Of a DNA stretch of 64,000 bases, positions 1 to 64,000 are shown piece by piece (within the stretch, counting starts at the first letter, position 1; every line of letters starts with the position of its first letter). The position numbers were made by a program, and so were the translations under genes. The stretch is from Bacteroidales bacterium (lineage in GTDB: Bacteria > Bacteroidota > Bacteroidia > Bacteroidales > Tenuifilaceae), in assembly GCA_013141385.1 (NCBI GenBank), contig JABFRB010000012.1, positions 1-64,000 of the forward strand. The letters run 5' to 3'. Below the pieces are notes generated by a model, which saw only the letters and a list, made by a program, of their open reading frames with translations, ran no database searches and was not told the origin of the DNA.

Positions 1-1
1 A

Positions 2-199
2 TACTTCGACAAGGCTGCTGCGGATCTATTCTCCACCGCTGTGTCTAGGGTACGTCAACCCATTGAGTCTTTCTTCAACTGGCTAGAGGAGAAGACTGGC
101 ATTCAAAGGGCGTCTAAAGTTCGATCGACAAACGGATTGCTTGTTCATGTGTTTGGTAGACTAGCCGTTGCATTTATGTACCTTTTTTTCAACCCTTAA
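2..199 (+). CDS. Transposase C-terminal fragment, IS982-like (partial at left edge)
   Basis: An open frame enters from the left edge and ends at TAA 197-199, giving about 65 residues. It carries the C-terminal pattern RQPIESFFNWLEEKTGIQ, then ASKVRS and HVFGRLA, which I recognise from the end of IS982-type DDE transposases. This is motif recall, not a search. The start and catalytic core lie outside the window, so it cannot be told whether the element is intact. It is the only plus-strand gene here and converges on the enoyl reductase gene with a 91-bp gap. It marks a mobile-element border next to the cluster. Another DDE family is possible. Confidence 0.6.
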   Translation, partial: YFDKAAADLFSTAVSRVRQPIESFFNWLEEKTGIQRASKVRSTNGLLVHVFGRLAVAFMYLFFNP

Positions 200-290
200 T
201 TCGCATTATTAAATAACTCTCATTCAAATACTGAATAAAATCTATCTTAATATTTGGTAAATCAACTTATTTTCAGCATCAATCTTTGCT

Positions 291-1667
291 TTAAAAGAGC
301 TGTAAAAACAGGTGATTTATTTGACTATCCAATAAAAAAGTCGCCTCCTGCATTATTTTCTCAGCAATTTGATCAACATGCCTCTTATTCCATGATTCAA
401 TTTCAGAACCCTTTACCCATTGGTTAAAAGCTCCAAGAGCAGGTCCAGTATGTACTTGAAAATCTACAATATTTTTTTCATCCCCATTCAAAGCTAAATT
501 TGTACTATAAGCAAAGTACCATTTAAACAGCAAAGCCATTTTATGCTTAGGGTTTACTGCGGCTTTCTCCAATGTAGATAATTGCCCTTCTTCTCGATAA
601 TATTTTTCAACCTCTTGCCATACTTGCGTGAAAGTTTTCTGAAAATATTTTGACTCTATCTGTTTTTTAATGTTTTCAGGTATGTCTTCCAAACAATTAT
701 AGTGTTCGTAAAGCGTAAATAATTTTCTAGCTCTTGCAGGGAAAAACACTCCCTTTTTTAACACCTGTACTTTTGCACCCAATTCGAACATATCTCCAGC
801 TGGTGCATAATCGGTATCCTGCACATTAATCCCTTGCAACAAGTTTTTTACACAATCACTGGTACCTGATTCAACCGTACATTGATTAATAGAACCCGTA
901 AGGATAAAATCAGCACCCATCATAAATGCTGCAACAGCAGCCTGAGGTGTACCTATACCACCAGCCAAACCAATATGTATCTTCTGGTTATACTCGAAAT
1001 CCTTCTCTACTTGTTGTCTTAAACTTTGGATGGCAGGAAGTAGGGCAAATGCAACACCCTGATCCGTATGCCCACCAGAATCTGCCTCTACACATAAATC
1101 ATAACTCATTGCTACATGAGTCGCCATCTCTGCTTGCTCCTGACTAATTTGCCCCTTATCCAAAAGTTTTTTTACAATATCCTCTCTTGGAGGGCTCATA
1201 AAAGTCAACGCAACTTCTGGACGAGATATTTTGGCAATAATTTTATGCTTACATTCAATACTCCCATCAGGGCTTTTATATAAACCCATGATACGATAAT
1301 ATACAAGGGCAGGTGTCATCTGCATAAATGCCGACGCCTCAACACAGGTAACACCTAGTTTAAGATAGAGTTCTACTGTCTCCATTTCTCTATCTGGATA
1401 ATTAATATCACAGAGTAAGTTCGCCCCATAAATTTGCTCTGGGTGAAGTTGTTGCTGAATAAATAGTATATCACTCTCAATTTTTTTTGAGTTCATTCCA
1501 CCTGTACCTAAAAACCCTAGGAGGTTTGCCTTACCCATGGCAACTACTATTTCTTTTGACGAAATGCCTCTATACATTGAGCCAGTGAGATAAGCATATT
1601 TAATGCCATATCGCTGGCGGAAATTATTTGCTCCCAGTTGTTGCGGATTAATAGTTATTTTACTCAC
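291..1667 (-). CDS. Stand-alone PfaD-type trans-acting enoyl reductase
   Basis: This 458-aa flavoprotein belongs to the PfaD/2-nitropropane-dioxygenase-like TIM-barrel family, which reduces ACP-bound enoyl intermediates in trans in trans-AT PKS pathways. Visible signs are MGKANLLGFLGTGGM near residue 44, SGGHTDQG in the middle, the flavin-phosphate segment GLAGGIGTPQAAVAAFMMGADF, and the C-terminal TGPALGAFNQWVKGS. Length and both ends look complete. The start is GTG at 1667; no ATG lies upstream before the in-frame stop at 1707-1709, and no Shine-Dalgarno is visible. In many trans-AT clusters this domain is fused to an acyltransferase; here no AT is fused or nearby. No PKS module here contains an ER domain, so this protein is the likely source of any saturated carbons. 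It lies 309 bp after PKS4, across a palindromic repeat, and may have its own promoter. Confidence 0.93.
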   Translation of the reverse strand: MSKITINPQQLGANNFRQRYGIKYAYLTGSMYRGISSKEIVVAMGKANLLGFLGTGGMNSKKIESDILFIQQQLHPEQIYGANLLCDINYPDREMETVELYLKLGVTCVEASAFMQMTPALVYYRIMGLYKSPDGSIECKHKIIAKISRPEVALTFMSPPREDIVKKLLDKGQISQEQAEMATHVAMSYDLCVEADSGGHTDQGVAFALLPAIQSLRQQVEKDFEYNQKIHIGLAGGIGTPQAAVAAFMMGADFILTGSINQCTVESGTSDCVKNLLQGINVQDTDYAPAGDMFELGAKVQVLKKGVFFPARARKLFTLYEHYNCLEDIPENIKKQIESKYFQKTFTQVWQEVEKYYREEGQLSTLEKAAVNPKHKMALLFKWYFAYSTNLALNGDEKNIVDFQVHTGPALGAFNQWVKGSEIESWNKRHVDQIAEKIMQEATFLLDSQINHLFLQLF

Positions 1668-1976
1668 GGCTGTTTCTGATAATTTTTTCTGTTGTTTTTC
1701 ATTTGTTTAAATATATTATGATTGTCCGCAATAATACCTAAATGAAGAATAAATAATCCAAATTGTCATTCCTGCGAATGCAGGAATCTATCTCTTTTAA
1801 AGGATTCTGGGACTTCGCCCGGAATGACATTAGGGTTCATTTTATGTTTTAGGTATAATAGAGGATATTCATAATATATTATTTCATTTTAGTTGCCAGT
1901 GCAAATACCATGTTATTCATAATCCGATGAACTAATATCTTATTGGTTTTGGTATATTTTGGCATACTTATTTGTA
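1668..1976. other. 309-bp intergenic gap between PKS4 and the enoyl reductase
   Basis: No open frame of note is visible on either strand. The gap is dominated by the palindromic element at 1730-1860. The flanks are very AT-rich. No clear promoter or T-tailed terminator could be assigned, so whether the reductase is co-transcribed with PKS4 is open. Confidence 0.6.
1730..1860. repeat. MITE-like palindromic repeat with nested hairpins
   Basis: The ends form imperfect terminal inverted repeats: AATAATACCTAAA at 1730-1742 against TTTAGGTATAATA at 1848-1860. Inside, GTCATTCC at 1765-1772 pairs with GGAATGAC at 1821-1828. Two further hairpins are nested: ATTCCTGC/GCAGGAAT (1768-1775 with 1780-1787) and ATTCTGGG/CCCGGAAT (1804-1811 with 1818-1825, one G-T pair). 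The GTCATTCC..GGAATGAC core resembles dispersed palindromic repeats found in many bacterial genomes. No coding capacity. It could be a non-autonomous mobile element or act as an mRNA structure between PKS4 and the reductase. Confidence 0.7.
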
Positions 1977-4900
1977 TTAACTTTTATTAAGTGCCCTTAC
2001 ATAAAAATTCTTTAACCTGACCAAAGTATCTCCTCCTTCATTAAGAAGTTGAATATTAAACTTCATAATATCTGCATGTACCTGTTTTTCAGAATCAGCA
2101 AATTCAACATAAGCATAACAGGTTTGAGGCATAGGGCGAATGATTTCCACTTCATCAATTGCAAAAGGCAGGTACGGCGTTGTCAGTTCTAATCCGCTAA
2201 CTAAACTAGCAACTGTTTGCAGAGCACCATCAATTATACTAGGGTGAAGAATGAACTGATCAAAATCAACCTTAGAATGATCTGATATTTTCAATTTAGA
2301 TAAAGCAAAAGAATTATTAATGTATAACTCCTGTATCGTTTGGAAGGTTGGACCATAATTAAAACCGACTTTTTTGAATAAATCGTAATAGTGATTACCG
2401 ACCTGCGGTTTTGGACACTGTTCTTTCAATTTTTGTATTGAAATGCTTTTTTCAATATCAGGAGAATGTTTTCCGTTATTTTGGAAATACAACTTTCCTT
2501 CCGAATGAACTATCTTTTCGTTATCATCATCAAGAGAGGTAATTTGATACTCAATATTACTTCCTATCTGTTTTAAAGAGGTTTGAAGTACTCTTGAACC
2601 AATTCTGAAACTTAAAGGTTGAATCCAGACAATATCTCTAATCTTATTAACCTTTTGCTCTCCAGCCATATTTCCCGAAATACAAGCAATTTCCAAAAAT
2701 CCTGAACCAGGGAATATTTTTTCCTCATTCACCTTATGATCAAGAGCATAAAATTCATTATCTGATAATAATGAACTAAAACTTACTTCTTTCATAGTGG
2801 AAGAATTATATGAAACCAAAGGATGTAACTGAGCATTTTTTTGATTAGTGGTTGTTGTTGTTTCAGAAACCAGAGCATTAGAAACCCAATACCGTTCTTT
2901 AGCAAAGGGATATGTAGGGATAGTAATCCGAATTGGTTTAGTTTGAGGATATAATTTTTCCCAATCGATTTCAGTCCCTGTAATCCACATTTCAGCAAGC
3001 CTAGTCAAGTCATTTGTTTCAACAATGGTTCTGAAAAGGTCTTCTTCATCTTTCTTTATAGATTTCTTTCCTCCCTTGCGTGGATCAAGTTTACCCTGAT
3101 AAATATTGGCAGATAGTTTCTGTTGTCGCCAATCTTTTAACTGGTCAATGAGTTCTGATCTGTTCGAAGTAATAATTGCTAATCTTTCCGGCATCGACTC
3201 CCGTCCAACTTGTAAGGTATAAGAAAGATTTGCAAGATTTACATTCTTTTCATTTCCTAAATAAGAGAGTAATCGGTTAGCATACTCTCGAAGGCGTTCT
3301 TCATTTTTAGCAGAAAGAATGACCAGAAATAGGCCTGCTTCTTGAAACTTTTCTGATACGTTTTCTTTTTTGTATTCCTCTAAAATAACACATGCATTCA
3401 CCCCTCCAGCTCCAAAAGAGTTGATGAGTGCTCGTCGGGGGTGATTACTAGACGATTGCCATGGAGTTAATTTATGCTGAAGATAGAATGGAGAATTATT
3501 AAAATCAATATTCGGATTTGCTACTTCCGAGTAAATGCTGGGAACTAATTGCTGATGCTTCATTTGTAAAAGTATTTTAGTCACTCCAGCAATTCCTGCT
3601 GCTGATTCTGAATGCCCAATATTGGCTTTAACAGAACCGACAGGGCAGAATTGTTTTTTCTTTGTTTGTTTTTGAAATGCATTGGTCAAAGCAGAAATTT
3701 CGAGGCTATCGCCCAGCTGTGTTCCTGTTCCATGCCCTTCAATATAACTAATAGACTCAGGGTTGATGTGAGCTTTACTCAGAGTATACTCAATTAAGTT
3801 TGCCTGAGAATTTGGGTTAGGTGCTGAATATCCATTCGACCTGCCACTATGGTCAAACGCACTTCCTGCTATAACTGCATATATATGATCCTGATCCGCA
3901 ATAGCTTTGCTGAGAGGTTTAAGAAATATCGATCCCACCCCTTCGCCAGGAACAAAACCATCATCACCGACACCATAACTGCGGCATTTCCCACCTACAG
4001 AAACCATTCGCCTTTTACACAAGGAGTGATATTTTGAGGGGTGTAAATATAAATTTACCCCCCCAGCAATAGCAACCTGACATTCTTGTCTTTTCAAACT
4101 TTCGCAGGCAAGATGTATAGCAACTAAAGAAGAAGAGCAAGCCGTATCAACGGGCATGCTTGGCCCTTGGAAATCAAAGAAATAAGAGACACGATTTGCA
4201 ATTGACCAGGGCAGTGCACTAGGAGAAACCATATTCCCCCGACTCCATTCTTCTGCCGCCAACAAATTATAAGAATTTGTAGTAACACCTACAAAAACAC
4301 CTACATCTGCACTTTTGGCTTTGGGGTGACGTTCTTTCAAACTATCCTTTGTGTATCCAGCATCTTCAATTGAAGCCCAAACCGATTCGAGGAAAAGCCG
4401 CTCCTGAGGATCCATAATCTTCGCCTCCTCTGCAGGAATATTGAAAAAAAGAGTATCAAACTTATCAACGTCATTTATGAAGCCGCCCCATTTACAATAA
4501 ATTTTCCCTTCAGCAGCCTTCTCCGGATCCTGATGATAAAATTCCTCATAATTCCATCGACTTGCAGGAACTAGGTCTATTAAATCCTTTCCTCGCTTAA
4601 GATTTTCCCAAAATTCATTTAAATCCTCTGAATGAGGGTAGTGTCCATGAACTCCAATAACTGCAATTGGTTCAGAATCTTCATATTTCTTCTGTATCTG
4701 GGCTATTTTTTGATTTTTTTCTGTATCGTCCTCTATTACAGTATGAATTTCTGATTCAATTGTTGAAATTTCCAAATTAAAATAGATATATAACGCTTGT
4801 CGAGATTCTTGAGCCAAATACTTTGCAAGTTCAGCTATTGTCTCATATTCATAGAACAAAGTTTTTGGTAAAGCACCTAAATCTTTCTCTATTTTAGCAT

Positions 4901-7900
4901 TCATTCGATTAATCATCATTGAATCAATACCGTAGAATTCAAATCGTTCCTGAGAATCAATCCGATCAATAGGAAGTTTAATTTCGTTACTGACTACATC
5001 TTTTAAATATGCTATAGTTTGTTCCAATAACGTATCAGCATTTACTGCTTCTACTTGAACGTGCTGGCTTTTAACAGATTTAATAGGCTTTTGTGTTATA
5101 TAAGCATCAACTTTTGAAGACACCCCATAAAGAACAATACCTTGTGATAAGTCGGATCGTAAAATTTCTTCCCAACATTGAATACCAATTTTCGTTGGTA
5201 ATGGGCAAATTCCAGTTTGTTTAGCAATAAGTTCTATTTCATTTTGAGAAAGAGTCATTCCTCCCTCTTCCCAATATGGCCAATTAATTGATACCGTTTT
5301 GCCGAAACGTTTTTGCTCTTTTCTTAGATTTTCTCTATTTTCTGCAAAAGAATCAATAAAATGATTCGCGTAAGCATAATCACATTGACCTAAATTACCT
5401 ATTACTCCAGCAATAGAAGAAAACAGGATAAATACATCCAATTTTTCCTCTTGTGTTGCTTTATCTAAATTAATAGTACCATAAACTTTAGATTCAAGCA
5501 CTTTCTCCATTTCTTCTTTTGTTTTCTTGAGAATAAAAGAATCTTTATTAATTCCTGCGCTATGAATCACGCCATTTATTTGGGAGAAATGAGTTTTTGC
5601 TGTACGAACAACTTCTTCAATATCTTCTAATTTCGAAGCATCTGCCTGAACGTAAATAATTTCTGTCTTGTAAGCTTTGAGTTGATTAAGTTTCGCTTCT
5701 TGGTCTGCTTTCAGCGCCGATCGTCCAAAAAGAACCAATTTACAATGAAGATTTTTTACTAGATATTCACTGAAAATGAAACCCAAACCGCCTAAACCAC
5801 CCGAGACAATATAGACACCATTTTGCTTCAATGGAAGTTCTGTAATTTTGTCTTTCTTAGAAGTAAACAATGCCAACTCTTTTACATGTCTAATATATTT
5901 CTCATTCTGAAATTTATAGCATATCTCATTTTTTGTCCAGTCTTTATCACTAAATTCATCTATGATAAGGTTAACTTTTTCTGATAAAGATTTTTTTGAA
6001 TCATTTAAATCATCTTGAATTTCAATAACTTTTGTGAGAAATTTCGGATTTTCTAAACTAAGGGTTTTATAAAAGCCTCCAAGAGCAGCATTTTGTGGTG
6101 CAGTTCTATTTATACCATTTGAAAAAACAGACAAAATCTGAAGGGGAGTCTGATATTGCTGCCTCATCAATGCTTTGCATAAATAAAAAATGGTATAAAG
6201 TCCATAATTAAGTTGTCGAGCAATCTCCTCTTCCGACTTCAAATTATCAGTTTCTGAACAATGATGAATAATTCTAAGAGGTAACTGATTTCTACCTTTT
6301 AGATTTTCTACTAATTGGTAAAAATGTTCTTCTTGCTCTGGGTTAATAGAATAAATGTTTTGCTCAATATTCTTATAATTATGTTCCAGTTTTACCAAAA
6401 TAAGTGATTTTTCATCTAATCCTCCCCCCAGCTGCTTTTTCAGTGTCAAGTATAATTCTTCTGCTGTATCCAATATTAAAATTGGTTCGTTAGCTAAAGA
6501 TTTTTCTTTCAAATTCGTCAATGTTGTTACTGACCATTGAGGGTAGTAGTTCATTTTACTTCTTTGTTCCACAACCTCTTTGGCCGTCTCAATATTGATT
6601 TTATTAATACTCTTTTGATTAGCAAGGTTATTTAATGATGGTGCATTAATCCAGTACCTTTCTTTGGCAAAGGGGTACGTAGGGAGTGATACTCTTCTTG
6701 GATAAGCATTTTGATAGAGAAGTGACCAATCAATGTCAACCCCAGAAATCCAAAGTTTAGCTAATTTCTCCAAATCTCCGTTATCAACAATAACTTTTAA
6801 GAAAGCCCGACCAGCTTCGCCTTCAATTAAATTTCCAGTATTAGATTGAGCATCCTTGATGTTTCCATCATAAACACCTTCCAATTCACTACTATTTCTT
6901 CCTTTTAGTCTGGAATCACTCCCCTTCCGTAGAACTAACCATTTATTTAGTTTATCCTCAAGTTCTTCTAAACTGCTAGTTACAATCACCAGACGTTCAT
7001 TCATTGGTGTTCGTCCTAATTGTGAGGTGTACACCATATCAGCTAGCGAAATATTCGAGTTATTCCTTATAAAATCCACAATTTTTTCAGCGTAGCGCAA
7101 CAGTCCTATTTGATTTTTAGCAGATAGGACAAAGACCCTGGGCATTACATTAATCGATCTGTCTTCCGCCTCTTTTATGTCTGTATATTCCTCTATTATA
7201 AGATGAGCATTAGATCCTCCCGCACCAAAAGAACTTACGCCAACCCGCCTTGGATATCCGGCAGGATGTTCCCATTTTACCAATTCTTTTTGAACATAAA
7301 ATGGCGATTCATTAAAATTGATATTTGGATTTAAAGGATCTGCATGCAAAGAAGGAACTAACTGCCCATGTTTTATTTGCAGCAATGCCTTTGTAACCGC
7401 TGCAATTCCTGCGGCCGATTCTAGGTGCCCAATATTTGATTTAACAGAACCGATTGAACAAAATTGTTTTTTTTGGGTGAATCCCTCAAACGCCTTTCTT
7501 AATCCGGTAATTTCAATAGGGTCTCCCAAAGACGTACCAGTTCCATGTGTCTCAATATAACTTAATGTTGTAGGATCAATTTTAGCTTTTTTAAGTGCTT
7601 CGAGAATTAAATCGCCCTGTGCATTTGGATTAGGGACACTATAGCCATTGGTCTTTCCGCCATGATTAATGACGCTGGATTTGATTACACCATATATATG
7701 ATCTCCATCCTGAATGGCTTTTTCAAGAGATTTAAGGAGAATAGCACCCACGCCTTCCCCTGCAACATAACCATCACCCCCTTCCCCAAAACTTCGGCAC
7801 TTACCATCACTGGCTGCAAAATTCCCTTGGCTTAAAAGGAGATATTTATGGGGATGTATTGAAACGTTAACCCCACCGGCAATGGCAGCATCTATATCTC

Positions 7901-10900
7901 CTTTACGGATTTCCTCACAAGCCAGATGGATTGCCGTAAGAGATGAAGAACACATGGTATCCAATGCTATACTGGGACCATTAAAGTTGAAAAAGTAAGA
8001 AACCCTATTGGCAATTGAAGCATAAGACGAACCAGGAACATTTGTATTTCCTGCTAACATAGCTTCAGCTCCATAAAGTTGATATTGGCCATACATGACA
8101 CCAACATAAACACCAACCCGGCCTACGGCCGAGATGCCCTCTTTACTATACCCAGCATCCTCAATGGTTTGCCATACAGTTTCAATAAACAGGCGCTCCT
8201 GAGGATCTGTTAATTCAGCTTCTTTAGGCGATATATTAAAAAATAACGGATCAAACTTATCAACATCACTAATAAATCCTCCCCATTTACTATAACTCTT
8301 CCCCGCCTGATTCCGTTCAGGATTAAAATACAATTTATTGTCCCATCGTTCTATTGGGATTTCTGTGATGCAATCCCTGCCATTCTTGAGATTTTCCCAA
8401 AACTCTTCCAAGTTTTCCGCCTGTGGATATTTTCCACCAATACCAACAATAGCAATTTCTACCTGAGTGTTATTAGGCTTACTAGTCAAGAAACGATTTC
8501 TTGTGCTGACAGTAGAAGCAATTGACCCTTTCGCAATTGTAACTTGATCTGGTTCTTTTGCTTTAAGCACCACTTGTTTGACTCCTATTTTCTCCTGAAC
8601 AATGTGAGGATACGTTTTAACAAAAAATCCAGCTAAACTTGCTATAGTTTGATATTCAAAAAACAATGTTTTAGAAAGCGAACCAAAAGTTTCTTCCAAC
8701 TTGTTGGTCAATTTCATCGCAAGTATGGAATCAATACCGTATTTTTCCAAAGGTGCCTTTGGCTCAATTTCATGAGCAGGGAGTTTCAATAATGTGGAAA
8801 ATTGTTTGCACAGGTAGTCCTTAGTTTTCTCCACAAGGATATTTGAATCCGTTTCAGGAACTGAAACCGAAGCAGTTTTCATAGTACCTGTAACTACTTG
8901 TGCAAGCACTGCTTTATTAGACTGATCTTCCAGTAGGATACTACGCATTTTCGTTACATAGCCTTCCATAACCATGGTTTGGCTATATTGCAATGATAAA
9001 CTTTGATAGAATGCCTGAATGCCCGTTGAAGTTTGCATGGGTAGAATCCCTGTCACCTGATGCAACATATCTTTACTGGTTGTATCGATATGCATTCCTC
9101 CCTCTTGCCATAAAGGCCAGTTGATGGACAACGTACGCCCATGCCTAAGTTTTTTATCTACTAACCTATTGCGATAGAATGAGAACTGATCCATGAAACC
9201 ATTGGCTGCTGCATAATCCGCTTGACCTAAATTACCCATAGCACCAGTTACAGAAGAGAATAAAACCAAGAAATCCAAGTTAATATCCTTGCTGGCTTCA
9301 TCCAGATTAAAAGTACCTGTAACTTTAGGTGCAAGTACATTACAGAACTCTAAAGATGTTTTTTTCAGGATAAAACTATCTAAGATCATTCCTGCACTGT
9401 GAATAATACCATTGAGATGCTTATTCTCTTCAATAATTGTAGAAAAGAGTTGCTTAACCTGATCTAGAATAGTAATATCCACCTGTTTATAAATAAGCCT
9501 ACCCATTCCAACTGGGAACTTGCTTAAAGTATTCTGTATTTCTACGGTCAATTCCGATCGTCCGGTTATAATAACAGTAGCGTTTGAGGTATGCTTAAAA
9601 ATTTCTTTGGTAAATAGAACGCCTAGTCCTCCTAATCCTCCAGTGATCAGATAAACACCTTGATCTTTAAATTTAAACTCAGATTTTTCTTGCTTAACTT
9701 CTATTTCCTTCCATTTTAAAACACTCCGAGTACCTTGCTCAAATTTTGTAAGCATATCCTGTGGTCTGGACTTTACCTCACGCAGTTGCCTTGCCAATAC
9801 TTCTGTCCCTATATTGGGCTCTGTAAGAATAATTTGACCTATTAACTGGGGATTCTCCATTGTTGCAGTTTTAAGCAATCCAGATAGCCCTGCAAAAAGT
9901 GCCTCTTCATTGTTGTTGGCAATGACGATTTGGGCAAGCACCATACCATGGGGTTTATCCTTGAACACTGTTTGGATTAACTCAAAACATGCTAAGGCAG
10001 TTTCGCCATAACGTCCTGCAATATTTTTTTGTGATGATTGCAGCTGTATGCTTTGACTTTTAGGAATTATTGCTTCAAGCTGGTTCGCCTTTACCTGCGG
10101 CATTCCACACAGAATAATATGCTGCTGAGCATATTCCAATGGGTTTTCAACTGACGTACCTGATTCCCACAGAGGGGTAGCAAGCAAAGTACCAACACCC
10201 TTATTTTGAACTTCAATAACATCTGTGGTAATCACCCTAGAAGAAAATCCCTGCATTTGCACACAAACATTTCCTTCCTGATCGCACAAATCAATATCCA
10301 ATTTAGTGACTAAATCCTCCGAGTTACTCCCCTGAGAGTAACGAACCCATGCAAACATCTCCTGCGTACTAGCCGATATTATGCGTATAGATTCTAAGGC
10401 AAAAGGTATAGATGGTTTAGCAGGAAGTTGGGTCAAATCTTTTATTAAACCAATAGCAGCCTGCAAAGCACTATCCATCAAACTCGGATGCATCAAGTAA
10501 TCGCTTTGACCTGCCTCAACAATAGTTGGCAAACTCAATTGCGCAAGGACTTGTTTCTCTCCTTGATAGATCACTTTAACCCCTTGATAAGCTGGACCAT
10601 AGTTAAGACCCATTGTGGAAAAGACTGGATATAGGCTAGTTCCCTCTAATCTACCCTTCCCCATCTGTCCTTTGAGTTGTTCTATATCAAGTTTATTAGG
10701 AATCGGTTGATGACTAAAACCTGCCTGCCCTTGACAATGAATGATCTCCTGTCCATTATTTTGACTACAAATCTCATAATCAACCTGATCACTATTTTTA
10801 ATAAGCAAGGCTATAGTTACTTGTTTGTTTTCTTTGACCACGAGTGGTTGAGCCCAAATAGTATTGCGTAGTTCCAGTATACCAAGTTCTTGCTGTGAAG

Positions 10901-13900
10901 GCGTGGCTTTTTCTAATGCTACTCTTGTCATTTCCAAATAAGCCACTGCCGGTAATATTTTATGACTGGATTCATCATCCATTTTCACCTGATGATCCAT
11001 TAAGAAAAACTCTGAACCATTAAATGTAGAGCTGTAACTCTGCCGATTGAAATCTGATGTATTGCTATGCAATAATGGATGAAGCACAGTTGTTGTCTTT
11101 CCTGTTGCTTCAGTTTGTTCATCCATTTTTGTGTCAATCCAGAATCTCTCTTTAGCAAATGGATATAAAGGTAGACTAATAAATTTAGGCTTGTCATCAC
11201 CATAGAGTTTGTTCCAATCTAGGTTCAGACCTTTAGCCCATAAATCCAGCAATTTTGATAATTTCCTTTTGGCAATCCATTTATCAATAGTTTGTTGGAA
11301 ATCGGTATCCACATTAAACAATGACAAGGTATCATTATCTTGTTCAACCCTTCCCTGATAAACATCTTCAATATTTTGCTCGCCATTGATATATGCCTGA
11401 AGTTTTTCAGCCAACTGATCGACTGAACTGACCATAAATCCTAGGCGTTCATCCATCGCTTCCCTCCCTACTTGAAGGGTATAGGCCATTGCGGCCAAGT
11501 CTATTGATTTAATTGATTGTGGTATATTTTCATCCGCCTTGGGAGTACGAATAAAATCTAGGAGATCAAATGTTTTTTGTTTAAGTTGTCCTATCGTTCT
11601 GGCTGATAGAGGGATGATGAACTTTGTATTTGGTTCAACGATTGGGTTCGTTTCTGTCGGTGTCACATGTTCCTGAATGATAATATGGGTATTTGATCCT
11701 CCAGCACCAAAAGAAGATATACCTGCTATTCTGGGCTGTGGGCAACCATCAATCACTGGCTGATCCCATGTTCTCAAGGTTTGATTGACTACAAAAGGAG
11801 TTTTCTGAAAATCAATGTGAGGATTTAAACGCGTCGAATGCAAAGAAGGGACTATTTGTTGATGTTTCAATTGCAATAGTACCTTAGTAAGTCCAGCTAT
11901 TCCCGCCGCTGATTCACAATGACCAATATTGGATTTGGCAGAGCCTATTAAGCAAAATCCGACATCTTGGGTATGCCTTTGAAATGCCTGACTCAGCGCA
12001 GCGATTTCAATAGGATCTCCTAGTTTAGTACCTGTGCCATGAGCCTCAATATAACTGATATGACGAGGATCCGTGTTTGATTCGACCAATACTCGACTGA
12101 TAACACTCGCCTGAGCTTGAGGATTGGGAACGCTATAACCATTAGTTTTACCGCCATGATTGAGAGCACTGCCTTTAATAATGCCGTAAATATGATTGCC
12201 ATCTCGTACGGCTTCAGAAAATCTTTTCAGTATAACTACACCCACTCCTTCTCCCGGGATATAGCCCTCACTACCTTCACCAAAACTTTGACAATGGCCA
12301 TCACTCGAAATAAATTGGCCAGCACTGATTACTAAGTATTTATTGGGGTGAATACTAACATTAACTCCCCCTGCAATACCCAAACTAGTTCTCCCCTCTT
12401 TTAAATCCTGACAGGCTAAATGAATCGCGGTTAATGAAGAAGAACACATAGAATCCAGTGTCATACTAGGCCCATGAAGGTTTAGCACATAGGAAACTCT
12501 ATTTGCGATGCTGGCATAGCTGCCAGGAACCCCAATGCGTTTGCCTTTCATGCTGGCTTGAACACCCAAAAGCTGATATTCACTGTACATAACTCCTGCA
12601 TATACCCCAACTTGACCTGCCATATCCTTTTCATGGGGTATCTGTAAACTGGCACGGGTATAACCCGCATCCTCTATAGCCATCCATGCATGTTGCAGGA
12701 ATAAACGCTCCTGAGGATCCAACATTTCTGCTTCAATCGGCGAGATGTTAAAAAACAAGGGGTCGAACTCATCAACGCCTGCGATAAAACCGCCCCATTT
12801 ACTATAATGATATCCGCTCTTACTGCGATCTTCACTGTAATATTCACGCCAGTCCCATCGATCCTTTGGAACCTCAATGATACAGTCTTTCCCATCACGC
12901 AGGTTACGCCAATATTCTTCAATATTGGATGCTTCTGGGTAACAACCACTTAAACCGATAATTGCAATCGGATCTGCATTGATTGAATTTGCCTTATTTG
13001 TTGAAACAGAGACATGACGTTGACGTCTAATGGGTCTGCTTGGAATTTGCTTAACTTGGGTTAGAGGGAGTATTTCAGGTGACTTATTTATTAATTCTTT
13101 CTGGTCATTATCTACAATAGCAAAGAGTGAAGCCAATGTAGCTGAATGTGCTTTGATAAAATAATCTGTAAGCTCGCGGATGGTCTGATATTCAAAAAAT
13201 AGGGTTTTCGGCAGAGAACCGAATGTTTTTTCCAACTGATTGGTTAGTTTCATCGCCAAGATGGAATCTATACCATATTTCTCCAAAGGTGCCTGTGAAT
13301 CAATTCTATGGAATGGGAGTTTAAGTAACTCCGAAAGTTGTTTTTTTATGTAGTCTTGAGTCTTTTCTTCAAGATTGCCAGCATCTATTTCAACAACATT
13401 AGGTCTTTCCACTTGAGGTTGAACTGGAGTCTGGTCATTATCTACAATAGCAAAGAGTGAAGCCAATGTAGCTGAATGTGCTTTGATAAAATAATCTGTA
13501 AGCTCGCGGATGGTCTGATATTCAAAAAATAGGGTTTTCGGCAGAGAACCGAATGTTTTTTCCAACTGATTGGTTAGTTTCATCGCCAAGATGGAATCTA
13601 TACCATATTTCTCCAGAGGTGCCTGTGAATCAATTTTATGGAATGGGAGTTTAAGTAACTCCGAAAGTTGTTTTTTTATGTAGTCTTGAGTCTTTTCTTC
13701 AAGATTGCCAGCATCTATTTCAACAACATTAGGTCTTTCCACTTGAGGTTGAACTGGAGTTGGAATTGGAGAAGGAATAGATTGAACTGTTTGGAGGGCA
13801 AATAATGTATGGCGTAATTGCAATAAATCACCTTCTACCACCAGTGTATGACCTTGTTGCAATTCTAAACTACGATAAAATGCCTGCATGCCTGTTTCCG

Positions 13901-16109
13901 TTCGCATGGGGTGCATCCCCGTACTCTGCCGTATCATTTCTAGACTCGATGGGTCAATCATCATTCCACCCTCAAGCCATAAAGGCCAATTGATGGACAC
14001 GGTTTTTCCCTGCCGTTGGTTTGCTGCGACCAATTGATTGCGATAAGACACAAACTGATCCATAAAACCATTAGCTGTGGCATAATCCGCTTGACCATTA
14101 TTGCCGGTCATAGCTGAGATTGATGAGAATAAAACCAGAAAATCAAGATCAATGTCTTTACTGGCCTCATCTAGATTGAAAGTGCCAGTAACTTTAGGCG
14201 CAAGTACCTGACTTATTTCTTCAGGTGTTTTCTTCAGTATAAAGTTATCAGCAATCATTCCAGCACAATGAAGAATACCATTGATCTGTTTATTCTCTTT
14301 ATTAATTGCCTCAATGAATTGCTTGGTCTGCTCTAGATTGGTAATATCCAGTTGTTGATAGATAAGTTGGTTTGCATGGACACGTAGTTCATCTAAAATA
14401 GCCTGTTTTTTCGCAGTCAACTCTACCCGATCTGTTAAAATAATCTTTGCATTTTTGGTTTGTTTAATAATTTCTTTAACAAATAGAAGACCCAGACCAC
14501 CAAGCCCACCTGTAATCAGATAGACACCTTGATCTTTGAATGCAATTACAGGCTTATCCTGTCCTATCAATATTTCTTCCAAACGTAAAACTTGTCGGAT
14601 ACCCTGTTCATATTTTATAATCGTATCATGAGGTCTGGTTTGATCCTGTTTCAATTGCATTACCAAATCCTCGGCCAGTATTTGCGGTTCTGTGAGAATG
14701 ATTTGCCCTATTAGTTGGGGATTTTCCAGAGCGGCAGTTTTAATTAATCCAGATAGTCCTGCAAAAAATGATTCTTTCTGGTTGTAAGCTGTAACTATTT
14801 GAACAAGAACTTTATCTTTGGGTTTACTCTTGAGTATTTTTTGGATCAACTCAAAACAAGCCAAGGTGGCTTCACTATAACGTTCAGCAATATTTTTTTT
14901 CGATGTTGCTTTCAGCAATAAACAATGGCTGTGAGGAACTATGGTTTCAAACTGTTTAAAATTAACTTTTGACATTTCACACAGAACAATGTATTGCTGT
15001 GTGTATTCTGATTTAACTGCATTAGATGATGCCGTTATTGTTGATGTTTGCCACACTGGTGTAGCTAGTATGGCATCTACTCTTTTCTCTTGTTCACCAA
15101 CAACATTAATATCCGCACTAAGCACTCTAGAAGAAAATCCCTGCATTTGTACACATAAGTTCCCTTCTTGATCACACAAATCAACATCTAATTTAGTGAC
15201 TTTAGCATTGGATTGACTACCTGATGAGTATCTTACCCATGCAAACATTTCTTTAGTGCAGGTCGAAAAGATGCTTAATGATTCTAAGGCAAAGGGAAGT
15301 GATGGACGATTTGGTATCTGATTCAAATCCGCAAAGAAACCGATAGCAGATTGCAAAGCACTATCCATTAAACTTGGATGTAATACATACTCATTTTGGG
15401 TAGACTCAACCACTTCTGGCAGATTCAATTGCGCAAGCAATTGTTTATCACCCTGATAAATAGTTTGTATTCCTTGATGACCTAGACCATAATTTAGCCC
15501 TAGCTTGGCATAGGCTGTATAGATGTCTTTTGACTCGAGCTGACCTTGTTGTGTTTTTTCTTTGAGTTGGGCTATATCAAGTTTTACAGCCGTCGGCTTA
15601 TTAACAAATACAGCTTGTCCCTGACAATGAATTGTTTCTTTGGGATTATCTTCAGTATCAACTCCTATGCTATAGATTTCAAAATCTATTTGTCCATTGC
15701 TGATTTCATCATCATTTGCAAACAAAGCAATGGTAACTTCTTTTACTTCTTTTACTATGATCGGTTGAGCCCATACTACATTATGCAACTCCATAATGGT
15801 TGATTCTGGCTGAAAGGGCATGGCTTTCTCAACGGCAGCCCGAGCCATTTCCAAATAAGCCACTCCAGGTAAAACTTTCTGCCCCTTAACCTGATGATCT
15901 CTTAAAAAGAATTCTTTTCCACTAAAATCAGAACGATAACTTTGCTGGTTTAGGTCTGAAATATTGCAGTGCAATAGTGGATGAATAATGGATGTTTTTG
16001 TGGTTATTGATGAATGAAGAGAGTATTGTTCAATGAGTTTTATCGCATTTTGTTTCGATAATCTCTTGCTCTTTAATTCGGAGACCACGTATTCAATAAA
16101 ATCAATCAT
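1977..16109 (-). CDS. PKS4: trans-AT polyketide synthase, modules 8 (rest) to 11 (start), 4710 aa
   Basis: Approximate order: docking helices 1-35; DH8 41-329 (DHQ about 72, HPSLMD about 249); KR8 335-765 (Tyr about 676); two ACPs (Ser about 839 and 949); KS9 1047-1480 (Cys about 1222, SMCSSS); DH9 1676-1960; KR9 to about 2390 (Tyr about 2298); ACP (Ser about 2461); KS10 2549-2970 (Cys about 2720, TMCSSS); KR10 (GGLGGLG about 3430, Tyr about 3578), no DH; ACP (Ser about 3730); KS11 3812-4245 (Cys about 3991); DH11 4426-4705 (LDHKV about 4457, HPSIIDGALQ about 4627). All three KSs keep HGTGT and N(I)GH. KR8-10 keep the Asp of the LDD-type loop, predicting B-type alcohols. The protein starts in mid-module (KS8 is on PKS3) and ends after DH11 with no ACP, thioesterase or obvious docking tail, so its partner lies outside the window. 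Start ATG at 16109, 106 bp after PKS3. Confidence 0.95.
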   Translation of the reverse strand: MIDFIEYVVSELKSKRLSKQNAIKLIEQYSLHSSITTKTSIIHPLLHCNISDLNQQSYRSDFSGKEFFLRDHQVKGQKVLPGVAYLEMARAAVEKAMPFQPESTIMELHNVVWAQPIIVKEVKEVTIALFANDDEISNGQIDFEIYSIGVDTEDNPKETIHCQGQAVFVNKPTAVKLDIAQLKEKTQQGQLESKDIYTAYAKLGLNYGLGHQGIQTIYQGDKQLLAQLNLPEVVESTQNEYVLHPSLMDSALQSAIGFFADLNQIPNRPSLPFALESLSIFSTCTKEMFAWVRYSSGSQSNAKVTKLDVDLCDQEGNLCVQMQGFSSRVLSADINVVGEQEKRVDAILATPVWQTSTITASSNAVKSEYTQQYIVLCEMSKVNFKQFETIVPHSHCLLLKATSKKNIAERYSEATLACFELIQKILKSKPKDKVLVQIVTAYNQKESFFAGLSGLIKTAALENPQLIGQIILTEPQILAEDLVMQLKQDQTRPHDTIIKYEQGIRQVLRLEEILIGQDKPVIAFKDQGVYLITGGLGGLGLLFVKEIIKQTKNAKIILTDRVELTAKKQAILDELRVHANQLIYQQLDITNLEQTKQFIEAINKENKQINGILHCAGMIADNFILKKTPEEISQVLAPKVTGTFNLDEASKDIDLDFLVLFSSISAMTGNNGQADYATANGFMDQFVSYRNQLVAANQRQGKTVSINWPLWLEGGMMIDPSSLEMIRQSTGMHPMRTETGMQAFYRSLELQQGHTLVVEGDLLQLRHTLFALQTVQSIPSPIPTPVQPQVERPNVVEIDAGNLEEKTQDYIKKQLSELLKLPFHKIDSQAPLEKYGIDSILAMKLTNQLEKTFGSLPKTLFFEYQTIRELTDYFIKAHSATLASLFAIVDNDQTPVQPQVERPNVVEIDAGNLEEKTQDYIKKQLSELLKLPFHRIDSQAPLEKYGIDSILAMKLTNQLEKTFGSLPKTLFFEYQTIRELTDYFIKAHSATLASLFAIVDNDQKELINKSPEILPLTQVKQIPSRPIRRQRHVSVSTNKANSINADPIAIIGLSGCYPEASNIEEYWRNLRDGKDCIIEVPKDRWDWREYYSEDRSKSGYHYSKWGGFIAGVDEFDPLFFNISPIEAEMLDPQERLFLQHAWMAIEDAGYTRASLQIPHEKDMAGQVGVYAGVMYSEYQLLGVQASMKGKRIGVPGSYASIANRVSYVLNLHGPSMTLDSMCSSSLTAIHLACQDLKEGRTSLGIAGGVNVSIHPNKYLVISAGQFISSDGHCQSFGEGSEGYIPGEGVGVVILKRFSEAVRDGNHIYGIIKGSALNHGGKTNGYSVPNPQAQASVISRVLVESNTDPRHISYIEAHGTGTKLGDPIEIAALSQAFQRHTQDVGFCLIGSAKSNIGHCESAAGIAGLTKVLLQLKHQQIVPSLHSTRLNPHIDFQKTPFVVNQTLRTWDQPVIDGCPQPRIAGISSFGAGGSNTHIIIQEHVTPTETNPIVEPNTKFIIPLSARTIGQLKQKTFDLLDFIRTPKADENIPQSIKSIDLAAMAYTLQVGREAMDERLGFMVSSVDQLAEKLQAYINGEQNIEDVYQGRVEQDNDTLSLFNVDTDFQQTIDKWIAKRKLSKLLDLWAKGLNLDWNKLYGDDKPKFISLPLYPFAKERFWIDTKMDEQTEATGKTTTVLHPLLHSNTSDFNRQSYSSTFNGSEFFLMDHQVKMDDESSHKILPAVAYLEMTRVALEKATPSQQELGILELRNTIWAQPLVVKENKQVTIALLIKNSDQVDYEICSQNNGQEIIHCQGQAGFSHQPIPNKLDIEQLKGQMGKGRLEGTSLYPVFSTMGLNYGPAYQGVKVIYQGEKQVLAQLSLPTIVEAGQSDYLMHPSLMDSALQAAIGLIKDLTQLPAKPSIPFALESIRIISASTQEMFAWVRYSQGSNSEDLVTKLDIDLCDQEGNVCVQMQGFSSRVITTDVIEVQNKGVGTLLATPLWESGTSVENPLEYAQQHIILCGMPQVKANQLEAIIPKSQSIQLQSSQKNIAGRYGETALACFELIQTVFKDKPHGMVLAQIVIANNNEEALFAGLSGLLKTATMENPQLIGQIILTEPNIGTEVLARQLREVKSRPQDMLTKFEQGTRSVLKWKEIEVKQEKSEFKFKDQGVYLITGGLGGLGVLFTKEIFKHTSNATVIITGRSELTVEIQNTLSKFPVGMGRLIYKQVDITILDQVKQLFSTIIEENKHLNGIIHSAGMILDSFILKKTSLEFCNVLAPKVTGTFNLDEASKDINLDFLVLFSSVTGAMGNLGQADYAAANGFMDQFSFYRNRLVDKKLRHGRTLSINWPLWQEGGMHIDTTSKDMLHQVTGILPMQTSTGIQAFYQSLSLQYSQTMVMEGYVTKMRSILLEDQSNKAVLAQVVTGTMKTASVSVPETDSNILVEKTKDYLCKQFSTLLKLPAHEIEPKAPLEKYGIDSILAMKLTNKLEETFGSLSKTLFFEYQTIASLAGFFVKTYPHIVQEKIGVKQVVLKAKEPDQVTIAKGSIASTVSTRNRFLTSKPNNTQVEIAIVGIGGKYPQAENLEEFWENLKNGRDCITEIPIERWDNKLYFNPERNQAGKSYSKWGGFISDVDKFDPLFFNISPKEAELTDPQERLFIETVWQTIEDAGYSKEGISAVGRVGVYVGVMYGQYQLYGAEAMLAGNTNVPGSSYASIANRVSYFFNFNGPSIALDTMCSSSLTAIHLACEEIRKGDIDAAIAGGVNVSIHPHKYLLLSQGNFAASDGKCRSFGEGGDGYVAGEGVGAILLKSLEKAIQDGDHIYGVIKSSVINHGGKTNGYSVPNPNAQGDLILEALKKAKIDPTTLSYIETHGTGTSLGDPIEITGLRKAFEGFTQKKQFCSIGSVKSNIGHLESAAGIAAVTKALLQIKHGQLVPSLHADPLNPNINFNESPFYVQKELVKWEHPAGYPRRVGVSSFGAGGSNAHLIIEEYTDIKEAEDRSINVMPRVFVLSAKNQIGLLRYAEKIVDFIRNNSNISLADMVYTSQLGRTPMNERLVIVTSSLEELEDKLNKWLVLRKGSDSRLKGRNSSELEGVYDGNIKDAQSNTGNLIEGEAGRAFLKVIVDNGDLEKLAKLWISGVDIDWSLLYQNAYPRRVSLPTYPFAKERYWINAPSLNNLANQKSINKINIETAKEVVEQRSKMNYYPQWSVTTLTNLKEKSLANEPILILDTAEELYLTLKKQLGGGLDEKSLILVKLEHNYKNIEQNIYSINPEQEEHFYQLVENLKGRNQLPLRIIHHCSETDNLKSEEEIARQLNYGLYTIFYLCKALMRQQYQTPLQILSVFSNGINRTAPQNAALGGFYKTLSLENPKFLTKVIEIQDDLNDSKKSLSEKVNLIIDEFSDKDWTKNEICYKFQNEKYIRHVKELALFTSKKDKITELPLKQNGVYIVSGGLGGLGFIFSEYLVKNLHCKLVLFGRSALKADQEAKLNQLKAYKTEIIYVQADASKLEDIEEVVRTAKTHFSQINGVIHSAGINKDSFILKKTKEEMEKVLESKVYGTINLDKATQEEKLDVFILFSSIAGVIGNLGQCDYAYANHFIDSFAENRENLRKEQKRFGKTVSINWPYWEEGGMTLSQNEIELIAKQTGICPLPTKIGIQCWEEILRSDLSQGIVLYGVSSKVDAYITQKPIKSVKSQHVQVEAVNADTLLEQTIAYLKDVVSNEIKLPIDRIDSQERFEFYGIDSMMINRMNAKIEKDLGALPKTLFYEYETIAELAKYLAQESRQALYIYFNLEISTIESEIHTVIEDDTEKNQKIAQIQKKYEDSEPIAVIGVHGHYPHSEDLNEFWENLKRGKDLIDLVPASRWNYEEFYHQDPEKAAEGKIYCKWGGFINDVDKFDTLFFNIPAEEAKIMDPQERLFLESVWASIEDAGYTKDSLKERHPKAKSADVGVFVGVTTNSYNLLAAEEWSRGNMVSPSALPWSIANRVSYFFDFQGPSMPVDTACSSSLVAIHLACESLKRQECQVAIAGGVNLYLHPSKYHSLCKRRMVSVGGKCRSYGVGDDGFVPGEGVGSIFLKPLSKAIADQDHIYAVIAGSAFDHSGRSNGYSAPNPNSQANLIEYTLSKAHINPESISYIEGHGTGTQLGDSLEISALTNAFQKQTKKKQFCPVGSVKANIGHSESAAGIAGVTKILLQMKHQQLVPSIYSEVANPNIDFNNSPFYLQHKLTPWQSSSNHPRRALINSFGAGGVNACVILEEYKKENVSEKFQEAGLFLVILSAKNEERLREYANRLLSYLGNEKNVNLANLSYTLQVGRESMPERLAIITSNRSELIDQLKDWRQQKLSANIYQGKLDPRKGGKKSIKKDEEDLFRTIVETNDLTRLAEMWITGTEIDWEKLYPQTKPIRITIPTYPFAKERYWVSNALVSETTTTTNQKNAQLHPLVSYNSSTMKEVSFSSLLSDNEFYALDHKVNEEKIFPGSGFLEIACISGNMAGEQKVNKIRDIVWIQPLSFRIGSRVLQTSLKQIGSNIEYQITSLDDDNEKIVHSEGKLYFQNNGKHSPDIEKSISIQKLKEQCPKPQVGNHYYDLFKKVGFNYGPTFQTIQELYINNSFALSKLKISDHSKVDFDQFILHPSIIDGALQTVASLVSGLELTTPYLPFAIDEVEIIRPMPQTCYAYVEFADSEKQVHADIMKFNIQLLNEGGDTLVRLKNFYVRALNKS
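13101..13760 (-). repeat. Tandem 330-bp repeat encoding the module-8 ACP pair
   Basis: Two copies of 330 bp (110 codons) lie head to tail, each encoding one ACP plus linker. By eye they differ at only two bases (a K/R codon and a silent change). Each contains IDSILAMKL around the phosphopantetheine serine. This is a very recent duplication or an ongoing gene conversion. Because the copies are so alike, copy number could also be misassembled. Confidence 0.9.
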
Positions 16110-16215
16110 GATAATATTTGGCTTACTAAAAAAGTTTATTTTTAATATGAGTATTCAACCCTTAGGAAGGGATATTGAACAGAATTTGTTAAAAGGGTAG
16201 TTTTTCTGAAATAAT
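16110..16215. other. PKS4-PKS3 intergenic spacer with small hairpin
   Basis: This 106-bp spacer holds an inverted repeat, TTCAACCCTT (16154-16163) against AAGGGATATTGAA (16167-16179), with a three-base loop. No T-run follows on the minus strand, so it is not a convincing terminator. It could be an RNA structure between the two cistrons. Confidence 0.4.
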
Positions 16216-19200
16216 TCAGGAAAGATTTTTTAACAACTGCACAGCATGCAATGTATCTATTGAGTCATTATCAATCTTATTGATAATATCTTCAATTGAT
16301 TCTAAATTTTTCGTTGTTTTTACTTTGTCATCTAATCCTTGATTTACAAGTGTATTTTCAACCCAGTATCGTTCTTTGGCAAAGGGATAAGTAGGCAAAC
16401 TAATTCGTTGAGGTTTCCTGTCGCTGTATAACATGTTCCAATCTATATCCAAACCTTTAACCCATAAATCACCCAGTTTTGACAATTGTTTATGAGCCAT
16501 ACATTGATCAACAAATTTCTGCATGTCTTCATCTGAATTAAACATCAGCAAAGTGTCCTCATTGGGTTTAACTTTTCCCTGAAATGTACCTTCAACATCA
16601 TGTTGTCCATCAATGTAAGCTTTAAGCCTATCAATAAGTTGATCAACAGAATTAACCAAAAAGCCTAGTCGTACCTCCATCTCTTCTCGTCCTACCTGAA
16701 GGGTGTAAGCTATAGAATTCAAGTCTATTGTTTTTATTGATTGTGTTCTTTGGTTTTCTCTATGTTTAACTGTATCCGGAGAACTAATAAAATCCAGCAA
16801 ATCGTGAACTTTCTGTTTTAATTGTTCAGAAGTTCTGGCAGATAAGGGTATAACAACATCTTCATTCTGATAGAAAGCCCGTGTAGAAATAGATAGTTTA
16901 CCATTTGACTGTTGTTGATATTCTTCTAGAACTAAATGGGCATTAGTACCACTAAAACCAAAAGCGCTGACACCTGCACGACGTAAAGAATTTGAACCCG
17001 CTTCCCAAAACCGGTTTTCTTTATTGATATAGAAGGGAGAATTTTTAAAATCAAAATGAGAATTCTCCTTTGTTACATTCAAGGTAGAAACTAAAGTTTG
17101 GTGTTGCATGGATAATAAAACTTTATGTAAACTTGCAATACCTGCAGCTGCAGATGTATGTCCAATATTAGTTTTTACGGAGGCAATAGCACAGTAGTTT
17201 TTCTTTTCAGTTTTTTCTTTAAATACAGTATCAAGTGCTTTTAATTCTATCGGATCGCCTAATTTGGTACCTGTACCATGAGTTTCTACATAGCTAATGA
17301 TTTCCGGATCAATCTTGTATTTAGAATAAATATCACGAATTAACTCAATTTGACTATTGACACTTGGTGCAGTGATACCATTTGATTTGCCATCCTGATT
17401 AATACCAGAACCTAAAATAACTCCATAGATAGTGTCATTATCTCTTTTTGCATCTTCTAATCGTTTCAGTACTATTGCCCCTACTCCTTCGCCAACGACA
17501 ATACCATTAGCAGAATCATCAAATGTTTTACATTGCCCATCGGGTGATAACATTCCTGCTTGACTCATTCCTTGGTAAGATTCAGGTGTAAGCCATAAAC
17601 TAATTCCACCTGCCAAAGCCATATTTGTTTCATGATTTAATAACCCTTGGCATGCAAGGTGAATAGCCACCAACGATGAAGAGCATGCAGTATCTATAGC
17701 TATAGCTGGACCTTTTAAATTTAGATGGTAAGCTATTCTTGCCGCTGCTATGGAACTACTATCACTTGTAATTTGTGACGAAGCAACATTATTTTTAGAA
17801 CGCAGCAAAGAATATTCATTATGTGCAATACCAAGATAAACACCACACTTTTTATTACTTAAGCTACTACTAGAGTATCCTGCATCTTCAAATGCTTTAT
17901 AACTCTCTTGCAGAAACAACCGATGCTGAGGATCCATATTTTCAGCTTCCTGGGGAGATATTCTAAAAAACAGGGGATCAAAACAATCAATATCATCCAT
18001 AACTCCTAACCATTTTGAACATATTTTATCTGTTTTATTAGGATCCGGATCATAATATTTGTTTACATCCCAACGCGATGAAGGAATCTCAACAATTGAA
18101 TTCTTGCCCTGAACCAAGTTATCCCAATACTTTTGTAAATTGTTTGCTTGAGGATACCTTCCTGACATTCCAACAATAGCAATTTTGTCACTATCTAAAC
18201 TATTGTAACTCTTTGAAGGATTATCTTTACGTCTTATAGTTCGACTTATACGATTTATTTTTCTACCAGATTGATAGTTCGATAATTGTACAGAAGATTT
18301 TTCAGAAGAAAACGTTTGAATTTGTTTTTGAGAAGTAGCAGGTAATTTCCTAATTTCCTTTTCAAGGAAAATGGCCAATTCTTTTACAGTTGGATAATCA
18401 TAAACTACAATATTAGGTAACTGTGTACCATATTTTGTATTAATGGCAGTTACCCACTCTAATCCAAGAAATGATTCAAGACCTAGATCTCCAAAAGACT
18501 GATTTATATCAATAACAGATGTTTTCAAGTGGAGTATTTCAGCTAAACTAGTTTTTAATTCTTGCTGTAATTGCTGCAAAGAAATAGAAGCTTTGTTCGA
18601 TAATTGTAAAGAAGATTCATCAAAGGAGATTGTAGAAATTTGTTGTTTAAAAGTAGCAGGTAATTTCTTAATTTCCTTTTCAAGGAAAATGGCCAATTCT
18701 TTTACAGTTGGATAATCATAAACTACAATATTAGGCAACTGTGTACCATATTTTGTATTAATGGCAGTTACCCATTCTAATCCAAGAAATGATTCAAGAC
18801 CTAGATCTCCAAAAGACTGATTTATATCAATAACAGATATTTTCAAGTGGAGTATCTCAGCCAAACTAGTTTTTAATTCTTGCTGTAATTGCTGCAAGGA
18901 TACAGAAACTTTGTTTGTACAATATATATTACTATCTAATCTATCGGTAGAGGGATAGTCAATTTGTTGTTCTTTACTTTCTAGAAATGAAGAAATTTCT
19001 ATTTCATTAGATTGTGGCTTATTAGCCATTGAATCGACAGGAGGATAAACAACTCTCTGATGCTTAAACATATCCTCTAAAGCATCAGGATATGGTATCG
19101 GATTCTTTATTTTTTTCCAATTATATTCTTTTAATTCTTGCTCGCTTAATTGATTATTTCTTTTCAATTTGATCAATACATAGCTCATAATACCTTTTTC

Positions 19201-22200
19201 TAGTGAGAGCGAAAAATCGGCATAACCGAAATAGGTCTTCTGAATAGCTTCTGGCAAACGTTTAACATTACTATAAACGTCGGGATCATATAAGAAGTTA
19301 GATATTTGAGGAGAAACATCAATAAATTCATCTATTTCGAGGTTGAATTGAGAGATCAATTTAATCCAATCTTCTTGACTTGGTATATTCATCCCTACAT
19401 TTGGATCAACAAAAGCATCTTTTTGATTGGAAATAACATCCATTAGAAGTATTGTTCCATTTTCGTTGAGTGAGTTACAAATGTTTTTAAATAATCCTGC
19501 TTTATCATCGATATGAGGACATACTTCAATGCCAAAAACTAAATCGTACTTTGAAGGAAATGCATCTTTAGTACTGTCTTTATGATAAATCTTTACCTTG
19601 GAACTAAGGTTTTTTAATGCTATCCGCTGGTTTCCTAAATTCGCTTGGTTTCCGGTGATAGTAAAACCATGAACCTGCATATGAGGAAATAACGTGCCTA
19701 TTTGAATGATATCTGTACCATGACCACAACCAAAATCCAAAATAGAATTTATTTTTTCAAAATGCACTTTGCAAAATAATACTTGGCGCATTTCGGTTTG
19801 TTTTTCATGAATATATCGTCTATCCTCTGGATATTTTTTCGGATTTAAATATGCTCTCGACATAGAAAATCCCGGTTTTTTGGATTCAAAAGGACAAAAT
19901 GTTAAATATTCCATCTTAGATTCGACAGATGGTAAAACTAAAGAATAGACTTCCTCGACTTTATTAGCATACTTATATCCGCCAACATTTCCGTCATATT
20001 GTGATGTATTTCCAAAAGTTACCATCTGAGATGGTTGTCGATCATGATAAATTTTGGTTAAAAACTTTTCTACACGAGATGGTTTAGCAACCATGACTAA
20101 TGTCTGAAGTTGATCTGATTGTAGTATATCTTGCCAAATATCTAAACCCATTTGAGTAGTAAGCAATTCCTGTCCAAAATCCTGAGCAATCATTTTAATA
20201 TATTGCTCCGATTGAACTTTATCTTTAAAACCCATGCCACCCTCTTGCCACAGAGGCCAATTAATAACTGCTGTTTTCCCTTTATCTGGCATTGTTTGCT
20301 GGCGATAAAGAGCATATGCCATTTGGAAACGATTGGCTATAGCATAATCACATGAACCAGTATCACCAAACAAAGCAGCAGTAGATGAAAAATAACAAAC
20401 AAAATCAAGTGGCTGCTCACCAAAAACCTTATCTAATAAAATGGTACCGATTGACTTAGGAAGTATTACCTGATCGATATCATCTTTTGTACTTTCAAAA
20501 TAAGGCTTTGAAGCTTCAACACCTGCTGCATGGATAATCCCAAAAATGTCAAATGGGAGGTTACGAGCCAAAGAAACTAATGATTTTTCATCACTAATAT
20601 CAATAGAATAGTAGTGAATTTCTTTGGCTCCTGCCTGAGTTAATGCGTCTAATTGTTTTTGAATATTTTCTGTTAATGGATGTCTACCTAATAGTAAAAG
20701 TTTTGCTTGATAGTTTTTAGCCAGATATTGTGCAAATTTGAAACCCAATGCTCCACAACCACCAGTAATTAAATAATGTCCATTTTGTTTTACTATTGAT
20801 TGTTTTGTTGTTTTGTTTAGTTCAGATGGTTTATAGGACAATATAAATCTTTGATTGTTTTTATACCTAATTACACCTCTATGTTTTGATGCGTCTACCA
20901 TTTGTTGAACAGAAGGTGAAGTTGAATCGGTGTAAAGTATTGATATCTGCGTTTTAGATAGCGTTTGTTTTAGAGATCGTTCGAAACCAATCCAGGAATA
21001 ATCCCAACAAGAATCTAAGGTTAAAGAATCATAACGACCTACTAGAATAACGTTGGAAACATAATGAACCGATCCTTTGATGGCTCTAAATAAATTAAAT
21101 AATGCATGAATACCCTCTGCCTTCTGATCCTTTGCCCAACTATAAATAATAGCAATCGATGGGGTTACACCTTGTACATGTGTCCCAAGAGTTACGTCGT
21201 TGAGTATTTGTTGAACATCATTTATACTATTAGGACGGCAATTATAAATTCTCTCGGATATTTTTTTATACCTTTCTGCTTGATATACAAAAATAGCATT
21301 TCGTAATAGATCAGAATCGTTGCTATTTGCAATTTCCTTTTCAAATTCAGAGTCTGCAAAAATAACATATTGCATATTAGCCTCTTCCGATAGCATCCCA
21401 TCTAGTGGTTCTTCTTGCCAGTCTTCCTTATAATATAGTATTTTTGATATTTCGCGTGATTGCTCTGATTTTAGTTTCGATAACTCATTTGTGTCTAACA
21501 ACTGTTGTCTACCATCTAGATCGTTGGCATTGACAGCCATTGGTTGAAAAGTTAATCCCTTCATCTGCACACAAATGTTCCCTTGCACGTCACACAAATC
21601 AATATCTATTTTATTAATTACTGCATTTGAGTTAATCCCTTGAGAATTGTGTACCCATACATACATTTCTTTTGTACAGGCTGATATAATAGTCATAGTT
21701 TCCAGAGTATCTGGAAGCAAAGGATAGACAGGCAATTGATTAAAATCTGTAATCAAAACTATACTGGTGTATATTGCGCTTTCTAACAAACTAGGATGTA
21801 AATAATAATCAGATTGATTATTCTCTATAATAGCAGGAATATTGATCTTTGCTAATAACTGATTTGTCCCTTTATATACTTCGCTTAACGCCTGCATAGC
21901 TATACCATAGTTGAAACCCATCTGAGTCAATATACTATAAAAGTTAGTAACTTCTAGTTTATCTTTCCCCATTTTCTCTTTGAGTTTCTCTATATCAAGC
22001 TTATTAGACAATGATGATTTACTATTTAAAATGACTTTTCCACGGTTATGTATAATTTCCTCATCTGCCACTATACTATAAATTTCATAATCGATTGTTT
22101 CATCATCGTCCTCAAACAGGGCGATAGAGACATCTTTATCATTTGTGACTATAATAGGTTGTGTCCAAATAATATTATACAATTCAAGTATAATTGATTC

Positions 22201-25200
22201 CTGCTGAATTGATGTTGCCTGTTCTACTGCAGCACGAACCATTTCCAAATAGGCGGCAGCCGGCAGAACTTTATATCCATTAATTTGATGGTCGTTAAGG
22301 AAAAATTCCTTACCGTTAAAAGTGGAACTGTAACTCTGTTGACGGAGGTTTGATGTGTTGCTATGCAACAATGGATGCAGTACTGAAAAGGTAGTCAGTA
22401 TTTTGGATGCCATCAATGTTTCTTCTACTTCAAACCAGTATCGTTCCTTGGCAAAAGGATAAACAGGTAAGTTAATACGTCTGGGTTTATTATTGCCATA
22501 GAGCTTGTGCCAATCCAGCTCCAGACCTTTAACCCATAAATCCAACAGTTTTGATAGTTTCTTTTGGGCTATCCACTGATCAACAATCATCTCTTTCATG
22601 TCATCATCTCCACTAATGATGCTCATCCCTTCTTTATTACGTTTTACCTGCCCTTGATAAACGTTTTCAATATTTTCTTTACCTTCTGTATAGGACTTAA
22701 GTTTTTCAGCCAATTCTCCTATAGAACTAACCATAAAACCCAAACGTTCTCCCATTGCTTCTCTGCCCATTTGCAAAGTATAAGCCAACTCTACAAACTC
22801 TATTGTTTGCCCCTCTTGTCGAATATAATCAAGTAGATCACTAGCCTTCTGTTGTAGTTGCTCTGCTGTTCTGGCAGACAGAGGAATTATAATTTTATTA
22901 TTTTGGGTAATGAATGTAATATTCGACTTAGCTTCTATTGGAGGTAGATATTCTGCCAGTACTATATGAGCATTGGTGCCACCAAAACCAAAAGCACTTA
23001 CCGCAGCTTGACGTCGCTGAGAATCCTTTAACTCCCACTTCTGTAACTGGTTATTGACATAAAATGGGCTCTCTTTTAAACCAATATGCTCATTAAGATG
23101 ATCAAAGTTTATAGTTGGAGGCAGTTGTTTATGTTTCAACGCTAAAAGGACTTTGACAAAACTTGCAACCCCTGCAGCCGTTAAACAATGACCAATGTTG
23201 CTCTTCACCGAACCTAGGGCGCAATACTCTTTTTTCTGGGTATACTTTTTAAAGGTTGCTTTGAGGGCTCCAACCTCAATAGGATCACCTAATTTAGTAC
23301 CAGTACCGTGGGCTTCAACCAATTGAATATGCTCCGGATCAATATGATATTTGTCGTAAACCTCTTGTTCCAGGCGCGTTTGTGATTCCTCATTTGGGGC
23401 GGTAATGCCATTGGTTTTGCCATCCTGATTGACCCCCCAGCCTTGAATGACTCCTAGAATCGCATCATGATCTTTTTCTGCATCCGCCAGCCTTTTTAAC
23501 ATCACAACACCAACGCCTTCTCCTGGAACAAAACCATTGGCCTTCTGGTCAAAAGTAAAACACTTGCCATCTGGCGAGAGCATACTGGTTTGTGAACACA
23601 TAATATGCATAGAAGGGCCTGACAGCACATTGACACCTCCGGCTAAAGCTATGTCACTGCTTCCAGAATTCAAACTATCGCACGCACTGGCAATAGCAAC
23701 CAAAGATGAAGAGCAAGCAGTATCAATGGATAAACAAGGACCTTGTAAATTTAAGAAGTAGGAAATGCGTGCTGCCAATACAGAAGAAGCACTCCCTGTG
23801 AAGCCCTGAGCACTCAATTGGTGCTTTTGTGATAACTTATGATAGTCTCCCGGACCACAACCAACGAAAACCCCACATTTGGTACCCGACAGGCTTTTGG
23901 GGTTGTATCCTGAATTTTCTATGCTGTGCCAACACGTTTGTAAAAAAACTCGTTGTTGCGGATCCATGTTCTCCGCTTCTGTGGGTGAGATATTAAAAAA
24001 TAATGGGTCAAACAGGTCATATTCTTCTAAGGCTCCCATCCATTTACCATTGGTTTTTCCTGGTACAGGGCCTCCTTCTTTATAATAGGTATTAATATCC
24101 CAACGCTTCTGCGATATTTCACTGATGCAATTTTTGCCCTGAGCTATATTTTGCCAAAACTCTTCAAGGTTTTTTGCCTTGGGAAATTGTCCGGCCATAC
24201 CAATCACAGCAATTGGCTGATAGACAGAAGATGTACCAGCGTTAATTCTCGATGAGATTTTATTACGCCAGGATGAAAGTTTCTTAACAGCTGGTTGAGA
24301 AACTATTTTATTCTGTAATTTTAAAGGAATACTTAATTCTGACTTATTAGATAATGTAACCAGTTTTTCGGCTTCTTCTTTTACATAACGACTAAGTTGA
24401 GAAAGGGTTGAGTAACTATAAACTTTGGTCGCTTCAATCGAGGTTTTATATTTTTCATTAATCTTACGTATCCAAGTCACACCAGTAATAGAATCTAAAC
24501 CCAGATCGACAAATTGAGTATTCTCTTCAATTTCATGCTCTTGTAAATGCAACTCCTGAGCTAAAAGCTGTCTAAGGCTGGCTGTAACTGTAGGCAAAAT
24601 ATCTATCTGTTGAACATAAGAAGCCGAATTAGCGGATATACTAACTTCTGATTTGTTAGTTAAAGTATCTACTTTTTCAACTTCTTCTTTTACATAACGA
24701 CTGAGTTGAGAAAGGGTTGAGTAGCTATAAACTTTGGTCGCTTCAATCGAGGTTTTATATTTTTCATTAATCTTACGTATCCAAGTCACGCCAGTAATAG
24801 AATCTAAACCCAGATCGACAAATTGAGTATTCTCTTCAATTTCATGCTCATGCAGATGCAACTCCTGGGCTAGGAGCTTACGAAGGTTGGCAGAAACAGA
24901 AGCCATGTTTTCATTACTGGACATTGGGTCTACAATTGCCGGACTTAATAATATTTCATCAGGGTTCGCTTTTATGGGAATATGACTATTCGCCTGAATA
25001 AAATTATTTTCAATTTGAGCCAAAGTTTCAGATTGACCAACAAAAGTTTTTTCATGCATGCCCAACTCAAGTTCATAGGCCTCTTCTAGTGGTTTATGAA
25101 AATGGTGAGTCATTTGATGTTTGAAGGCTATTAATTGACTTCGCGAACTATTCGCTATTTGTTTGGCTAAATCAAGAGCTGCTATATTAACTTGCTCTCT

Positions 25201-28200
25201 TTGTATAACTGGGATAAGAAGCCCTCTCTCTTTGAACTCTCTGCCATTATATTCTTGCCCCGTCAGCAAGGTTTCTCTTGACAGGTCATACCCGATTTTT
25301 TCAGGAAATATAAAAGTGGCTCCCGCTCCAGGTGTAAATCCATAGTTCATATACGGGCTAAAATATTTACTTTCTTCGCTAAACACGATGAAATCGGCAA
25401 ACATTCCCAAAGACCATCCTGCTCCAATACCGTGACCTTGCATGGCTGCAATTACTGGTACCTTGCACGTCATCGTGATTTGATAAATTTTATTATCGGT
25501 AAATTTGGTTTTTCCTTCCTGTATGGATAACAAAGTCTCTTTGGTACCACCTGAAGCAAAGTATTGTTCATAACCAGTCAGAATCACAACCTTATAAGAG
25601 GGCGATTTTTCAATATGATCAAAAACTTCGTTAATTCCCTGTATTATTGCGTCGGAAAACATATTCTTCGCTTCCCGATCTTCCATTTTTACCACGAGAA
25701 TCCCTTCAGGATATGCCGTTGCGGTTATAACGTTTGATTTAAGAGTTATTAAGATCGGCAAAGTGGATAGTGTCTCGATTGCCTCTTCTTTCGGCTCTGA
25801 CCAAGCCGGCTGATTTGTAATTTTTTCCCGGATACTGAAAATCATTTGTTTTTTCCACGATACTATAGTATCCAATGGCAACTTAGACCAATTTTCAGCT
25901 AACTTTAAAGCTGTGGTCAGAACTTGTTCCTGCACCACACTATTTATGGTTCCAACTTTTTGCTGTAATTCAATTCCTGAATACTCATTGCCTGTCAGTA
26001 ATATTTCTTTACCAAAGTAGTTGCCAAACCGATACGAAAAAATCATAGCAGCTTGCCTTGCCAACTCTGAACTTTGTCCAATATTGGCAGATGAATAACT
26101 ACCTTTTGCATTATAAATACAAGCATCACAAAACTGGCTGATGAACCAAGCTAAACCCTTAGCATTCGAATCCAAAGCGGCTATGACAGGAAGAGGTGAT
26201 TCAAGAACAAGACGTTGAAAATCCAAAACGTCATTAACAGAAACTTTCTCCGAAAGAAAATCAAGATAATCACTAACAAGAACAATGGATTTGTATTTAG
26301 ATGAATTGTTAAGCTGTGCAAATATATCGGTTAAATCTGCAACTAACGTTTTCATTCCTGATCCTTTCTTTGCATCACAAACCCTGATTACAAGTACACT
26401 TTTCGCATGGGTTTCCAACAGAATCTGTTTCGATGTTGATGTTATTTTGCTGCCAGCCCTTGATTTATCCGTTTGTTTATTCGCATTTAACGGATCGACC
26501 ACGGTCAAAGCGCCCACAAGGTCATTAATGTGACGGGCTAAATGCTGCTTCAACAGGCGAAGCGATGCCCCAGATTTCTTCGCTAATTTCGATGCTAGCA
26601 CGAGCGCGTGGGCTTCAACCTGATCCTGATTCAAAATAGAGCAAGTCCACCCTTTGTCCTTGAGCTGGTTGCCAGTGGAACCTTCTGAAATATACAGAAA
26701 GTCCGTTGCCCGAACCCCGCCAAACCGCTCTTCGAAAAGTTGATATTCGCTCTCGCTGGGATAGAGGCCCTCCTGAGGGCTCGTGTAATAATACCTCCCT
26801 GTCCGGCTGCAAATCATAAAATCACACAGGGCACCGATCAGGAAGCCGACACCTGTGGCATCACCCTGCATGGCGGCGATGACGGGGTATGGGAATGAAG
26901 TGATGGCGTGATGCAGCTTCTGCCCGACGGCTTCGTTGTAGTGCTCCCTGCCGCCGCTTAAAAATGAGCGATTGGTTCCCTTAATCATTAACACCTTGAT
27001 CGATTCGGTCTGCCTTGCCATTTCAAGTGCTCGCAGTAAGAGTCCTATCAATCCTCTTTCGAGCGTATTGTTCTCTTCTGCGGATACTTGAATCGAAAAG
27101 ATCCCGTTCCCGCAATCGTATAGGTTGACGGATGGGGATGCAAATACCTGATGCTCTCCTGATGATGTCGTATATGATGTATTTGTCAGTGTAATCGAAC
27201 CTTTACCTGAGGATGCCTTTTCAGTCATTTCCGTTCTAAGAACTTCCGGAGAAGTCAACGATATTCCCGTTGGCTTGTGTAAGCCGATTTGCTTAAACGT
27301 TTGGTTTTGAGGTTCATTAAATGTAATTTTTGGGGTTATAACAGAAGAAATGGGTATTTGTTCTGACACCTGTGGTATTGCTGATGAAATTGTCTGACTG
27401 GTAGCCTCATCTATTAAATTCTGTGTCCCATACTGGCATACAACTCCACGCATTTGCACACATACATTCCCTTTTTGATCACACAAATCAATATCCACTT
27501 TTGCAGTTTCAGCTTCTGATTGACTCGCCTGTGAATAACGAACCCATGCAAACATTTCCTTTGTACAAGCTGATATTATACTTACAAGTTCAAAAGCAGA
27601 AGGAAGAGATGGTTGGAACTGACTTTGCGATAAATCTCCGATTAAACCAGCAGAGGCCTGCATGACACCCTCTATCATGCTTGGGTGTAACAGATAATCA
27701 TTTTGATCCGCATCAACAACTGTTGGTAAAATGAGTTGCACAAGCAGTTGTTCTTCTCCATGGTAAGCAGAAGTTATTGCCTTATAAGCAGAACCATAGT
27801 TAATACCTGCCTTGGTAAAAATTGAATATAGTTCGCTTGCTTCTAGTCTACCCTTTATTTGTCCTTTGAGTTGTTCAATGTTTAACTTTGCAGGTGTTGG
27901 TTGATGATTAAATATAGCTTGTCCTTGGCAATGAATAACTTCTTCCTCTTTGTTCTTGCTATATATTTCATAGTCTACCTGATCATCACCTTTCGCAAAC
28001 AGGGCTATGTCAATTTGTCCATTTTCCGAAATAACAAAAGGTTGTCCACAAACAATATTATGTAACTCTAAAATGCTTGACTCTTGCTTGGCAGGTAAGG
28101 CTTTACTCACTGCAGCCCTAGCCATTTCTATATAGACTACAACTGGTAGCGTTTTTTGCTCACCTCTATTATCAATATTAATCTGATAATCAGATATAAA

Positions 28201-31200
28201 TAATTCATTACCGCTAAAAGTTGAACTGTAACTCTGCTGGCTTAGATCTGAGGTGTTCGTATGCAGTAAAGGATGAAGTACTGCTGTTGTCTTTCCAGCA
28301 ACACCAAGTTGTCCCCTCACTACCGTATCAACCCAGTAACGTTCTTTAGCAAACGGGTAGGTTGGCAAACTGATGCGATGGGGTTTTTTATCGCCATAAA
28401 GTTTGCCCCAATCAATATCAAGACCTTTAACCCACAATTTTAGTTTTGAGAGTTTTTTCTGGTCTATCCATTTTTCAACAGTTTGTTGTAAATCATCATC
28501 CGAAGTATCCAAGGGCAGCGTATCCTTCTCTCTTTTAACCTGCCCCATATAAGAATCTTCAATATCTTGTTCCCCTCTGATATAGGCCTGAAGTTTGTTA
28601 GCCAGTTGATCAATTGAACCAACCATAAAGCCCAGACGTTCCTCCATTGATTCCCTGCCCACTTGTAGGGTATATGCTAAGGAAACAAGATCAGGTTGAT
28701 GTTTATGAATAAACCCTAATAGATCTTTAACTTTTTGTTTTAGTTGTTCCTTAGTCCTAGCTGATAAAAGGATGATAACCTTTGCATTTTGTTCAACATC
28801 AGTAATTGACTGACTTGCTTCCACTGAGGACACATACTCCTGTATAATGATATGTGCATTTGATCCTCCAGCACCAAAGGAGGATAATCCTGCGATTCTA
28901 GGTATTACTTGACCATCAATAACTGGTTGCTCCCATGTTCTTAAAGTCTGATTAACAATAAATGGAGTCTTTTGAAAATCAATATACGGATTTAATTTCA
29001 CCGAATGCAACGAAGGTACGATTTGCTTATATTGCATTTGCAATAGGACTTTTGCAAGCCCAGCTATACCCGCTGCAGATTCACAATGACCAATATTGGA
29101 TTTGGCAGATCCTATTAAACAAAATTCACTATCCCGAGTATGCTTTTTAAAAGCCTGACTCAGTGCGGTAATTTCAATCGGGTCACCTAACTTTGTTCCT
29201 GTACCATGAGCCTCTAGATAGCTAATATGACGTGCATTAATGTTTGATTCCGCAAGAGCTCTGCTAATAGCTGCAGCTTGAGCATTAGGATTAGGAACAG
29301 AATACCCATTGGTTTTTCCACCATGATTTAGTGCACTACCTCTTAGGATACCATAAATGTGATCGCCATCCCTCTGGGCTTCGGACAATCTTTTCAGTAT
29401 TACAACCCCTACACCTTCCCCTGGAATATAGCCATCACCACCCTCTCCAAAACTTTGGCAATGACCATCGCTAGAAATAAATTGCCCAGCGCTAAGTATC
29501 AGATACTTATTAGGGTGAATACTAACATTTACTCCTCCTGCAATCGCCAAACTTGTGCGTCCTAGTTTTAAATCCTGACAAGCTAAATGAATAGCCGTCA
29601 ATGAAGAAGAGCACATGGTATCCAGTGTCATGCTAGGACCATGCAAATTAAAGACATATGAAACTCTATTTGCAATACTAGCATAACTGTTGCCAATTCC
29701 CATGCGCTTTCCCTGCGTACCAGCTTCCGCTCCAAAAAGTTGATATTCTCCCCACATCACACCAACATACACCCCAACCTGACCCGCTAGGTCTTGTTCA
29801 TGAGCTATTTGCAAGCCGGCACGGGTATAACCCGCATCTTCTATAGCCATCCAGGCATGTTGTAAAAATAAACGTTCCTGTGGATCTATATTCTCCGCTT
29901 CCCGTGGCGAGATGTTAAAAAATCTCGGGTCAAATTCGTCGACTCCTGCAATAAAACCACCCCATTTACTAAAATGCTGCCCGCTTTTCGTGCGATCTTC
30001 GCTATAGTAATCACGCCAATCCCAACGCTCTTTAGGGACTTCAATGATACAGTCTTTCCCATCACGCAAGTTGTGCCAAAATTCTTCAATATTATGTGCT
30101 TCAGGAAAACGACCACTTAATCCAATAATCGCAATTGGATCTGTAACTATTGATCTAGTTGAATTTGCTAAAGCAGAAGTTTGGTTCTGACGGTTAAAAC
30201 GATGACCTGAAATAGTTCGGTTTTGAGCCAAAGGTTTTTGTTCGGATAGCTTGTTAACTGATATTTTCTGAGAATTATCTGCAATATTAAAGATTGATGA
30301 CAATTTATCTAAATGGGTTTTGCTAAAATATTCTGCAAGTTCACTAATAGTCTGATATTCAAAGAATAGTGTTTTAGACAAAGTCCCAAAAGTCTTTTCC
30401 AATTGACTGGTTAAATTCATCGCCAGTATAGAATCAATCCCATACTTCTCAAGGCTAGCTTGTGGATCAATCTTATGAGCTGGCAGGCTTAACATTCCAG
30501 AGAATTCTTTACACAAATAGTTTTGGGTTTTTTCTAATAAACTACCTGAATTAATCTCTGCCACAACAAATTGTTCTTCTTTAGTGATGGCTTTTGAAGT
30601 CTCTGAATGAGTATTCTGATTATCGATTATCGTTCGGCGTATTTGCGATAAATTACCTTTCAATACCATCATCTGAGCATGTTGTAATTCTAGGCTACGA
30701 TAAAATGCGAACATCCCCGTTATATTTGAGATTGATTGCAACCCCATGGTTTGCTGCATCATGTCCTGTTTTGCCTGATCTATAATCATTCCACCTTCTT
30801 GCCACAATGGCCAATTGATGGATAAAGTATTCCCTTTTCTAAATTCTTTACCTCTTAGTTTATTCCTATAAGCAGCAAATTGATCCATAAACGCATTCGC
30901 TGTAGCATAATCTGCCTGACCCACATTGCCTACAGATGCTACTGAAGAAAATAATACAAAAAAATCTAAATCAATGTTCTGGCTGGCTTGATCAAGATTA
31001 TAAGTTCCTAAAACTTTAGGTTCAAGAACTTGTCTAAATTCTGTGGATGTTTTCTTAATAATAAAATTGTCTGAAACCATCCCTGCGCAATGAATAATGC
31101 CATTGAGGGATTTATGCTCTTTATTGACAGAGGCAATGAGTTGTTGTACTTGATTTAAATCACATATATCCAATTGTTTATAAACAACCCTATCAGTCTC

Positions 31201-32013
31201 AGTAGACAACTGACCTAAAAAAGATTGTTTTTTTGAGGTCAATTCTGAACGGTCAGTTAAGATAACTCTTGCCTTTTTAGTTTGCTGTAAAATTTCTTTC
31301 GCTAAGAGTATGCCCAAACTACCAAGTCCACCTGTAATAAGGTAAGAACCTTGATCTTTGAAAACTATCTTAGGTTCATCCTGACTTGTTTCTATTTCTT
31401 TCCAACGTAAAACATATCGCGTTTCTTGCTCATATTTAATAATTGCATTATGACCTACAACTTGTTCTCTTTGAAATTGTTTTGCTAATATTTCCGCTGA
31501 AGTTTGTGGTGTTGTGAGAATAACTTGACCTATTAACATTGGATTCTCCAGCGCAGCAGTTTTAAGTAAGCCCGATAGACCAACAAGAAGAGTTTCCTCC
31601 TGCTCGTCTCCAATAACAATCTGGACAAATATTTTCCCTTGAGGTTTGCCTTTAAGTATTTTCTGAATAAGTTCAAAACTGGTTAAGGCGTATTCATTGT
31701 AACGTTCAGCAATATTTTTCTGCTTATCTGTTTGTAACAATATACAATGACTACGTGGAACCAAATTCTCAACTTGTTTAATATTAATATTTGGCAATTC
31801 ACATAGAATAATGTACTGTTCTATGTATCTTGAGTTATTCAAATCAGGTGACACTTCACCTATACTTGGCTCCCACACAGGAATAGAAAAAAGAATATCA
31901 TTTTTCTCCCCTTGTTCCTGCAACTTTAAAGTCTTAATTTTCCCTAAAGCTTCCTTTTGCGTAAGCTTGCCACTAGACAAGTCTTGATATATTTCTTTAA
32001 TCTTTTGTTTCAT
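16216..32013 (-). CDS. PKS3: trans-AT polyketide synthase, modules 5 (rest) to 8 (KS), 5265 aa
   Basis: Approximate order: docking helices 1-30; KR5 (GGLGSLG about 222, Tyr about 369); ACP (Ser about 528); KS6 625-1059 (Cys about 801, TMCSSS); dead DH6 1244-1525 (DHQ reads DYQ, HPSxxD reads HPSMIE); three crotonases 1629-2337; ACP pair (Ser about 2405 and 2508, both DSITGVTW); KS7 2599-3018 (Cys about 2767); dead DH7 3211-3491 (HPSLLESAIY); KR7 (Tyr about 3890, no LDD-type Asp, hence A-type); O-methyltransferase 4010-4320 (LDFGCGHGTDI about 4095, then GFTITGNQANLG); ACP pair (Ser about 4408 and 4514, LESFLGLEW); KS8 4609-5032 (Cys about 4777); docking tail about 5235-5265. After each KS comes the trans-AT linker ending LPTYPFAKERYW, with no AT. 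Module 6 should install a beta-branch and module 7 a methoxy group. Start ATG at 32013, 8 bp after the PKS2 stop. I take the MT as O-type from its motif; C-type is less likely. Confidence 0.95.
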   Translation of the reverse strand: MKQKIKEIYQDLSSGKLTQKEALGKIKTLKLQEQGEKNDILFSIPVWEPSIGEVSPDLNNSRYIEQYIILCELPNINIKQVENLVPRSHCILLQTDKQKNIAERYNEYALTSFELIQKILKGKPQGKIFVQIVIGDEQEETLLVGLSGLLKTAALENPMLIGQVILTTPQTSAEILAKQFQREQVVGHNAIIKYEQETRYVLRWKEIETSQDEPKIVFKDQGSYLITGGLGSLGILLAKEILQQTKKARVILTDRSELTSKKQSFLGQLSTETDRVVYKQLDICDLNQVQQLIASVNKEHKSLNGIIHCAGMVSDNFIIKKTSTEFRQVLEPKVLGTYNLDQASQNIDLDFFVLFSSVASVGNVGQADYATANAFMDQFAAYRNKLRGKEFRKGNTLSINWPLWQEGGMIIDQAKQDMMQQTMGLQSISNITGMFAFYRSLELQHAQMMVLKGNLSQIRRTIIDNQNTHSETSKAITKEEQFVVAEINSGSLLEKTQNYLCKEFSGMLSLPAHKIDPQASLEKYGIDSILAMNLTSQLEKTFGTLSKTLFFEYQTISELAEYFSKTHLDKLSSIFNIADNSQKISVNKLSEQKPLAQNRTISGHRFNRQNQTSALANSTRSIVTDPIAIIGLSGRFPEAHNIEEFWHNLRDGKDCIIEVPKERWDWRDYYSEDRTKSGQHFSKWGGFIAGVDEFDPRFFNISPREAENIDPQERLFLQHAWMAIEDAGYTRAGLQIAHEQDLAGQVGVYVGVMWGEYQLFGAEAGTQGKRMGIGNSYASIANRVSYVFNLHGPSMTLDTMCSSSLTAIHLACQDLKLGRTSLAIAGGVNVSIHPNKYLILSAGQFISSDGHCQSFGEGGDGYIPGEGVGVVILKRLSEAQRDGDHIYGILRGSALNHGGKTNGYSVPNPNAQAAAISRALAESNINARHISYLEAHGTGTKLGDPIEITALSQAFKKHTRDSEFCLIGSAKSNIGHCESAAGIAGLAKVLLQMQYKQIVPSLHSVKLNPYIDFQKTPFIVNQTLRTWEQPVIDGQVIPRIAGLSSFGAGGSNAHIIIQEYVSSVEASQSITDVEQNAKVIILLSARTKEQLKQKVKDLLGFIHKHQPDLVSLAYTLQVGRESMEERLGFMVGSIDQLANKLQAYIRGEQDIEDSYMGQVKREKDTLPLDTSDDDLQQTVEKWIDQKKLSKLKLWVKGLDIDWGKLYGDKKPHRISLPTYPFAKERYWVDTVVRGQLGVAGKTTAVLHPLLHTNTSDLSQQSYSSTFSGNELFISDYQINIDNRGEQKTLPVVVYIEMARAAVSKALPAKQESSILELHNIVCGQPFVISENGQIDIALFAKGDDQVDYEIYSKNKEEEVIHCQGQAIFNHQPTPAKLNIEQLKGQIKGRLEASELYSIFTKAGINYGSAYKAITSAYHGEEQLLVQLILPTVVDADQNDYLLHPSMIEGVMQASAGLIGDLSQSQFQPSLPSAFELVSIISACTKEMFAWVRYSQASQSEAETAKVDIDLCDQKGNVCVQMRGVVCQYGTQNLIDEATSQTISSAIPQVSEQIPISSVITPKITFNEPQNQTFKQIGLHKPTGISLTSPEVLRTEMTEKASSGKGSITLTNTSYTTSSGEHQVFASPSVNLYDCGNGIFSIQVSAEENNTLERGLIGLLLRALEMARQTESIKVLMIKGTNRSFLSGGREHYNEAVGQKLHHAITSFPYPVIAAMQGDATGVGFLIGALCDFMICSRTGRYYYTSPQEGLYPSESEYQLFEERFGGVRATDFLYISEGSTGNQLKDKGWTCSILNQDQVEAHALVLASKLAKKSGASLRLLKQHLARHINDLVGALTVVDPLNANKQTDKSRAGSKITSTSKQILLETHAKSVLVIRVCDAKKGSGMKTLVADLTDIFAQLNNSSKYKSIVLVSDYLDFLSEKVSVNDVLDFQRLVLESPLPVIAALDSNAKGLAWFISQFCDACIYNAKGSYSSANIGQSSELARQAAMIFSYRFGNYFGKEILLTGNEYSGIELQQKVGTINSVVQEQVLTTALKLAENWSKLPLDTIVSWKKQMIFSIREKITNQPAWSEPKEEAIETLSTLPILITLKSNVITATAYPEGILVVKMEDREAKNMFSDAIIQGINEVFDHIEKSPSYKVVILTGYEQYFASGGTKETLLSIQEGKTKFTDNKIYQITMTCKVPVIAAMQGHGIGAGWSLGMFADFIVFSEESKYFSPYMNYGFTPGAGATFIFPEKIGYDLSRETLLTGQEYNGREFKERGLLIPVIQREQVNIAALDLAKQIANSSRSQLIAFKHQMTHHFHKPLEEAYELELGMHEKTFVGQSETLAQIENNFIQANSHIPIKANPDEILLSPAIVDPMSSNENMASVSANLRKLLAQELHLHEHEIEENTQFVDLGLDSITGVTWIRKINEKYKTSIEATKVYSYSTLSQLSRYVKEEVEKVDTLTNKSEVSISANSASYVQQIDILPTVTASLRQLLAQELHLQEHEIEENTQFVDLGLDSITGVTWIRKINEKYKTSIEATKVYSYSTLSQLSRYVKEEAEKLVTLSNKSELSIPLKLQNKIVSQPAVKKLSSWRNKISSRINAGTSSVYQPIAVIGMAGQFPKAKNLEEFWQNIAQGKNCISEISQKRWDINTYYKEGGPVPGKTNGKWMGALEEYDLFDPLFFNISPTEAENMDPQQRVFLQTCWHSIENSGYNPKSLSGTKCGVFVGCGPGDYHKLSQKHQLSAQGFTGSASSVLAARISYFLNLQGPCLSIDTACSSSLVAIASACDSLNSGSSDIALAGGVNVLSGPSMHIMCSQTSMLSPDGKCFTFDQKANGFVPGEGVGVVMLKRLADAEKDHDAILGVIQGWGVNQDGKTNGITAPNEESQTRLEQEVYDKYHIDPEHIQLVEAHGTGTKLGDPIEVGALKATFKKYTQKKEYCALGSVKSNIGHCLTAAGVASFVKVLLALKHKQLPPTINFDHLNEHIGLKESPFYVNNQLQKWELKDSQRRQAAVSAFGFGGTNAHIVLAEYLPPIEAKSNITFITQNNKIIIPLSARTAEQLQQKASDLLDYIRQEGQTIEFVELAYTLQMGREAMGERLGFMVSSIGELAEKLKSYTEGKENIENVYQGQVKRNKEGMSIISGDDDMKEMIVDQWIAQKKLSKLLDLWVKGLELDWHKLYGNNKPRRINLPVYPFAKERYWFEVEETLMASKILTTFSVLHPLLHSNTSNLRQQSYSSTFNGKEFFLNDHQINGYKVLPAAAYLEMVRAAVEQATSIQQESIILELYNIIWTQPIIVTNDKDVSIALFEDDDETIDYEIYSIVADEEIIHNRGKVILNSKSSLSNKLDIEKLKEKMGKDKLEVTNFYSILTQMGFNYGIAMQALSEVYKGTNQLLAKINIPAIIENNQSDYYLHPSLLESAIYTSIVLITDFNQLPVYPLLPDTLETMTIISACTKEMYVWVHNSQGINSNAVINKIDIDLCDVQGNICVQMKGLTFQPMAVNANDLDGRQQLLDTNELSKLKSEQSREISKILYYKEDWQEEPLDGMLSEEANMQYVIFADSEFEKEIANSNDSDLLRNAIFVYQAERYKKISERIYNCRPNSINDVQQILNDVTLGTHVQGVTPSIAIIYSWAKDQKAEGIHALFNLFRAIKGSVHYVSNVILVGRYDSLTLDSCWDYSWIGFERSLKQTLSKTQISILYTDSTSPSVQQMVDASKHRGVIRYKNNQRFILSYKPSELNKTTKQSIVKQNGHYLITGGCGALGFKFAQYLAKNYQAKLLLLGRHPLTENIQKQLDALTQAGAKEIHYYSIDISDEKSLVSLARNLPFDIFGIIHAAGVEASKPYFESTKDDIDQVILPKSIGTILLDKVFGEQPLDFVCYFSSTAALFGDTGSCDYAIANRFQMAYALYRQQTMPDKGKTAVINWPLWQEGGMGFKDKVQSEQYIKMIAQDFGQELLTTQMGLDIWQDILQSDQLQTLVMVAKPSRVEKFLTKIYHDRQPSQMVTFGNTSQYDGNVGGYKYANKVEEVYSLVLPSVESKMEYLTFCPFESKKPGFSMSRAYLNPKKYPEDRRYIHEKQTEMRQVLFCKVHFEKINSILDFGCGHGTDIIQIGTLFPHMQVHGFTITGNQANLGNQRIALKNLSSKVKIYHKDSTKDAFPSKYDLVFGIEVCPHIDDKAGLFKNICNSLNENGTILLMDVISNQKDAFVDPNVGMNIPSQEDWIKLISQFNLEIDEFIDVSPQISNFLYDPDVYSNVKRLPEAIQKTYFGYADFSLSLEKGIMSYVLIKLKRNNQLSEQELKEYNWKKIKNPIPYPDALEDMFKHQRVVYPPVDSMANKPQSNEIEISSFLESKEQQIDYPSTDRLDSNIYCTNKVSVSLQQLQQELKTSLAEILHLKISVIDINQSFGDLGLESFLGLEWVTAINTKYGTQLPNIVVYDYPTVKELAIFLEKEIKKLPATFKQQISTISFDESSLQLSNKASISLQQLQQELKTSLAEILHLKTSVIDINQSFGDLGLESFLGLEWVTAINTKYGTQLPNIVVYDYPTVKELAIFLEKEIRKLPATSQKQIQTFSSEKSSVQLSNYQSGRKINRISRTIRRKDNPSKSYNSLDSDKIAIVGMSGRYPQANNLQKYWDNLVQGKNSIVEIPSSRWDVNKYYDPDPNKTDKICSKWLGVMDDIDCFDPLFFRISPQEAENMDPQHRLFLQESYKAFEDAGYSSSSLSNKKCGVYLGIAHNEYSLLRSKNNVASSQITSDSSSIAAARIAYHLNLKGPAIAIDTACSSSLVAIHLACQGLLNHETNMALAGGISLWLTPESYQGMSQAGMLSPDGQCKTFDDSANGIVVGEGVGAIVLKRLEDAKRDNDTIYGVILGSGINQDGKSNGITAPSVNSQIELIRDIYSKYKIDPEIISYVETHGTGTKLGDPIELKALDTVFKEKTEKKNYCAIASVKTNIGHTSAAAGIASLHKVLLSMQHQTLVSTLNVTKENSHFDFKNSPFYINKENRFWEAGSNSLRRAGVSAFGFSGTNAHLVLEEYQQQSNGKLSISTRAFYQNEDVVIPLSARTSEQLKQKVHDLLDFISSPDTVKHRENQRTQSIKTIDLNSIAYTLQVGREEMEVRLGFLVNSVDQLIDRLKAYIDGQHDVEGTFQGKVKPNEDTLLMFNSDEDMQKFVDQCMAHKQLSKLGDLWVKGLDIDWNMLYSDRKPQRISLPTYPFAKERYWVENTLVNQGLDDKVKTTKNLESIEDIINKIDNDSIDTLHAVQLLKNLS
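18290..18925 (-). repeat. Tandem 318-bp repeat encoding the module-7 ACP pair
   Basis: Two copies, offset by exactly 318 bp (106 codons), encode the two ACPs after the O-methyltransferase. Both read DLGLESFLGLEW: Glu replaces Asp before the serine, and a Trp follows six residues after it. The copies differ at only a handful of positions. Confidence 0.85.
24340..24900 (-). repeat. Tandem 309-bp repeat encoding the module-6 (beta-branch) ACP pair
   Basis: Two copies offset by 309 bp (103 codons) encode ACPs with DLGLDSITGVTW. The Trp six residues after the phosphopantetheine serine is the flag reported for ACPs that take part in beta-branching. The pair directly follows the crotonase triplet, as expected for a branch-forming ACP doublet. 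Confidence 0.85.
25005..27130 (-). other. In-line triple crotonase (ECH-ECH-ECH) region of module 6, PKS3
   Basis: Three crotonase-superfamily domains lie in series at about residues 1629-1845, 1865-2062 and 2100-2337 of PKS3. The first has MQGDATGVGFLIGALCDFMI and a GWTC segment. The second is divergent (LDSNAKGLAWFIS in place of the glycine-rich oxyanion loop) and may be structural. The third has MQGHGIGAGWSLGMFAD and YMNYGFTPGAGATFIFP and looks like the PksI/MupK decarboxylating ECH2 type. In HMG-CoA-synthase cassettes ECH1 dehydrates and ECH2 decarboxylates the branch. A dead DH precedes the triplet and a Trp-flagged ACP pair follows it. Confidence 0.85.
26480..27130 (-). other. GC-rich island over the first crotonase of PKS3
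   Basis: Base composition changes sharply inside the open frame. Lines 26701-26760 and 26881-26940 hold 35/60 and 34/60 G+C, against 21/60 at 25981-26040 in the same gene. The island coincides with one domain, which points to recent import of that domain from a GC-richer donor. Confidence 0.75.
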
Positions 32014-32021
32014 CTTTATTT

Positions 32022-35000
32022 CTAGGCTAATTCTACTGCTTCATCAACAGAAATTTCATTTTTTAAAACTTTTTCTATTAGTTTTTGATAATAAGAATCA
32101 TCAAAAAGAGAATCACTATTTGTTTTTTGATGAGAGGATTTTACTTCACCTTCCAAAATCCTAAATGAAAATCCTTGCATCTGTACACAAATATTTCCTT
32201 GCTGATCGCATAAATCAATATCAAACTTAATGAGCTTATCATTCGGCTTACTGCCTGGAGAATAACGTACCCATGAAAACATCTCACTGGTACATGCCGA
32301 AATAATACGTATATGTTCCAAAGCAAAAGGCACAAATGGTTTGCTAGGAATATGGTTCAAATCGGCAATTAAACCAAATGAGGATTGCAAAGCACTGTCC
32401 ATCAAACTGGGGTGTAATAGAAAATCATTGTATTCTGACTTCCCCTCAATAATAGGAGGTAACTGCAATTGAGCAAGCAATTCCTCTTCTCCAATAAAGA
32501 TAGTTTTTACACCTTGAAACGCTTGTCCGTAATTGAACCCTATTTGAGTAAATATCGCATAAAGGTCAGTGCCATTTATTGTTTTACATCCCATTTGTCC
32601 TTTTAACTTTTCCAGATCAAGCATATCAGTTGTCGTCCTTTGACTCAAAATCGCTTGACCCTGACAATGGATTATTTCTTCTTCATTGTCCTGACTATAA
32701 ATCTCATAGTCTATTTGATCTATAGAACTATTACCCTTAAAATTTTCAGCTAAAACTATAGAAACATCTTTGTATTCTTCGACAACAAGTGGTTTTAGCC
32801 AAACAATATTGTGCAGTTCCAAAGTGGTTGATTCTAATTGAATCTGTGATGCAAGCGATATTGCAACTCGAGCCATTTCCAGATAAGCAACTCCTGGTAA
32901 AATTCTTTGTCCCTGTACTTGATGATCTTTTAAGAAAAATTCTTCGCTACTAAAAGTAGATTTATAACTTTGCTGTATAAAATCAGAAGTGTTACAGTGT
33001 AGCAAAGAGTGAAGTATTGCTGGTTTAACGTCTGTATTTTCTATTTGTTCAGTATCAATCCAATATCGCTCCTTCTCAAAAGTATAACTTGGCAGGTTGA
33101 TACGTTTTGGTTTATTCTCCCCATACAATTTTCGCCAATCAATAACTAAGCCTTTTACCCAAAAACTCAGCAATTTTTCATATTTGCCTTTAACAATCCA
33201 TGTCTCTATCGCTTTTTCAATTTCTTCATCAATAGCAAACTCAATTAATACACCTTTATTACGCTTGATTTGACCACGATAAAACAAATCTATCGTTTCT
33301 TTCCCATCTAAAAAATCATTTAATTTATTTATAAGCTCTTCTCTGGATTGAATTATTAAGGCAATGCGTTCTTCCATCACATCTCTCCCTACCTGCAAGG
33401 TATAAGCAATACTACTTAAATTCGCTTCTTCATTGGTTTCCAGATATTTTTTAAGATTACGTGCCGCTTCTTTAAGGCTCGTTTCTGTCTTTGCCGATAA
33501 GATTATCAAATAATTATCATTTGCTTGCAGTTTGTGTTCTGATTCCTTGACAATATATTCTTCAAGCACCACATGAGCATTTGCTCCTCCAAAACCAAAA
33601 GAACTAACACCAGCTCTTCGCGGTAACTCGCTCCCTTGTTGATCTTTTATGCGATGCCAATGATCATTTTCCTGCACAATATAGAATGGACTGTTTTTTA
33701 AATCGATATACGGATTTATGAAATCACAATGCAAGGTTTTGACGCGTGTTTTATGTTTGAATTGTAACAGGACTTTGATAACACCTGCAATACCAGCCGC
33801 CAATTCTAAATGTCCAATATTGCTTTTTACGGAACCAAGTCCGCAATGAACTTGTGCCATTTGTGTTCCTCCTGTCTCATTATAAAGATCCTTAAATGCG
33901 TTTTTAAGTGCATTTACTTCTATTGGATCACCCAATTCTGTTCCCGTACCATGAGCCTCAATATATCCAACAGTGCGGGGATCTATTGCGGCTTTTTTAT
34001 ATGCTGCCTTTAATAAGCTTGCCTGAGCAATGGGATTTGGTGCAGTTAATGAATTAGCCCGACCACCATGGTTCTCAGCACTACCACGAATAATTGCATA
34101 GATAGAATCTCCATCTCTTTCCGCAGCACTAAGTTTTTTCAAAAACAGCATACCTACTCCTTCGCCTCTGACATATCCATTTGCTCTATCGGAAAAGGTT
34201 TTACAGCGTCCATCTTCACTTAGCATACCTGCATTGCCAAATGAAATATGTTCAAACGGTTTAAGAATGGTATTAACTCCCCCTACAATAGCCATTTCGC
34301 AATCCCCCATTTCAATAGCTTCTATAGCACGATGAATCGCAACTAATGAACTTGAGCATGCAGTTTCAATCGCTTCACTAGGGCCATGAAGGTTCAAAAA
34401 ATAACTCATCCTGTTCGGACCCATTGACGGCACCTTCCCTGTTGAGCTATACCCTTTTATTGCCGCCTTTGCTCGAGTAAGCAATTCACTGTAACCGCCT
34501 TCGAAAGTACCGATAAAAATTCCGGTTTGTGTGTCGGAAAGACTCTCTGATGAATAACCAGCATCTTCAATTACTTTCCAGATATATGTCATTATTAATC
34601 GCTGCTGTGGATCCATATGCTGTGCTTCGCGTGGTGAAATGCCAAAAAACAGCGGATCAAATTCATCAATCCCATCAATAAAACCGCCCCATTTAATATT
34701 GGTTTTATTCACTTCTGTTTTTGGATCACCATATATCGCCTGCCAATCCCAACGCATTTTCGGAATTTCGCTTATGCAATCTTTTCCCTCCTTAAGATTC
34801 TTCCAAAAATCTTCAAGCGTTTCAGCTTGTGGAAATTTTCCACTAACTCCGATAATGGCAATTGGATCAATTAATCGACTTTCTGGTGCTATGGTCTTTA
34901 TAAAACGATGACTTTGTTTTGGTTTATTGCTAATAGCTAAGAATAAGTCTGTATCTTTTTCCTCTGCTTTATCTACTTCAACAAAACTTACATCTTGCTT

Positions 35001-38000
35001 TTTAACCTGAACCTGCAAACTAAACAAATTGACAAAAATTTCCTTATGCGCTTTTGCTAAGTAATTGGCAAAAGCAGAAAGGGTAGGATAATCAAAAAAG
35101 ACTGTGGGTGTCAACTCCAATTTGTAGTCCTGGTTCAACTGATTAATCAATTCGGTCATACTAATGGAATCAAAACCAAACTCTGGGAGTTCCGTATTTA
35201 CATCCAAGTCATCTATCCTAATCTTTAAGAATTTGGCTACCTTTTGCAGCAAGGCATTTTGTATTTTGCTGGTTAAGAAATCAATATCTATTTCTATTTG
35301 ATGTTGCTCCTGCTTTTTGACTTGAACCTGCAAACTAAACAAATTGACAAAAATTTCCTTATGCGCTTTTGCTAAGTAGTTGGCAAAAGCAGAAAGGGTA
35401 GGATAATCAAAAAAGACTGTGGGTGTCAATTCCAATTTGTAGTCCTGGTTCAACTGATTAATCAATTCGGTCATACTAATGGAATCAAAACCAAACTCTG
35501 GCAGTTCCGTATTTACATCCAAGTCATCTATCCTGATTTTTAAGAATTTGGCTACCTTTTGCAGCAAGGCATTTTGTATTTTGCTGATTAAGTTATCAAT
35601 ATCTATTTTTCCTTGTTGTTGTTCAACAATAGGGCTCAATTTATGCGATTGAACTTTTTTCTCATAAGCAAACAAGTATTGTCTCATGCGAGACAATTGA
35701 CCTTCCATAACCATTATTTGCGATGCTTCTATTGACAGACATTGATTGAATGCATGGATACCGCTTTCTTTTTGCATCTTTATCATACCTGTTTTGGCAT
35801 GCATCAACTTTTCAGTAGCAGCATCTAAAAACATTCCACCACCATGCCATAAAGGCCAATTAATTGAAATTGTTTTACCATGACGAAGTTGCTTCGCTAC
35901 TAAACCATTTCGATAATATGCGTATGCATCCATAAATGCGTTTGCCACAGCATAATCTACTTGCCCAACATTACCTTGATTTCCTGCTATAGAGGAGAAT
36001 AAAATGAAGTATTCTATTGGTAATGTTTGACTTGCCTCATCCAGATTAAAAGTACCATTTACTTTAGGAGCTAAAACTATTTTAAATTCCTCCACGGTCT
36101 TCTTCACAATAAGATTGTCATTGTTAATTCCTGCACAGTGAAGGATGCCTGTTAATTTGCCAAATTCCTTTTCTATGGCTTCCATCAAATACTTAACCGC
36201 CTGACCATCTGCAACATCTACTTGATGATAATCAACCCGTGCGCCAAAAGCCTGTAATTTTTCTATTTGCTGTTGTTTCTCTTTGCTTAAAACAGAACGA
36301 TCTGTTAATATCAACGTCACCTTTCCAATACTTTCAGCAATTGTTTGGGCAAATATCTGCCCTAATGCTCCTGCACCACCCGTAATTAAATATACTCCAT
36401 CTTTCCTCCATGGATTTTGATATTCAATAGAAGATATAACTTCTACCATGCTATTCACATATCGTTGATTATGTTCATAACGAATCAGACTATCTTCCTC
36501 ATATAGACTATTTTCTTGTAATATAGAAAATAGATTCTCTGCTGATAACGAATCTTGAACTACAATTACTTGACCAACAATCCTCGAATTTTCTAAATGG
36601 GCTGTTTTAAGCATACCCGATAAAGCTGAGTAAACTCCACATTGATCACGATCAGATACCAGAACTTGAATTAATATCTTGTCATTATTTCTTTTCTTCT
36701 GAAATGTTTGTAATGTTTCAAACAATTGCAATGCATCTTCCTGAAATTGATTTGTTAAAGAACCTTCTGTAGGCTTAAACTCAGTAAATACCACCTCTGG
36801 CATCATCTTTTGCAAAGCATTTTTAACTGATGCTAAGCCACATACAAAAATTCTTCGTTCCGCATAATTAATAACCTCAACTAGTTTTTCCGTAACTCTT
36901 TTCTGCCAAACTGGTTTTAACAATAATGTTCCTACCTGATTTGTAGTTGATTCTAAAACATTATTTTCCAAAACCCTAGAAGAAAATCCTCTCATTTTTA
37001 CACAAACGTTGCCAGCATCATCAAATACATCAATATCAAGCGTCTGTACCTTATCTGAGGGTTTCTCCCCCTCTGCATAACGCACCCATGACCACATAGA
37101 TTGAGTACAAGGGCTAAAAATTTCCAATTGTTTCAATGCAAACGGCAATGCCAGTTTTGAAGGGGAATCATCCTGTAAACCTATTGCTGCTTGTATTGCT
37201 GAATCTATTAAACTGGGGTGTAAAAAGTACAAATCTTTTGTTTCTAAAACTGAAGCCGGTAAGTTGAGTTTTGCCAAAACTTCATGTTCGCCAATATTGA
37301 CCTCTACAAGCCCTTGATGTCCAGAACCATATTCCATACCCATTGTTTTTAATATATCATAACAATTTTTCTGGCTTATCTGTCTTTTGCATATGCGGGA
37401 CTTTAACTTAGTAAAATCAACTAAACCATTCTGTGCAGAGGTATTGAAAATTGCCCGACCCTGGCTGTGTATTACAGGTTCTTGGTGAGGTTGCTCAATG
37501 CTCGTTATTTCATAAGCAATTTGTCCATCATCTTCAGGGTAAAGGTTGATATCAACCTTTTTTGGTGCATCATTTACTACTATCGGTTTTAACCAAACGA
37601 TATTGCTCAATTGTATGCTGCCATTTGCATCTTCTCCTATTGCATGTGTTATTGCTTTCCTAGCCATTTCTAAATAAGCTACACCAGGTAGAATTTTTTG
37701 ACCATTTACCTGATGGTCTTTTAGAAAAAATTCTTCGCCACTAAATGTTGAACTGTAACTCTGCTGGCTAAAGTTTGATGTGTTGTTGTGCAATAAAGGA
37801 TGTAGTACCGAAGATGATATGAGTTTTTTAGATGTTATTTCTGTCTCCACAGATTCCAACCAATATCGTTCCTTGGCAAAAGGATAAACGGGTATGCAGA
37901 TACGTTGGGGCTTGACCTCTTCATACAATCTATTCCAGTCAAACTCTAAGCCTTTAACCCATAATTCCATCAGTTTAGACAGTTTTCTTTGGTTTATCCA

Positions 38001-41000
38001 TTTACTAATAATAACTTCTTTCGTTTCTTCATCCTGATTGATAATGTTCAAACCTTCCTTATTGCGCTTAACTTGTCCTTGATACGAATCTTCAATCCCC
38101 TGCTCACCATCAAGATAGGATTGAAGCTTTACAGTTAGTTGATTGATCGAACTCACCATAAAACTCAGGCGTTCCTCCATAGCATCTCGACCAACCTGCA
38201 AAGTATAGGCTAACCCCGCCAAATCAATGGATTCTTCCTCTCTGCAAATGAAGTCTAATAAATCACGTACCTTTTGTTTAAGTTGCTTTGCCGTTCTAGC
38301 AGAAAGAGGGATAATGAATTTTGTATTCTGTGCAATCGGTTTAACTACTTTAGAAGGCAAATGCTCTGCTAAAACTATATGAGCATTGGTACCGCTAAAG
38401 CCAAAAGAACTAATTGCAGCTTGACGTCGCAGTGCATCCTTTAACTCCCACTTTTGCAACTGGCTATTAATATAAAACGGACTCTCTTTTAAATCAATAT
38501 GTTCATTCAGCTTATCAAAGTTTATTGTCGGAGGCAGTTGTTTGTGTTTCAACGCCAAAAGAAGTTTTATAAATCCTGCAACCCCTGCTGCCGATAAACA
38601 ATGACCAACATTACTTTTTACTGAGCCTAAGGCGCAATAGTTTTTTTTCTGGGTATATTTTTTAAATGCTTCTTTGAGTGCCTCAACCTCAATAGGATCA
38701 CCTAACTTTGTTCCTGTTCCATGGTTTTCAATCAATTGAATACTATCTGGATCGATATGATATTTATCGTAAACCTCTTGTTCTAGCCGTGTTTGTGATT
38801 CCGCATTAGGGGCGGTAATCCCATTGGTTTTGCCATCCTGATTGGCTCCCCAACCTTCAATGACACCAAGAATTATATCATGATCTTTTTCTGCATCAGC
38901 CAACCTTTTCAGCATCACAACACCAACGCCTTCACCTGGAACAAAGCCATTGGCTCTATTATCAAAGGTAAAACATCTGCCATCTGTCGAGAGCATCCCT
39001 GTTTGTGAACTCATAATATGAATTGAAGGACCTGCCAACACATTAACACCTCCAGCCAATGCTATATCGCTATTGCCCAAAATCAAGCTATCACAGGCAC
39101 TTGCAATAGCAATCAGAGATGAAGAACAAGCAGTATCAATAGATAAACAAGGACCTTGCAAATTTAAATAGTAGGAAATACGTGCAGCTAATATCGAAGA
39201 AGCAGCCCCTGTAAAACCTTGGGCACTCAATTGATGCTTTGGTGATAATTTGTGATAATCTCCAACACCACAACCAACAAAAACTCCACATTTGGTGCCA
39301 GACAGGCTTTTAGGATTGTATCCTGAACTTTCTATGCTGTGCCAACATGCTTGTAAAAAGACCCGTTGTTGAGGATCCATATTTTCCGCTTCTGTGGGCG
39401 AGATATTAAAAAATAGGGGATCAAAAAGATCATATTCTTCTAGAGCTCCCATCCACTTACAATTGGTTTTTCCTGGTACTGGCTTCCCTTCATGATAATA
39501 AGTGTTAATATCCCAACGATTTTGAGATATCTGACTGATACAATTTTTACCCTGAGCAATATTTTGCCAAAATTCTTCAAGATTGCTAGCTTGAGGAAAT
39601 TTTCCTGCCATGCCCACCACCGCAATCGACTGTGATTGATAAGCAGAATATGCACTTGGGTTAATTTTCAATGAAGTTTTATTACGCCAAGAAGAAAGTT
39701 CTTTTATAAAAAACTCACTAGAAATCTTATTCTGTGGTTTTGCAGGAATAACCTGTTTATTAATCAGCGTTCCCTTTTTTACCGCCTCTTCTTTTACATA
39801 ACGACTGAGTTGGGTGAGGGTTGGGTAACTATAGACTTTAGTCGCCTCAATCGAGGTTTTATACTTTTCATTTATCTGTCGTATCAAGGTCACACCCGTA
39901 ATAGAGTCCAAACCAAGATCAACAAATTGAGTATTCTCATCAATATCCTGCTCCTGCAAATGCAACTCCTGGGCTAAAAGCTTTTTAATGCTAGCTGTGA
40001 CTGCAGGCAGCACATCTACATCTGGCACTGAAACCACAGAGGCAAAAGATGTATCAGGGTTAATCCCCAATGTCGTTTTGTTACGCCAAGAAGAAGACTC
40101 ATTAATCGTTATTTCATTCTGTGGTTCTGCAGGAATAACCAATTTATTAAGCAGTGCTCTCTTTTTTGCCGCCTCTTCTTTTACATAACGACTGAGCTGT
40201 GTGAGAGTTGGGTAACTATAGACTTTAGTCGCCTCAATCGAGGTTTTATACTTTTCATTTATCTGTCGTATCAAGGTTACGCCAGTAATAGAGTCCAAGC
40301 CAAGATCAACAAATTGAGTATTCTCATCAATATCCTGCTCCTGCAAATGCAACTCCTGGGCTAAAAGCTTTTTAATGCTAGCTGTGACTGCAGGCAGCAC
40401 ATCTACATCTGGTATTGAAATCGCAGAAACAGAAGATGTATCAAGTAAGCTCGAACTCGATATTGTTTTTTCAGAGAGTGAGGTAGTGCTCTGTAAATCA
40501 GTATGTCCTTGAATAAAACTGGTATTTATCCGTTTTAATGCTTCAGATTGACCTACAAATGTTTTTTCATGCATGGATAGTTCAAGTTTATATGTTTCTT
40601 CCACTTGACTATGGACATGCTGTGTCAATTGGTGCTTGAGAGCGATCAAACCCCCTCTCTTTTTCTGTGCTATTTTTTTTGCTAAGTCAAACGCAACTGG
40701 ATTAACTTGCTCTCGAGGTAAAACGGAAATCCGAAGTCCTCTGTTTTTTAAGTCTATACCCGTGTATTCCCGTGCTGTCAATAAGGTTTCTCTCGCCAAA
40801 TCATACCCCATTACGTAAGGAAAAATAAACGTGGCTCCTGCTCCAGGCGTAAAACCAAAATTCATATACGGACTCAAGTAGTGACTTTCTTCACTGAACA
40901 GGATCAAGTCTGCAAACATCCCAAGAGACCATCCACCACCAATACCATGTCCCTGCATAGCAGCAATTACAGGTACCTTGCACTCCATTGCCAGTTGATA

Positions 41001-44000
41001 AATTTTAGTATCTGTAAATTTGGCCTTGCCCTCTTGTATGGCCAATAAACCCTCTTTGGTGCCACCTGATGCAAAATAAGTATCATATCCAGTTAGAATC
41101 ACTACTTTATATGGCACTTGGCTAATATGTTCAAAAACTTCAATTATACCCTCGACAAGCGTATCGGAAAACATATTTTTAACTTCCCGATCTTCTAATT
41201 TAACCACAAGGATTCCTTCTGGGTGTGCAATCGCACTAACCACTTTATTCTTTAACTCTATAGGAGATGGTGCTATAAGTAAAGGTTCATATTCTTTTTC
41301 CTCGGATTCAACCCATACAGGCAACTGATCTATTTCCTGTTGGATGCCTAATGCTATTCGCTTTTTCCAAAATACTATCGTTTCCATTGGCAACTTTGCC
41401 CAGTAATCCGCAAGTTCTAAAGCTTTAGTCAAAACTTGACTTTTTTCTACAACTTGCAAACTTCCAATTCGTTGTCCCAATTCAATACCAGAGTAGTTAT
41501 TACCTGTTAGCAAAATTTCCTTACCCAAATAGTCACCAAATCGGTGCGAAAAGATCATGCCCGCTTGTTTTGCTAATTCTGAACTTTGCAAAATACTTGT
41601 AGCACAATAATTCCCTTTATCATGGTATATTGAAGCATCACAAAATTGACTAATAAACCAACCTATACCATTCGCATTCGAATCCAAAACAGCAATGATA
41701 GGAATCGTAGATTCGAGGATAAGACGTTGTAATTCCAATACTTCATTAACGGTTGCTGACTCTGAGAGAAAATCAGGATGATCACTGGCTAGAACAATGG
41801 ATTTGTATTGGGATGCGTTATTGATCTGGGTGAAGATATTCTTTAGATCTGCCGCTAAAGCTTTTGTTCCATGCGCTTTCTTCGCTTCGAGTATTCTGAT
41901 TAGCAGAACGTTTCCGGCATGGGTTTCCATCTGGATATGCTTAGAAGGCGATGCGATTACCCCATCCGCTTTAGCTTTACCAGACGTACTATCGCTCGTT
42001 ACAGGATCGGCAACCCTCAGTTCGTCCACCTGCGGAGCCAATTTACGGGTCAAATGCTGTTTTAATAGGCGGAGGGAGTCCTGAGATTTATTCGCGAGGT
42101 TTGAGGCTAATGCTTGTGCGTGAGCCGCTACCTGTTCCTGTGGCAGAATCGGGCAAGTCCATCCTTTCGCTTGAAGCTGCTTTCCAGTTGAATCCGTTGA
42201 TAGGTACAAGAAGTCCGTTGTGCAAGATTCACCGAATCGCTCCCTGAATAGTAGGTCTTCTCCCGCCGTTGGGTAGATCCCCTCCTGCATATTCGTGTAG
42301 TAGTATCTTCCTTCCTGGCTGCAAATCATAAAATCACACAGGGCGCCAACCAAGAACCCTGCTCCTATAGCATCTCCTTGCATGACAGCAATCGCTGGGT
42401 ATGGAAAGGACACGATGGCCTTAAATAACTTTTGCTCTACCGCTTCATTAAACTGTTTCCTTCCTCCACGTAAAAAACAACCCTCCATCCCGCTAATCGT
42501 CAATACCTTGATGGTGCTTTCTTGCCGAACTGTTTCTAGGGCTTGCAGTAGTTGCTCTATCAGCTCTTTTGAAAGCTCATTATTACTTGCTGTTGCGGCT
42601 ATTTGAATCGTAAATATTCCGTCCCCATAATCATATAAGCTCACCGAAGAGGGCGTAGATAATGTGCTCTTACTGTGAGAAGGTTCAATTGGCACATTTG
42701 AAAGCGTAACAAAAGATTTGCTTAACACACGCTCTTCCAACTTCTCTGACTGGAATGCATTGGACGCAACTAACGAAATACCTGTTGGTTTTTTTAATTC
42801 TTCTTTCTTGAACGTTTGTACCTGAGGCGTACTAAATGAGATTTTTTCGGATGTAATTGTAGAAAGGGAGATTTTTCTAGGCGCAAAAGTAGTAACTGCA
42901 GATGTTTCATGATCAGATACTTGTTCAATTACATTTATCGATTCATGTTGATAGCTAATACCTCTCATTTGGACACAGACATTCCCTTGTTGATCACACA
43001 AATCAACATCAAGTTTAGTGATTTTATCTCCTGCCTGATGATCGTTAGAGTAACGCGCCCATGCGTACATATCTTTGGGGCAGGCCGATATTATACAGAT
43101 CGATTCTAGAGCAAAGGGGCGTGATGTCTGATTGGAATATTTCGTTAAATCGACAATTAAACTAATAGAAGCTTGAAAGGCACTTTCCATTATGCTCGGA
43201 TGGAGAACATAACCATCCATATTGCTTTCTGAAATACTTGGTAAACGCAACTCGGCTAATAATTGATCATCCCCTTTATATATGACAGTAATTCCTTGAT
43301 AGGTATGTCCATACTGTATACCCAAGTCCGTAAGAATACCATTGTATAGACTGCTTGAATCCAACTTGTCTTTCTGCATTTGAGTTTTGAGTTGTGCTAT
43401 CTCAAGTCTAACAGAAACTGGTTGATGATTAAAAATAGCTTGTCCCTGACAATGAATGATCTCCTCTCCATTATCCTGGCTATAAATTTCAAAGTCTAAT
43501 TGATCAATACCTTTTGCAATTACGGCTATTGTAACTTGCTTATTTCCTGTAACAAAAATTGGCTTACCCCATACGATATTATGTAACTCCAAAATGCTTT
43601 CTTGTGTAAGAGGCATGGCTTTCTCCATTGCAACTCGAGCCATTTCAAAATATGCTACTACAGGAAGTATTTTTTGTTTAAGGCCATCACCTATTCTTAC
43701 ATGGTAATCTTTAATAAAAAATTCTTCACCACTAAAAGTAGAGTTGTAACTTTGCTGCAGGAGATCTGATGTATTTGTATGCAGCAAGGGGTGGAGTACG
43801 GTGGTTGCTTTTCCTGTTACGACAAACTGATCCTTCATTGTTGCATCGACCCAATATCGCTCTTTAGCAAAGGGGTATAGAGGCAGACTTATACGTCCGG
43901 GTTTCTCTTCTCCATAAAGTTTATTCCAATCAAGTTGTAAACCTTTGACCCACCAATCCAATAACCTCGATAACTTCTTTTGATCTATCCATTTATTAAC

Positions 44001-47000
44001 TGTTTCTTGTAAATCGGCATCCGCATTAAACTGAGACACAGTATCCTTATTAGGTTTCACTTGTCCCCGATAAACATTTTCTATATCTTGTTCACCATTG
44101 ATATATAATTGAAGTTTTTCAACCAACTGATCAACTGAATTTACTATGAATCCCAACCTCTCCTCCATTGCATCCCTACCCACTTGCAGAGTGTAAGCCA
44201 AAGCAGATACATCTATTGTTTTTTGTGATGCTACTTGCTCTCCTGTCTGGGTTGCACGAATAAAATTGAAAAGATCGCATACCTTTTGTTGCAACTGTTC
44301 AGCAGTTCGCGCCGACAAAGGAATCATTACTTTTACGTTTGTTGTATTGACCGCAGTAAAATATCTTACCGGCTGTATATATTCTTGGACTATAATGTGA
44401 GCATTTGCCCCTCCTGCCCCAAACGAGGATATTCCAGCTATACGCGGTATCTCTTGAATAATTCCATTTATTTTCTGTGACGGGCGCTGCCACTTTGCTA
44501 AACTTTTTTGATGTACAAATGGAGTCTGACTGAAATCGATTTCAGGATTCTCTACATCAGCATGAATAGAAGGAACGAGTTGTTCATGTTTTAATTGTAA
44601 CAATACTTTAGTTAATCCAGCAATACCGGATGCCGATTCACAATGCCCTATATTTGATTTTAACGATCCTATAGAACAAAATTGCTTTTTATCGCTTGTC
44701 TCCTTAAAAGCACGAGCTAAAGCAGCAACTTCAATTGGATCTCCCAATGCAGTGCCTGTCCCGTGAGCCTCAACATAACTTATTTGTTCAGCCACAAGAT
44801 TAGCTCGTTTTAAAGCTTTGGCAATTACGGCAGATTGAGCTTTAGGATTAGGAACAGTATAGCCATTCGTTTTCCCGCCTGCATTAACAGCACTCCCTTT
44901 AATGATGCCATAAATATGATCACCGTCTTGTTCTGCTTGCTTCAAAGGTTTCAAAACAACAGCACCAACACCTTCTGCATCAATAAAACCATCAGCCGCA
45001 TTTCCAAAGGCTTTACACTGATTGCCTGGAGACAGCATAGTCATTGCTGTCAACTCTAAATAATGAACTGGGTCAATGATTAAATTGACTCCACCTGCAA
45101 TAGCACATTCACTCAATCCGCTATAGATGCTATCTAATGCTAAGTGTATTGCCGTTAATGATGAAGAACAGGCAGTGTCTACTGCCATTGAAGGACCTTG
45201 AAAATTAAAAAGATATGAAACTCTATTGGCAACTGAATAATGAAGTGGTTGTGAAGTATATCTGGCATTCATCACACCAGCAAATACACCAATCTTTTCA
45301 ATACTGCCCAACGTCGCTGGTGTATATCCAGCATCCTCTATCGCATGGTAACAAGACTCCAAAAACAATCGTTCTTGAGGATCCATACGCTCAGCCTCTT
45401 TAGGAGCAATTTTAAAAAACAATGGATCGAATTTATCAATATCTTTTAAAAAGCCTCCCCACTTAGTATACATTTTCCCCAACTTCCCCTTCTCCTCATC
45501 AAAATATTCTTCCCAATTCCAACGATTTTTTGGAATTTCTGTAATACAATTAGTCCCTTTCGATAAATTTATCCAAAACTCGCTTAAGTTATTTGATTGT
45601 GGGTATCTTCCGCTTAAACCAATAATTGCAACATCAATGACATGTGGATTGGCAACAGTATTGGTAACAGACATCACTTGGAAAGATGCCTGATTACTTT
45701 TTCTTGAAACTCGGGAAAATCTTTTATCTTGCGAAACCTCTTGCTCTTTTAAAACAATATTATTATTAACAACTGGCGATATTTGTTTTGACTCATCAGT
45801 CGTTGTTGTGCTTGACAGTAAAGCCATTAAAGCCTCTTTTTTGTTTTCTATAAAATACTTTACTAGCCCTTCAATAGTTCGCTCTTCAAAAAATAATGTA
45901 CTTGTAATATCAGGAAATACCTTACGAAACTGATTAGTGAGTTGAACAACTAAGATGGAATCCAAACCATATTTTTCAAATGGTTGATTTGGTTCAATCT
46001 GCTGAGGGTTCATCTTTAGAGTTTTCGCAACTAATTCCTGAAAAAAGGAGATGCTCTTATCGCGCAGTGATTCTCCCGTATCGACAGAACTTTTTATGGT
46101 CTTTACTGGTTTCACCACTTCAGGAATAGCAACTTTTTTATCTGAAATTATTTTCGATTGTTTAGAATATCTTTGTCTAATTAATCCATCACTACTTGCA
46201 GCAACAACCTGATGTCCAAGTCGATGAACTTTTTCTGCAGGAAAAAAGACCGATTCAAATCCTACTTCTTCCATGACTTCTTTCCATTTCTGGGGAGTCA
46301 ACCCAGGACTTCCAGGCAACCGCAATGCTGTATCCTCATACAACCACCATCCCTCCAGTAAACCAAAGGTCAAATGGGTAAACAATGTCCAAGTGCTCAT
46401 TTCATTTATCAATAAAACACCTTGGTTTTTTAGCACCGCTTTGGAATTGCGTAAAGTTTCTCTAATGTTAGGTGTAGCATGTAATACATTGGTAGCTATA
46501 ATAAAGTCGTATTTATCAGCTACTATCGATTGTGACACTAAAGGTTTTGATACATCAAAAATTGCCGTGGTCAAGGCAGGGAATTCTGGTTGATAATGTT
46601 CTTCCGCGTGCATTAAAAATGCTTTGGATAAATCAGTGTAGCAATATTCAGCAATGGTATCGCCAAATCCTTTTAACATTGGTAATATTTTTGCAGTAGT
46701 ACCACCTGTTCCTGCACCAATTTCTAAAAGACGGATTTTGCAACCGTTATCTGCCTGCAAACGTTCTTCAATGCAAGCTTTTAATGTTTCGCCCAGTACT
46801 CCATTGAGGTAATCAGCTTGTACATTTCCTTTGTAAATGCCTTCTACCAATTCCATTGAAGAATTAGGGAACATGAAATCAGTTGCGGGTTGTTTACCGC
46901 TTAAAATTGTGGGTAGTGATTTTAAACATACATCCAATAAATTAATTTGTGCAATTAAATTGGAGTTTGTTGCCCATTCTGATTTTTTATTTTTCCACTC

Positions 47001-47333
47001 AGACCACAAATCATCAAGTGTGCGAAGATCGGGCTTTAAAGTCAATTCATGACTAAGCAACTTTTGGTCTTGTAAATATTGTATACTGCTATTAAGCCAT
47101 CGTTCAAAAAAAGACGCAGGTTGTTTGTCCAATAACAATTGGGTGAATTTAGAAACTCCATTACTAAAAAGACCTAAAGATCTTAAAGTAGATGCAAGAA
47201 TTTGCGCCGCTAAAGCATCCATTTCTGCAGGAGGTTGAACTGTTTCCAGAATAGCGATTTGTTTGTCGGAACTTTGGTTGCTAAGTTTCTTTTGTACTTT
47301 CGATAGCATAGTTATTGCCTTAATATTAGTCAT
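32022..47333 (-). CDS. PKS2: trans-AT polyketide synthase, modules 2 (rest) to 5 (start), 5103 aa
   Basis: Approximate order: C-methyltransferase 30-380 (LEIGAGTGGTT about 205); ACP (Ser about 459); KS3 566-986 (Cys about 722); DH3 1179-1460, probably dead (His kept in DYH, but HPSIME replaces HPSxxD, Glu about 1383); three crotonases 1563-2272; ACP pair (Ser about 2348 and 2477, DSITGVTL); KS4 2567-2991 (Cys about 2736); DH4 3176-3453 (DHQVNG, Asp about 3377); KR4 (GGAGALG about 3645, Tyr about 3794); ACP pair (Ser about 3951 and 4056); KS5 4155-4591 (Cys about 4326, ETACSSS); DH5 4771-5060; C-terminal docking segment with NEISVDEAVELA. It begins in mid-module: the KS-DH-KR of module 2 sit on PKS1, and the genes overlap by ATGA, which implies translational coupling. 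It also ends in mid-module, passing KS5-DH5 to KR5 on PKS3. No AT domains. KS4 closely resembles KS7 of PKS3, the other KS after a crotonase module. Confidence 0.95.
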   Translation of the reverse strand: MTNIKAITMLSKVQKKLSNQSSDKQIAILETVQPPAEMDALAAQILASTLRSLGLFSNGVSKFTQLLLDKQPASFFERWLNSSIQYLQDQKLLSHELTLKPDLRTLDDLWSEWKNKKSEWATNSNLIAQINLLDVCLKSLPTILSGKQPATDFMFPNSSMELVEGIYKGNVQADYLNGVLGETLKACIEERLQADNGCKIRLLEIGAGTGGTTAKILPMLKGFGDTIAEYCYTDLSKAFLMHAEEHYQPEFPALTTAIFDVSKPLVSQSIVADKYDFIIATNVLHATPNIRETLRNSKAVLKNQGVLLINEMSTWTLFTHLTFGLLEGWWLYEDTALRLPGSPGLTPQKWKEVMEEVGFESVFFPAEKVHRLGHQVVAASSDGLIRQRYSKQSKIISDKKVAIPEVVKPVKTIKSSVDTGESLRDKSISFFQELVAKTLKMNPQQIEPNQPFEKYGLDSILVVQLTNQFRKVFPDITSTLFFEERTIEGLVKYFIENKKEALMALLSSTTTTDESKQISPVVNNNIVLKEQEVSQDKRFSRVSRKSNQASFQVMSVTNTVANPHVIDVAIIGLSGRYPQSNNLSEFWINLSKGTNCITEIPKNRWNWEEYFDEEKGKLGKMYTKWGGFLKDIDKFDPLFFKIAPKEAERMDPQERLFLESCYHAIEDAGYTPATLGSIEKIGVFAGVMNARYTSQPLHYSVANRVSYLFNFQGPSMAVDTACSSSLTAIHLALDSIYSGLSECAIAGGVNLIIDPVHYLELTAMTMLSPGNQCKAFGNAADGFIDAEGVGAVVLKPLKQAEQDGDHIYGIIKGSAVNAGGKTNGYTVPNPKAQSAVIAKALKRANLVAEQISYVEAHGTGTALGDPIEVAALARAFKETSDKKQFCSIGSLKSNIGHCESASGIAGLTKVLLQLKHEQLVPSIHADVENPEIDFSQTPFVHQKSLAKWQRPSQKINGIIQEIPRIAGISSFGAGGANAHIIVQEYIQPVRYFTAVNTTNVKVMIPLSARTAEQLQQKVCDLFNFIRATQTGEQVASQKTIDVSALAYTLQVGRDAMEERLGFIVNSVDQLVEKLQLYINGEQDIENVYRGQVKPNKDTVSQFNADADLQETVNKWIDQKKLSRLLDWWVKGLQLDWNKLYGEEKPGRISLPLYPFAKERYWVDATMKDQFVVTGKATTVLHPLLHTNTSDLLQQSYNSTFSGEEFFIKDYHVRIGDGLKQKILPVVAYFEMARVAMEKAMPLTQESILELHNIVWGKPIFVTGNKQVTIAVIAKGIDQLDFEIYSQDNGEEIIHCQGQAIFNHQPVSVRLEIAQLKTQMQKDKLDSSSLYNGILTDLGIQYGHTYQGITVIYKGDDQLLAELRLPSISESNMDGYVLHPSIMESAFQASISLIVDLTKYSNQTSRPFALESICIISACPKDMYAWARYSNDHQAGDKITKLDVDLCDQQGNVCVQMRGISYQHESINVIEQVSDHETSAVTTFAPRKISLSTITSEKISFSTPQVQTFKKEELKKPTGISLVASNAFQSEKLEERVLSKSFVTLSNVPIEPSHSKSTLSTPSSVSLYDYGDGIFTIQIAATASNNELSKELIEQLLQALETVRQESTIKVLTISGMEGCFLRGGRKQFNEAVEQKLFKAIVSFPYPAIAVMQGDAIGAGFLVGALCDFMICSQEGRYYYTNMQEGIYPTAGEDLLFRERFGESCTTDFLYLSTDSTGKQLQAKGWTCPILPQEQVAAHAQALASNLANKSQDSLRLLKQHLTRKLAPQVDELRVADPVTSDSTSGKAKADGVIASPSKHIQMETHAGNVLLIRILEAKKAHGTKALAADLKNIFTQINNASQYKSIVLASDHPDFLSESATVNEVLELQRLILESTIPIIAVLDSNANGIGWFISQFCDASIYHDKGNYCATSILQSSELAKQAGMIFSHRFGDYLGKEILLTGNNYSGIELGQRIGSLQVVEKSQVLTKALELADYWAKLPMETIVFWKKRIALGIQQEIDQLPVWVESEEKEYEPLLIAPSPIELKNKVVSAIAHPEGILVVKLEDREVKNMFSDTLVEGIIEVFEHISQVPYKVVILTGYDTYFASGGTKEGLLAIQEGKAKFTDTKIYQLAMECKVPVIAAMQGHGIGGGWSLGMFADLILFSEESHYLSPYMNFGFTPGAGATFIFPYVMGYDLARETLLTAREYTGIDLKNRGLRISVLPREQVNPVAFDLAKKIAQKKRGGLIALKHQLTQHVHSQVEETYKLELSMHEKTFVGQSEALKRINTSFIQGHTDLQSTTSLSEKTISSSSLLDTSSVSAISIPDVDVLPAVTASIKKLLAQELHLQEQDIDENTQFVDLGLDSITGVTLIRQINEKYKTSIEATKVYSYPTLTQLSRYVKEEAAKKRALLNKLVIPAEPQNEITINESSSWRNKTTLGINPDTSFASVVSVPDVDVLPAVTASIKKLLAQELHLQEQDIDENTQFVDLGLDSITGVTLIRQINEKYKTSIEATKVYSYPTLTQLSRYVKEEAVKKGTLINKQVIPAKPQNKISSEFFIKELSSWRNKTSLKINPSAYSAYQSQSIAVVGMAGKFPQASNLEEFWQNIAQGKNCISQISQNRWDINTYYHEGKPVPGKTNCKWMGALEEYDLFDPLFFNISPTEAENMDPQQRVFLQACWHSIESSGYNPKSLSGTKCGVFVGCGVGDYHKLSPKHQLSAQGFTGAASSILAARISYYLNLQGPCLSIDTACSSSLIAIASACDSLILGNSDIALAGGVNVLAGPSIHIMSSQTGMLSTDGRCFTFDNRANGFVPGEGVGVVMLKRLADAEKDHDIILGVIEGWGANQDGKTNGITAPNAESQTRLEQEVYDKYHIDPDSIQLIENHGTGTKLGDPIEVEALKEAFKKYTQKKNYCALGSVKSNVGHCLSAAGVAGFIKLLLALKHKQLPPTINFDKLNEHIDLKESPFYINSQLQKWELKDALRRQAAISSFGFSGTNAHIVLAEHLPSKVVKPIAQNTKFIIPLSARTAKQLKQKVRDLLDFICREEESIDLAGLAYTLQVGRDAMEERLSFMVSSINQLTVKLQSYLDGEQGIEDSYQGQVKRNKEGLNIINQDEETKEVIISKWINQRKLSKLMELWVKGLEFDWNRLYEEVKPQRICIPVYPFAKERYWLESVETEITSKKLISSSVLHPLLHNNTSNFSQQSYSSTFSGEEFFLKDHQVNGQKILPGVAYLEMARKAITHAIGEDANGSIQLSNIVWLKPIVVNDAPKKVDINLYPEDDGQIAYEITSIEQPHQEPVIHSQGRAIFNTSAQNGLVDFTKLKSRICKRQISQKNCYDILKTMGMEYGSGHQGLVEVNIGEHEVLAKLNLPASVLETKDLYFLHPSLIDSAIQAAIGLQDDSPSKLALPFALKQLEIFSPCTQSMWSWVRYAEGEKPSDKVQTLDIDVFDDAGNVCVKMRGFSSRVLENNVLESTTNQVGTLLLKPVWQKRVTEKLVEVINYAERRIFVCGLASVKNALQKMMPEVVFTEFKPTEGSLTNQFQEDALQLFETLQTFQKKRNNDKILIQVLVSDRDQCGVYSALSGMLKTAHLENSRIVGQVIVVQDSLSAENLFSILQENSLYEEDSLIRYEHNQRYVNSMVEVISSIEYQNPWRKDGVYLITGGAGALGQIFAQTIAESIGKVTLILTDRSVLSKEKQQQIEKLQAFGARVDYHQVDVADGQAVKYLMEAIEKEFGKLTGILHCAGINNDNLIVKKTVEEFKIVLAPKVNGTFNLDEASQTLPIEYFILFSSIAGNQGNVGQVDYAVANAFMDAYAYYRNGLVAKQLRHGKTISINWPLWHGGGMFLDAATEKLMHAKTGMIKMQKESGIHAFNQCLSIEASQIMVMEGQLSRMRQYLFAYEKKVQSHKLSPIVEQQQGKIDIDNLISKIQNALLQKVAKFLKIRIDDLDVNTELPEFGFDSISMTELINQLNQDYKLELTPTVFFDYPTLSAFANYLAKAHKEIFVNLFSLQVQVKKQEQHQIEIDIDFLTSKIQNALLQKVAKFLKIRIDDLDVNTELPEFGFDSISMTELINQLNQDYKLELTPTVFFDYPTLSAFANYLAKAHKEIFVNLFSLQVQVKKQDVSFVEVDKAEEKDTDLFLAISNKPKQSHRFIKTIAPESRLIDPIAIIGVSGKFPQAETLEDFWKNLKEGKDCISEIPKMRWDWQAIYGDPKTEVNKTNIKWGGFIDGIDEFDPLFFGISPREAQHMDPQQRLIMTYIWKVIEDAGYSSESLSDTQTGIFIGTFEGGYSELLTRAKAAIKGYSSTGKVPSMGPNRMSYFLNLHGPSEAIETACSSSLVAIHRAIEAIEMGDCEMAIVGGVNTILKPFEHISFGNAGMLSEDGRCKTFSDRANGYVRGEGVGMLFLKKLSAAERDGDSIYAIIRGSAENHGGRANSLTAPNPIAQASLLKAAYKKAAIDPRTVGYIEAHGTGTELGDPIEVNALKNAFKDLYNETGGTQMAQVHCGLGSVKSNIGHLELAAGIAGVIKVLLQFKHKTRVKTLHCDFINPYIDLKNSPFYIVQENDHWHRIKDQQGSELPRRAGVSSFGFGGANAHVVLEEYIVKESEHKLQANDNYLIILSAKTETSLKEAARNLKKYLETNEEANLSSIAYTLQVGRDVMEERIALIIQSREELINKLNDFLDGKETIDLFYRGQIKRNKGVLIEFAIDEEIEKAIETWIVKGKYEKLLSFWVKGLVIDWRKLYGENKPKRINLPSYTFEKERYWIDTEQIENTDVKPAILHSLLHCNTSDFIQQSYKSTFSSEEFFLKDHQVQGQRILPGVAYLEMARVAISLASQIQLESTTLELHNIVWLKPLVVEEYKDVSIVLAENFKGNSSIDQIDYEIYSQDNEEEIIHCQGQAILSQRTTTDMLDLEKLKGQMGCKTINGTDLYAIFTQIGFNYGQAFQGVKTIFIGEEELLAQLQLPPIIEGKSEYNDFLLHPSLMDSALQSSFGLIADLNHIPSKPFVPFALEHIRIISACTSEMFSWVRYSPGSKPNDKLIKFDIDLCDQQGNICVQMQGFSFRILEGEVKSSHQKTNSDSLFDDSYYQKLIEKVLKNEISVDEAVELA
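34996..35625 (-). repeat. Tandem 315-bp repeat encoding the module-4 ACP pair
   Basis: Two copies offset by exactly 315 bp (105 codons) encode ACPs with EFGFDSISMTEL. Apart from the linker ends the two proteins look identical. This again indicates recent duplication or sequence homogenisation. Confidence 0.9.
39660..40440 (-). repeat. Tandem 387-bp repeat encoding the module-3 ACP pair
   Basis: Two copies with a core offset of 387 bp encode ACP plus linker. The ACP cores are near identical and read DSITGVTL, with Leu where the matching module-6 pair has the beta-branch Trp. The linker (a SSWRNK-like segment) is repeated too, so the duplicated unit is larger than the ACP fold. Confidence 0.85.
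40515..42645 (-). other. In-line triple crotonase (ECH-ECH-ECH) region of module 3, PKS2
   Basis: The same architecture as module 6: domains at about residues 1563-1775 (MQGDAIGAGFLVGALCDFMI), 1801-2000 (divergent LDSNANGIGWFIS) and 2033-2272 (MQGHGIGGGWSLGMFAD, YMNFGFTPGAGATFIFP, PksI-like ECH2). The first domain is again GC-richer than its surroundings, though less so than in PKS3 (32/60 G+C at 42241-42300, 27/60 at 42181-42240). The two triplets are clearly paralogous. Confidence 0.85.
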
Positions 47334-50300
47334 CGTGATGCCTTCTGTACATTAGGATAATAAGTAATTGCTTCTGTAACCTTGAGATCTTCAAGGGCCT
47401 GAGTATTAATGGTCTTGAGTATAACCATTTGATTAATATCTGTACCTATAAATGATTGCAAAGCAGCCAAGCCTTCTTGTGGTTCAATTGAGCCAAAACC
47501 CATTTGTACCATACGCTTAATATAAAAGTCGTCGGCCACAACACCTACACTACCCCAATATCCCCAATTGACAATTTTTATAGGATAAGAATGATTCTGT
47601 TGTAGACTGTATGCAAAGCTGTCTTTGAAAGTACAACCTGCATTATAATTAGCCTGACCAGCTCCTTTGTGAAAGGACGATAATGAAGAGAAGAAGAGCA
47701 TAAAATCCAAACCTAGTTTGCCAAAGACCCTATTCATATTTACACTTATATCAACTTTGGCAGATAAACTAACCCTGAATCTGGATTCTTCCATGTTCCT
47801 AAGGCTTTGATCTTGAAGTATTATTGCTGAATGCAAAACACCATTAATAGTTGGATAAGTTTTTAGAATTTTCCCTAATGCCTGCTCCAACGAATCCCAT
47901 TTTGTTGCGTCTGCAGTAATAAATAAAGGAGGATCTCCAAGTTGACTAAGGGCTTTGATTTTATCTTCAATAGTAGCATTAGATTCCCGTTTGTCAATCC
48001 AGACAATTTTAGCCTGATACTGTTCAATCATAAACCGACTCCAGACCTCACCAAGACCACCAGCACCGCCAATAACTACATAAACGCCATTTTGTTTGTA
48101 AGCTGTATTTGTCTGAGGTAACGTTGTAATGCAAGCCAATTCCTGACAGAACCATTCTCCTTGACGGTAAGCAATGCCATTTCCATCTTTATCACATGGC
48201 ATAGATAAACATTCATGAATTGCGACTGAAGACAATGAATCCACATCCAGTAATCGTAAATTCCATTGAGGATACTCTTTTGCCATACTGCCAAATAATC
48301 CAAATAATCCGGCATGTGTAGATTTAATATGATCAAACTTCTTCACCTTTTGTGTTTTGCAGGTAATGAATGTCCATTGTAATTCTTTATCTGCATATTC
48401 TAAATTCAATAAAGCCTTGAAAAGACGAAAAACAATCAGTATACCTTGTTCTTGTTTCTCAATAATCTGATCAAGATCATCCGCATTGTCATCATCCGAC
48501 TTAGTAACATCGGGAGCCATCCAGAGCAATTGATCAAAAGAGAAGTTTTTTAGTTTAGATTGAATGTCCTCGATAGTTGGGTTAGAAGGTAGTTGCAAAA
48601 GTACCGTATTTGGATACGATTTTTGAACCCAACTCAATTGAGTTTGATTTCCACCCACCAATAAAATTTTGGTAGACCCAGAAAGAGTTATCTTTTCATG
48701 CATTTCAAGTTCCAGCGGATTCCAGACAGGAACAAGAGATTGAAAACCGGCCTTAAGTTCTAAGTTATTAGTCTGAAGTGGTATATTTCTGTGAGAAGCT
48801 CCAAGTTGTCCATCCAAAATTCTTGAAGAAAATCCACGAATCTGCACACATATAACTCCATTTTTATCAGAGAGATCAATATCCAATTTAATAATATTAT
48901 CACCTGGTTTACTACCTGATGTGTAACGTACCCAGGCAAACATCTCTTTTGTACAGGCTGATATGATCCGCATGGAATCTAAAGCAAAAGGCATTGACGG
49001 TTTACTAGAAAGGTTGTTTAAATCTTCGATTAAACAAATTGAAGATTGTAAAGCACTGTCCATCAAGCTAGGATGTACAACGAAATTACGATGAGTACTT
49101 TCAACTGAATTTGGTAAAACCAATTCGGCCAATAACTCATTCTTTCCTTGGTAAACATATTTTATTCCCTGATGGGCTGAACCATACTGAAGACCAATCT
49201 TGGCAAAACAAGAATATAAATACGATGATTCGTACCTACTCTGTCCCATTTTTTTTCTGAGTTGTTCTATATCAAGTTTTGCAGGTGCTGGTGTTCCAAT
49301 AAATACAGCCTGACCTTGACAATGAATTCTTTCTTGAAAATGACCCTCAGAATCGGTCTCTATACTATAAATCTCACAGTCTATCTGTTCATTATGATTT
49401 ATTGTTTCAGTTGCAAACAAAGTAATAGTGACTTCTTTGTCTTTTGCAACCACAATCGGTTGCATCCAAACTACATTGTGTAACTCAAGGATGGATGATT
49501 CCTGCTTGGTAGGAGATGCTTTTTCTACGGCAGCCCGAATCATCTCTAAATAAGCAACACCTGGTAAAACCTTCTTTCCCTGTACCTGGTGATCTTTTAA
49601 GAAAAATTCATCACCATTGAAAATGGAACTATAACTCTGCCTACTTAGATCCGAAGTGTTACTGTGTAATAAAGGATGAAGCATCGCAAAAGTTGTAGTT
49701 GCTTTCTTATTTACAGGGGTATGCTCGCCCTCTGTATTTGTTGAATCAATCCAGTACCTTTCTTTAGCAAAAGGATATGTTGGCAAACTTATACGTTGGG
49801 ATTTACTACCATCATAAAGTTTGCTCCAATCCAAATCTAAACCTTTAACCCAAAAATTCAGTAAGTTGGGGAGTTTTTTGCCAGCCATCCATTTATCAAT
49901 CGTTTCCTGCAAATCGGCATCTGCACTAAATAGTGAAAGGGTATCATCTTTAACATCTATGTGTCCCTGATAAGTGTTTTCAATATAAGAATTACCATCA
50001 ATAAAAGCCTGTAACTTTTCTACCAATTGATCTATGGAACTAACAATAAAGCCTAAACGTTCTTCCATCGCTTCTCTACCAACTTGTAGCGTATAGGCCA
50101 TAGCAATCATATCGATATCTTTCTGAGATTGTCCTATTGACTGATTATTTCGCCTTGCTGTGTGAATAAAATCCAGTAAATCACGAACTATTTGTCGTAG
50201 TTGTTCTGGGGTTCTTGCTGATAGCGGGATAATAACATTTGTCTTTTGCTCAATAACAGCAGTATTTTTTTTAGTTTCTATAGTTGGCTGATATTCTTCA

Positions 50301-53300
50301 ATGACTAAATGAGCATTCGTGCCGCTAAAACCAAAAGAACTAACACTTGCGCGCCGCAATGAGTTTGGGCTAGCGTCCCATGCTTTCTTTTCTTTATTAA
50401 TATAGAAAGGAGAATTCTTAAAATTAAAATTTGAGTTCTCTTTTGTCACATTTAGAGAAGGCACCAAAGTACGATGTTGAATAGATAATAAAACTTTTTG
50501 TACACTAGCAATGCCTGATGCTGCGGCAGTGTGCCCAATGTTAGTTTTAACAGATGCAATGGCACAATAATTTTTTTTATCTGTTTTTTCTGCAAATACA
50601 GTGGAAAGTGCCTCTAGTTCAATGGGATCACCTAATTTCGTTCCAGTACCATGAGTTTCTATATAACTAATGGTCTCCGGGTGAATATCATATTTTGAAT
50701 AAATTTCTCGTTCTAATTCGATTTGGCTTTTAACACTTGGTGCGGTGATACCATTCGTTTTACCATCTTGGTTTATGCCTGATCCTAAAATAACCCCATA
50801 AATTTTATCGTTATCTGCTTGTGCATCGCATAAACGCTTTAAAACTATTGCCCCTACTCCTTCTCCCATAACAATACCATCAGCAGAATCATCAAATGTT
50901 TTACACTGCCCTTTTTGAGAAAGCATTCTTGCTTGACACATTCCAATATGAGTTTCAGGACTTAGCCATAAACGAACTCCACCTGCTAGCGCCATATTAA
51001 CTTCATTATTTACTAAAGCCCTACATGCCAAATGAATAGCTACTAACGAAGAAGAACATGCCGTATTGATGGAAAGTGCTGGACCTTTCAAATTTAGGAA
51101 ATAAGATATCCTAGCTGCTGCTATAGCTGAATGATTACCAGTAATGTTTGTAGATACAGCGTTATTTTGGAAGAAATGCCAAGAATATTCACTGCTTTCC
51201 ATTCCAAGATAAACACCACACTTAATATTATTTAAAGCTTTATTGGAATAACCCGCATCTTCAAATGCCTTATAACTTTCTTGTAAAAACAATCGTTGCT
51301 CTGGCTCCATATATATGGCTTCTTGAGGAGAAATTCTAAAAAATAACGGATCAAAATGCTCAACATCGTTCAACATTCCAAACCATTTACAATAAGTTTT
51401 ACCTTCTTTGTTAGGGTCTGGATCATAATATTGGTTAATATCCCAACGGGATGGCGGGAATTCAACAATTGAATTTTTACCTTGAACCAAGTTGTCCCAA
51501 TACTGCTGTAAATTATCAGCACCTGCATATTTCCCAGACATCCCGATAATGGCGATTTTTTCATTATCGTTTATCTGTTTACCGTTTAAAGGCGAATACC
51601 CATGCTGTATCGAACGACCACCACCATTCATTCTTGGAAGTTTTGGGCAAGAATACCCCGACAAGAAAGACTCATTAGATGAAGCAAAAGGTATTGATTC
51701 AGAGTATTTAATTTTTTCAGAAGAAGTATGTAATTTTTTAATTTCTGTTTCTAAAAATAAAGCCAATTCTTTAACATTCGGATAATCATAAACTATCACA
51801 TTAGATATTGATGTGCCATATTTTTTATTAATTGCAACGACCAACTCAACGCCGAGAATTGAATTCAAACCCAAATCGACATATGCCTGATCTATTGCAA
51901 AATCAGAAGTTTTTATATGTAACACTTCGGATAGCATCATTTTTAGATGTTGCTGTAATTTCTCTTGAGAAAGATCCTCTGCTTTATTAATATATTTATA
52001 GGTTTCTTTTACATCTGTATTAGTTGAAGAGTCTGTTAACCATCCACCGTCTAGATGAGCCATAATTTTTTGAGGTATACCTTCAATAATTAAACTTTGG
52101 CTACATCGCAACTCTAAACTACGATAAAATGCCCGTATACCCGTTGCAGTATCCAAACTATGTATACCTATAGTTTGTTGTAACATCTCTTGAGTTGCTT
52201 TATCTACGCTCATTCCTCCCTCTTTCCATAAAGGCCAGTTTATCGAAAGGGTTTGACCTTGTCGCTCTCCAGCAACTACCAATTGATTGCGGTAGTGAGC
52301 AAACTGATCCATAAAGCCATTTGCAGTTGCATAGTCAGATTGCCCAAGATTACCCATCGCACTGACTATAGAAGAAAATAGGACTAAAAAGTCAAGTTCA
52401 ACATTTTTGGTAGCCTGATCCAAATTGAAGGTACCAACAACTTTGGGTGTAAGTACCTGATTAAACTCCTCAGCCGTTTTTTTCAGAATAAAACTATCTG
52501 AAATCATACCAGCACAATGGATAATGCCATCCAGATGTTTATGTTCAGAGATTATCGCAGCAACAAATTTTTTGACTTGATCTAGATCTTCTATATTCAG
52601 TTGTCGATACTCAACAGAGTCTCTATGAGCAGATAATCCCTTTAAAATCGCTTTCTTACCATCTGTTAATTTTGATCGTCCGGTTAAGATAATTTTTGCC
52701 TTACTGGTTTGCTGAATAATTTCTTTACAAAATAAAATGCCTAACCCACCAAGTCCACCTGTAATCAGGTAGATACCTTGATCCTTAAAAATAATCCCAT
52801 GTTTATCTTGGCTTGCTTCAACCTCTCTCCAACGTAAAACACTTCGTATGCCTTGTTCATATTTTATTACCGTATCCTTCGGTTTGTTTTGGTTATCGCA
52901 CAATTGCTTCACCAATTCATCAATGGTTACACATGTATCTATGAGAATAATTTGACCTGTCAATTGAGGATTTTCTAAAGTAGCCGTTTTTAGTAATCCC
53001 GACAACCCGGCAAAAAGTTTTTCTTCTTGTTTGTTGGCAATGACTATTTGAACAAATTTTTTACCCTGATGCTTGTCTCTAAGTATTATTTGTATTTGCT
53101 CAAAGCAAGACAGAGCAACTTCGCTATAGCGTTCTGCAATGCTTTTCTGACGTGCTACTTGCAAAGATAAGCAACGGCTATGAGCAACCTTTTTCTCAAT
53201 CTGCTTTGCATTAACATTTGGTAGATCACATAGAATAATGTGATATTGCACATATTCTAAATGTTCATCTTTAGTTGATGCTTTTATTGCACTGGATTCC

Positions 53301-56056
53301 CAAACTGGAGCAGAAAGTAGCGTATCAATTTTCTTGCCTTGATTCATCCTGAATTCCCTAAAAGAAAATCCCTGCATTTGAACACAAACATTCCCGTCCT
53401 GATCACAGAAAACAATATCTAACTTAATGAGGTTATTTTCTGGCTTACTCCCTTGTGAGTAACACACCAAGGCAAACATGTTTTTCGTGCATCTCGATAA
53501 TATACATATAGATTCTAAGGCACAAGGCAAGAACAACGGATTGAAAATTTCGGTCAAATCTCCAATTAAACAAAAAGAGGCTTGCAAAGCACTGTCCATC
53601 AAACTGGGATGCAACAGATAATCATTAAGGCTCGCCTCAACAACCGTTGGTAAACATAGTTGTACAAGTAATTGTTCTTCTCCTTGATAAATCGCTGTTA
53701 TTCCTTGATGAGCTAAACCATAATTAAATCCCATCTTGGTAAAGGTTGCATATGCAATGCTTGGGTCTAGTTTACCCCGTTGCATTTTTCCTTTAAGTTG
53801 ATCTATATTAAGTTTATTGAATACTGTCTTACGAGTAAAAACGGCTTGACCTTGACAATGAACTTCTTCCTGTCCATTCTCTTTACTATAAACTTCATAG
53901 CCTATTTGATCACTATAACCTTCAGAATAATTTGTAAATAAAGCTATAGTGACTTGTTTACTTTCTGTCACAACTATGGGTTGCCCCCATACTATATTAC
54001 GTAACTCTAAACTAGTCGATTCTTGTTGAAGAGGTATCGCTTTCTCTATCGCAACCCTTACCATTTCTAAATAAGCAACTTCTGGTAGAACTTTTTTCCC
54101 TTGTATTTGATGATCACTTAAGAAAAATTCCTTACCACTAAAAGTAGTGGTATAACTCTGTTGGTTTAAATCTGAAGTATTGTTATGTAGTAAAGGATGA
54201 AGTACTGGCGTTGTAAAATTTGCCGTTTCTAATTGCCCTATTTCAGGCCAATAACGCCCTTTTTCAAAAGAATAAGTGGGTAAACTAATGCGTTGGGGTT
54301 TAACTTCATTGTAAAGTCTGCTCCAATCCACATCTAGTCCATTGATCCATAATTCAGCTAATTTTTCCCATTTTTGTGAGTCAATCAAATTTTGGATTAC
54401 TTCATCTGGATGTTCATTGGTATTAATTAGGTCTATGCTTTCGTTCTTATTCTGTTTATGCGGTTGTATTATATTGTAAGATACATCTACTTTATTTTCT
54501 AGAAATAAGATTAAACTATTTTTTAATTCTGCAACCGATGAGACAATGAAAGCCACTCGATATTTCATGGCTTCACGACCCACTTGTAAGGTATAAGATA
54601 AATCTGAAATGTTTATATCTTCTCTAAGCGTTATAGATGTCGCAATAAAATCCGAAAATTTTTCGATAAGCCGCCGTAAACCTGATTGGGTTTTAGCAGA
54701 AAAGATAGCAATAACAGGATGAGCAGCGAGTTTTGTCAATGATTTTTTTTCAGTAACGTATTCCTCTAAAACAACAAATGCATTAGTACCACCTACTCCC
54801 AAACTGTTAACACCTGCTCTTCGTGGCTTTTCATTATCATCCCACTTTATTAATGCGTTATTAACAAAAAATGGTGTCTTTTCGAATTTAATTCTAGGGT
54901 TTGGCTTATTATAATGCAATGTTGGAGGGATTAATCCATAGTGAAGTGCAAGTATCGCCTTAATCAAACTTGTAATCCCTGATGCCGCTTCTAAATGTCC
55001 AACGTTAGATTTAACTGAACCCAAAGCACAATAGTTTTTCTTATCAGTTTGATTTTTAAAAACTGCAGATAAAGCCTTTACTTCTTCCGGATCTCCAACG
55101 AAAGTACCTGTTCCATGAGATTCTATAAATCCAATCGTACTTGCATCAACTTGAGCCTTTTTTAATGCATTATGAACACATCTAATTTGCCCTTTTGCGC
55201 TACTGGCTGCATAACTTAGTTTTTCCTTTCCATCATTTGTAACTGCAGAACCTTTGATAATAGCATAGATATGATCTCTATCTTTAATCGCATTCTCCAA
55301 CTTCTTAATTAAAATAAGACCTAAACCACTTCCAAAAACGACTCCATCAGCATTTTCATCAAAAGGTCTCACATGTCCTGACTTAGAAAATATGTGACCT
55401 ATTTTATATTCGTATCCTTGCACATGTGGAATACGAACAGTAACCCCGCCTGCTAATGCCATATCACATTCATCATTAAACAGACTTAAACAAGCTTGGT
55501 GAACTGCTACCAATGAAGTAGAACAAGCAGTTTGAATTGTCATGCTTGGTCCAGTGAGATTCAATTTATAAGATATATAGGTAGATAAATAATCCTTGTC
55601 GTTTCCCAAATGTGTTGGGCTGGCAGCAAGTTTTTCAAATTGATTATTTTTATTGACGAAATTTGAGTAATAACTATTTACAATTCCTCCTGAACCAGCA
55701 AAAACTCCGATATTTTGGGGATCTTTAGTTGCATAACCAGAATCTTCTAATGTATCCCAAGCACATTGAAGCAATAACCTCATCTGAGGATCCATCAACT
55801 CAGCTTCCACCGGTGCTATTTTAAAAAACGCTGGATCAAACTTATCAATATCTTCTAATATCGCAGCGGATTTCACATATGTGCTGTTATTTATATCTGA
55901 TTCAGGAACTCCAACACTTCTTAATTCGTCATCTGAAAGTTGACAGATACTTTCCTTCCCCTGACAAATATTATCCCAAAACTTAAGAATATTATTAGCA
56001 CCCGGAAATTTACCCGACATCCCAATAACGGCGATATCACTATATTTTGTATTCAT
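47330..56056 (-). CDS. PKS1: first trans-AT polyketide synthase, modules 1 and 2 (start), 2908 aa
   Basis: Approximate order: KS1 4-430 (Cys about 179 in TACSTS, HGTGT about 314, NVGH about 352); linker; DH1 617-902 (DHQIQGKKVLP about 648, HPSLMDSALQ about 820); KR1 (GGLGGLG about 1093, Tyr about 1242); ACP1 (Ser about 1399, LGLNSI: Asn where Asp is usual); KS2 1498-1920 (Cys about 1667, TACSSS); DH2 2125-2413; KR2 (GGAGGLG about 2656, Tyr about 2804) to the C-terminus. There is no loading ACP or GNAT before KS1, and KS1 has the TACSTS variant, so I infer that the primer comes from the free ACP encoded just upstream. KS2 closely resembles KS8 of PKS3. The protein stops after KR2; the methyltransferase and ACP of module 2 are on PKS2, whose ATG overlaps this stop. 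The start at 56056 has an A-rich leader and no Shine-Dalgarno. Confidence 0.95.
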   Translation of the reverse strand: MNTKYSDIAVIGMSGKFPGANNILKFWDNICQGKESICQLSDDELRSVGVPESDINNSTYVKSAAILEDIDKFDPAFFKIAPVEAELMDPQMRLLLQCAWDTLEDSGYATKDPQNIGVFAGSGGIVNSYYSNFVNKNNQFEKLAASPTHLGNDKDYLSTYISYKLNLTGPSMTIQTACSTSLVAVHQACLSLFNDECDMALAGGVTVRIPHVQGYEYKIGHIFSKSGHVRPFDENADGVVFGSGLGLILIKKLENAIKDRDHIYAIIKGSAVTNDGKEKLSYAASSAKGQIRCVHNALKKAQVDASTIGFIESHGTGTFVGDPEEVKALSAVFKNQTDKKNYCALGSVKSNVGHLEAASGITSLIKAILALHYGLIPPTLHYNKPNPRIKFEKTPFFVNNALIKWDDNEKPRRAGVNSLGVGGTNAFVVLEEYVTEKKSLTKLAAHPVIAIFSAKTQSGLRRLIEKFSDFIATSITLREDINISDLSYTLQVGREAMKYRVAFIVSSVAELKNSLILFLENKVDVSYNIIQPHKQNKNESIDLINTNEHPDEVIQNLIDSQKWEKLAELWINGLDVDWSRLYNEVKPQRISLPTYSFEKGRYWPEIGQLETANFTTPVLHPLLHNNTSDLNQQSYTTTFSGKEFFLSDHQIQGKKVLPEVAYLEMVRVAIEKAIPLQQESTSLELRNIVWGQPIVVTESKQVTIALFTNYSEGYSDQIGYEVYSKENGQEEVHCQGQAVFTRKTVFNKLNIDQLKGKMQRGKLDPSIAYATFTKMGFNYGLAHQGITAIYQGEEQLLVQLCLPTVVEASLNDYLLHPSLMDSALQASFCLIGDLTEIFNPLFLPCALESICILSRCTKNMFALVCYSQGSKPENNLIKLDIVFCDQDGNVCVQMQGFSFREFRMNQGKKIDTLLSAPVWESSAIKASTKDEHLEYVQYHIILCDLPNVNAKQIEKKVAHSRCLSLQVARQKSIAERYSEVALSCFEQIQIILRDKHQGKKFVQIVIANKQEEKLFAGLSGLLKTATLENPQLTGQIILIDTCVTIDELVKQLCDNQNKPKDTVIKYEQGIRSVLRWREVEASQDKHGIIFKDQGIYLITGGLGGLGILFCKEIIQQTSKAKIILTGRSKLTDGKKAILKGLSAHRDSVEYRQLNIEDLDQVKKFVAAIISEHKHLDGIIHCAGMISDSFILKKTAEEFNQVLTPKVVGTFNLDQATKNVELDFLVLFSSIVSAMGNLGQSDYATANGFMDQFAHYRNQLVVAGERQGQTLSINWPLWKEGGMSVDKATQEMLQQTIGIHSLDTATGIRAFYRSLELRCSQSLIIEGIPQKIMAHLDGGWLTDSSTNTDVKETYKYINKAEDLSQEKLQQHLKMMLSEVLHIKTSDFAIDQAYVDLGLNSILGVELVVAINKKYGTSISNVIVYDYPNVKELALFLETEIKKLHTSSEKIKYSESIPFASSNESFLSGYSCPKLPRMNGGGRSIQHGYSPLNGKQINDNEKIAIIGMSGKYAGADNLQQYWDNLVQGKNSIVEFPPSRWDINQYYDPDPNKEGKTYCKWFGMLNDVEHFDPLFFRISPQEAIYMEPEQRLFLQESYKAFEDAGYSNKALNNIKCGVYLGMESSEYSWHFFQNNAVSTNITGNHSAIAAARISYFLNLKGPALSINTACSSSLVAIHLACRALVNNEVNMALAGGVRLWLSPETHIGMCQARMLSQKGQCKTFDDSADGIVMGEGVGAIVLKRLCDAQADNDKIYGVILGSGINQDGKTNGITAPSVKSQIELEREIYSKYDIHPETISYIETHGTGTKLGDPIELEALSTVFAEKTDKKNYCAIASVKTNIGHTAAASGIASVQKVLLSIQHRTLVPSLNVTKENSNFNFKNSPFYINKEKKAWDASPNSLRRASVSSFGFSGTNAHLVIEEYQPTIETKKNTAVIEQKTNVIIPLSARTPEQLRQIVRDLLDFIHTARRNNQSIGQSQKDIDMIAMAYTLQVGREAMEERLGFIVSSIDQLVEKLQAFIDGNSYIENTYQGHIDVKDDTLSLFSADADLQETIDKWMAGKKLPNLLNFWVKGLDLDWSKLYDGSKSQRISLPTYPFAKERYWIDSTNTEGEHTPVNKKATTTFAMLHPLLHSNTSDLSRQSYSSIFNGDEFFLKDHQVQGKKVLPGVAYLEMIRAAVEKASPTKQESSILELHNVVWMQPIVVAKDKEVTITLFATETINHNEQIDCEIYSIETDSEGHFQERIHCQGQAVFIGTPAPAKLDIEQLRKKMGQSRYESSYLYSCFAKIGLQYGSAHQGIKYVYQGKNELLAELVLPNSVESTHRNFVVHPSLMDSALQSSICLIEDLNNLSSKPSMPFALDSMRIISACTKEMFAWVRYTSGSKPGDNIIKLDIDLSDKNGVICVQIRGFSSRILDGQLGASHRNIPLQTNNLELKAGFQSLVPVWNPLELEMHEKITLSGSTKILLVGGNQTQLSWVQKSYPNTVLLQLPSNPTIEDIQSKLKNFSFDQLLWMAPDVTKSDDDNADDLDQIIEKQEQGILIVFRLFKALLNLEYADKELQWTFITCKTQKVKKFDHIKSTHAGLFGLFGSMAKEYPQWNLRLLDVDSLSSVAIHECLSMPCDKDGNGIAYRQGEWFCQELACITTLPQTNTAYKQNGVYVVIGGAGGLGEVWSRFMIEQYQAKIVWIDKRESNATIEDKIKALSQLGDPPLFITADATKWDSLEQALGKILKTYPTINGVLHSAIILQDQSLRNMEESRFRVSLSAKVDISVNMNRVFGKLGLDFMLFFSSLSSFHKGAGQANYNAGCTFKDSFAYSLQQNHSYPIKIVNWGYWGSVGVVADDFYIKRMVQMGFGSIEPQEGLAALQSFIGTDINQMVILKTINTQALEDLKVTEAITYYPNVQKASR

Positions 56057-56812
56057 ATATTTTTTCTAACTACACGGTGAAGATTTGAAATATGCACATG
56101 AAAAGGCATCTACAAAACACAAAGGAAATTTATTAAGGTTGAGAGCGAAAGCATTAATTATTAAAATATCCTCTTTTAAACAAGAATAAGATATGACTTC
56201 AGCCCTGGATCAAAAGATCATTCATCATAAGGTTACACCTAAAACTTAGATTATCTCATATGACAATCCCTAATCACTCCTATCTAAAGTGAATTTGATG
56301 TAAGGTATTATCTTGAGCAAAACAAAAAATTTGACCAACGTGAGTTCTATATAAGAAGTCACATTAACAATATAATAAACAATTGTTTACAAATACAATA
56401 TTTATGGGTGGAATGGTGGAAAATGGAATATTGGACAACAAGAGGTTAGATTTATACTTTCCAGTTTTCCATTATTCAAGTTTTCTATTGTTTCAAATAA
56501 AATATGACACATATGTTAATACATTGTTTGCTAAATCGAACCAAAGTTAATTATCTAAAAAGCAAACACTTCCTTTCGTTAGCATGACAAAACAATAATT
56601 TAAATTACACTAAAATCAATATACGATACCTATATCGAATTCACATTATTTAATATCAAATTGCTTGTCATTACACAATTGAAAACCCTCAATAAACAAC
56701 CGTTTCCTATGAATTTCTTTAAAATAATATATCTTAATTCTATTCAAAAACTGAAGTTTCGTATAAAGCGGAAAGCATGCTAGATCATTATACTGCTAAA
56801 AGTTTCTTTGAG
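56057..56812. other. 756-bp non-coding leader upstream of PKS1
   Basis: I see no plausible gene on either strand. The region is very AT-rich and holds a 14-bp perfect palindrome (56376-56389) and an imperfect inverted repeat built from GGAAAATGGAATATTGG-like sequence (about 56415-56434 against 56460-56480). One minus-strand TAACTTTG (56549-56542) matches the Bacteroidota -7 pattern TAnnTTTG, but the nearest upstream TTTG is only 13 bp away, too close for the usual -33 box. The main PKS promoter probably lies here but cannot be placed. Confidence 0.5.
56376..56389. promoter_or_regulatory. 14-bp perfect palindrome, possible operator
   Basis: TAAACAATTGTTTA is a perfect palindrome about 320 bp upstream of the PKS1 start, in the only long non-coding stretch before the PKS genes. 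The size suits a dimeric repressor site. In such AT-rich DNA it could also be chance. No regulator gene is in the window. Confidence 0.3.
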
Positions 56813-57088
56813 TTATTTAGCAGTTGTTTTCTCCAGATAGGTTGTATAAATCTCACAAAGATCTTTTAGAGTTCTAATATTAGTAATCGAAACATTTTCA
56901 TCTTGGAAAGGATCGATACCAAATACATCTTCCAAATTGGCTATTAATTCAGCTACTCTTAAGGAAGTAAATCCTAAATCATCAACTATTGCCAAGTGGT
57001 CTTCTAAAACAGGTAGGTTAACGTTATTTTGCATAGCTATTTCTTTTATTACCTGCTCAATGCTATTTTTTACATTACTATTAGTCAT
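56813..57088 (-). CDS. Free-standing acyl carrier protein
   Basis: A 91-aa ACP of usual size. The helix-II motif reads DDLGFTSLRVAEL, placing the phosphopantetheine on Ser42. Thr41 replaces the usual Asp of GxDS, which is uncommon. It lies 21 bp after the FabG-like gene and two genes after an AMP-dependent ligase; the three probably form one transcript. Because PKS1 lacks a loading ACP, I infer that this protein carries the starter acyl unit to KS1. The alternative is a donor ACP for the beta-branching cassette, but no HMG-CoA-synthase homologue is nearby. The start has an A-rich leader without a Shine-Dalgarno. Confidence 0.9.
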   Translation of the reverse strand: MTNSNVKNSIEQVIKEIAMQNNVNLPVLEDHLAIVDDLGFTSLRVAELIANLEDVFGIDPFQDENVSITNIRTLKDLCEIYTTYLEKTTAK

Positions 57089-57109
57089 TTTTGTTTTCGT
57101 ATTATATTG

Positions 57110-57847
57110 TTAAACTGTTATTCCTCCATCCACAACAAGTGTATGGCCTGTAATAAAACTTGCTTCATCAGAAAATAAAAACTTCACCGCAGAAGATACA
57201 TCTTCAACTGTACCCATTCTTCCTAATGGTGTATTTTTTTTAATTCGCGATTTTTGTTTGTCCGTTAAGACTGTGGTCATATCAGTTTCCATAAAGCCGG
57301 GTGCTAAAGAATTTACTCGAATACCCATAGATCCTAATTCTTTGGATAAACCTCTTGTAAGCCCGTCTAACGCAGCCTTTGTTGCACCATACACAGTAAC
57401 ACCTTTATAGCCACGAATTCCCACCACTGAAGATATATTAATGATGACTCCAAAACCAGCAACCATCATTTGCTTTGCACACATTTGAGTTAAAAGGATA
57501 GTTCCTTCAAGATTTACTTGCATTACCTTTGTAACATTACTTTTTTTCATCATCGTCAATAAACCTTCCGATGCCACACCTGCATTGTTGATTAAATAAC
57601 CCACTCTTCCAAACCGCTTTTTAACAGTTTGAAGAAATTGAGATAATTGTGAAAAATTGGATACATCCACCGACTCCCAATAAATTTGATCCTTATACTC
57701 ATTAATTACTTGTTGCAATTCATAAGTGCTTTTTCGACTAAATGTTGCCACACAATATCCCTCTGATAATAATGTCTGACATATTGCTAATCCCAAGCCT
57801 TTACTACCACCACTTACGACAACTACTTTCTTTTTTAATTTTTCCAT
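57110..57847 (-). CDS. FabG-like short-chain dehydrogenase/reductase
   Basis: A 245-aa classical SDR, close in length and motifs to 3-oxoacyl-ACP reductase. The NAD(P)-binding motif is GGSKGLG (13-19), then NNAG (87-90), with the catalytic tetrad Asn112, Ser140, Tyr153 and Lys157. The C-terminus has LAPGFMETDM and the usual GHTLVVDGG ending. It sits between the ligase and the ACP with short gaps. The likely role is NADPH-dependent reduction of a 3-oxo group on the ACP-bound starter, or of a keto acid before loading. A housekeeping fatty-acid role is possible but less likely in this context. Confidence 0.9.
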   Translation of the reverse strand: MEKLKKKVVVVSGGSKGLGLAICQTLLSEGYCVATFSRKSTYELQQVINEYKDQIYWESVDVSNFSQLSQFLQTVKKRFGRVGYLINNAGVASEGLLTMMKKSNVTKVMQVNLEGTILLTQMCAKQMMVAGFGVIINISSVVGIRGYKGVTVYGATKAALDGLTRGLSKELGSMGIRVNSLAPGFMETDMTTVLTDKQKSRIKKNTPLGRMGTVEDVSSAVKFLFSDEASFITGHTLVVDGGITV

Positions 57848-57912
57848 TTGTACTCATTTTTTAGAAAAGTAAAATCTATAATAATTAATAACTACTCACT
57901 TACTATAATCAT

Positions 57913-59307
57913 CTATTGATTATAATTAGGATTTGTTGCTTTAGAATTACGAATTTTTTTGAATCGAGATCCTACAAAATTGCTTTGATTTGTAACTGTT
58001 ATCAATCTTGGGATTTTAAATTCAGGGAAGTAATTCTGACATTTCTCAATTACCCTTTTCTTAAAAATAGCGATTTCTTCATCCTTCTCCAAGACAAATT
58101 CTGCCCATACTATTTTTCCTGTTATCGGGTTATTTTTACCTCTAACAACCACATCTCTAACATTATCAATTGTAAGTAAGAAATTTTCTATCTCAGCAGG
58201 AAAAACTTTTTCACCAGCAACGTTAATAATTTCTGATTCCCTTCCCAGAATTCTATAATACTCACCATCCACCTCCACTCTGTCACCTGTATTATACCAA
58301 CCATCTTTATCAAAAGGATTTTCAGCATTTAAATATCCCAGCATGGCCTGCCTACTTTTAATCCATAGTACATCGTTCTTGATCTTTATTTCCGAACCAT
58401 TTCCTCCAATCTTCATCCAATTCGATTGAGAATCTTTCGACTTAGTAGAAAATACGCCCATCTCAGATAGCCCATATGTTTGTTTCAATTGTATGCAAGG
58501 AAATATTTCGCTTAAGTTTGTCAAAGTTGAATGTGGCATCATTTCAGAACCGTAAGCAATTAGTTTCAATGATGACAAGTTATAATTTTTATAGACATTT
58601 GACATTAGCAGCATATTAAGAAAAGAGGGAGTTGTAGGAAGTAATTCCACAGAATATTTTTCAATGCAGCGGCAAATATCCTCAACCTGTCTTGAGGGCG
58701 TTGTCACAATAGTTCCGCCACTTAAAATCACCAAAAATAAAGTGTCCAACCCTCCTATATGATCAAACTTTAAAAACAGCAGTGTTTTATAAGGTTTCCT
58801 TATCTTATCCCTATACTTCTCAATCATACGACTATAATCTAACAGAACAGCTTTACTTTTCCCTGTACTACCTGATGTATAAATTACAAAACCTGCTGTG
58901 CCATTAAAGAGCATAGATTGCATCAGGGGATGCATCTGTTTATTACTACTATTATAAGTCTGGCAATTTATAGTATTGACATTAATTTCTTCAGTATTGG
59001 TAATAGTAATTAACTTATTAGCAAAAGCGGTATCTAACCGTTCTTCAAATAAACTTTGATCATCCAGAGATAACGGAATTATTATACAAGCAGTTTCCAA
59101 TAATGCCTGAACAAGAGCTACTACATCAATATGATAATCTGACACTAATCCCACACGATCCCCTGCTTTAATATCCCATTTCTGAAGTACTTGATGCCAG
59201 TCATCAATCTTTTGCAAAAACTCAGAATATGTAACAGAACCCGTTTCATTGACAGCAATTACTTGCTGATCAAAATGTCGAAAACGATCTCTTACCCAAT
59301 TCATCAT
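57913..59307 (-). CDS. AMP-dependent acyl-CoA/acyl-ACP ligase (ANL superfamily)
   Basis: A 464-aa adenylate-forming enzyme. Core motifs are YTSGSTGKSK (143-152, the P-loop-like A3), YGLSEMG (A5), YNTGDR (A7), the hinge-region segment GRESEIINVAGEKVFPAEIE (A8) and a near-terminal FKKIRN carrying the A10 lysine. It should activate a carboxylic acid as acyl-adenylate and transfer it to a thiol, here probably the neighbouring ACP. With the SDR and ACP it makes a starter-loading cassette for PKS1. It is shorter than typical acyl-CoA synthetases, close to small ligases acting on ACPs. Substrate cannot be read from sequence. Two adjacent ATGs (59307 and 59304) could start it. Confidence 0.9.
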   Translation of the reverse strand: MMNWVRDRFRHFDQQVIAVNETGSVTYSEFLQKIDDWHQVLQKWDIKAGDRVGLVSDYHIDVVALVQALLETACIIIPLSLDDQSLFEERLDTAFANKLITITNTEEINVNTINCQTYNSSNKQMHPLMQSMLFNGTAGFVIYTSGSTGKSKAVLLDYSRMIEKYRDKIRKPYKTLLFLKFDHIGGLDTLFLVILSGGTIVTTPSRQVEDICRCIEKYSVELLPTTPSFLNMLLMSNVYKNYNLSSLKLIAYGSEMMPHSTLTNLSEIFPCIQLKQTYGLSEMGVFSTKSKDSQSNWMKIGGNGSEIKIKNDVLWIKSRQAMLGYLNAENPFDKDGWYNTGDRVEVDGEYYRILGRESEIINVAGEKVFPAEIENFLLTIDNVRDVVVRGKNNPITGKIVWAEFVLEKDEEIAIFKKRVIEKCQNYFPEFKIPRLITVTNQSNFVGSRFKKIRNSKATNPNYNQ

Positions 59308-59669
59308 TTATAATCCTCCTTTTGATTATAGTCTTACCTAAACTTTAAAACTCAACTTGATTGTGAACACATTTGCGAAACATCATTATGCCTTAACTAA
59401 GGAATTGTTAACTTTCAAATTGAAATTTACATTATCATAATGATTAATAGGCTGAATTCAACTCACTAATGCAACTTTTTTTATAGTCTATAAGACAAAG
59501 ATTTGGTTTATTGAAACGGGAATAACTTTCGGTAAATAATTGGTAGAAAGTTATTTTCCGTTTCAACAAATTATCATTATCATCATATGTTTTTGAATTT
59601 CATTGAAATAAAAAGTTGCGTTAATTACTTGAATTTAGGTAGTATGAAAACACTTTCGTTTACAAAACA
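59308..59669. other. 362-bp intergenic region upstream of the ligase cassette, with hairpin
   Basis: No gene is seen. The main structure is an inverted repeat at 59511-59566: TTGAAACGGGAATAACTTTC against GAAAGTTATTTTCCGTTTCAA, with a two-base bulge and a loop of about 15 bases. It lies downstream of the second START gene and upstream of the ligase, where a transcript end or a new promoter would fit. There is no T-run on either side, so it may be a processing site or small repeat. Confidence 0.5.
59315..59320 (-). promoter_or_regulatory. Canonical Shine-Dalgarno AGGAGG before the ligase
   Basis: AGGAGG on the minus strand lies 7 nt before the first of two ATGs of the ligase and supports the start at 59307. 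It is the only textbook site seen; the other starts examined are preceded by A-rich leaders. Confidence 0.7.
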
Positions 59670-60434
59670 TTACTTTTTATTAATCCCCCATTCTTCTACA
59701 AAATCATACTTTACTTTTAGATATTTTTCTTTATTCAATTTTTCTGAAAACTCAGACATATACTTGTAGTTTTGCTCAGCACCAAAGAAATTGATTAACA
59801 AATCAAAAAATAATCCTCCCATCGAAACATCTTGATAATAGTCGATTTCAAATTCTCCATTCTCCAGAGGGGTATATTTCCACCAATTGTGCATATGCGA
59901 TAAACGAATACGACCCTCATTTAGTGGAATTCTATTGGGATAAGCCATAACATCTGTACAGACTATTTTATTTTGCTTATCTATGGATATTTGAGATCTC
60001 ATTATTATTTCACTGTTTGAGAACAGAGGAAGCATTTTATATTCATACATTACAGTATTGGCCATAGATTTTGTATTAAATGGATCGATAACTTTAAAAG
60101 CGACACAACCAGGAGCCCAATCAGTGAGGTCTTCTTCATAATGTTCATTTTCTATAAGCCCTGCTATGATTTGATTCATCGTACAATTCACACGAAAATT
60201 AGCCTTAAAATTCTTAACACGAGAACCGGGGAATTTTAAAGAGTAAATTTTCACCCCATTCCTATCAATATCTAATTTCCATTTATTTGAACCAGATAAG
60301 ATCCATCCCCAGTAGAATAAGGTAATAATAATGATAAGAGATGATATGCCATATAATAAAAACCTTAGAACCTTTTTGATCCTATTTTTTTTTCGGGGTT
60401 TAGGTGTTGCGCTTGTAGTCTCCATTTTTTCCAT
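59670..60434 (-). CDS. Membrane-anchored START/SRPBCC-domain protein B
   Basis: A 254-aa protein with a basic N-terminus, one membrane segment at about 25-48 and then a START-like lipid-binding domain. Recognisable stretches are SGSNKWKLDIDRNGVKIYSL after the membrane segment and IPLNEGRIR, HNWWKYTP and DVSMGGLF further on. It is a clear paralogue of the gene just upstream, sharing the whole layout and many of these motifs. START domains enclose a hydrophobic ligand. Beside a PKS cluster it could bind or shuttle the polyketide or a lipid at the membrane, but that is inference. The start is the first of two nearby ATGs (60434 or 60422) and neither has a Shine-Dalgarno. Confidence 0.8.
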   Translation of the reverse strand: MEKMETTSATPKPRKKNRIKKVLRFLLYGISSLIIIITLFYWGWILSGSNKWKLDIDRNGVKIYSLKFPGSRVKNFKANFRVNCTMNQIIAGLIENEHYEEDLTDWAPGCVAFKVIDPFNTKSMANTVMYEYKMLPLFSNSEIIMRSQISIDKQNKIVCTDVMAYPNRIPLNEGRIRLSHMHNWWKYTPLENGEFEIDYYQDVSMGGLFFDLLINFFGAEQNYKYMSEFSEKLNKEKYLKVKYDFVEEWGINKK

Positions 60435-60538
60435 CAGGTTTAGTAATTTAATTAATTATTTATATATCAGTTACACTGACCGTGCTTTAACCAATTTGTC
60501 TTTCCAAAAAATAATAATTAGAAAAGTATTAACATATG

Positions 60539-61285
60539 TTATTCATGAATCGCAACTTCTTTATTCAATTCCTCTATGAAATCATATTTTATATTTTGGT
60601 ATTTTTCTTTATTTAGCAATTTTGGAAGTTGATCATGAAACATTGTATACAGTCCGTTAGCTCCAGCTAAATTCATTGGAAATTCAGGAAATAAACCACC
60701 CATACTAAAGTCTTGTAATAATTCCATTTCAACCTCACCGTTTTCATGAGGAGTAAATTTCCAACGATTATGCACCTCTTTTGCACGAACATAGCCTTCA
60801 TTTAAGGGTATCTTGCTCGGAGCCGCAAAAACATCTACTACTACAACTTTACTTTCTTTGTCCTGAGTTACTTGTGTTGTAGTAATAAGTTCTCTGGGAG
60901 AGAAAGGGAAAATCATATCAAATTTCCATAGCACAGTCTCATAATGTGCCGTTGGATTCCATGGCTCTATAACCTTAACGTCAGTACAATTGGGAAACCA
61001 TTCTTTGGCATTTTCAAGGCTATTATCCATTATAAACAATGCTACAAGGTGACTCAATGAGTATTTAACATTAACAGTAGCCCTAAATTTTTTAACACTA
61101 ACACCTGGCGTTTTTAAAGAATATACTTTCACTCCATTTTTGTCTTTTTCCAATTTCCATTGATTAGATCCAGATGAAATCCAAATCAACTTCCATACGA
61201 CTATTAAAACTATAAGAGACGATGTTCCAAACAATAAATACTTAAAAAATTTCTTAAGTTTAGTTTTTGAGTTTGCAGTTTCCAT
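60539..61285 (-). CDS. Membrane-anchored START/SRPBCC-domain protein A
   Basis: A 248-aa protein with a short basic N-terminus, one membrane segment at about residues 13-33 and a C-terminal START-like domain beginning SGSNQWKLEKDKNGVKVYSL, with IPLNEGYVR, HNRWKFTP and DFSMGGLF. It is paralogous to the next gene (59670-60434), which points to tandem duplication followed by divergence. The N-terminal anchor would put the domain on one face of the inner membrane. Ligand unknown. The gene lies 82 bp after the flavoprotein gene and is probably co-transcribed with it. Confidence 0.8.
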   Translation of the reverse strand: METANSKTKLKKFFKYLLFGTSSLIVLIVVWKLIWISSGSNQWKLEKDKNGVKVYSLKTPGVSVKKFRATVNVKYSLSHLVALFIMDNSLENAKEWFPNCTDVKVIEPWNPTAHYETVLWKFDMIFPFSPRELITTTQVTQDKESKVVVVDVFAAPSKIPLNEGYVRAKEVHNRWKFTPHENGEVEMELLQDFSMGGLFPEFPMNLAGANGLYTMFHDQLPKLLNKEKYQNIKYDFIEELNKEVAIHE

Positions 61286-61367
61286 ATTTCATTCTAGTTA
61301 AATAATTAATTTAGATTTTCATGTACATTCTCATTCAACCAATTAGACTTTAATTGATTTGGTGTTT

Positions 61368-62645
61368 TTAAAGGGAGGACGACAAGTGTTTAGCTAAATA
61401 TTTTGCTAAACATATAAGTGTCAAAGTGGGAGATACTCTGTTTTTTTCTGGAATAATTGAACCATCACAAACGTAAAGGTTTTTATATTTTGTTTCCAAA
61501 TTATTATCTAAATCCTCTTGTAACTTAATTACACCAGCCACTTGCCCTGCAGAAACAACGGAGCGTATAATATTCTTCGCTCCAGCATTTTTTAAAATTT
61601 TCGTAGCTCGTTCTTCTCCAATTTTTATTTTTTCTAATTCTGTCTTAGTCAATTCTTTGTAAAAATGACCATTTTCCAACATTTTCCCTGCTAGACTATC
61701 TTTCACTTTCACTCCCACACCAATACTACTAGTAAAGGAGTTGTAATGTTTAATCCTTAAAGTAGCAATTGTCAGCATTTTATAGAAAAATCGATTAAGG
61801 TTTCCATCTGCGATAGCAATATCATCCTGAAAATCAGAACTCATGCTTCCCAGAAAGGATTCTTTACCCTTCAACCCAGGAATAATACCCAACATGGCAA
61901 AACCAGGATCGCAATAAAATCCATCTTTCCCAATATCTTTTAATCCGCTATCCTTGAGTATTTTTGGAGAGGACAGCACCCCTGAAGCAAGAACAATCTT
62001 TGTTCCATAGGCCTGACAAACTTCAGATCCGATCATACCACTTTTAAGCTTGTACTCTACACCGATTGCCTTATTGTTCTCAATAATTATCTTATGAACT
62101 GTGGCTCGATTTATCAGTGTTGCTCCCTCGTTAACAGCATCCTCAACATAACTCTTAGCCCTCCATTTTGCCTCAAAGGAATAACTATTGGCACACTTAG
62201 ATAAATCGATGAGCATTAAGTGTTTCTCCCAAGAATATCCCAGTTCTATGGCACTTTCTTTCAACTTTATCGACTGTGCTCCTAGAAACTCATCTGGCAA
62301 TTGAACAAGAGGTAGTTCATTTTTAGCTTCTTCAAGTGCTTTCGAAAGATCGATACCAAATGATGTATAAGTATCTAAAGGTGGTAATTCAGCAACGGCA
62401 AAATAAATACCTGTGGAACCCCCGGTCGTAATTGCCCTCATCGTTTGTAATTTCCCGCCAACAGAAACTCGATTGGAAATAGTTGCAAGCGTCAAAAAAT
62501 CTTCTTTGAGCGGAACATTACTCCCTCGTTCAAGAATCAACACTTTTTTCTTTTTTCTACTTAACTCTCTAGCAATGGTTGCTCCACAAGTTCCTGAACC
62601 AACAACAATTACATCGTATTCATTTTTTTTTGATGTGTTTTTCAT
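61368..62645 (-). CDS. GMC-family-like FAD-dependent oxidoreductase, lacking the usual catalytic residues
   Basis: About 425 aa from ATG 62645. A Rossmann FAD motif is at the N-terminus (VIVVGSGTCGATIARELS) followed by VLILERG, and the C-terminus has a GMC-type ending, LYVCDGSIIPEKNRVSPTLTL. In typical GMC enzymes the C-terminal part has a catalytic His in an S-A-H-P-x-G-T context and an Asn/His before P-x-L-T. Here the matching positions read SAGQVAG and RVSPTLT, so both seem absent. FAD binding is likely; classical alcohol oxidation is uncertain. It may oxidise or isomerise the polyketide, or act on another lipid. An in-frame TTG at 62684 would add 13 residues; I prefer the ATG because it places the FAD motif near the N-terminus. 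Confidence 0.8.
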   Translation of the reverse strand: MKNTSKKNEYDVIVVGSGTCGATIARELSRKKKKVLILERGSNVPLKEDFLTLATISNRVSVGGKLQTMRAITTGGSTGIYFAVAELPPLDTYTSFGIDLSKALEEAKNELPLVQLPDEFLGAQSIKLKESAIELGYSWEKHLMLIDLSKCANSYSFEAKWRAKSYVEDAVNEGATLINRATVHKIIIENNKAIGVEYKLKSGMIGSEVCQAYGTKIVLASGVLSSPKILKDSGLKDIGKDGFYCDPGFAMLGIIPGLKGKESFLGSMSSDFQDDIAIADGNLNRFFYKMLTIATLRIKHYNSFTSSIGVGVKVKDSLAGKMLENGHFYKELTKTELEKIKIGEERATKILKNAGAKNIIRSVVSAGQVAGVIKLQEDLDNNLETKYKNLYVCDGSIIPEKNRVSPTLTLICLAKYLAKHLSSSL

Positions 62646-62774
62646 ATCTTTCAAATATTTTTCATAATTGAACAAAAAAGACAACTTTCACTATTTTACG
62701 ATAGACACTATACTGACTATGGTGCTAAATTTCACCAATCAATGATTATTTTATAAAGTCTAATGTATTATTAA

Positions 62775-64000
62775 TTAAAACTGATATTGAATTTTAAATG
62801 CAACTTGTTTTTGATCGCGATAATTCCAAAACATGCTCTTATTGTCATCAGTGAGAGGAATGATTGTATCAAAAAATAAAGAAAAATGATCATTCAATTT
62901 ATAGGAAGTTGACAAATAATTAAAAAAAGCATTGTATGGACCCGTGCACATTGTTATCCAATATATAGCTAAATTATCATTTAATAATTGCTTGCTCATT
63001 ATCAGCACAAGCATATAAGTATTTTTTTTTATCTGAATCTCACGGTTCCAATCATTTACATGATAGTTTGCCGCTTCCAAACTTAAGGTAAAAGTACTAC
63101 TAGGATTGTATTCAAATCCAAGTGACGCATCAACATTATTCCTTTTCACAATTTGAAAAGCTGAATTGTTATAAGCTTTTTTAGACTTCAATGCAACTTC
63201 ACCCTTCATAAGGAAATTTCCTATAGCATAATTAAAAGTAACTCCACCTATATAATAACGTATCTTGCTTTTAGAAATCAGGCTAGGGTTATCCATGCTA
63301 TATGCGTATTCATTATCAATTAAACTGGCGGACATAATACTAATATCACTTCTTCCAAAGGTCTTCTTCCATCTCATTCCATATTCAAAATTATTTTTAT
63401 TCTGTGCTTTATCCCGATATTCCACTGCGTCATTAAAAGAATCAAAATAATAATAATCCCCCTTTAAGGGATGCTTACTGAAAGAAGGATAAGGGTTGAA
63501 AAAAAAATTAAAGTCTCCAAATGGTAAATACTGATCGATAGTTAGCATCGGCTGACCTATTCTCATTGTTTCAGGTGAAATAATAAGTGGTTCTCGATAA
63601 TCCATGGGTGTTAGTACATCTGTAACTGCGGCTAAATCAGATTCACCCCAAACAGGTACCTGAATTCCTGCCTTAATACTTGTTTTTCCAAAACTAGTTT
63701 GCAGGTACGCTTCCCTCATTTTTATGTCAAAAGCCTCATTAGTTACAAGATGTTTATCATTAACCCAAAGTAATGCCTCTCGGGAACGGTGATCATTTTT
63801 CCAAAAAATTGCTAACCTAGAATCAAATTTCAGGAAAACATTATCGAGATAGAATTTCGAATATTCCAATTGAATCGAAGATCTATTATTTTTTACTCCA
63901 TCAGGACTTGTAGCTTTATAAGCCACTTCGTGCTTTAACGTTACACGCATAGGATCGAAAACATTCGACACCCAAAAAGAAGGAACAGAATCTTTCTCAT
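62775..64000 (-). CDS. Outer-membrane beta-barrel protein, DUF1302-like (partial, 5' end outside window)
   Basis: The frame is open to the right edge and encodes at least 408 residues, so the start and any signal peptide are outside. An apparent start at 63971 is only an in-frame GTG, and coding continues upstream (SVPSFWVSNVF). Alternating amphipathic strands rich in aromatic residues and a final Phe (IQYQF) are typical of outer-membrane beta-barrels. The segment GIQVPVWGESDLAAVTDVL followed by a PxDYREPL motif recalls DUF1302-type porins, a family often found beside RND-type exporters. It could let the product or a lipid cross the outer membrane. The family assignment is by motif recall. 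It lies 90 bp from the TTG (129 bp from the preferred ATG) of the flavoprotein gene and is probably in the same transcript. Confidence 0.75.
   Translation of the reverse strand, partial: EKDSVPSFWVSNVFDPMRVTLKHEVAYKATSPDGVKNNRSSIQLEYSKFYLDNVFLKFDSRLAIFWKNDHRSREALLWVNDKHLVTNEAFDIKMREAYLQTSFGKTSIKAGIQVPVWGESDLAAVTDVLTPMDYREPLIISPETMRIGQPMLTIDQYLPFGDFNFFFNPYPSFSKHPLKGDYYYFDSFNDAVEYRDKAQNKNNFEYGMRWKKTFGRSDISIMSASLIDNEYAYSMDNPSLISKSKIRYYIGGVTFNYAIGNFLMKGEVALKSKKAYNNSAFQIVKRNNVDASLGFEYNPSSTFTLSLEAANYHVNDWNREIQIKKNTYMLVLIMSKQLLNDNLAIYWITMCTGPYNAFFNYLSTSYKLNDHFSLFFDTIIPLTDDNKSMFWNYRDQKQVAFKIQYQF

Follow-up and report, generated by a model that had tools for sequence, protein, structure and literature searches.

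In-line triplets of ECH2-like crotonase domains in trans-AT-type polyketide synthases and a possible covalent pseudo-trimer

The ECH2 enzymes PksI and CurF are decarboxylases of HMGS cassettes. In PksI, His230 is the catalytic residue and is required; a Lys80 mutant is still active, and both PksI and PksH are described as trimers (PMC7501309). BonH and BonI are also reported to be trimeric by SEC (PMC12560621). In VirD, holo-ACP was located between two subunits, and a SAXS-based model places it likewise on VirE (PMC10006238). Modular ECH2 domains are tied to exo-methylene branches in the accounts of weishanmycin and kalimantacin (PMC7618002, PMC12560621). The nearest published description that was found to the arrangement considered here, in which three crotonase domains (a, b and c, N to C) lie in line in a polyketide synthase, is that of an ECH2 preceded by an ECH that is truncated and inactive (PMC9600693).

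The triplets and their genomic setting

The window, i.e. the whole 64,000-nucleotide stretch of DNA that was analysed, comprises positions 1-64000 of contig C12; the genome is 5.5 Mb in size. By Pfam, its PKS3 protein has the order KR-ACP-KS-DH-ECH-ECH-ECH-ACP-ACP, followed by further modules (Table 1). The initial annotation had read three crotonase folds in this module, and three are found: a, b and c each exceed the Pfam ECH_1 cut-off individually (27 bits for PF00378), and AlphaFold2 predicts the triplet with a pLDDT of 90.0. As b scores weakly against this profile (44-49 bits), annotation may count triplet modules as having one or two ECH domains.

Table 1. Coordinates of the triplets and of neighbouring features in the window
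Feature	Position	Strand	Evidence and description
PKS3	16216..32013	-	5265-aa trans-AT-type polyketide synthase carrying the triplet; ORF and Pfam KS, KR, DH, ECH x3, ACP, KS, MT
KS6 of branching module	29005..30141	-	Pfam ketoacyl-synt N and C, aa 625-1003
DH6	27430..28275	-	Pfam PKS_DH_N and PS-DH, aa 1247-1528; catalytic His to Tyr, Asp to Glu
KPTGISL motif, DH6/ECH-a linker	27256..27276	-	[KR]Pxx[IVM]x[LIV] at the equivalent site of 26 of the 27 triplet modules aligned
PKS3 triplet a-b-c	24970..27132		three in-line crotonase domains, about residues 1622-2350 of PKS3
PKS3 ECH-a	26461..27132	-	Pfam 94 bits; phmmer CurF 1e-18; residue counts; predicted fold; probably ECH2-derived, C-terminally shortened, without catalytic His
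PKS3 ECH-b	25783..26439	-	Pfam 49 bits; phmmer CurF 1.4e-10; residue counts; predicted fold; shortened, without catalytic His, oxyanion loop degraded
PKS3 ECH-c	24970..25761	-	putative PksI-type ECH2 decarboxylase domain; catalytic His in MHEKTF
Tandem acceptor ACPs	24382..24885, approximate	-	motif positions, both GLDSITGVTW (Trp flag); Pfam PP-binding on second ACP
PKS2 triplet	40488..42647		second triplet
PKS2 ECH-a	41976..42647	-	Pfam 110 bits; 60% identity to PKS3 ECH-a
PKS2 ECH-b	41292..41951	-	Pfam 44.5 bits; 60% identity to PKS3 ECH-b
PKS2 ECH-c	40488..41273	-	Pfam 172 bits; 68% identity to PKS3 ECH-c

The repetition that had been noted extends beyond PKS2, as a third a-b-c is present in a 9362-aa PKS on another contig of this genome, C4. 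A 6475-aa PKS on C4 is an a-c doublet without b. Among these own copies, domains at the same position are 47-60% (a), 41-60% (b) and 60-68% (c) identical, and identities across positions are mostly 19-30%. Because the former greatly exceed the latter, the triplet is considered a repeated and old arrangement. Recent local duplication is ruled out, since domains from different genomes cluster according to their position (a, b or c), both by identities and in the tree.

DH6 is probably dead, in line with the earlier reading, judging from its two catalytic substitutions. Both catalytic residues of the DH ahead of the triplet are kept in two of 27 modules (L025 and L042), and four of the 27 (L032, L033, L035 and L037) have a KS in the DH position and no DH; the DH is thus no needed partner of the triplet. 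In the ACP pair that had been called Trp-flagged, the final position of the beta-branching flag GxDSx5W is W in both PKS3 ACPs. It is L in both PKS2 ACPs and Phe in several other triplet modules. An in-line ECH2 followed by acceptor ACPs, a feature of modular in-cis ECH2 (mECH) branching modules, is present in PKS3.

Genes for HMGS, ECH1 and a free ECH2, identified by sequence, are found on C4. As a, b and c all appear to fall on the ECH2 side and stand apart from ECH1 (see below), the HMGS step and the ECH1 dehydration must come in trans. The proposal of a self-contained branch-processing module was therefore abandoned, HMGS and ECH1 being separate genes. An HMGS-ECH1-ECH2 run, with HMGS 79-82% identical, occurs on the triplet's contig in five of five genomes examined, which were picked from seven with a free ECH2 already seen on that contig and do not form a blind count. 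The left end of C12 (PfaD) and the right end of C4 (HMGS), both reading leftwards, may adjoin each other in a single cluster of more than 180 kb.

Occurrence in other genomes

A scan that covered 84,980 species genomes, run with the c alignment and two short peptide patterns, returned 54 loci, a lower bound, of which at least 27 have a complete a-b-c in one frame by HMM parse. The order a-b-c is invariant in the 27 complete loci and the lengths are near-constant. Between b and c, the HMM-defined linker is 2-7 aa long in all of the 29 rows but two, L049 and L051. Two copies with an incomplete a, at L031 (A. muelleri), lie outside the 27.

Isolates that carry the triplet include Fulvivirga, Aquimarina, Kordia and Chitinophaga in the Bacteroidota, and Aliikangiella, Steroidobacter and Lysobacter in the Gammaproteobacteria. 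The remaining complete loci are from MAGs, some filed under other phyla. Since MAG loci such as L022, L025 and L036 may be mis-binned, the spread beyond Bacteroidota rests on the three gammaproteobacterial genera. Twenty loci were followed to their 19 genomes, where 42 matches at E<=4.9e-49, one to four per genome, are read as b; a wide score gap separates them from c- and a-type matches. The initial annotation had raised the possibility that the triplet is already common and characterised. It is recurrent, by these 42 matches and at least 27 complete loci; no characterisation was found in the open literature searched.

The triplet is rare in random or kinship samples of the own phylum, two of which gave no other clear in-line b. 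In the own-phylum sample of 395 genomes, 25 (the own one included) had matches at E<=1e-8, which in all the others lie in frames of 213-314 aa. In a kinship sample of 60 genomes, seven matched and the own genome was the sole clear b carrier. A genome of the same genus (G002) has an ECH-like match in a frame of 1479 aa that lies at the edge of a contig. The plasmid search matched 822 records, and the eight examined held no triplet, two a-c doublets, one in-line single c and five other ECH2 matches. Doublets of a and c without b are present in Pseudomarimonas (L052), Nostoc (L076) and Ensifer (L078), as in the own 6475-aa PKS, and Eleftheria (L077) has c alone in line. Not every such module needs b, therefore, and these doublets and the lone c are evidence that an in-line ECH2 can work without the full triplet.

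Catalytic residues, lineage and selection

Residues were counted on a joint alignment of 30 a, 30 b and 31 c domains that includes the own C4 copies. The equivalent of PksI His230 is found in 31/31 c domains and in none of the a (0/30) or b (0/30) domains. The Lys80-Phe81 segment is gapped in every a and b (30/30 each) and in no c, and Gly66 is kept in 30/31 c, 18/30 a and 1/30 b domains. From these counts, c is the sole domain expected to decarboxylate. The third domain had been called PksI/ECH2-like, which agrees both with its His230 and with its predicted fold (1.1 A to PksI over 253 residues). The middle domain is degraded, as had been described, and a structural role for it is plausible; the first domain, also lacking His230 throughout, appears to be dead as well, which the initial annotation had missed. 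The position of PksI Gly108 is Ala in 29/31 c domains; in PksI this glycine acts via its backbone.

A residual role for a is possible, since it keeps Gly66 in 18 domains and the GxG loop in 29/30. One alternative, which we consider unlikely, is that a (perhaps also b) steers the chemistry: the dead-looking crotonase would bind substrate or product and set the double bond (exo-methylene versus endo-methyl), c would decarboxylate, and there would be no pseudo-trimer. Besides the retained glycines, this would fit the published accounts in which a truncated ECH ahead of ECH2 commonly accompanies exo-methylene and the ECHa of LasH/LasO is called inactive (PMC9600693), and that of Art21, an ECH2 homologue with the catalytic His changed to Gln that reprograms its assembly line (PMC11425284). 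However, the catalytic His is absent from all 30 a domains, and b, where both the glycines and the His are missing, would be left unexplained. The link is also not strict, as lasonolide module 10, of the same architecture, is described as leading to endo-methyl (PMC9600693).

The nearest solved structures to a, b and c are CurF and PksI, and the best NCBIfam model for a and b is an ECH2 model, both scoring below its cut-off. Free ECH1 forms its own group with support of 100 in the full tree and 100/100 in a pruned tree that keeps 59 of 89 rows (nine long-branch rows and seven thinned loci were left out), which rules out a or b as ECH1. b is a single clade (SH-aLRT 85 with all 89 rows, 100/100 after pruning to 59) beside c and free ECH2, and a and b both stand apart from ECH1 (100/100). 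In the full tree, group a requires three changes and c has a support of 58; in the pruned tree a, c and free ECH2 require two changes each. The ECH1 root is far away, so that the placement of a is unsure. The ECH1/ECH2 phylogeny suggested earlier sets a, b and c apart from ECH1 and b in one clade, and leaves the place of a unsure. By sequence, all three domains most likely belong on the ECH2 (PksI/CurF) side.

Of the 25 closest pairs listed, ten have a moderate dS, and in these dN/dS is 0.18-0.34 for a, 0.12-0.35 for b and 0.06-0.19 for c. For b, a value of 0.70 in the very close pair L038/L040 stems from few changes. These ratios indicate purifying selection on each of the three domains, and neutral decay is ruled out by them. 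The decay of a and b appears to be old and preserved, not local. That a and b are functionless relics of a tandem duplication, now being lost, is already disfavoured and seems very improbable. Their missing catalytic residues and the loss of b from the own 6475-aa PKS would be expected of relics, as would the branch lengths of the full tree, by which b evolves fastest among the three. However, b is one clade across many lineages in both trees, is under purifying selection in the ten pairs, and recurs one to four times in each of the 19 genomes.

Proposed role and comparison with known systems

With 29 natural sequences, AlphaFold2 gives the 729-residue triplet a pTM of 0.90. Unlinked domains would typically give a pTM of about 0.4. 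A fixed mutual packing of a, b and c is thus predicted, given 0.90 over three equal domains; the value speaks for a confident fixed arrangement only, and the three-fold geometry is one that we infer. It is rather improbable that the role of a and b is limited to that of a platform on which the ACPs or the trans cassette are docked or spaced, with no trimer formed with c. The tandem ACPs that follow directly on c would suit such a platform, as would the reported docking of ACPs between neighbouring crotonase subunits in VirD and modelled VirE (PMC10006238), but the high pTM across a, b and c fits mutual packing better than separate platforms. The platform and pseudo-trimer ideas also overlap.

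The best explanation, held with moderate confidence, is a branch-installing module with its cassette in trans, in which c decarboxylates and the dead a and b complete a pseudo-trimer. A donor ACP, KS0, HMGS and ECH1 would act in trans on a beta-keto chain carried by the tandem ACPs, HMGS adding an acetyl unit and ECH1 dehydrating the HMG-type intermediate so built. Domain c, the in-line ECH2, would then decarboxylate in cis, and the product, by analogy with the modular-ECH2 literature, would most likely be a beta,gamma (exo-methylene) branch. Domains a and b would perform no chemistry. Packed with c in one chain, they would leave a single active site in c and supply the neighbour surfaces of a homotrimer, possibly including the inter-subunit surface for ACP docking. 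The free enzymes are trimeric and ACPs dock where two subunits meet, so that an ECH2 standing alone in line within a dimeric synthase would be without neighbours unless these were fused to it. The proposed reason for the retention of a and b is that ECH2 works as a trimer, and the pseudo-trimer would spare a dimeric synthase the symmetry clash of carrying a three-fold enzyme. The a-c doublets and the lone in-line c count against this reading, as do the Ala at the Gly108 position of c, the glycines retained in a and the Leu or Phe in place of the ACP Trp flag. On balance we lean towards regarding the triplet as an old, recurrent module type, a covalent pseudo-trimeric crotonase of one active ECH2 and two dead, conserved ECH2-like subunits that resolves the clash of three-fold with two-fold symmetry in a dimeric megasynthase. 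For the question of how trimeric cassette enzymes work within dimeric assembly lines, a-b-c, of about 730 residues, offers a concrete, expressible test unit. A second use could be as a portable part that installs beta-branches in cis.

Modular in-cis ECH2 is already known. An in-line ECH triplet was not found described in the open-access literature searched. Aquimarina sp. Aq78 is reported to produce cuniculene (PMC9323603). This strain has one triplet (L035), on a contig with seven of its 13 above-cut-off trans-AT-type linker matches, which suggests that the triplet lies within the cuniculene trans-AT PKS cluster; it thus probably sits in a published cluster, undiscussed in the literature searched.

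The mECH of exo-beta-methylene modules (kalimantacin, weishanmycin) resembles the triplet in having an in-line ECH2 by tandem ACPs and an HMGS cassette in trans, but the accounts of both systems speak of one mECH domain, whereas the triplet has two more, dead crotonases before the active one. The ECHa-ECHb doublet of LasH/LasO, compared by description only, has an active ECH2 preceded by an ECH that is dead and shortened, as in the triplet. The Nostoc and Ensifer doublets also consist of a dead, shortened ECH and an active ECH2 but, unlike the triplet, no b was found in them. OnnB, also compared by description only, is described as ECH1 plus ECH2, in contrast to the apparently ECH2-only triplet. 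The ECH-Q domain of Art21 (aurantinin) is, by its description, ECH2-derived and still needed after loss of the catalytic His (PMC11425284), much as is proposed for a and b; it differs from them in being a single domain that is joined to a thioesterase and separate from the synthase. The closest match of c, which has the crotonase fold, is to PksI/CurF. Free PksI assembles from single chains into a homotrimer that has three active sites, whereas the triplet would join one active and two dead domains, fused in the synthase.

Cluster boundaries and neighbouring genes

PfaD lies at the left end of the contig and is read in the same direction as the genes HMGS-ECH1-ECH2-AT at the right end of another contig of this genome. 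The two probably form a single cluster divided by the assembly. Near the right end of the window, two proteins both display an N-terminal hydrophobic stretch; an NCBIfam search gave no match for either.

Features of the window
Feature	Window position	Residues	Remark
PfaD	1-1667		left end of contig
ACP pair of PKS3	24382-24885		
KPxxISL-like motif, PKS3	27256-27276	1580-1586	linker N-terminal to ECH-a
KPxxISL-like motif, PKS2		1515	linker preceding ECH-a
Protein 1	59670-60434	~250 aa	similar to protein 2
Protein 2	60539-61285	~250 aa	similar to protein 1
Short GMC-type oxidoreductase	61368-62684		adjoins proteins 1 and 2

Tandem ACPs and the linker motif

In the PKS2 tandem ACPs, just after 40488, the flag Trp of GxDSx5W is replaced by Leu (GLDSITGVTL), and Phe occupies this position in several triplet modules of Aquimarina, Fulvivirga and Chitinophaga. 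The partners within the ACP pair of PKS3, that of PKS2 and further pairs of PKS2 and PKS4 look nearly identical in translation. The KPxxISL-like motif is found in 26 of 27 aligned triplet modules, the rest of the linker being variable, and resembles the beginning of the KS-linker motif KPxRISLPTYPF.

Triplet and doublet in one genome

Pseudomarimonas arenosa carries, within a single genome, the triplet and an ECH-a–ECH-c doublet that lacks ECH-b (locus L052). Genomes with both arrangements offer a convenient means of probing the contribution of ECH-b, and the genome studied here, like that of P. arenosa, holds the triplet together with a b-less doublet.
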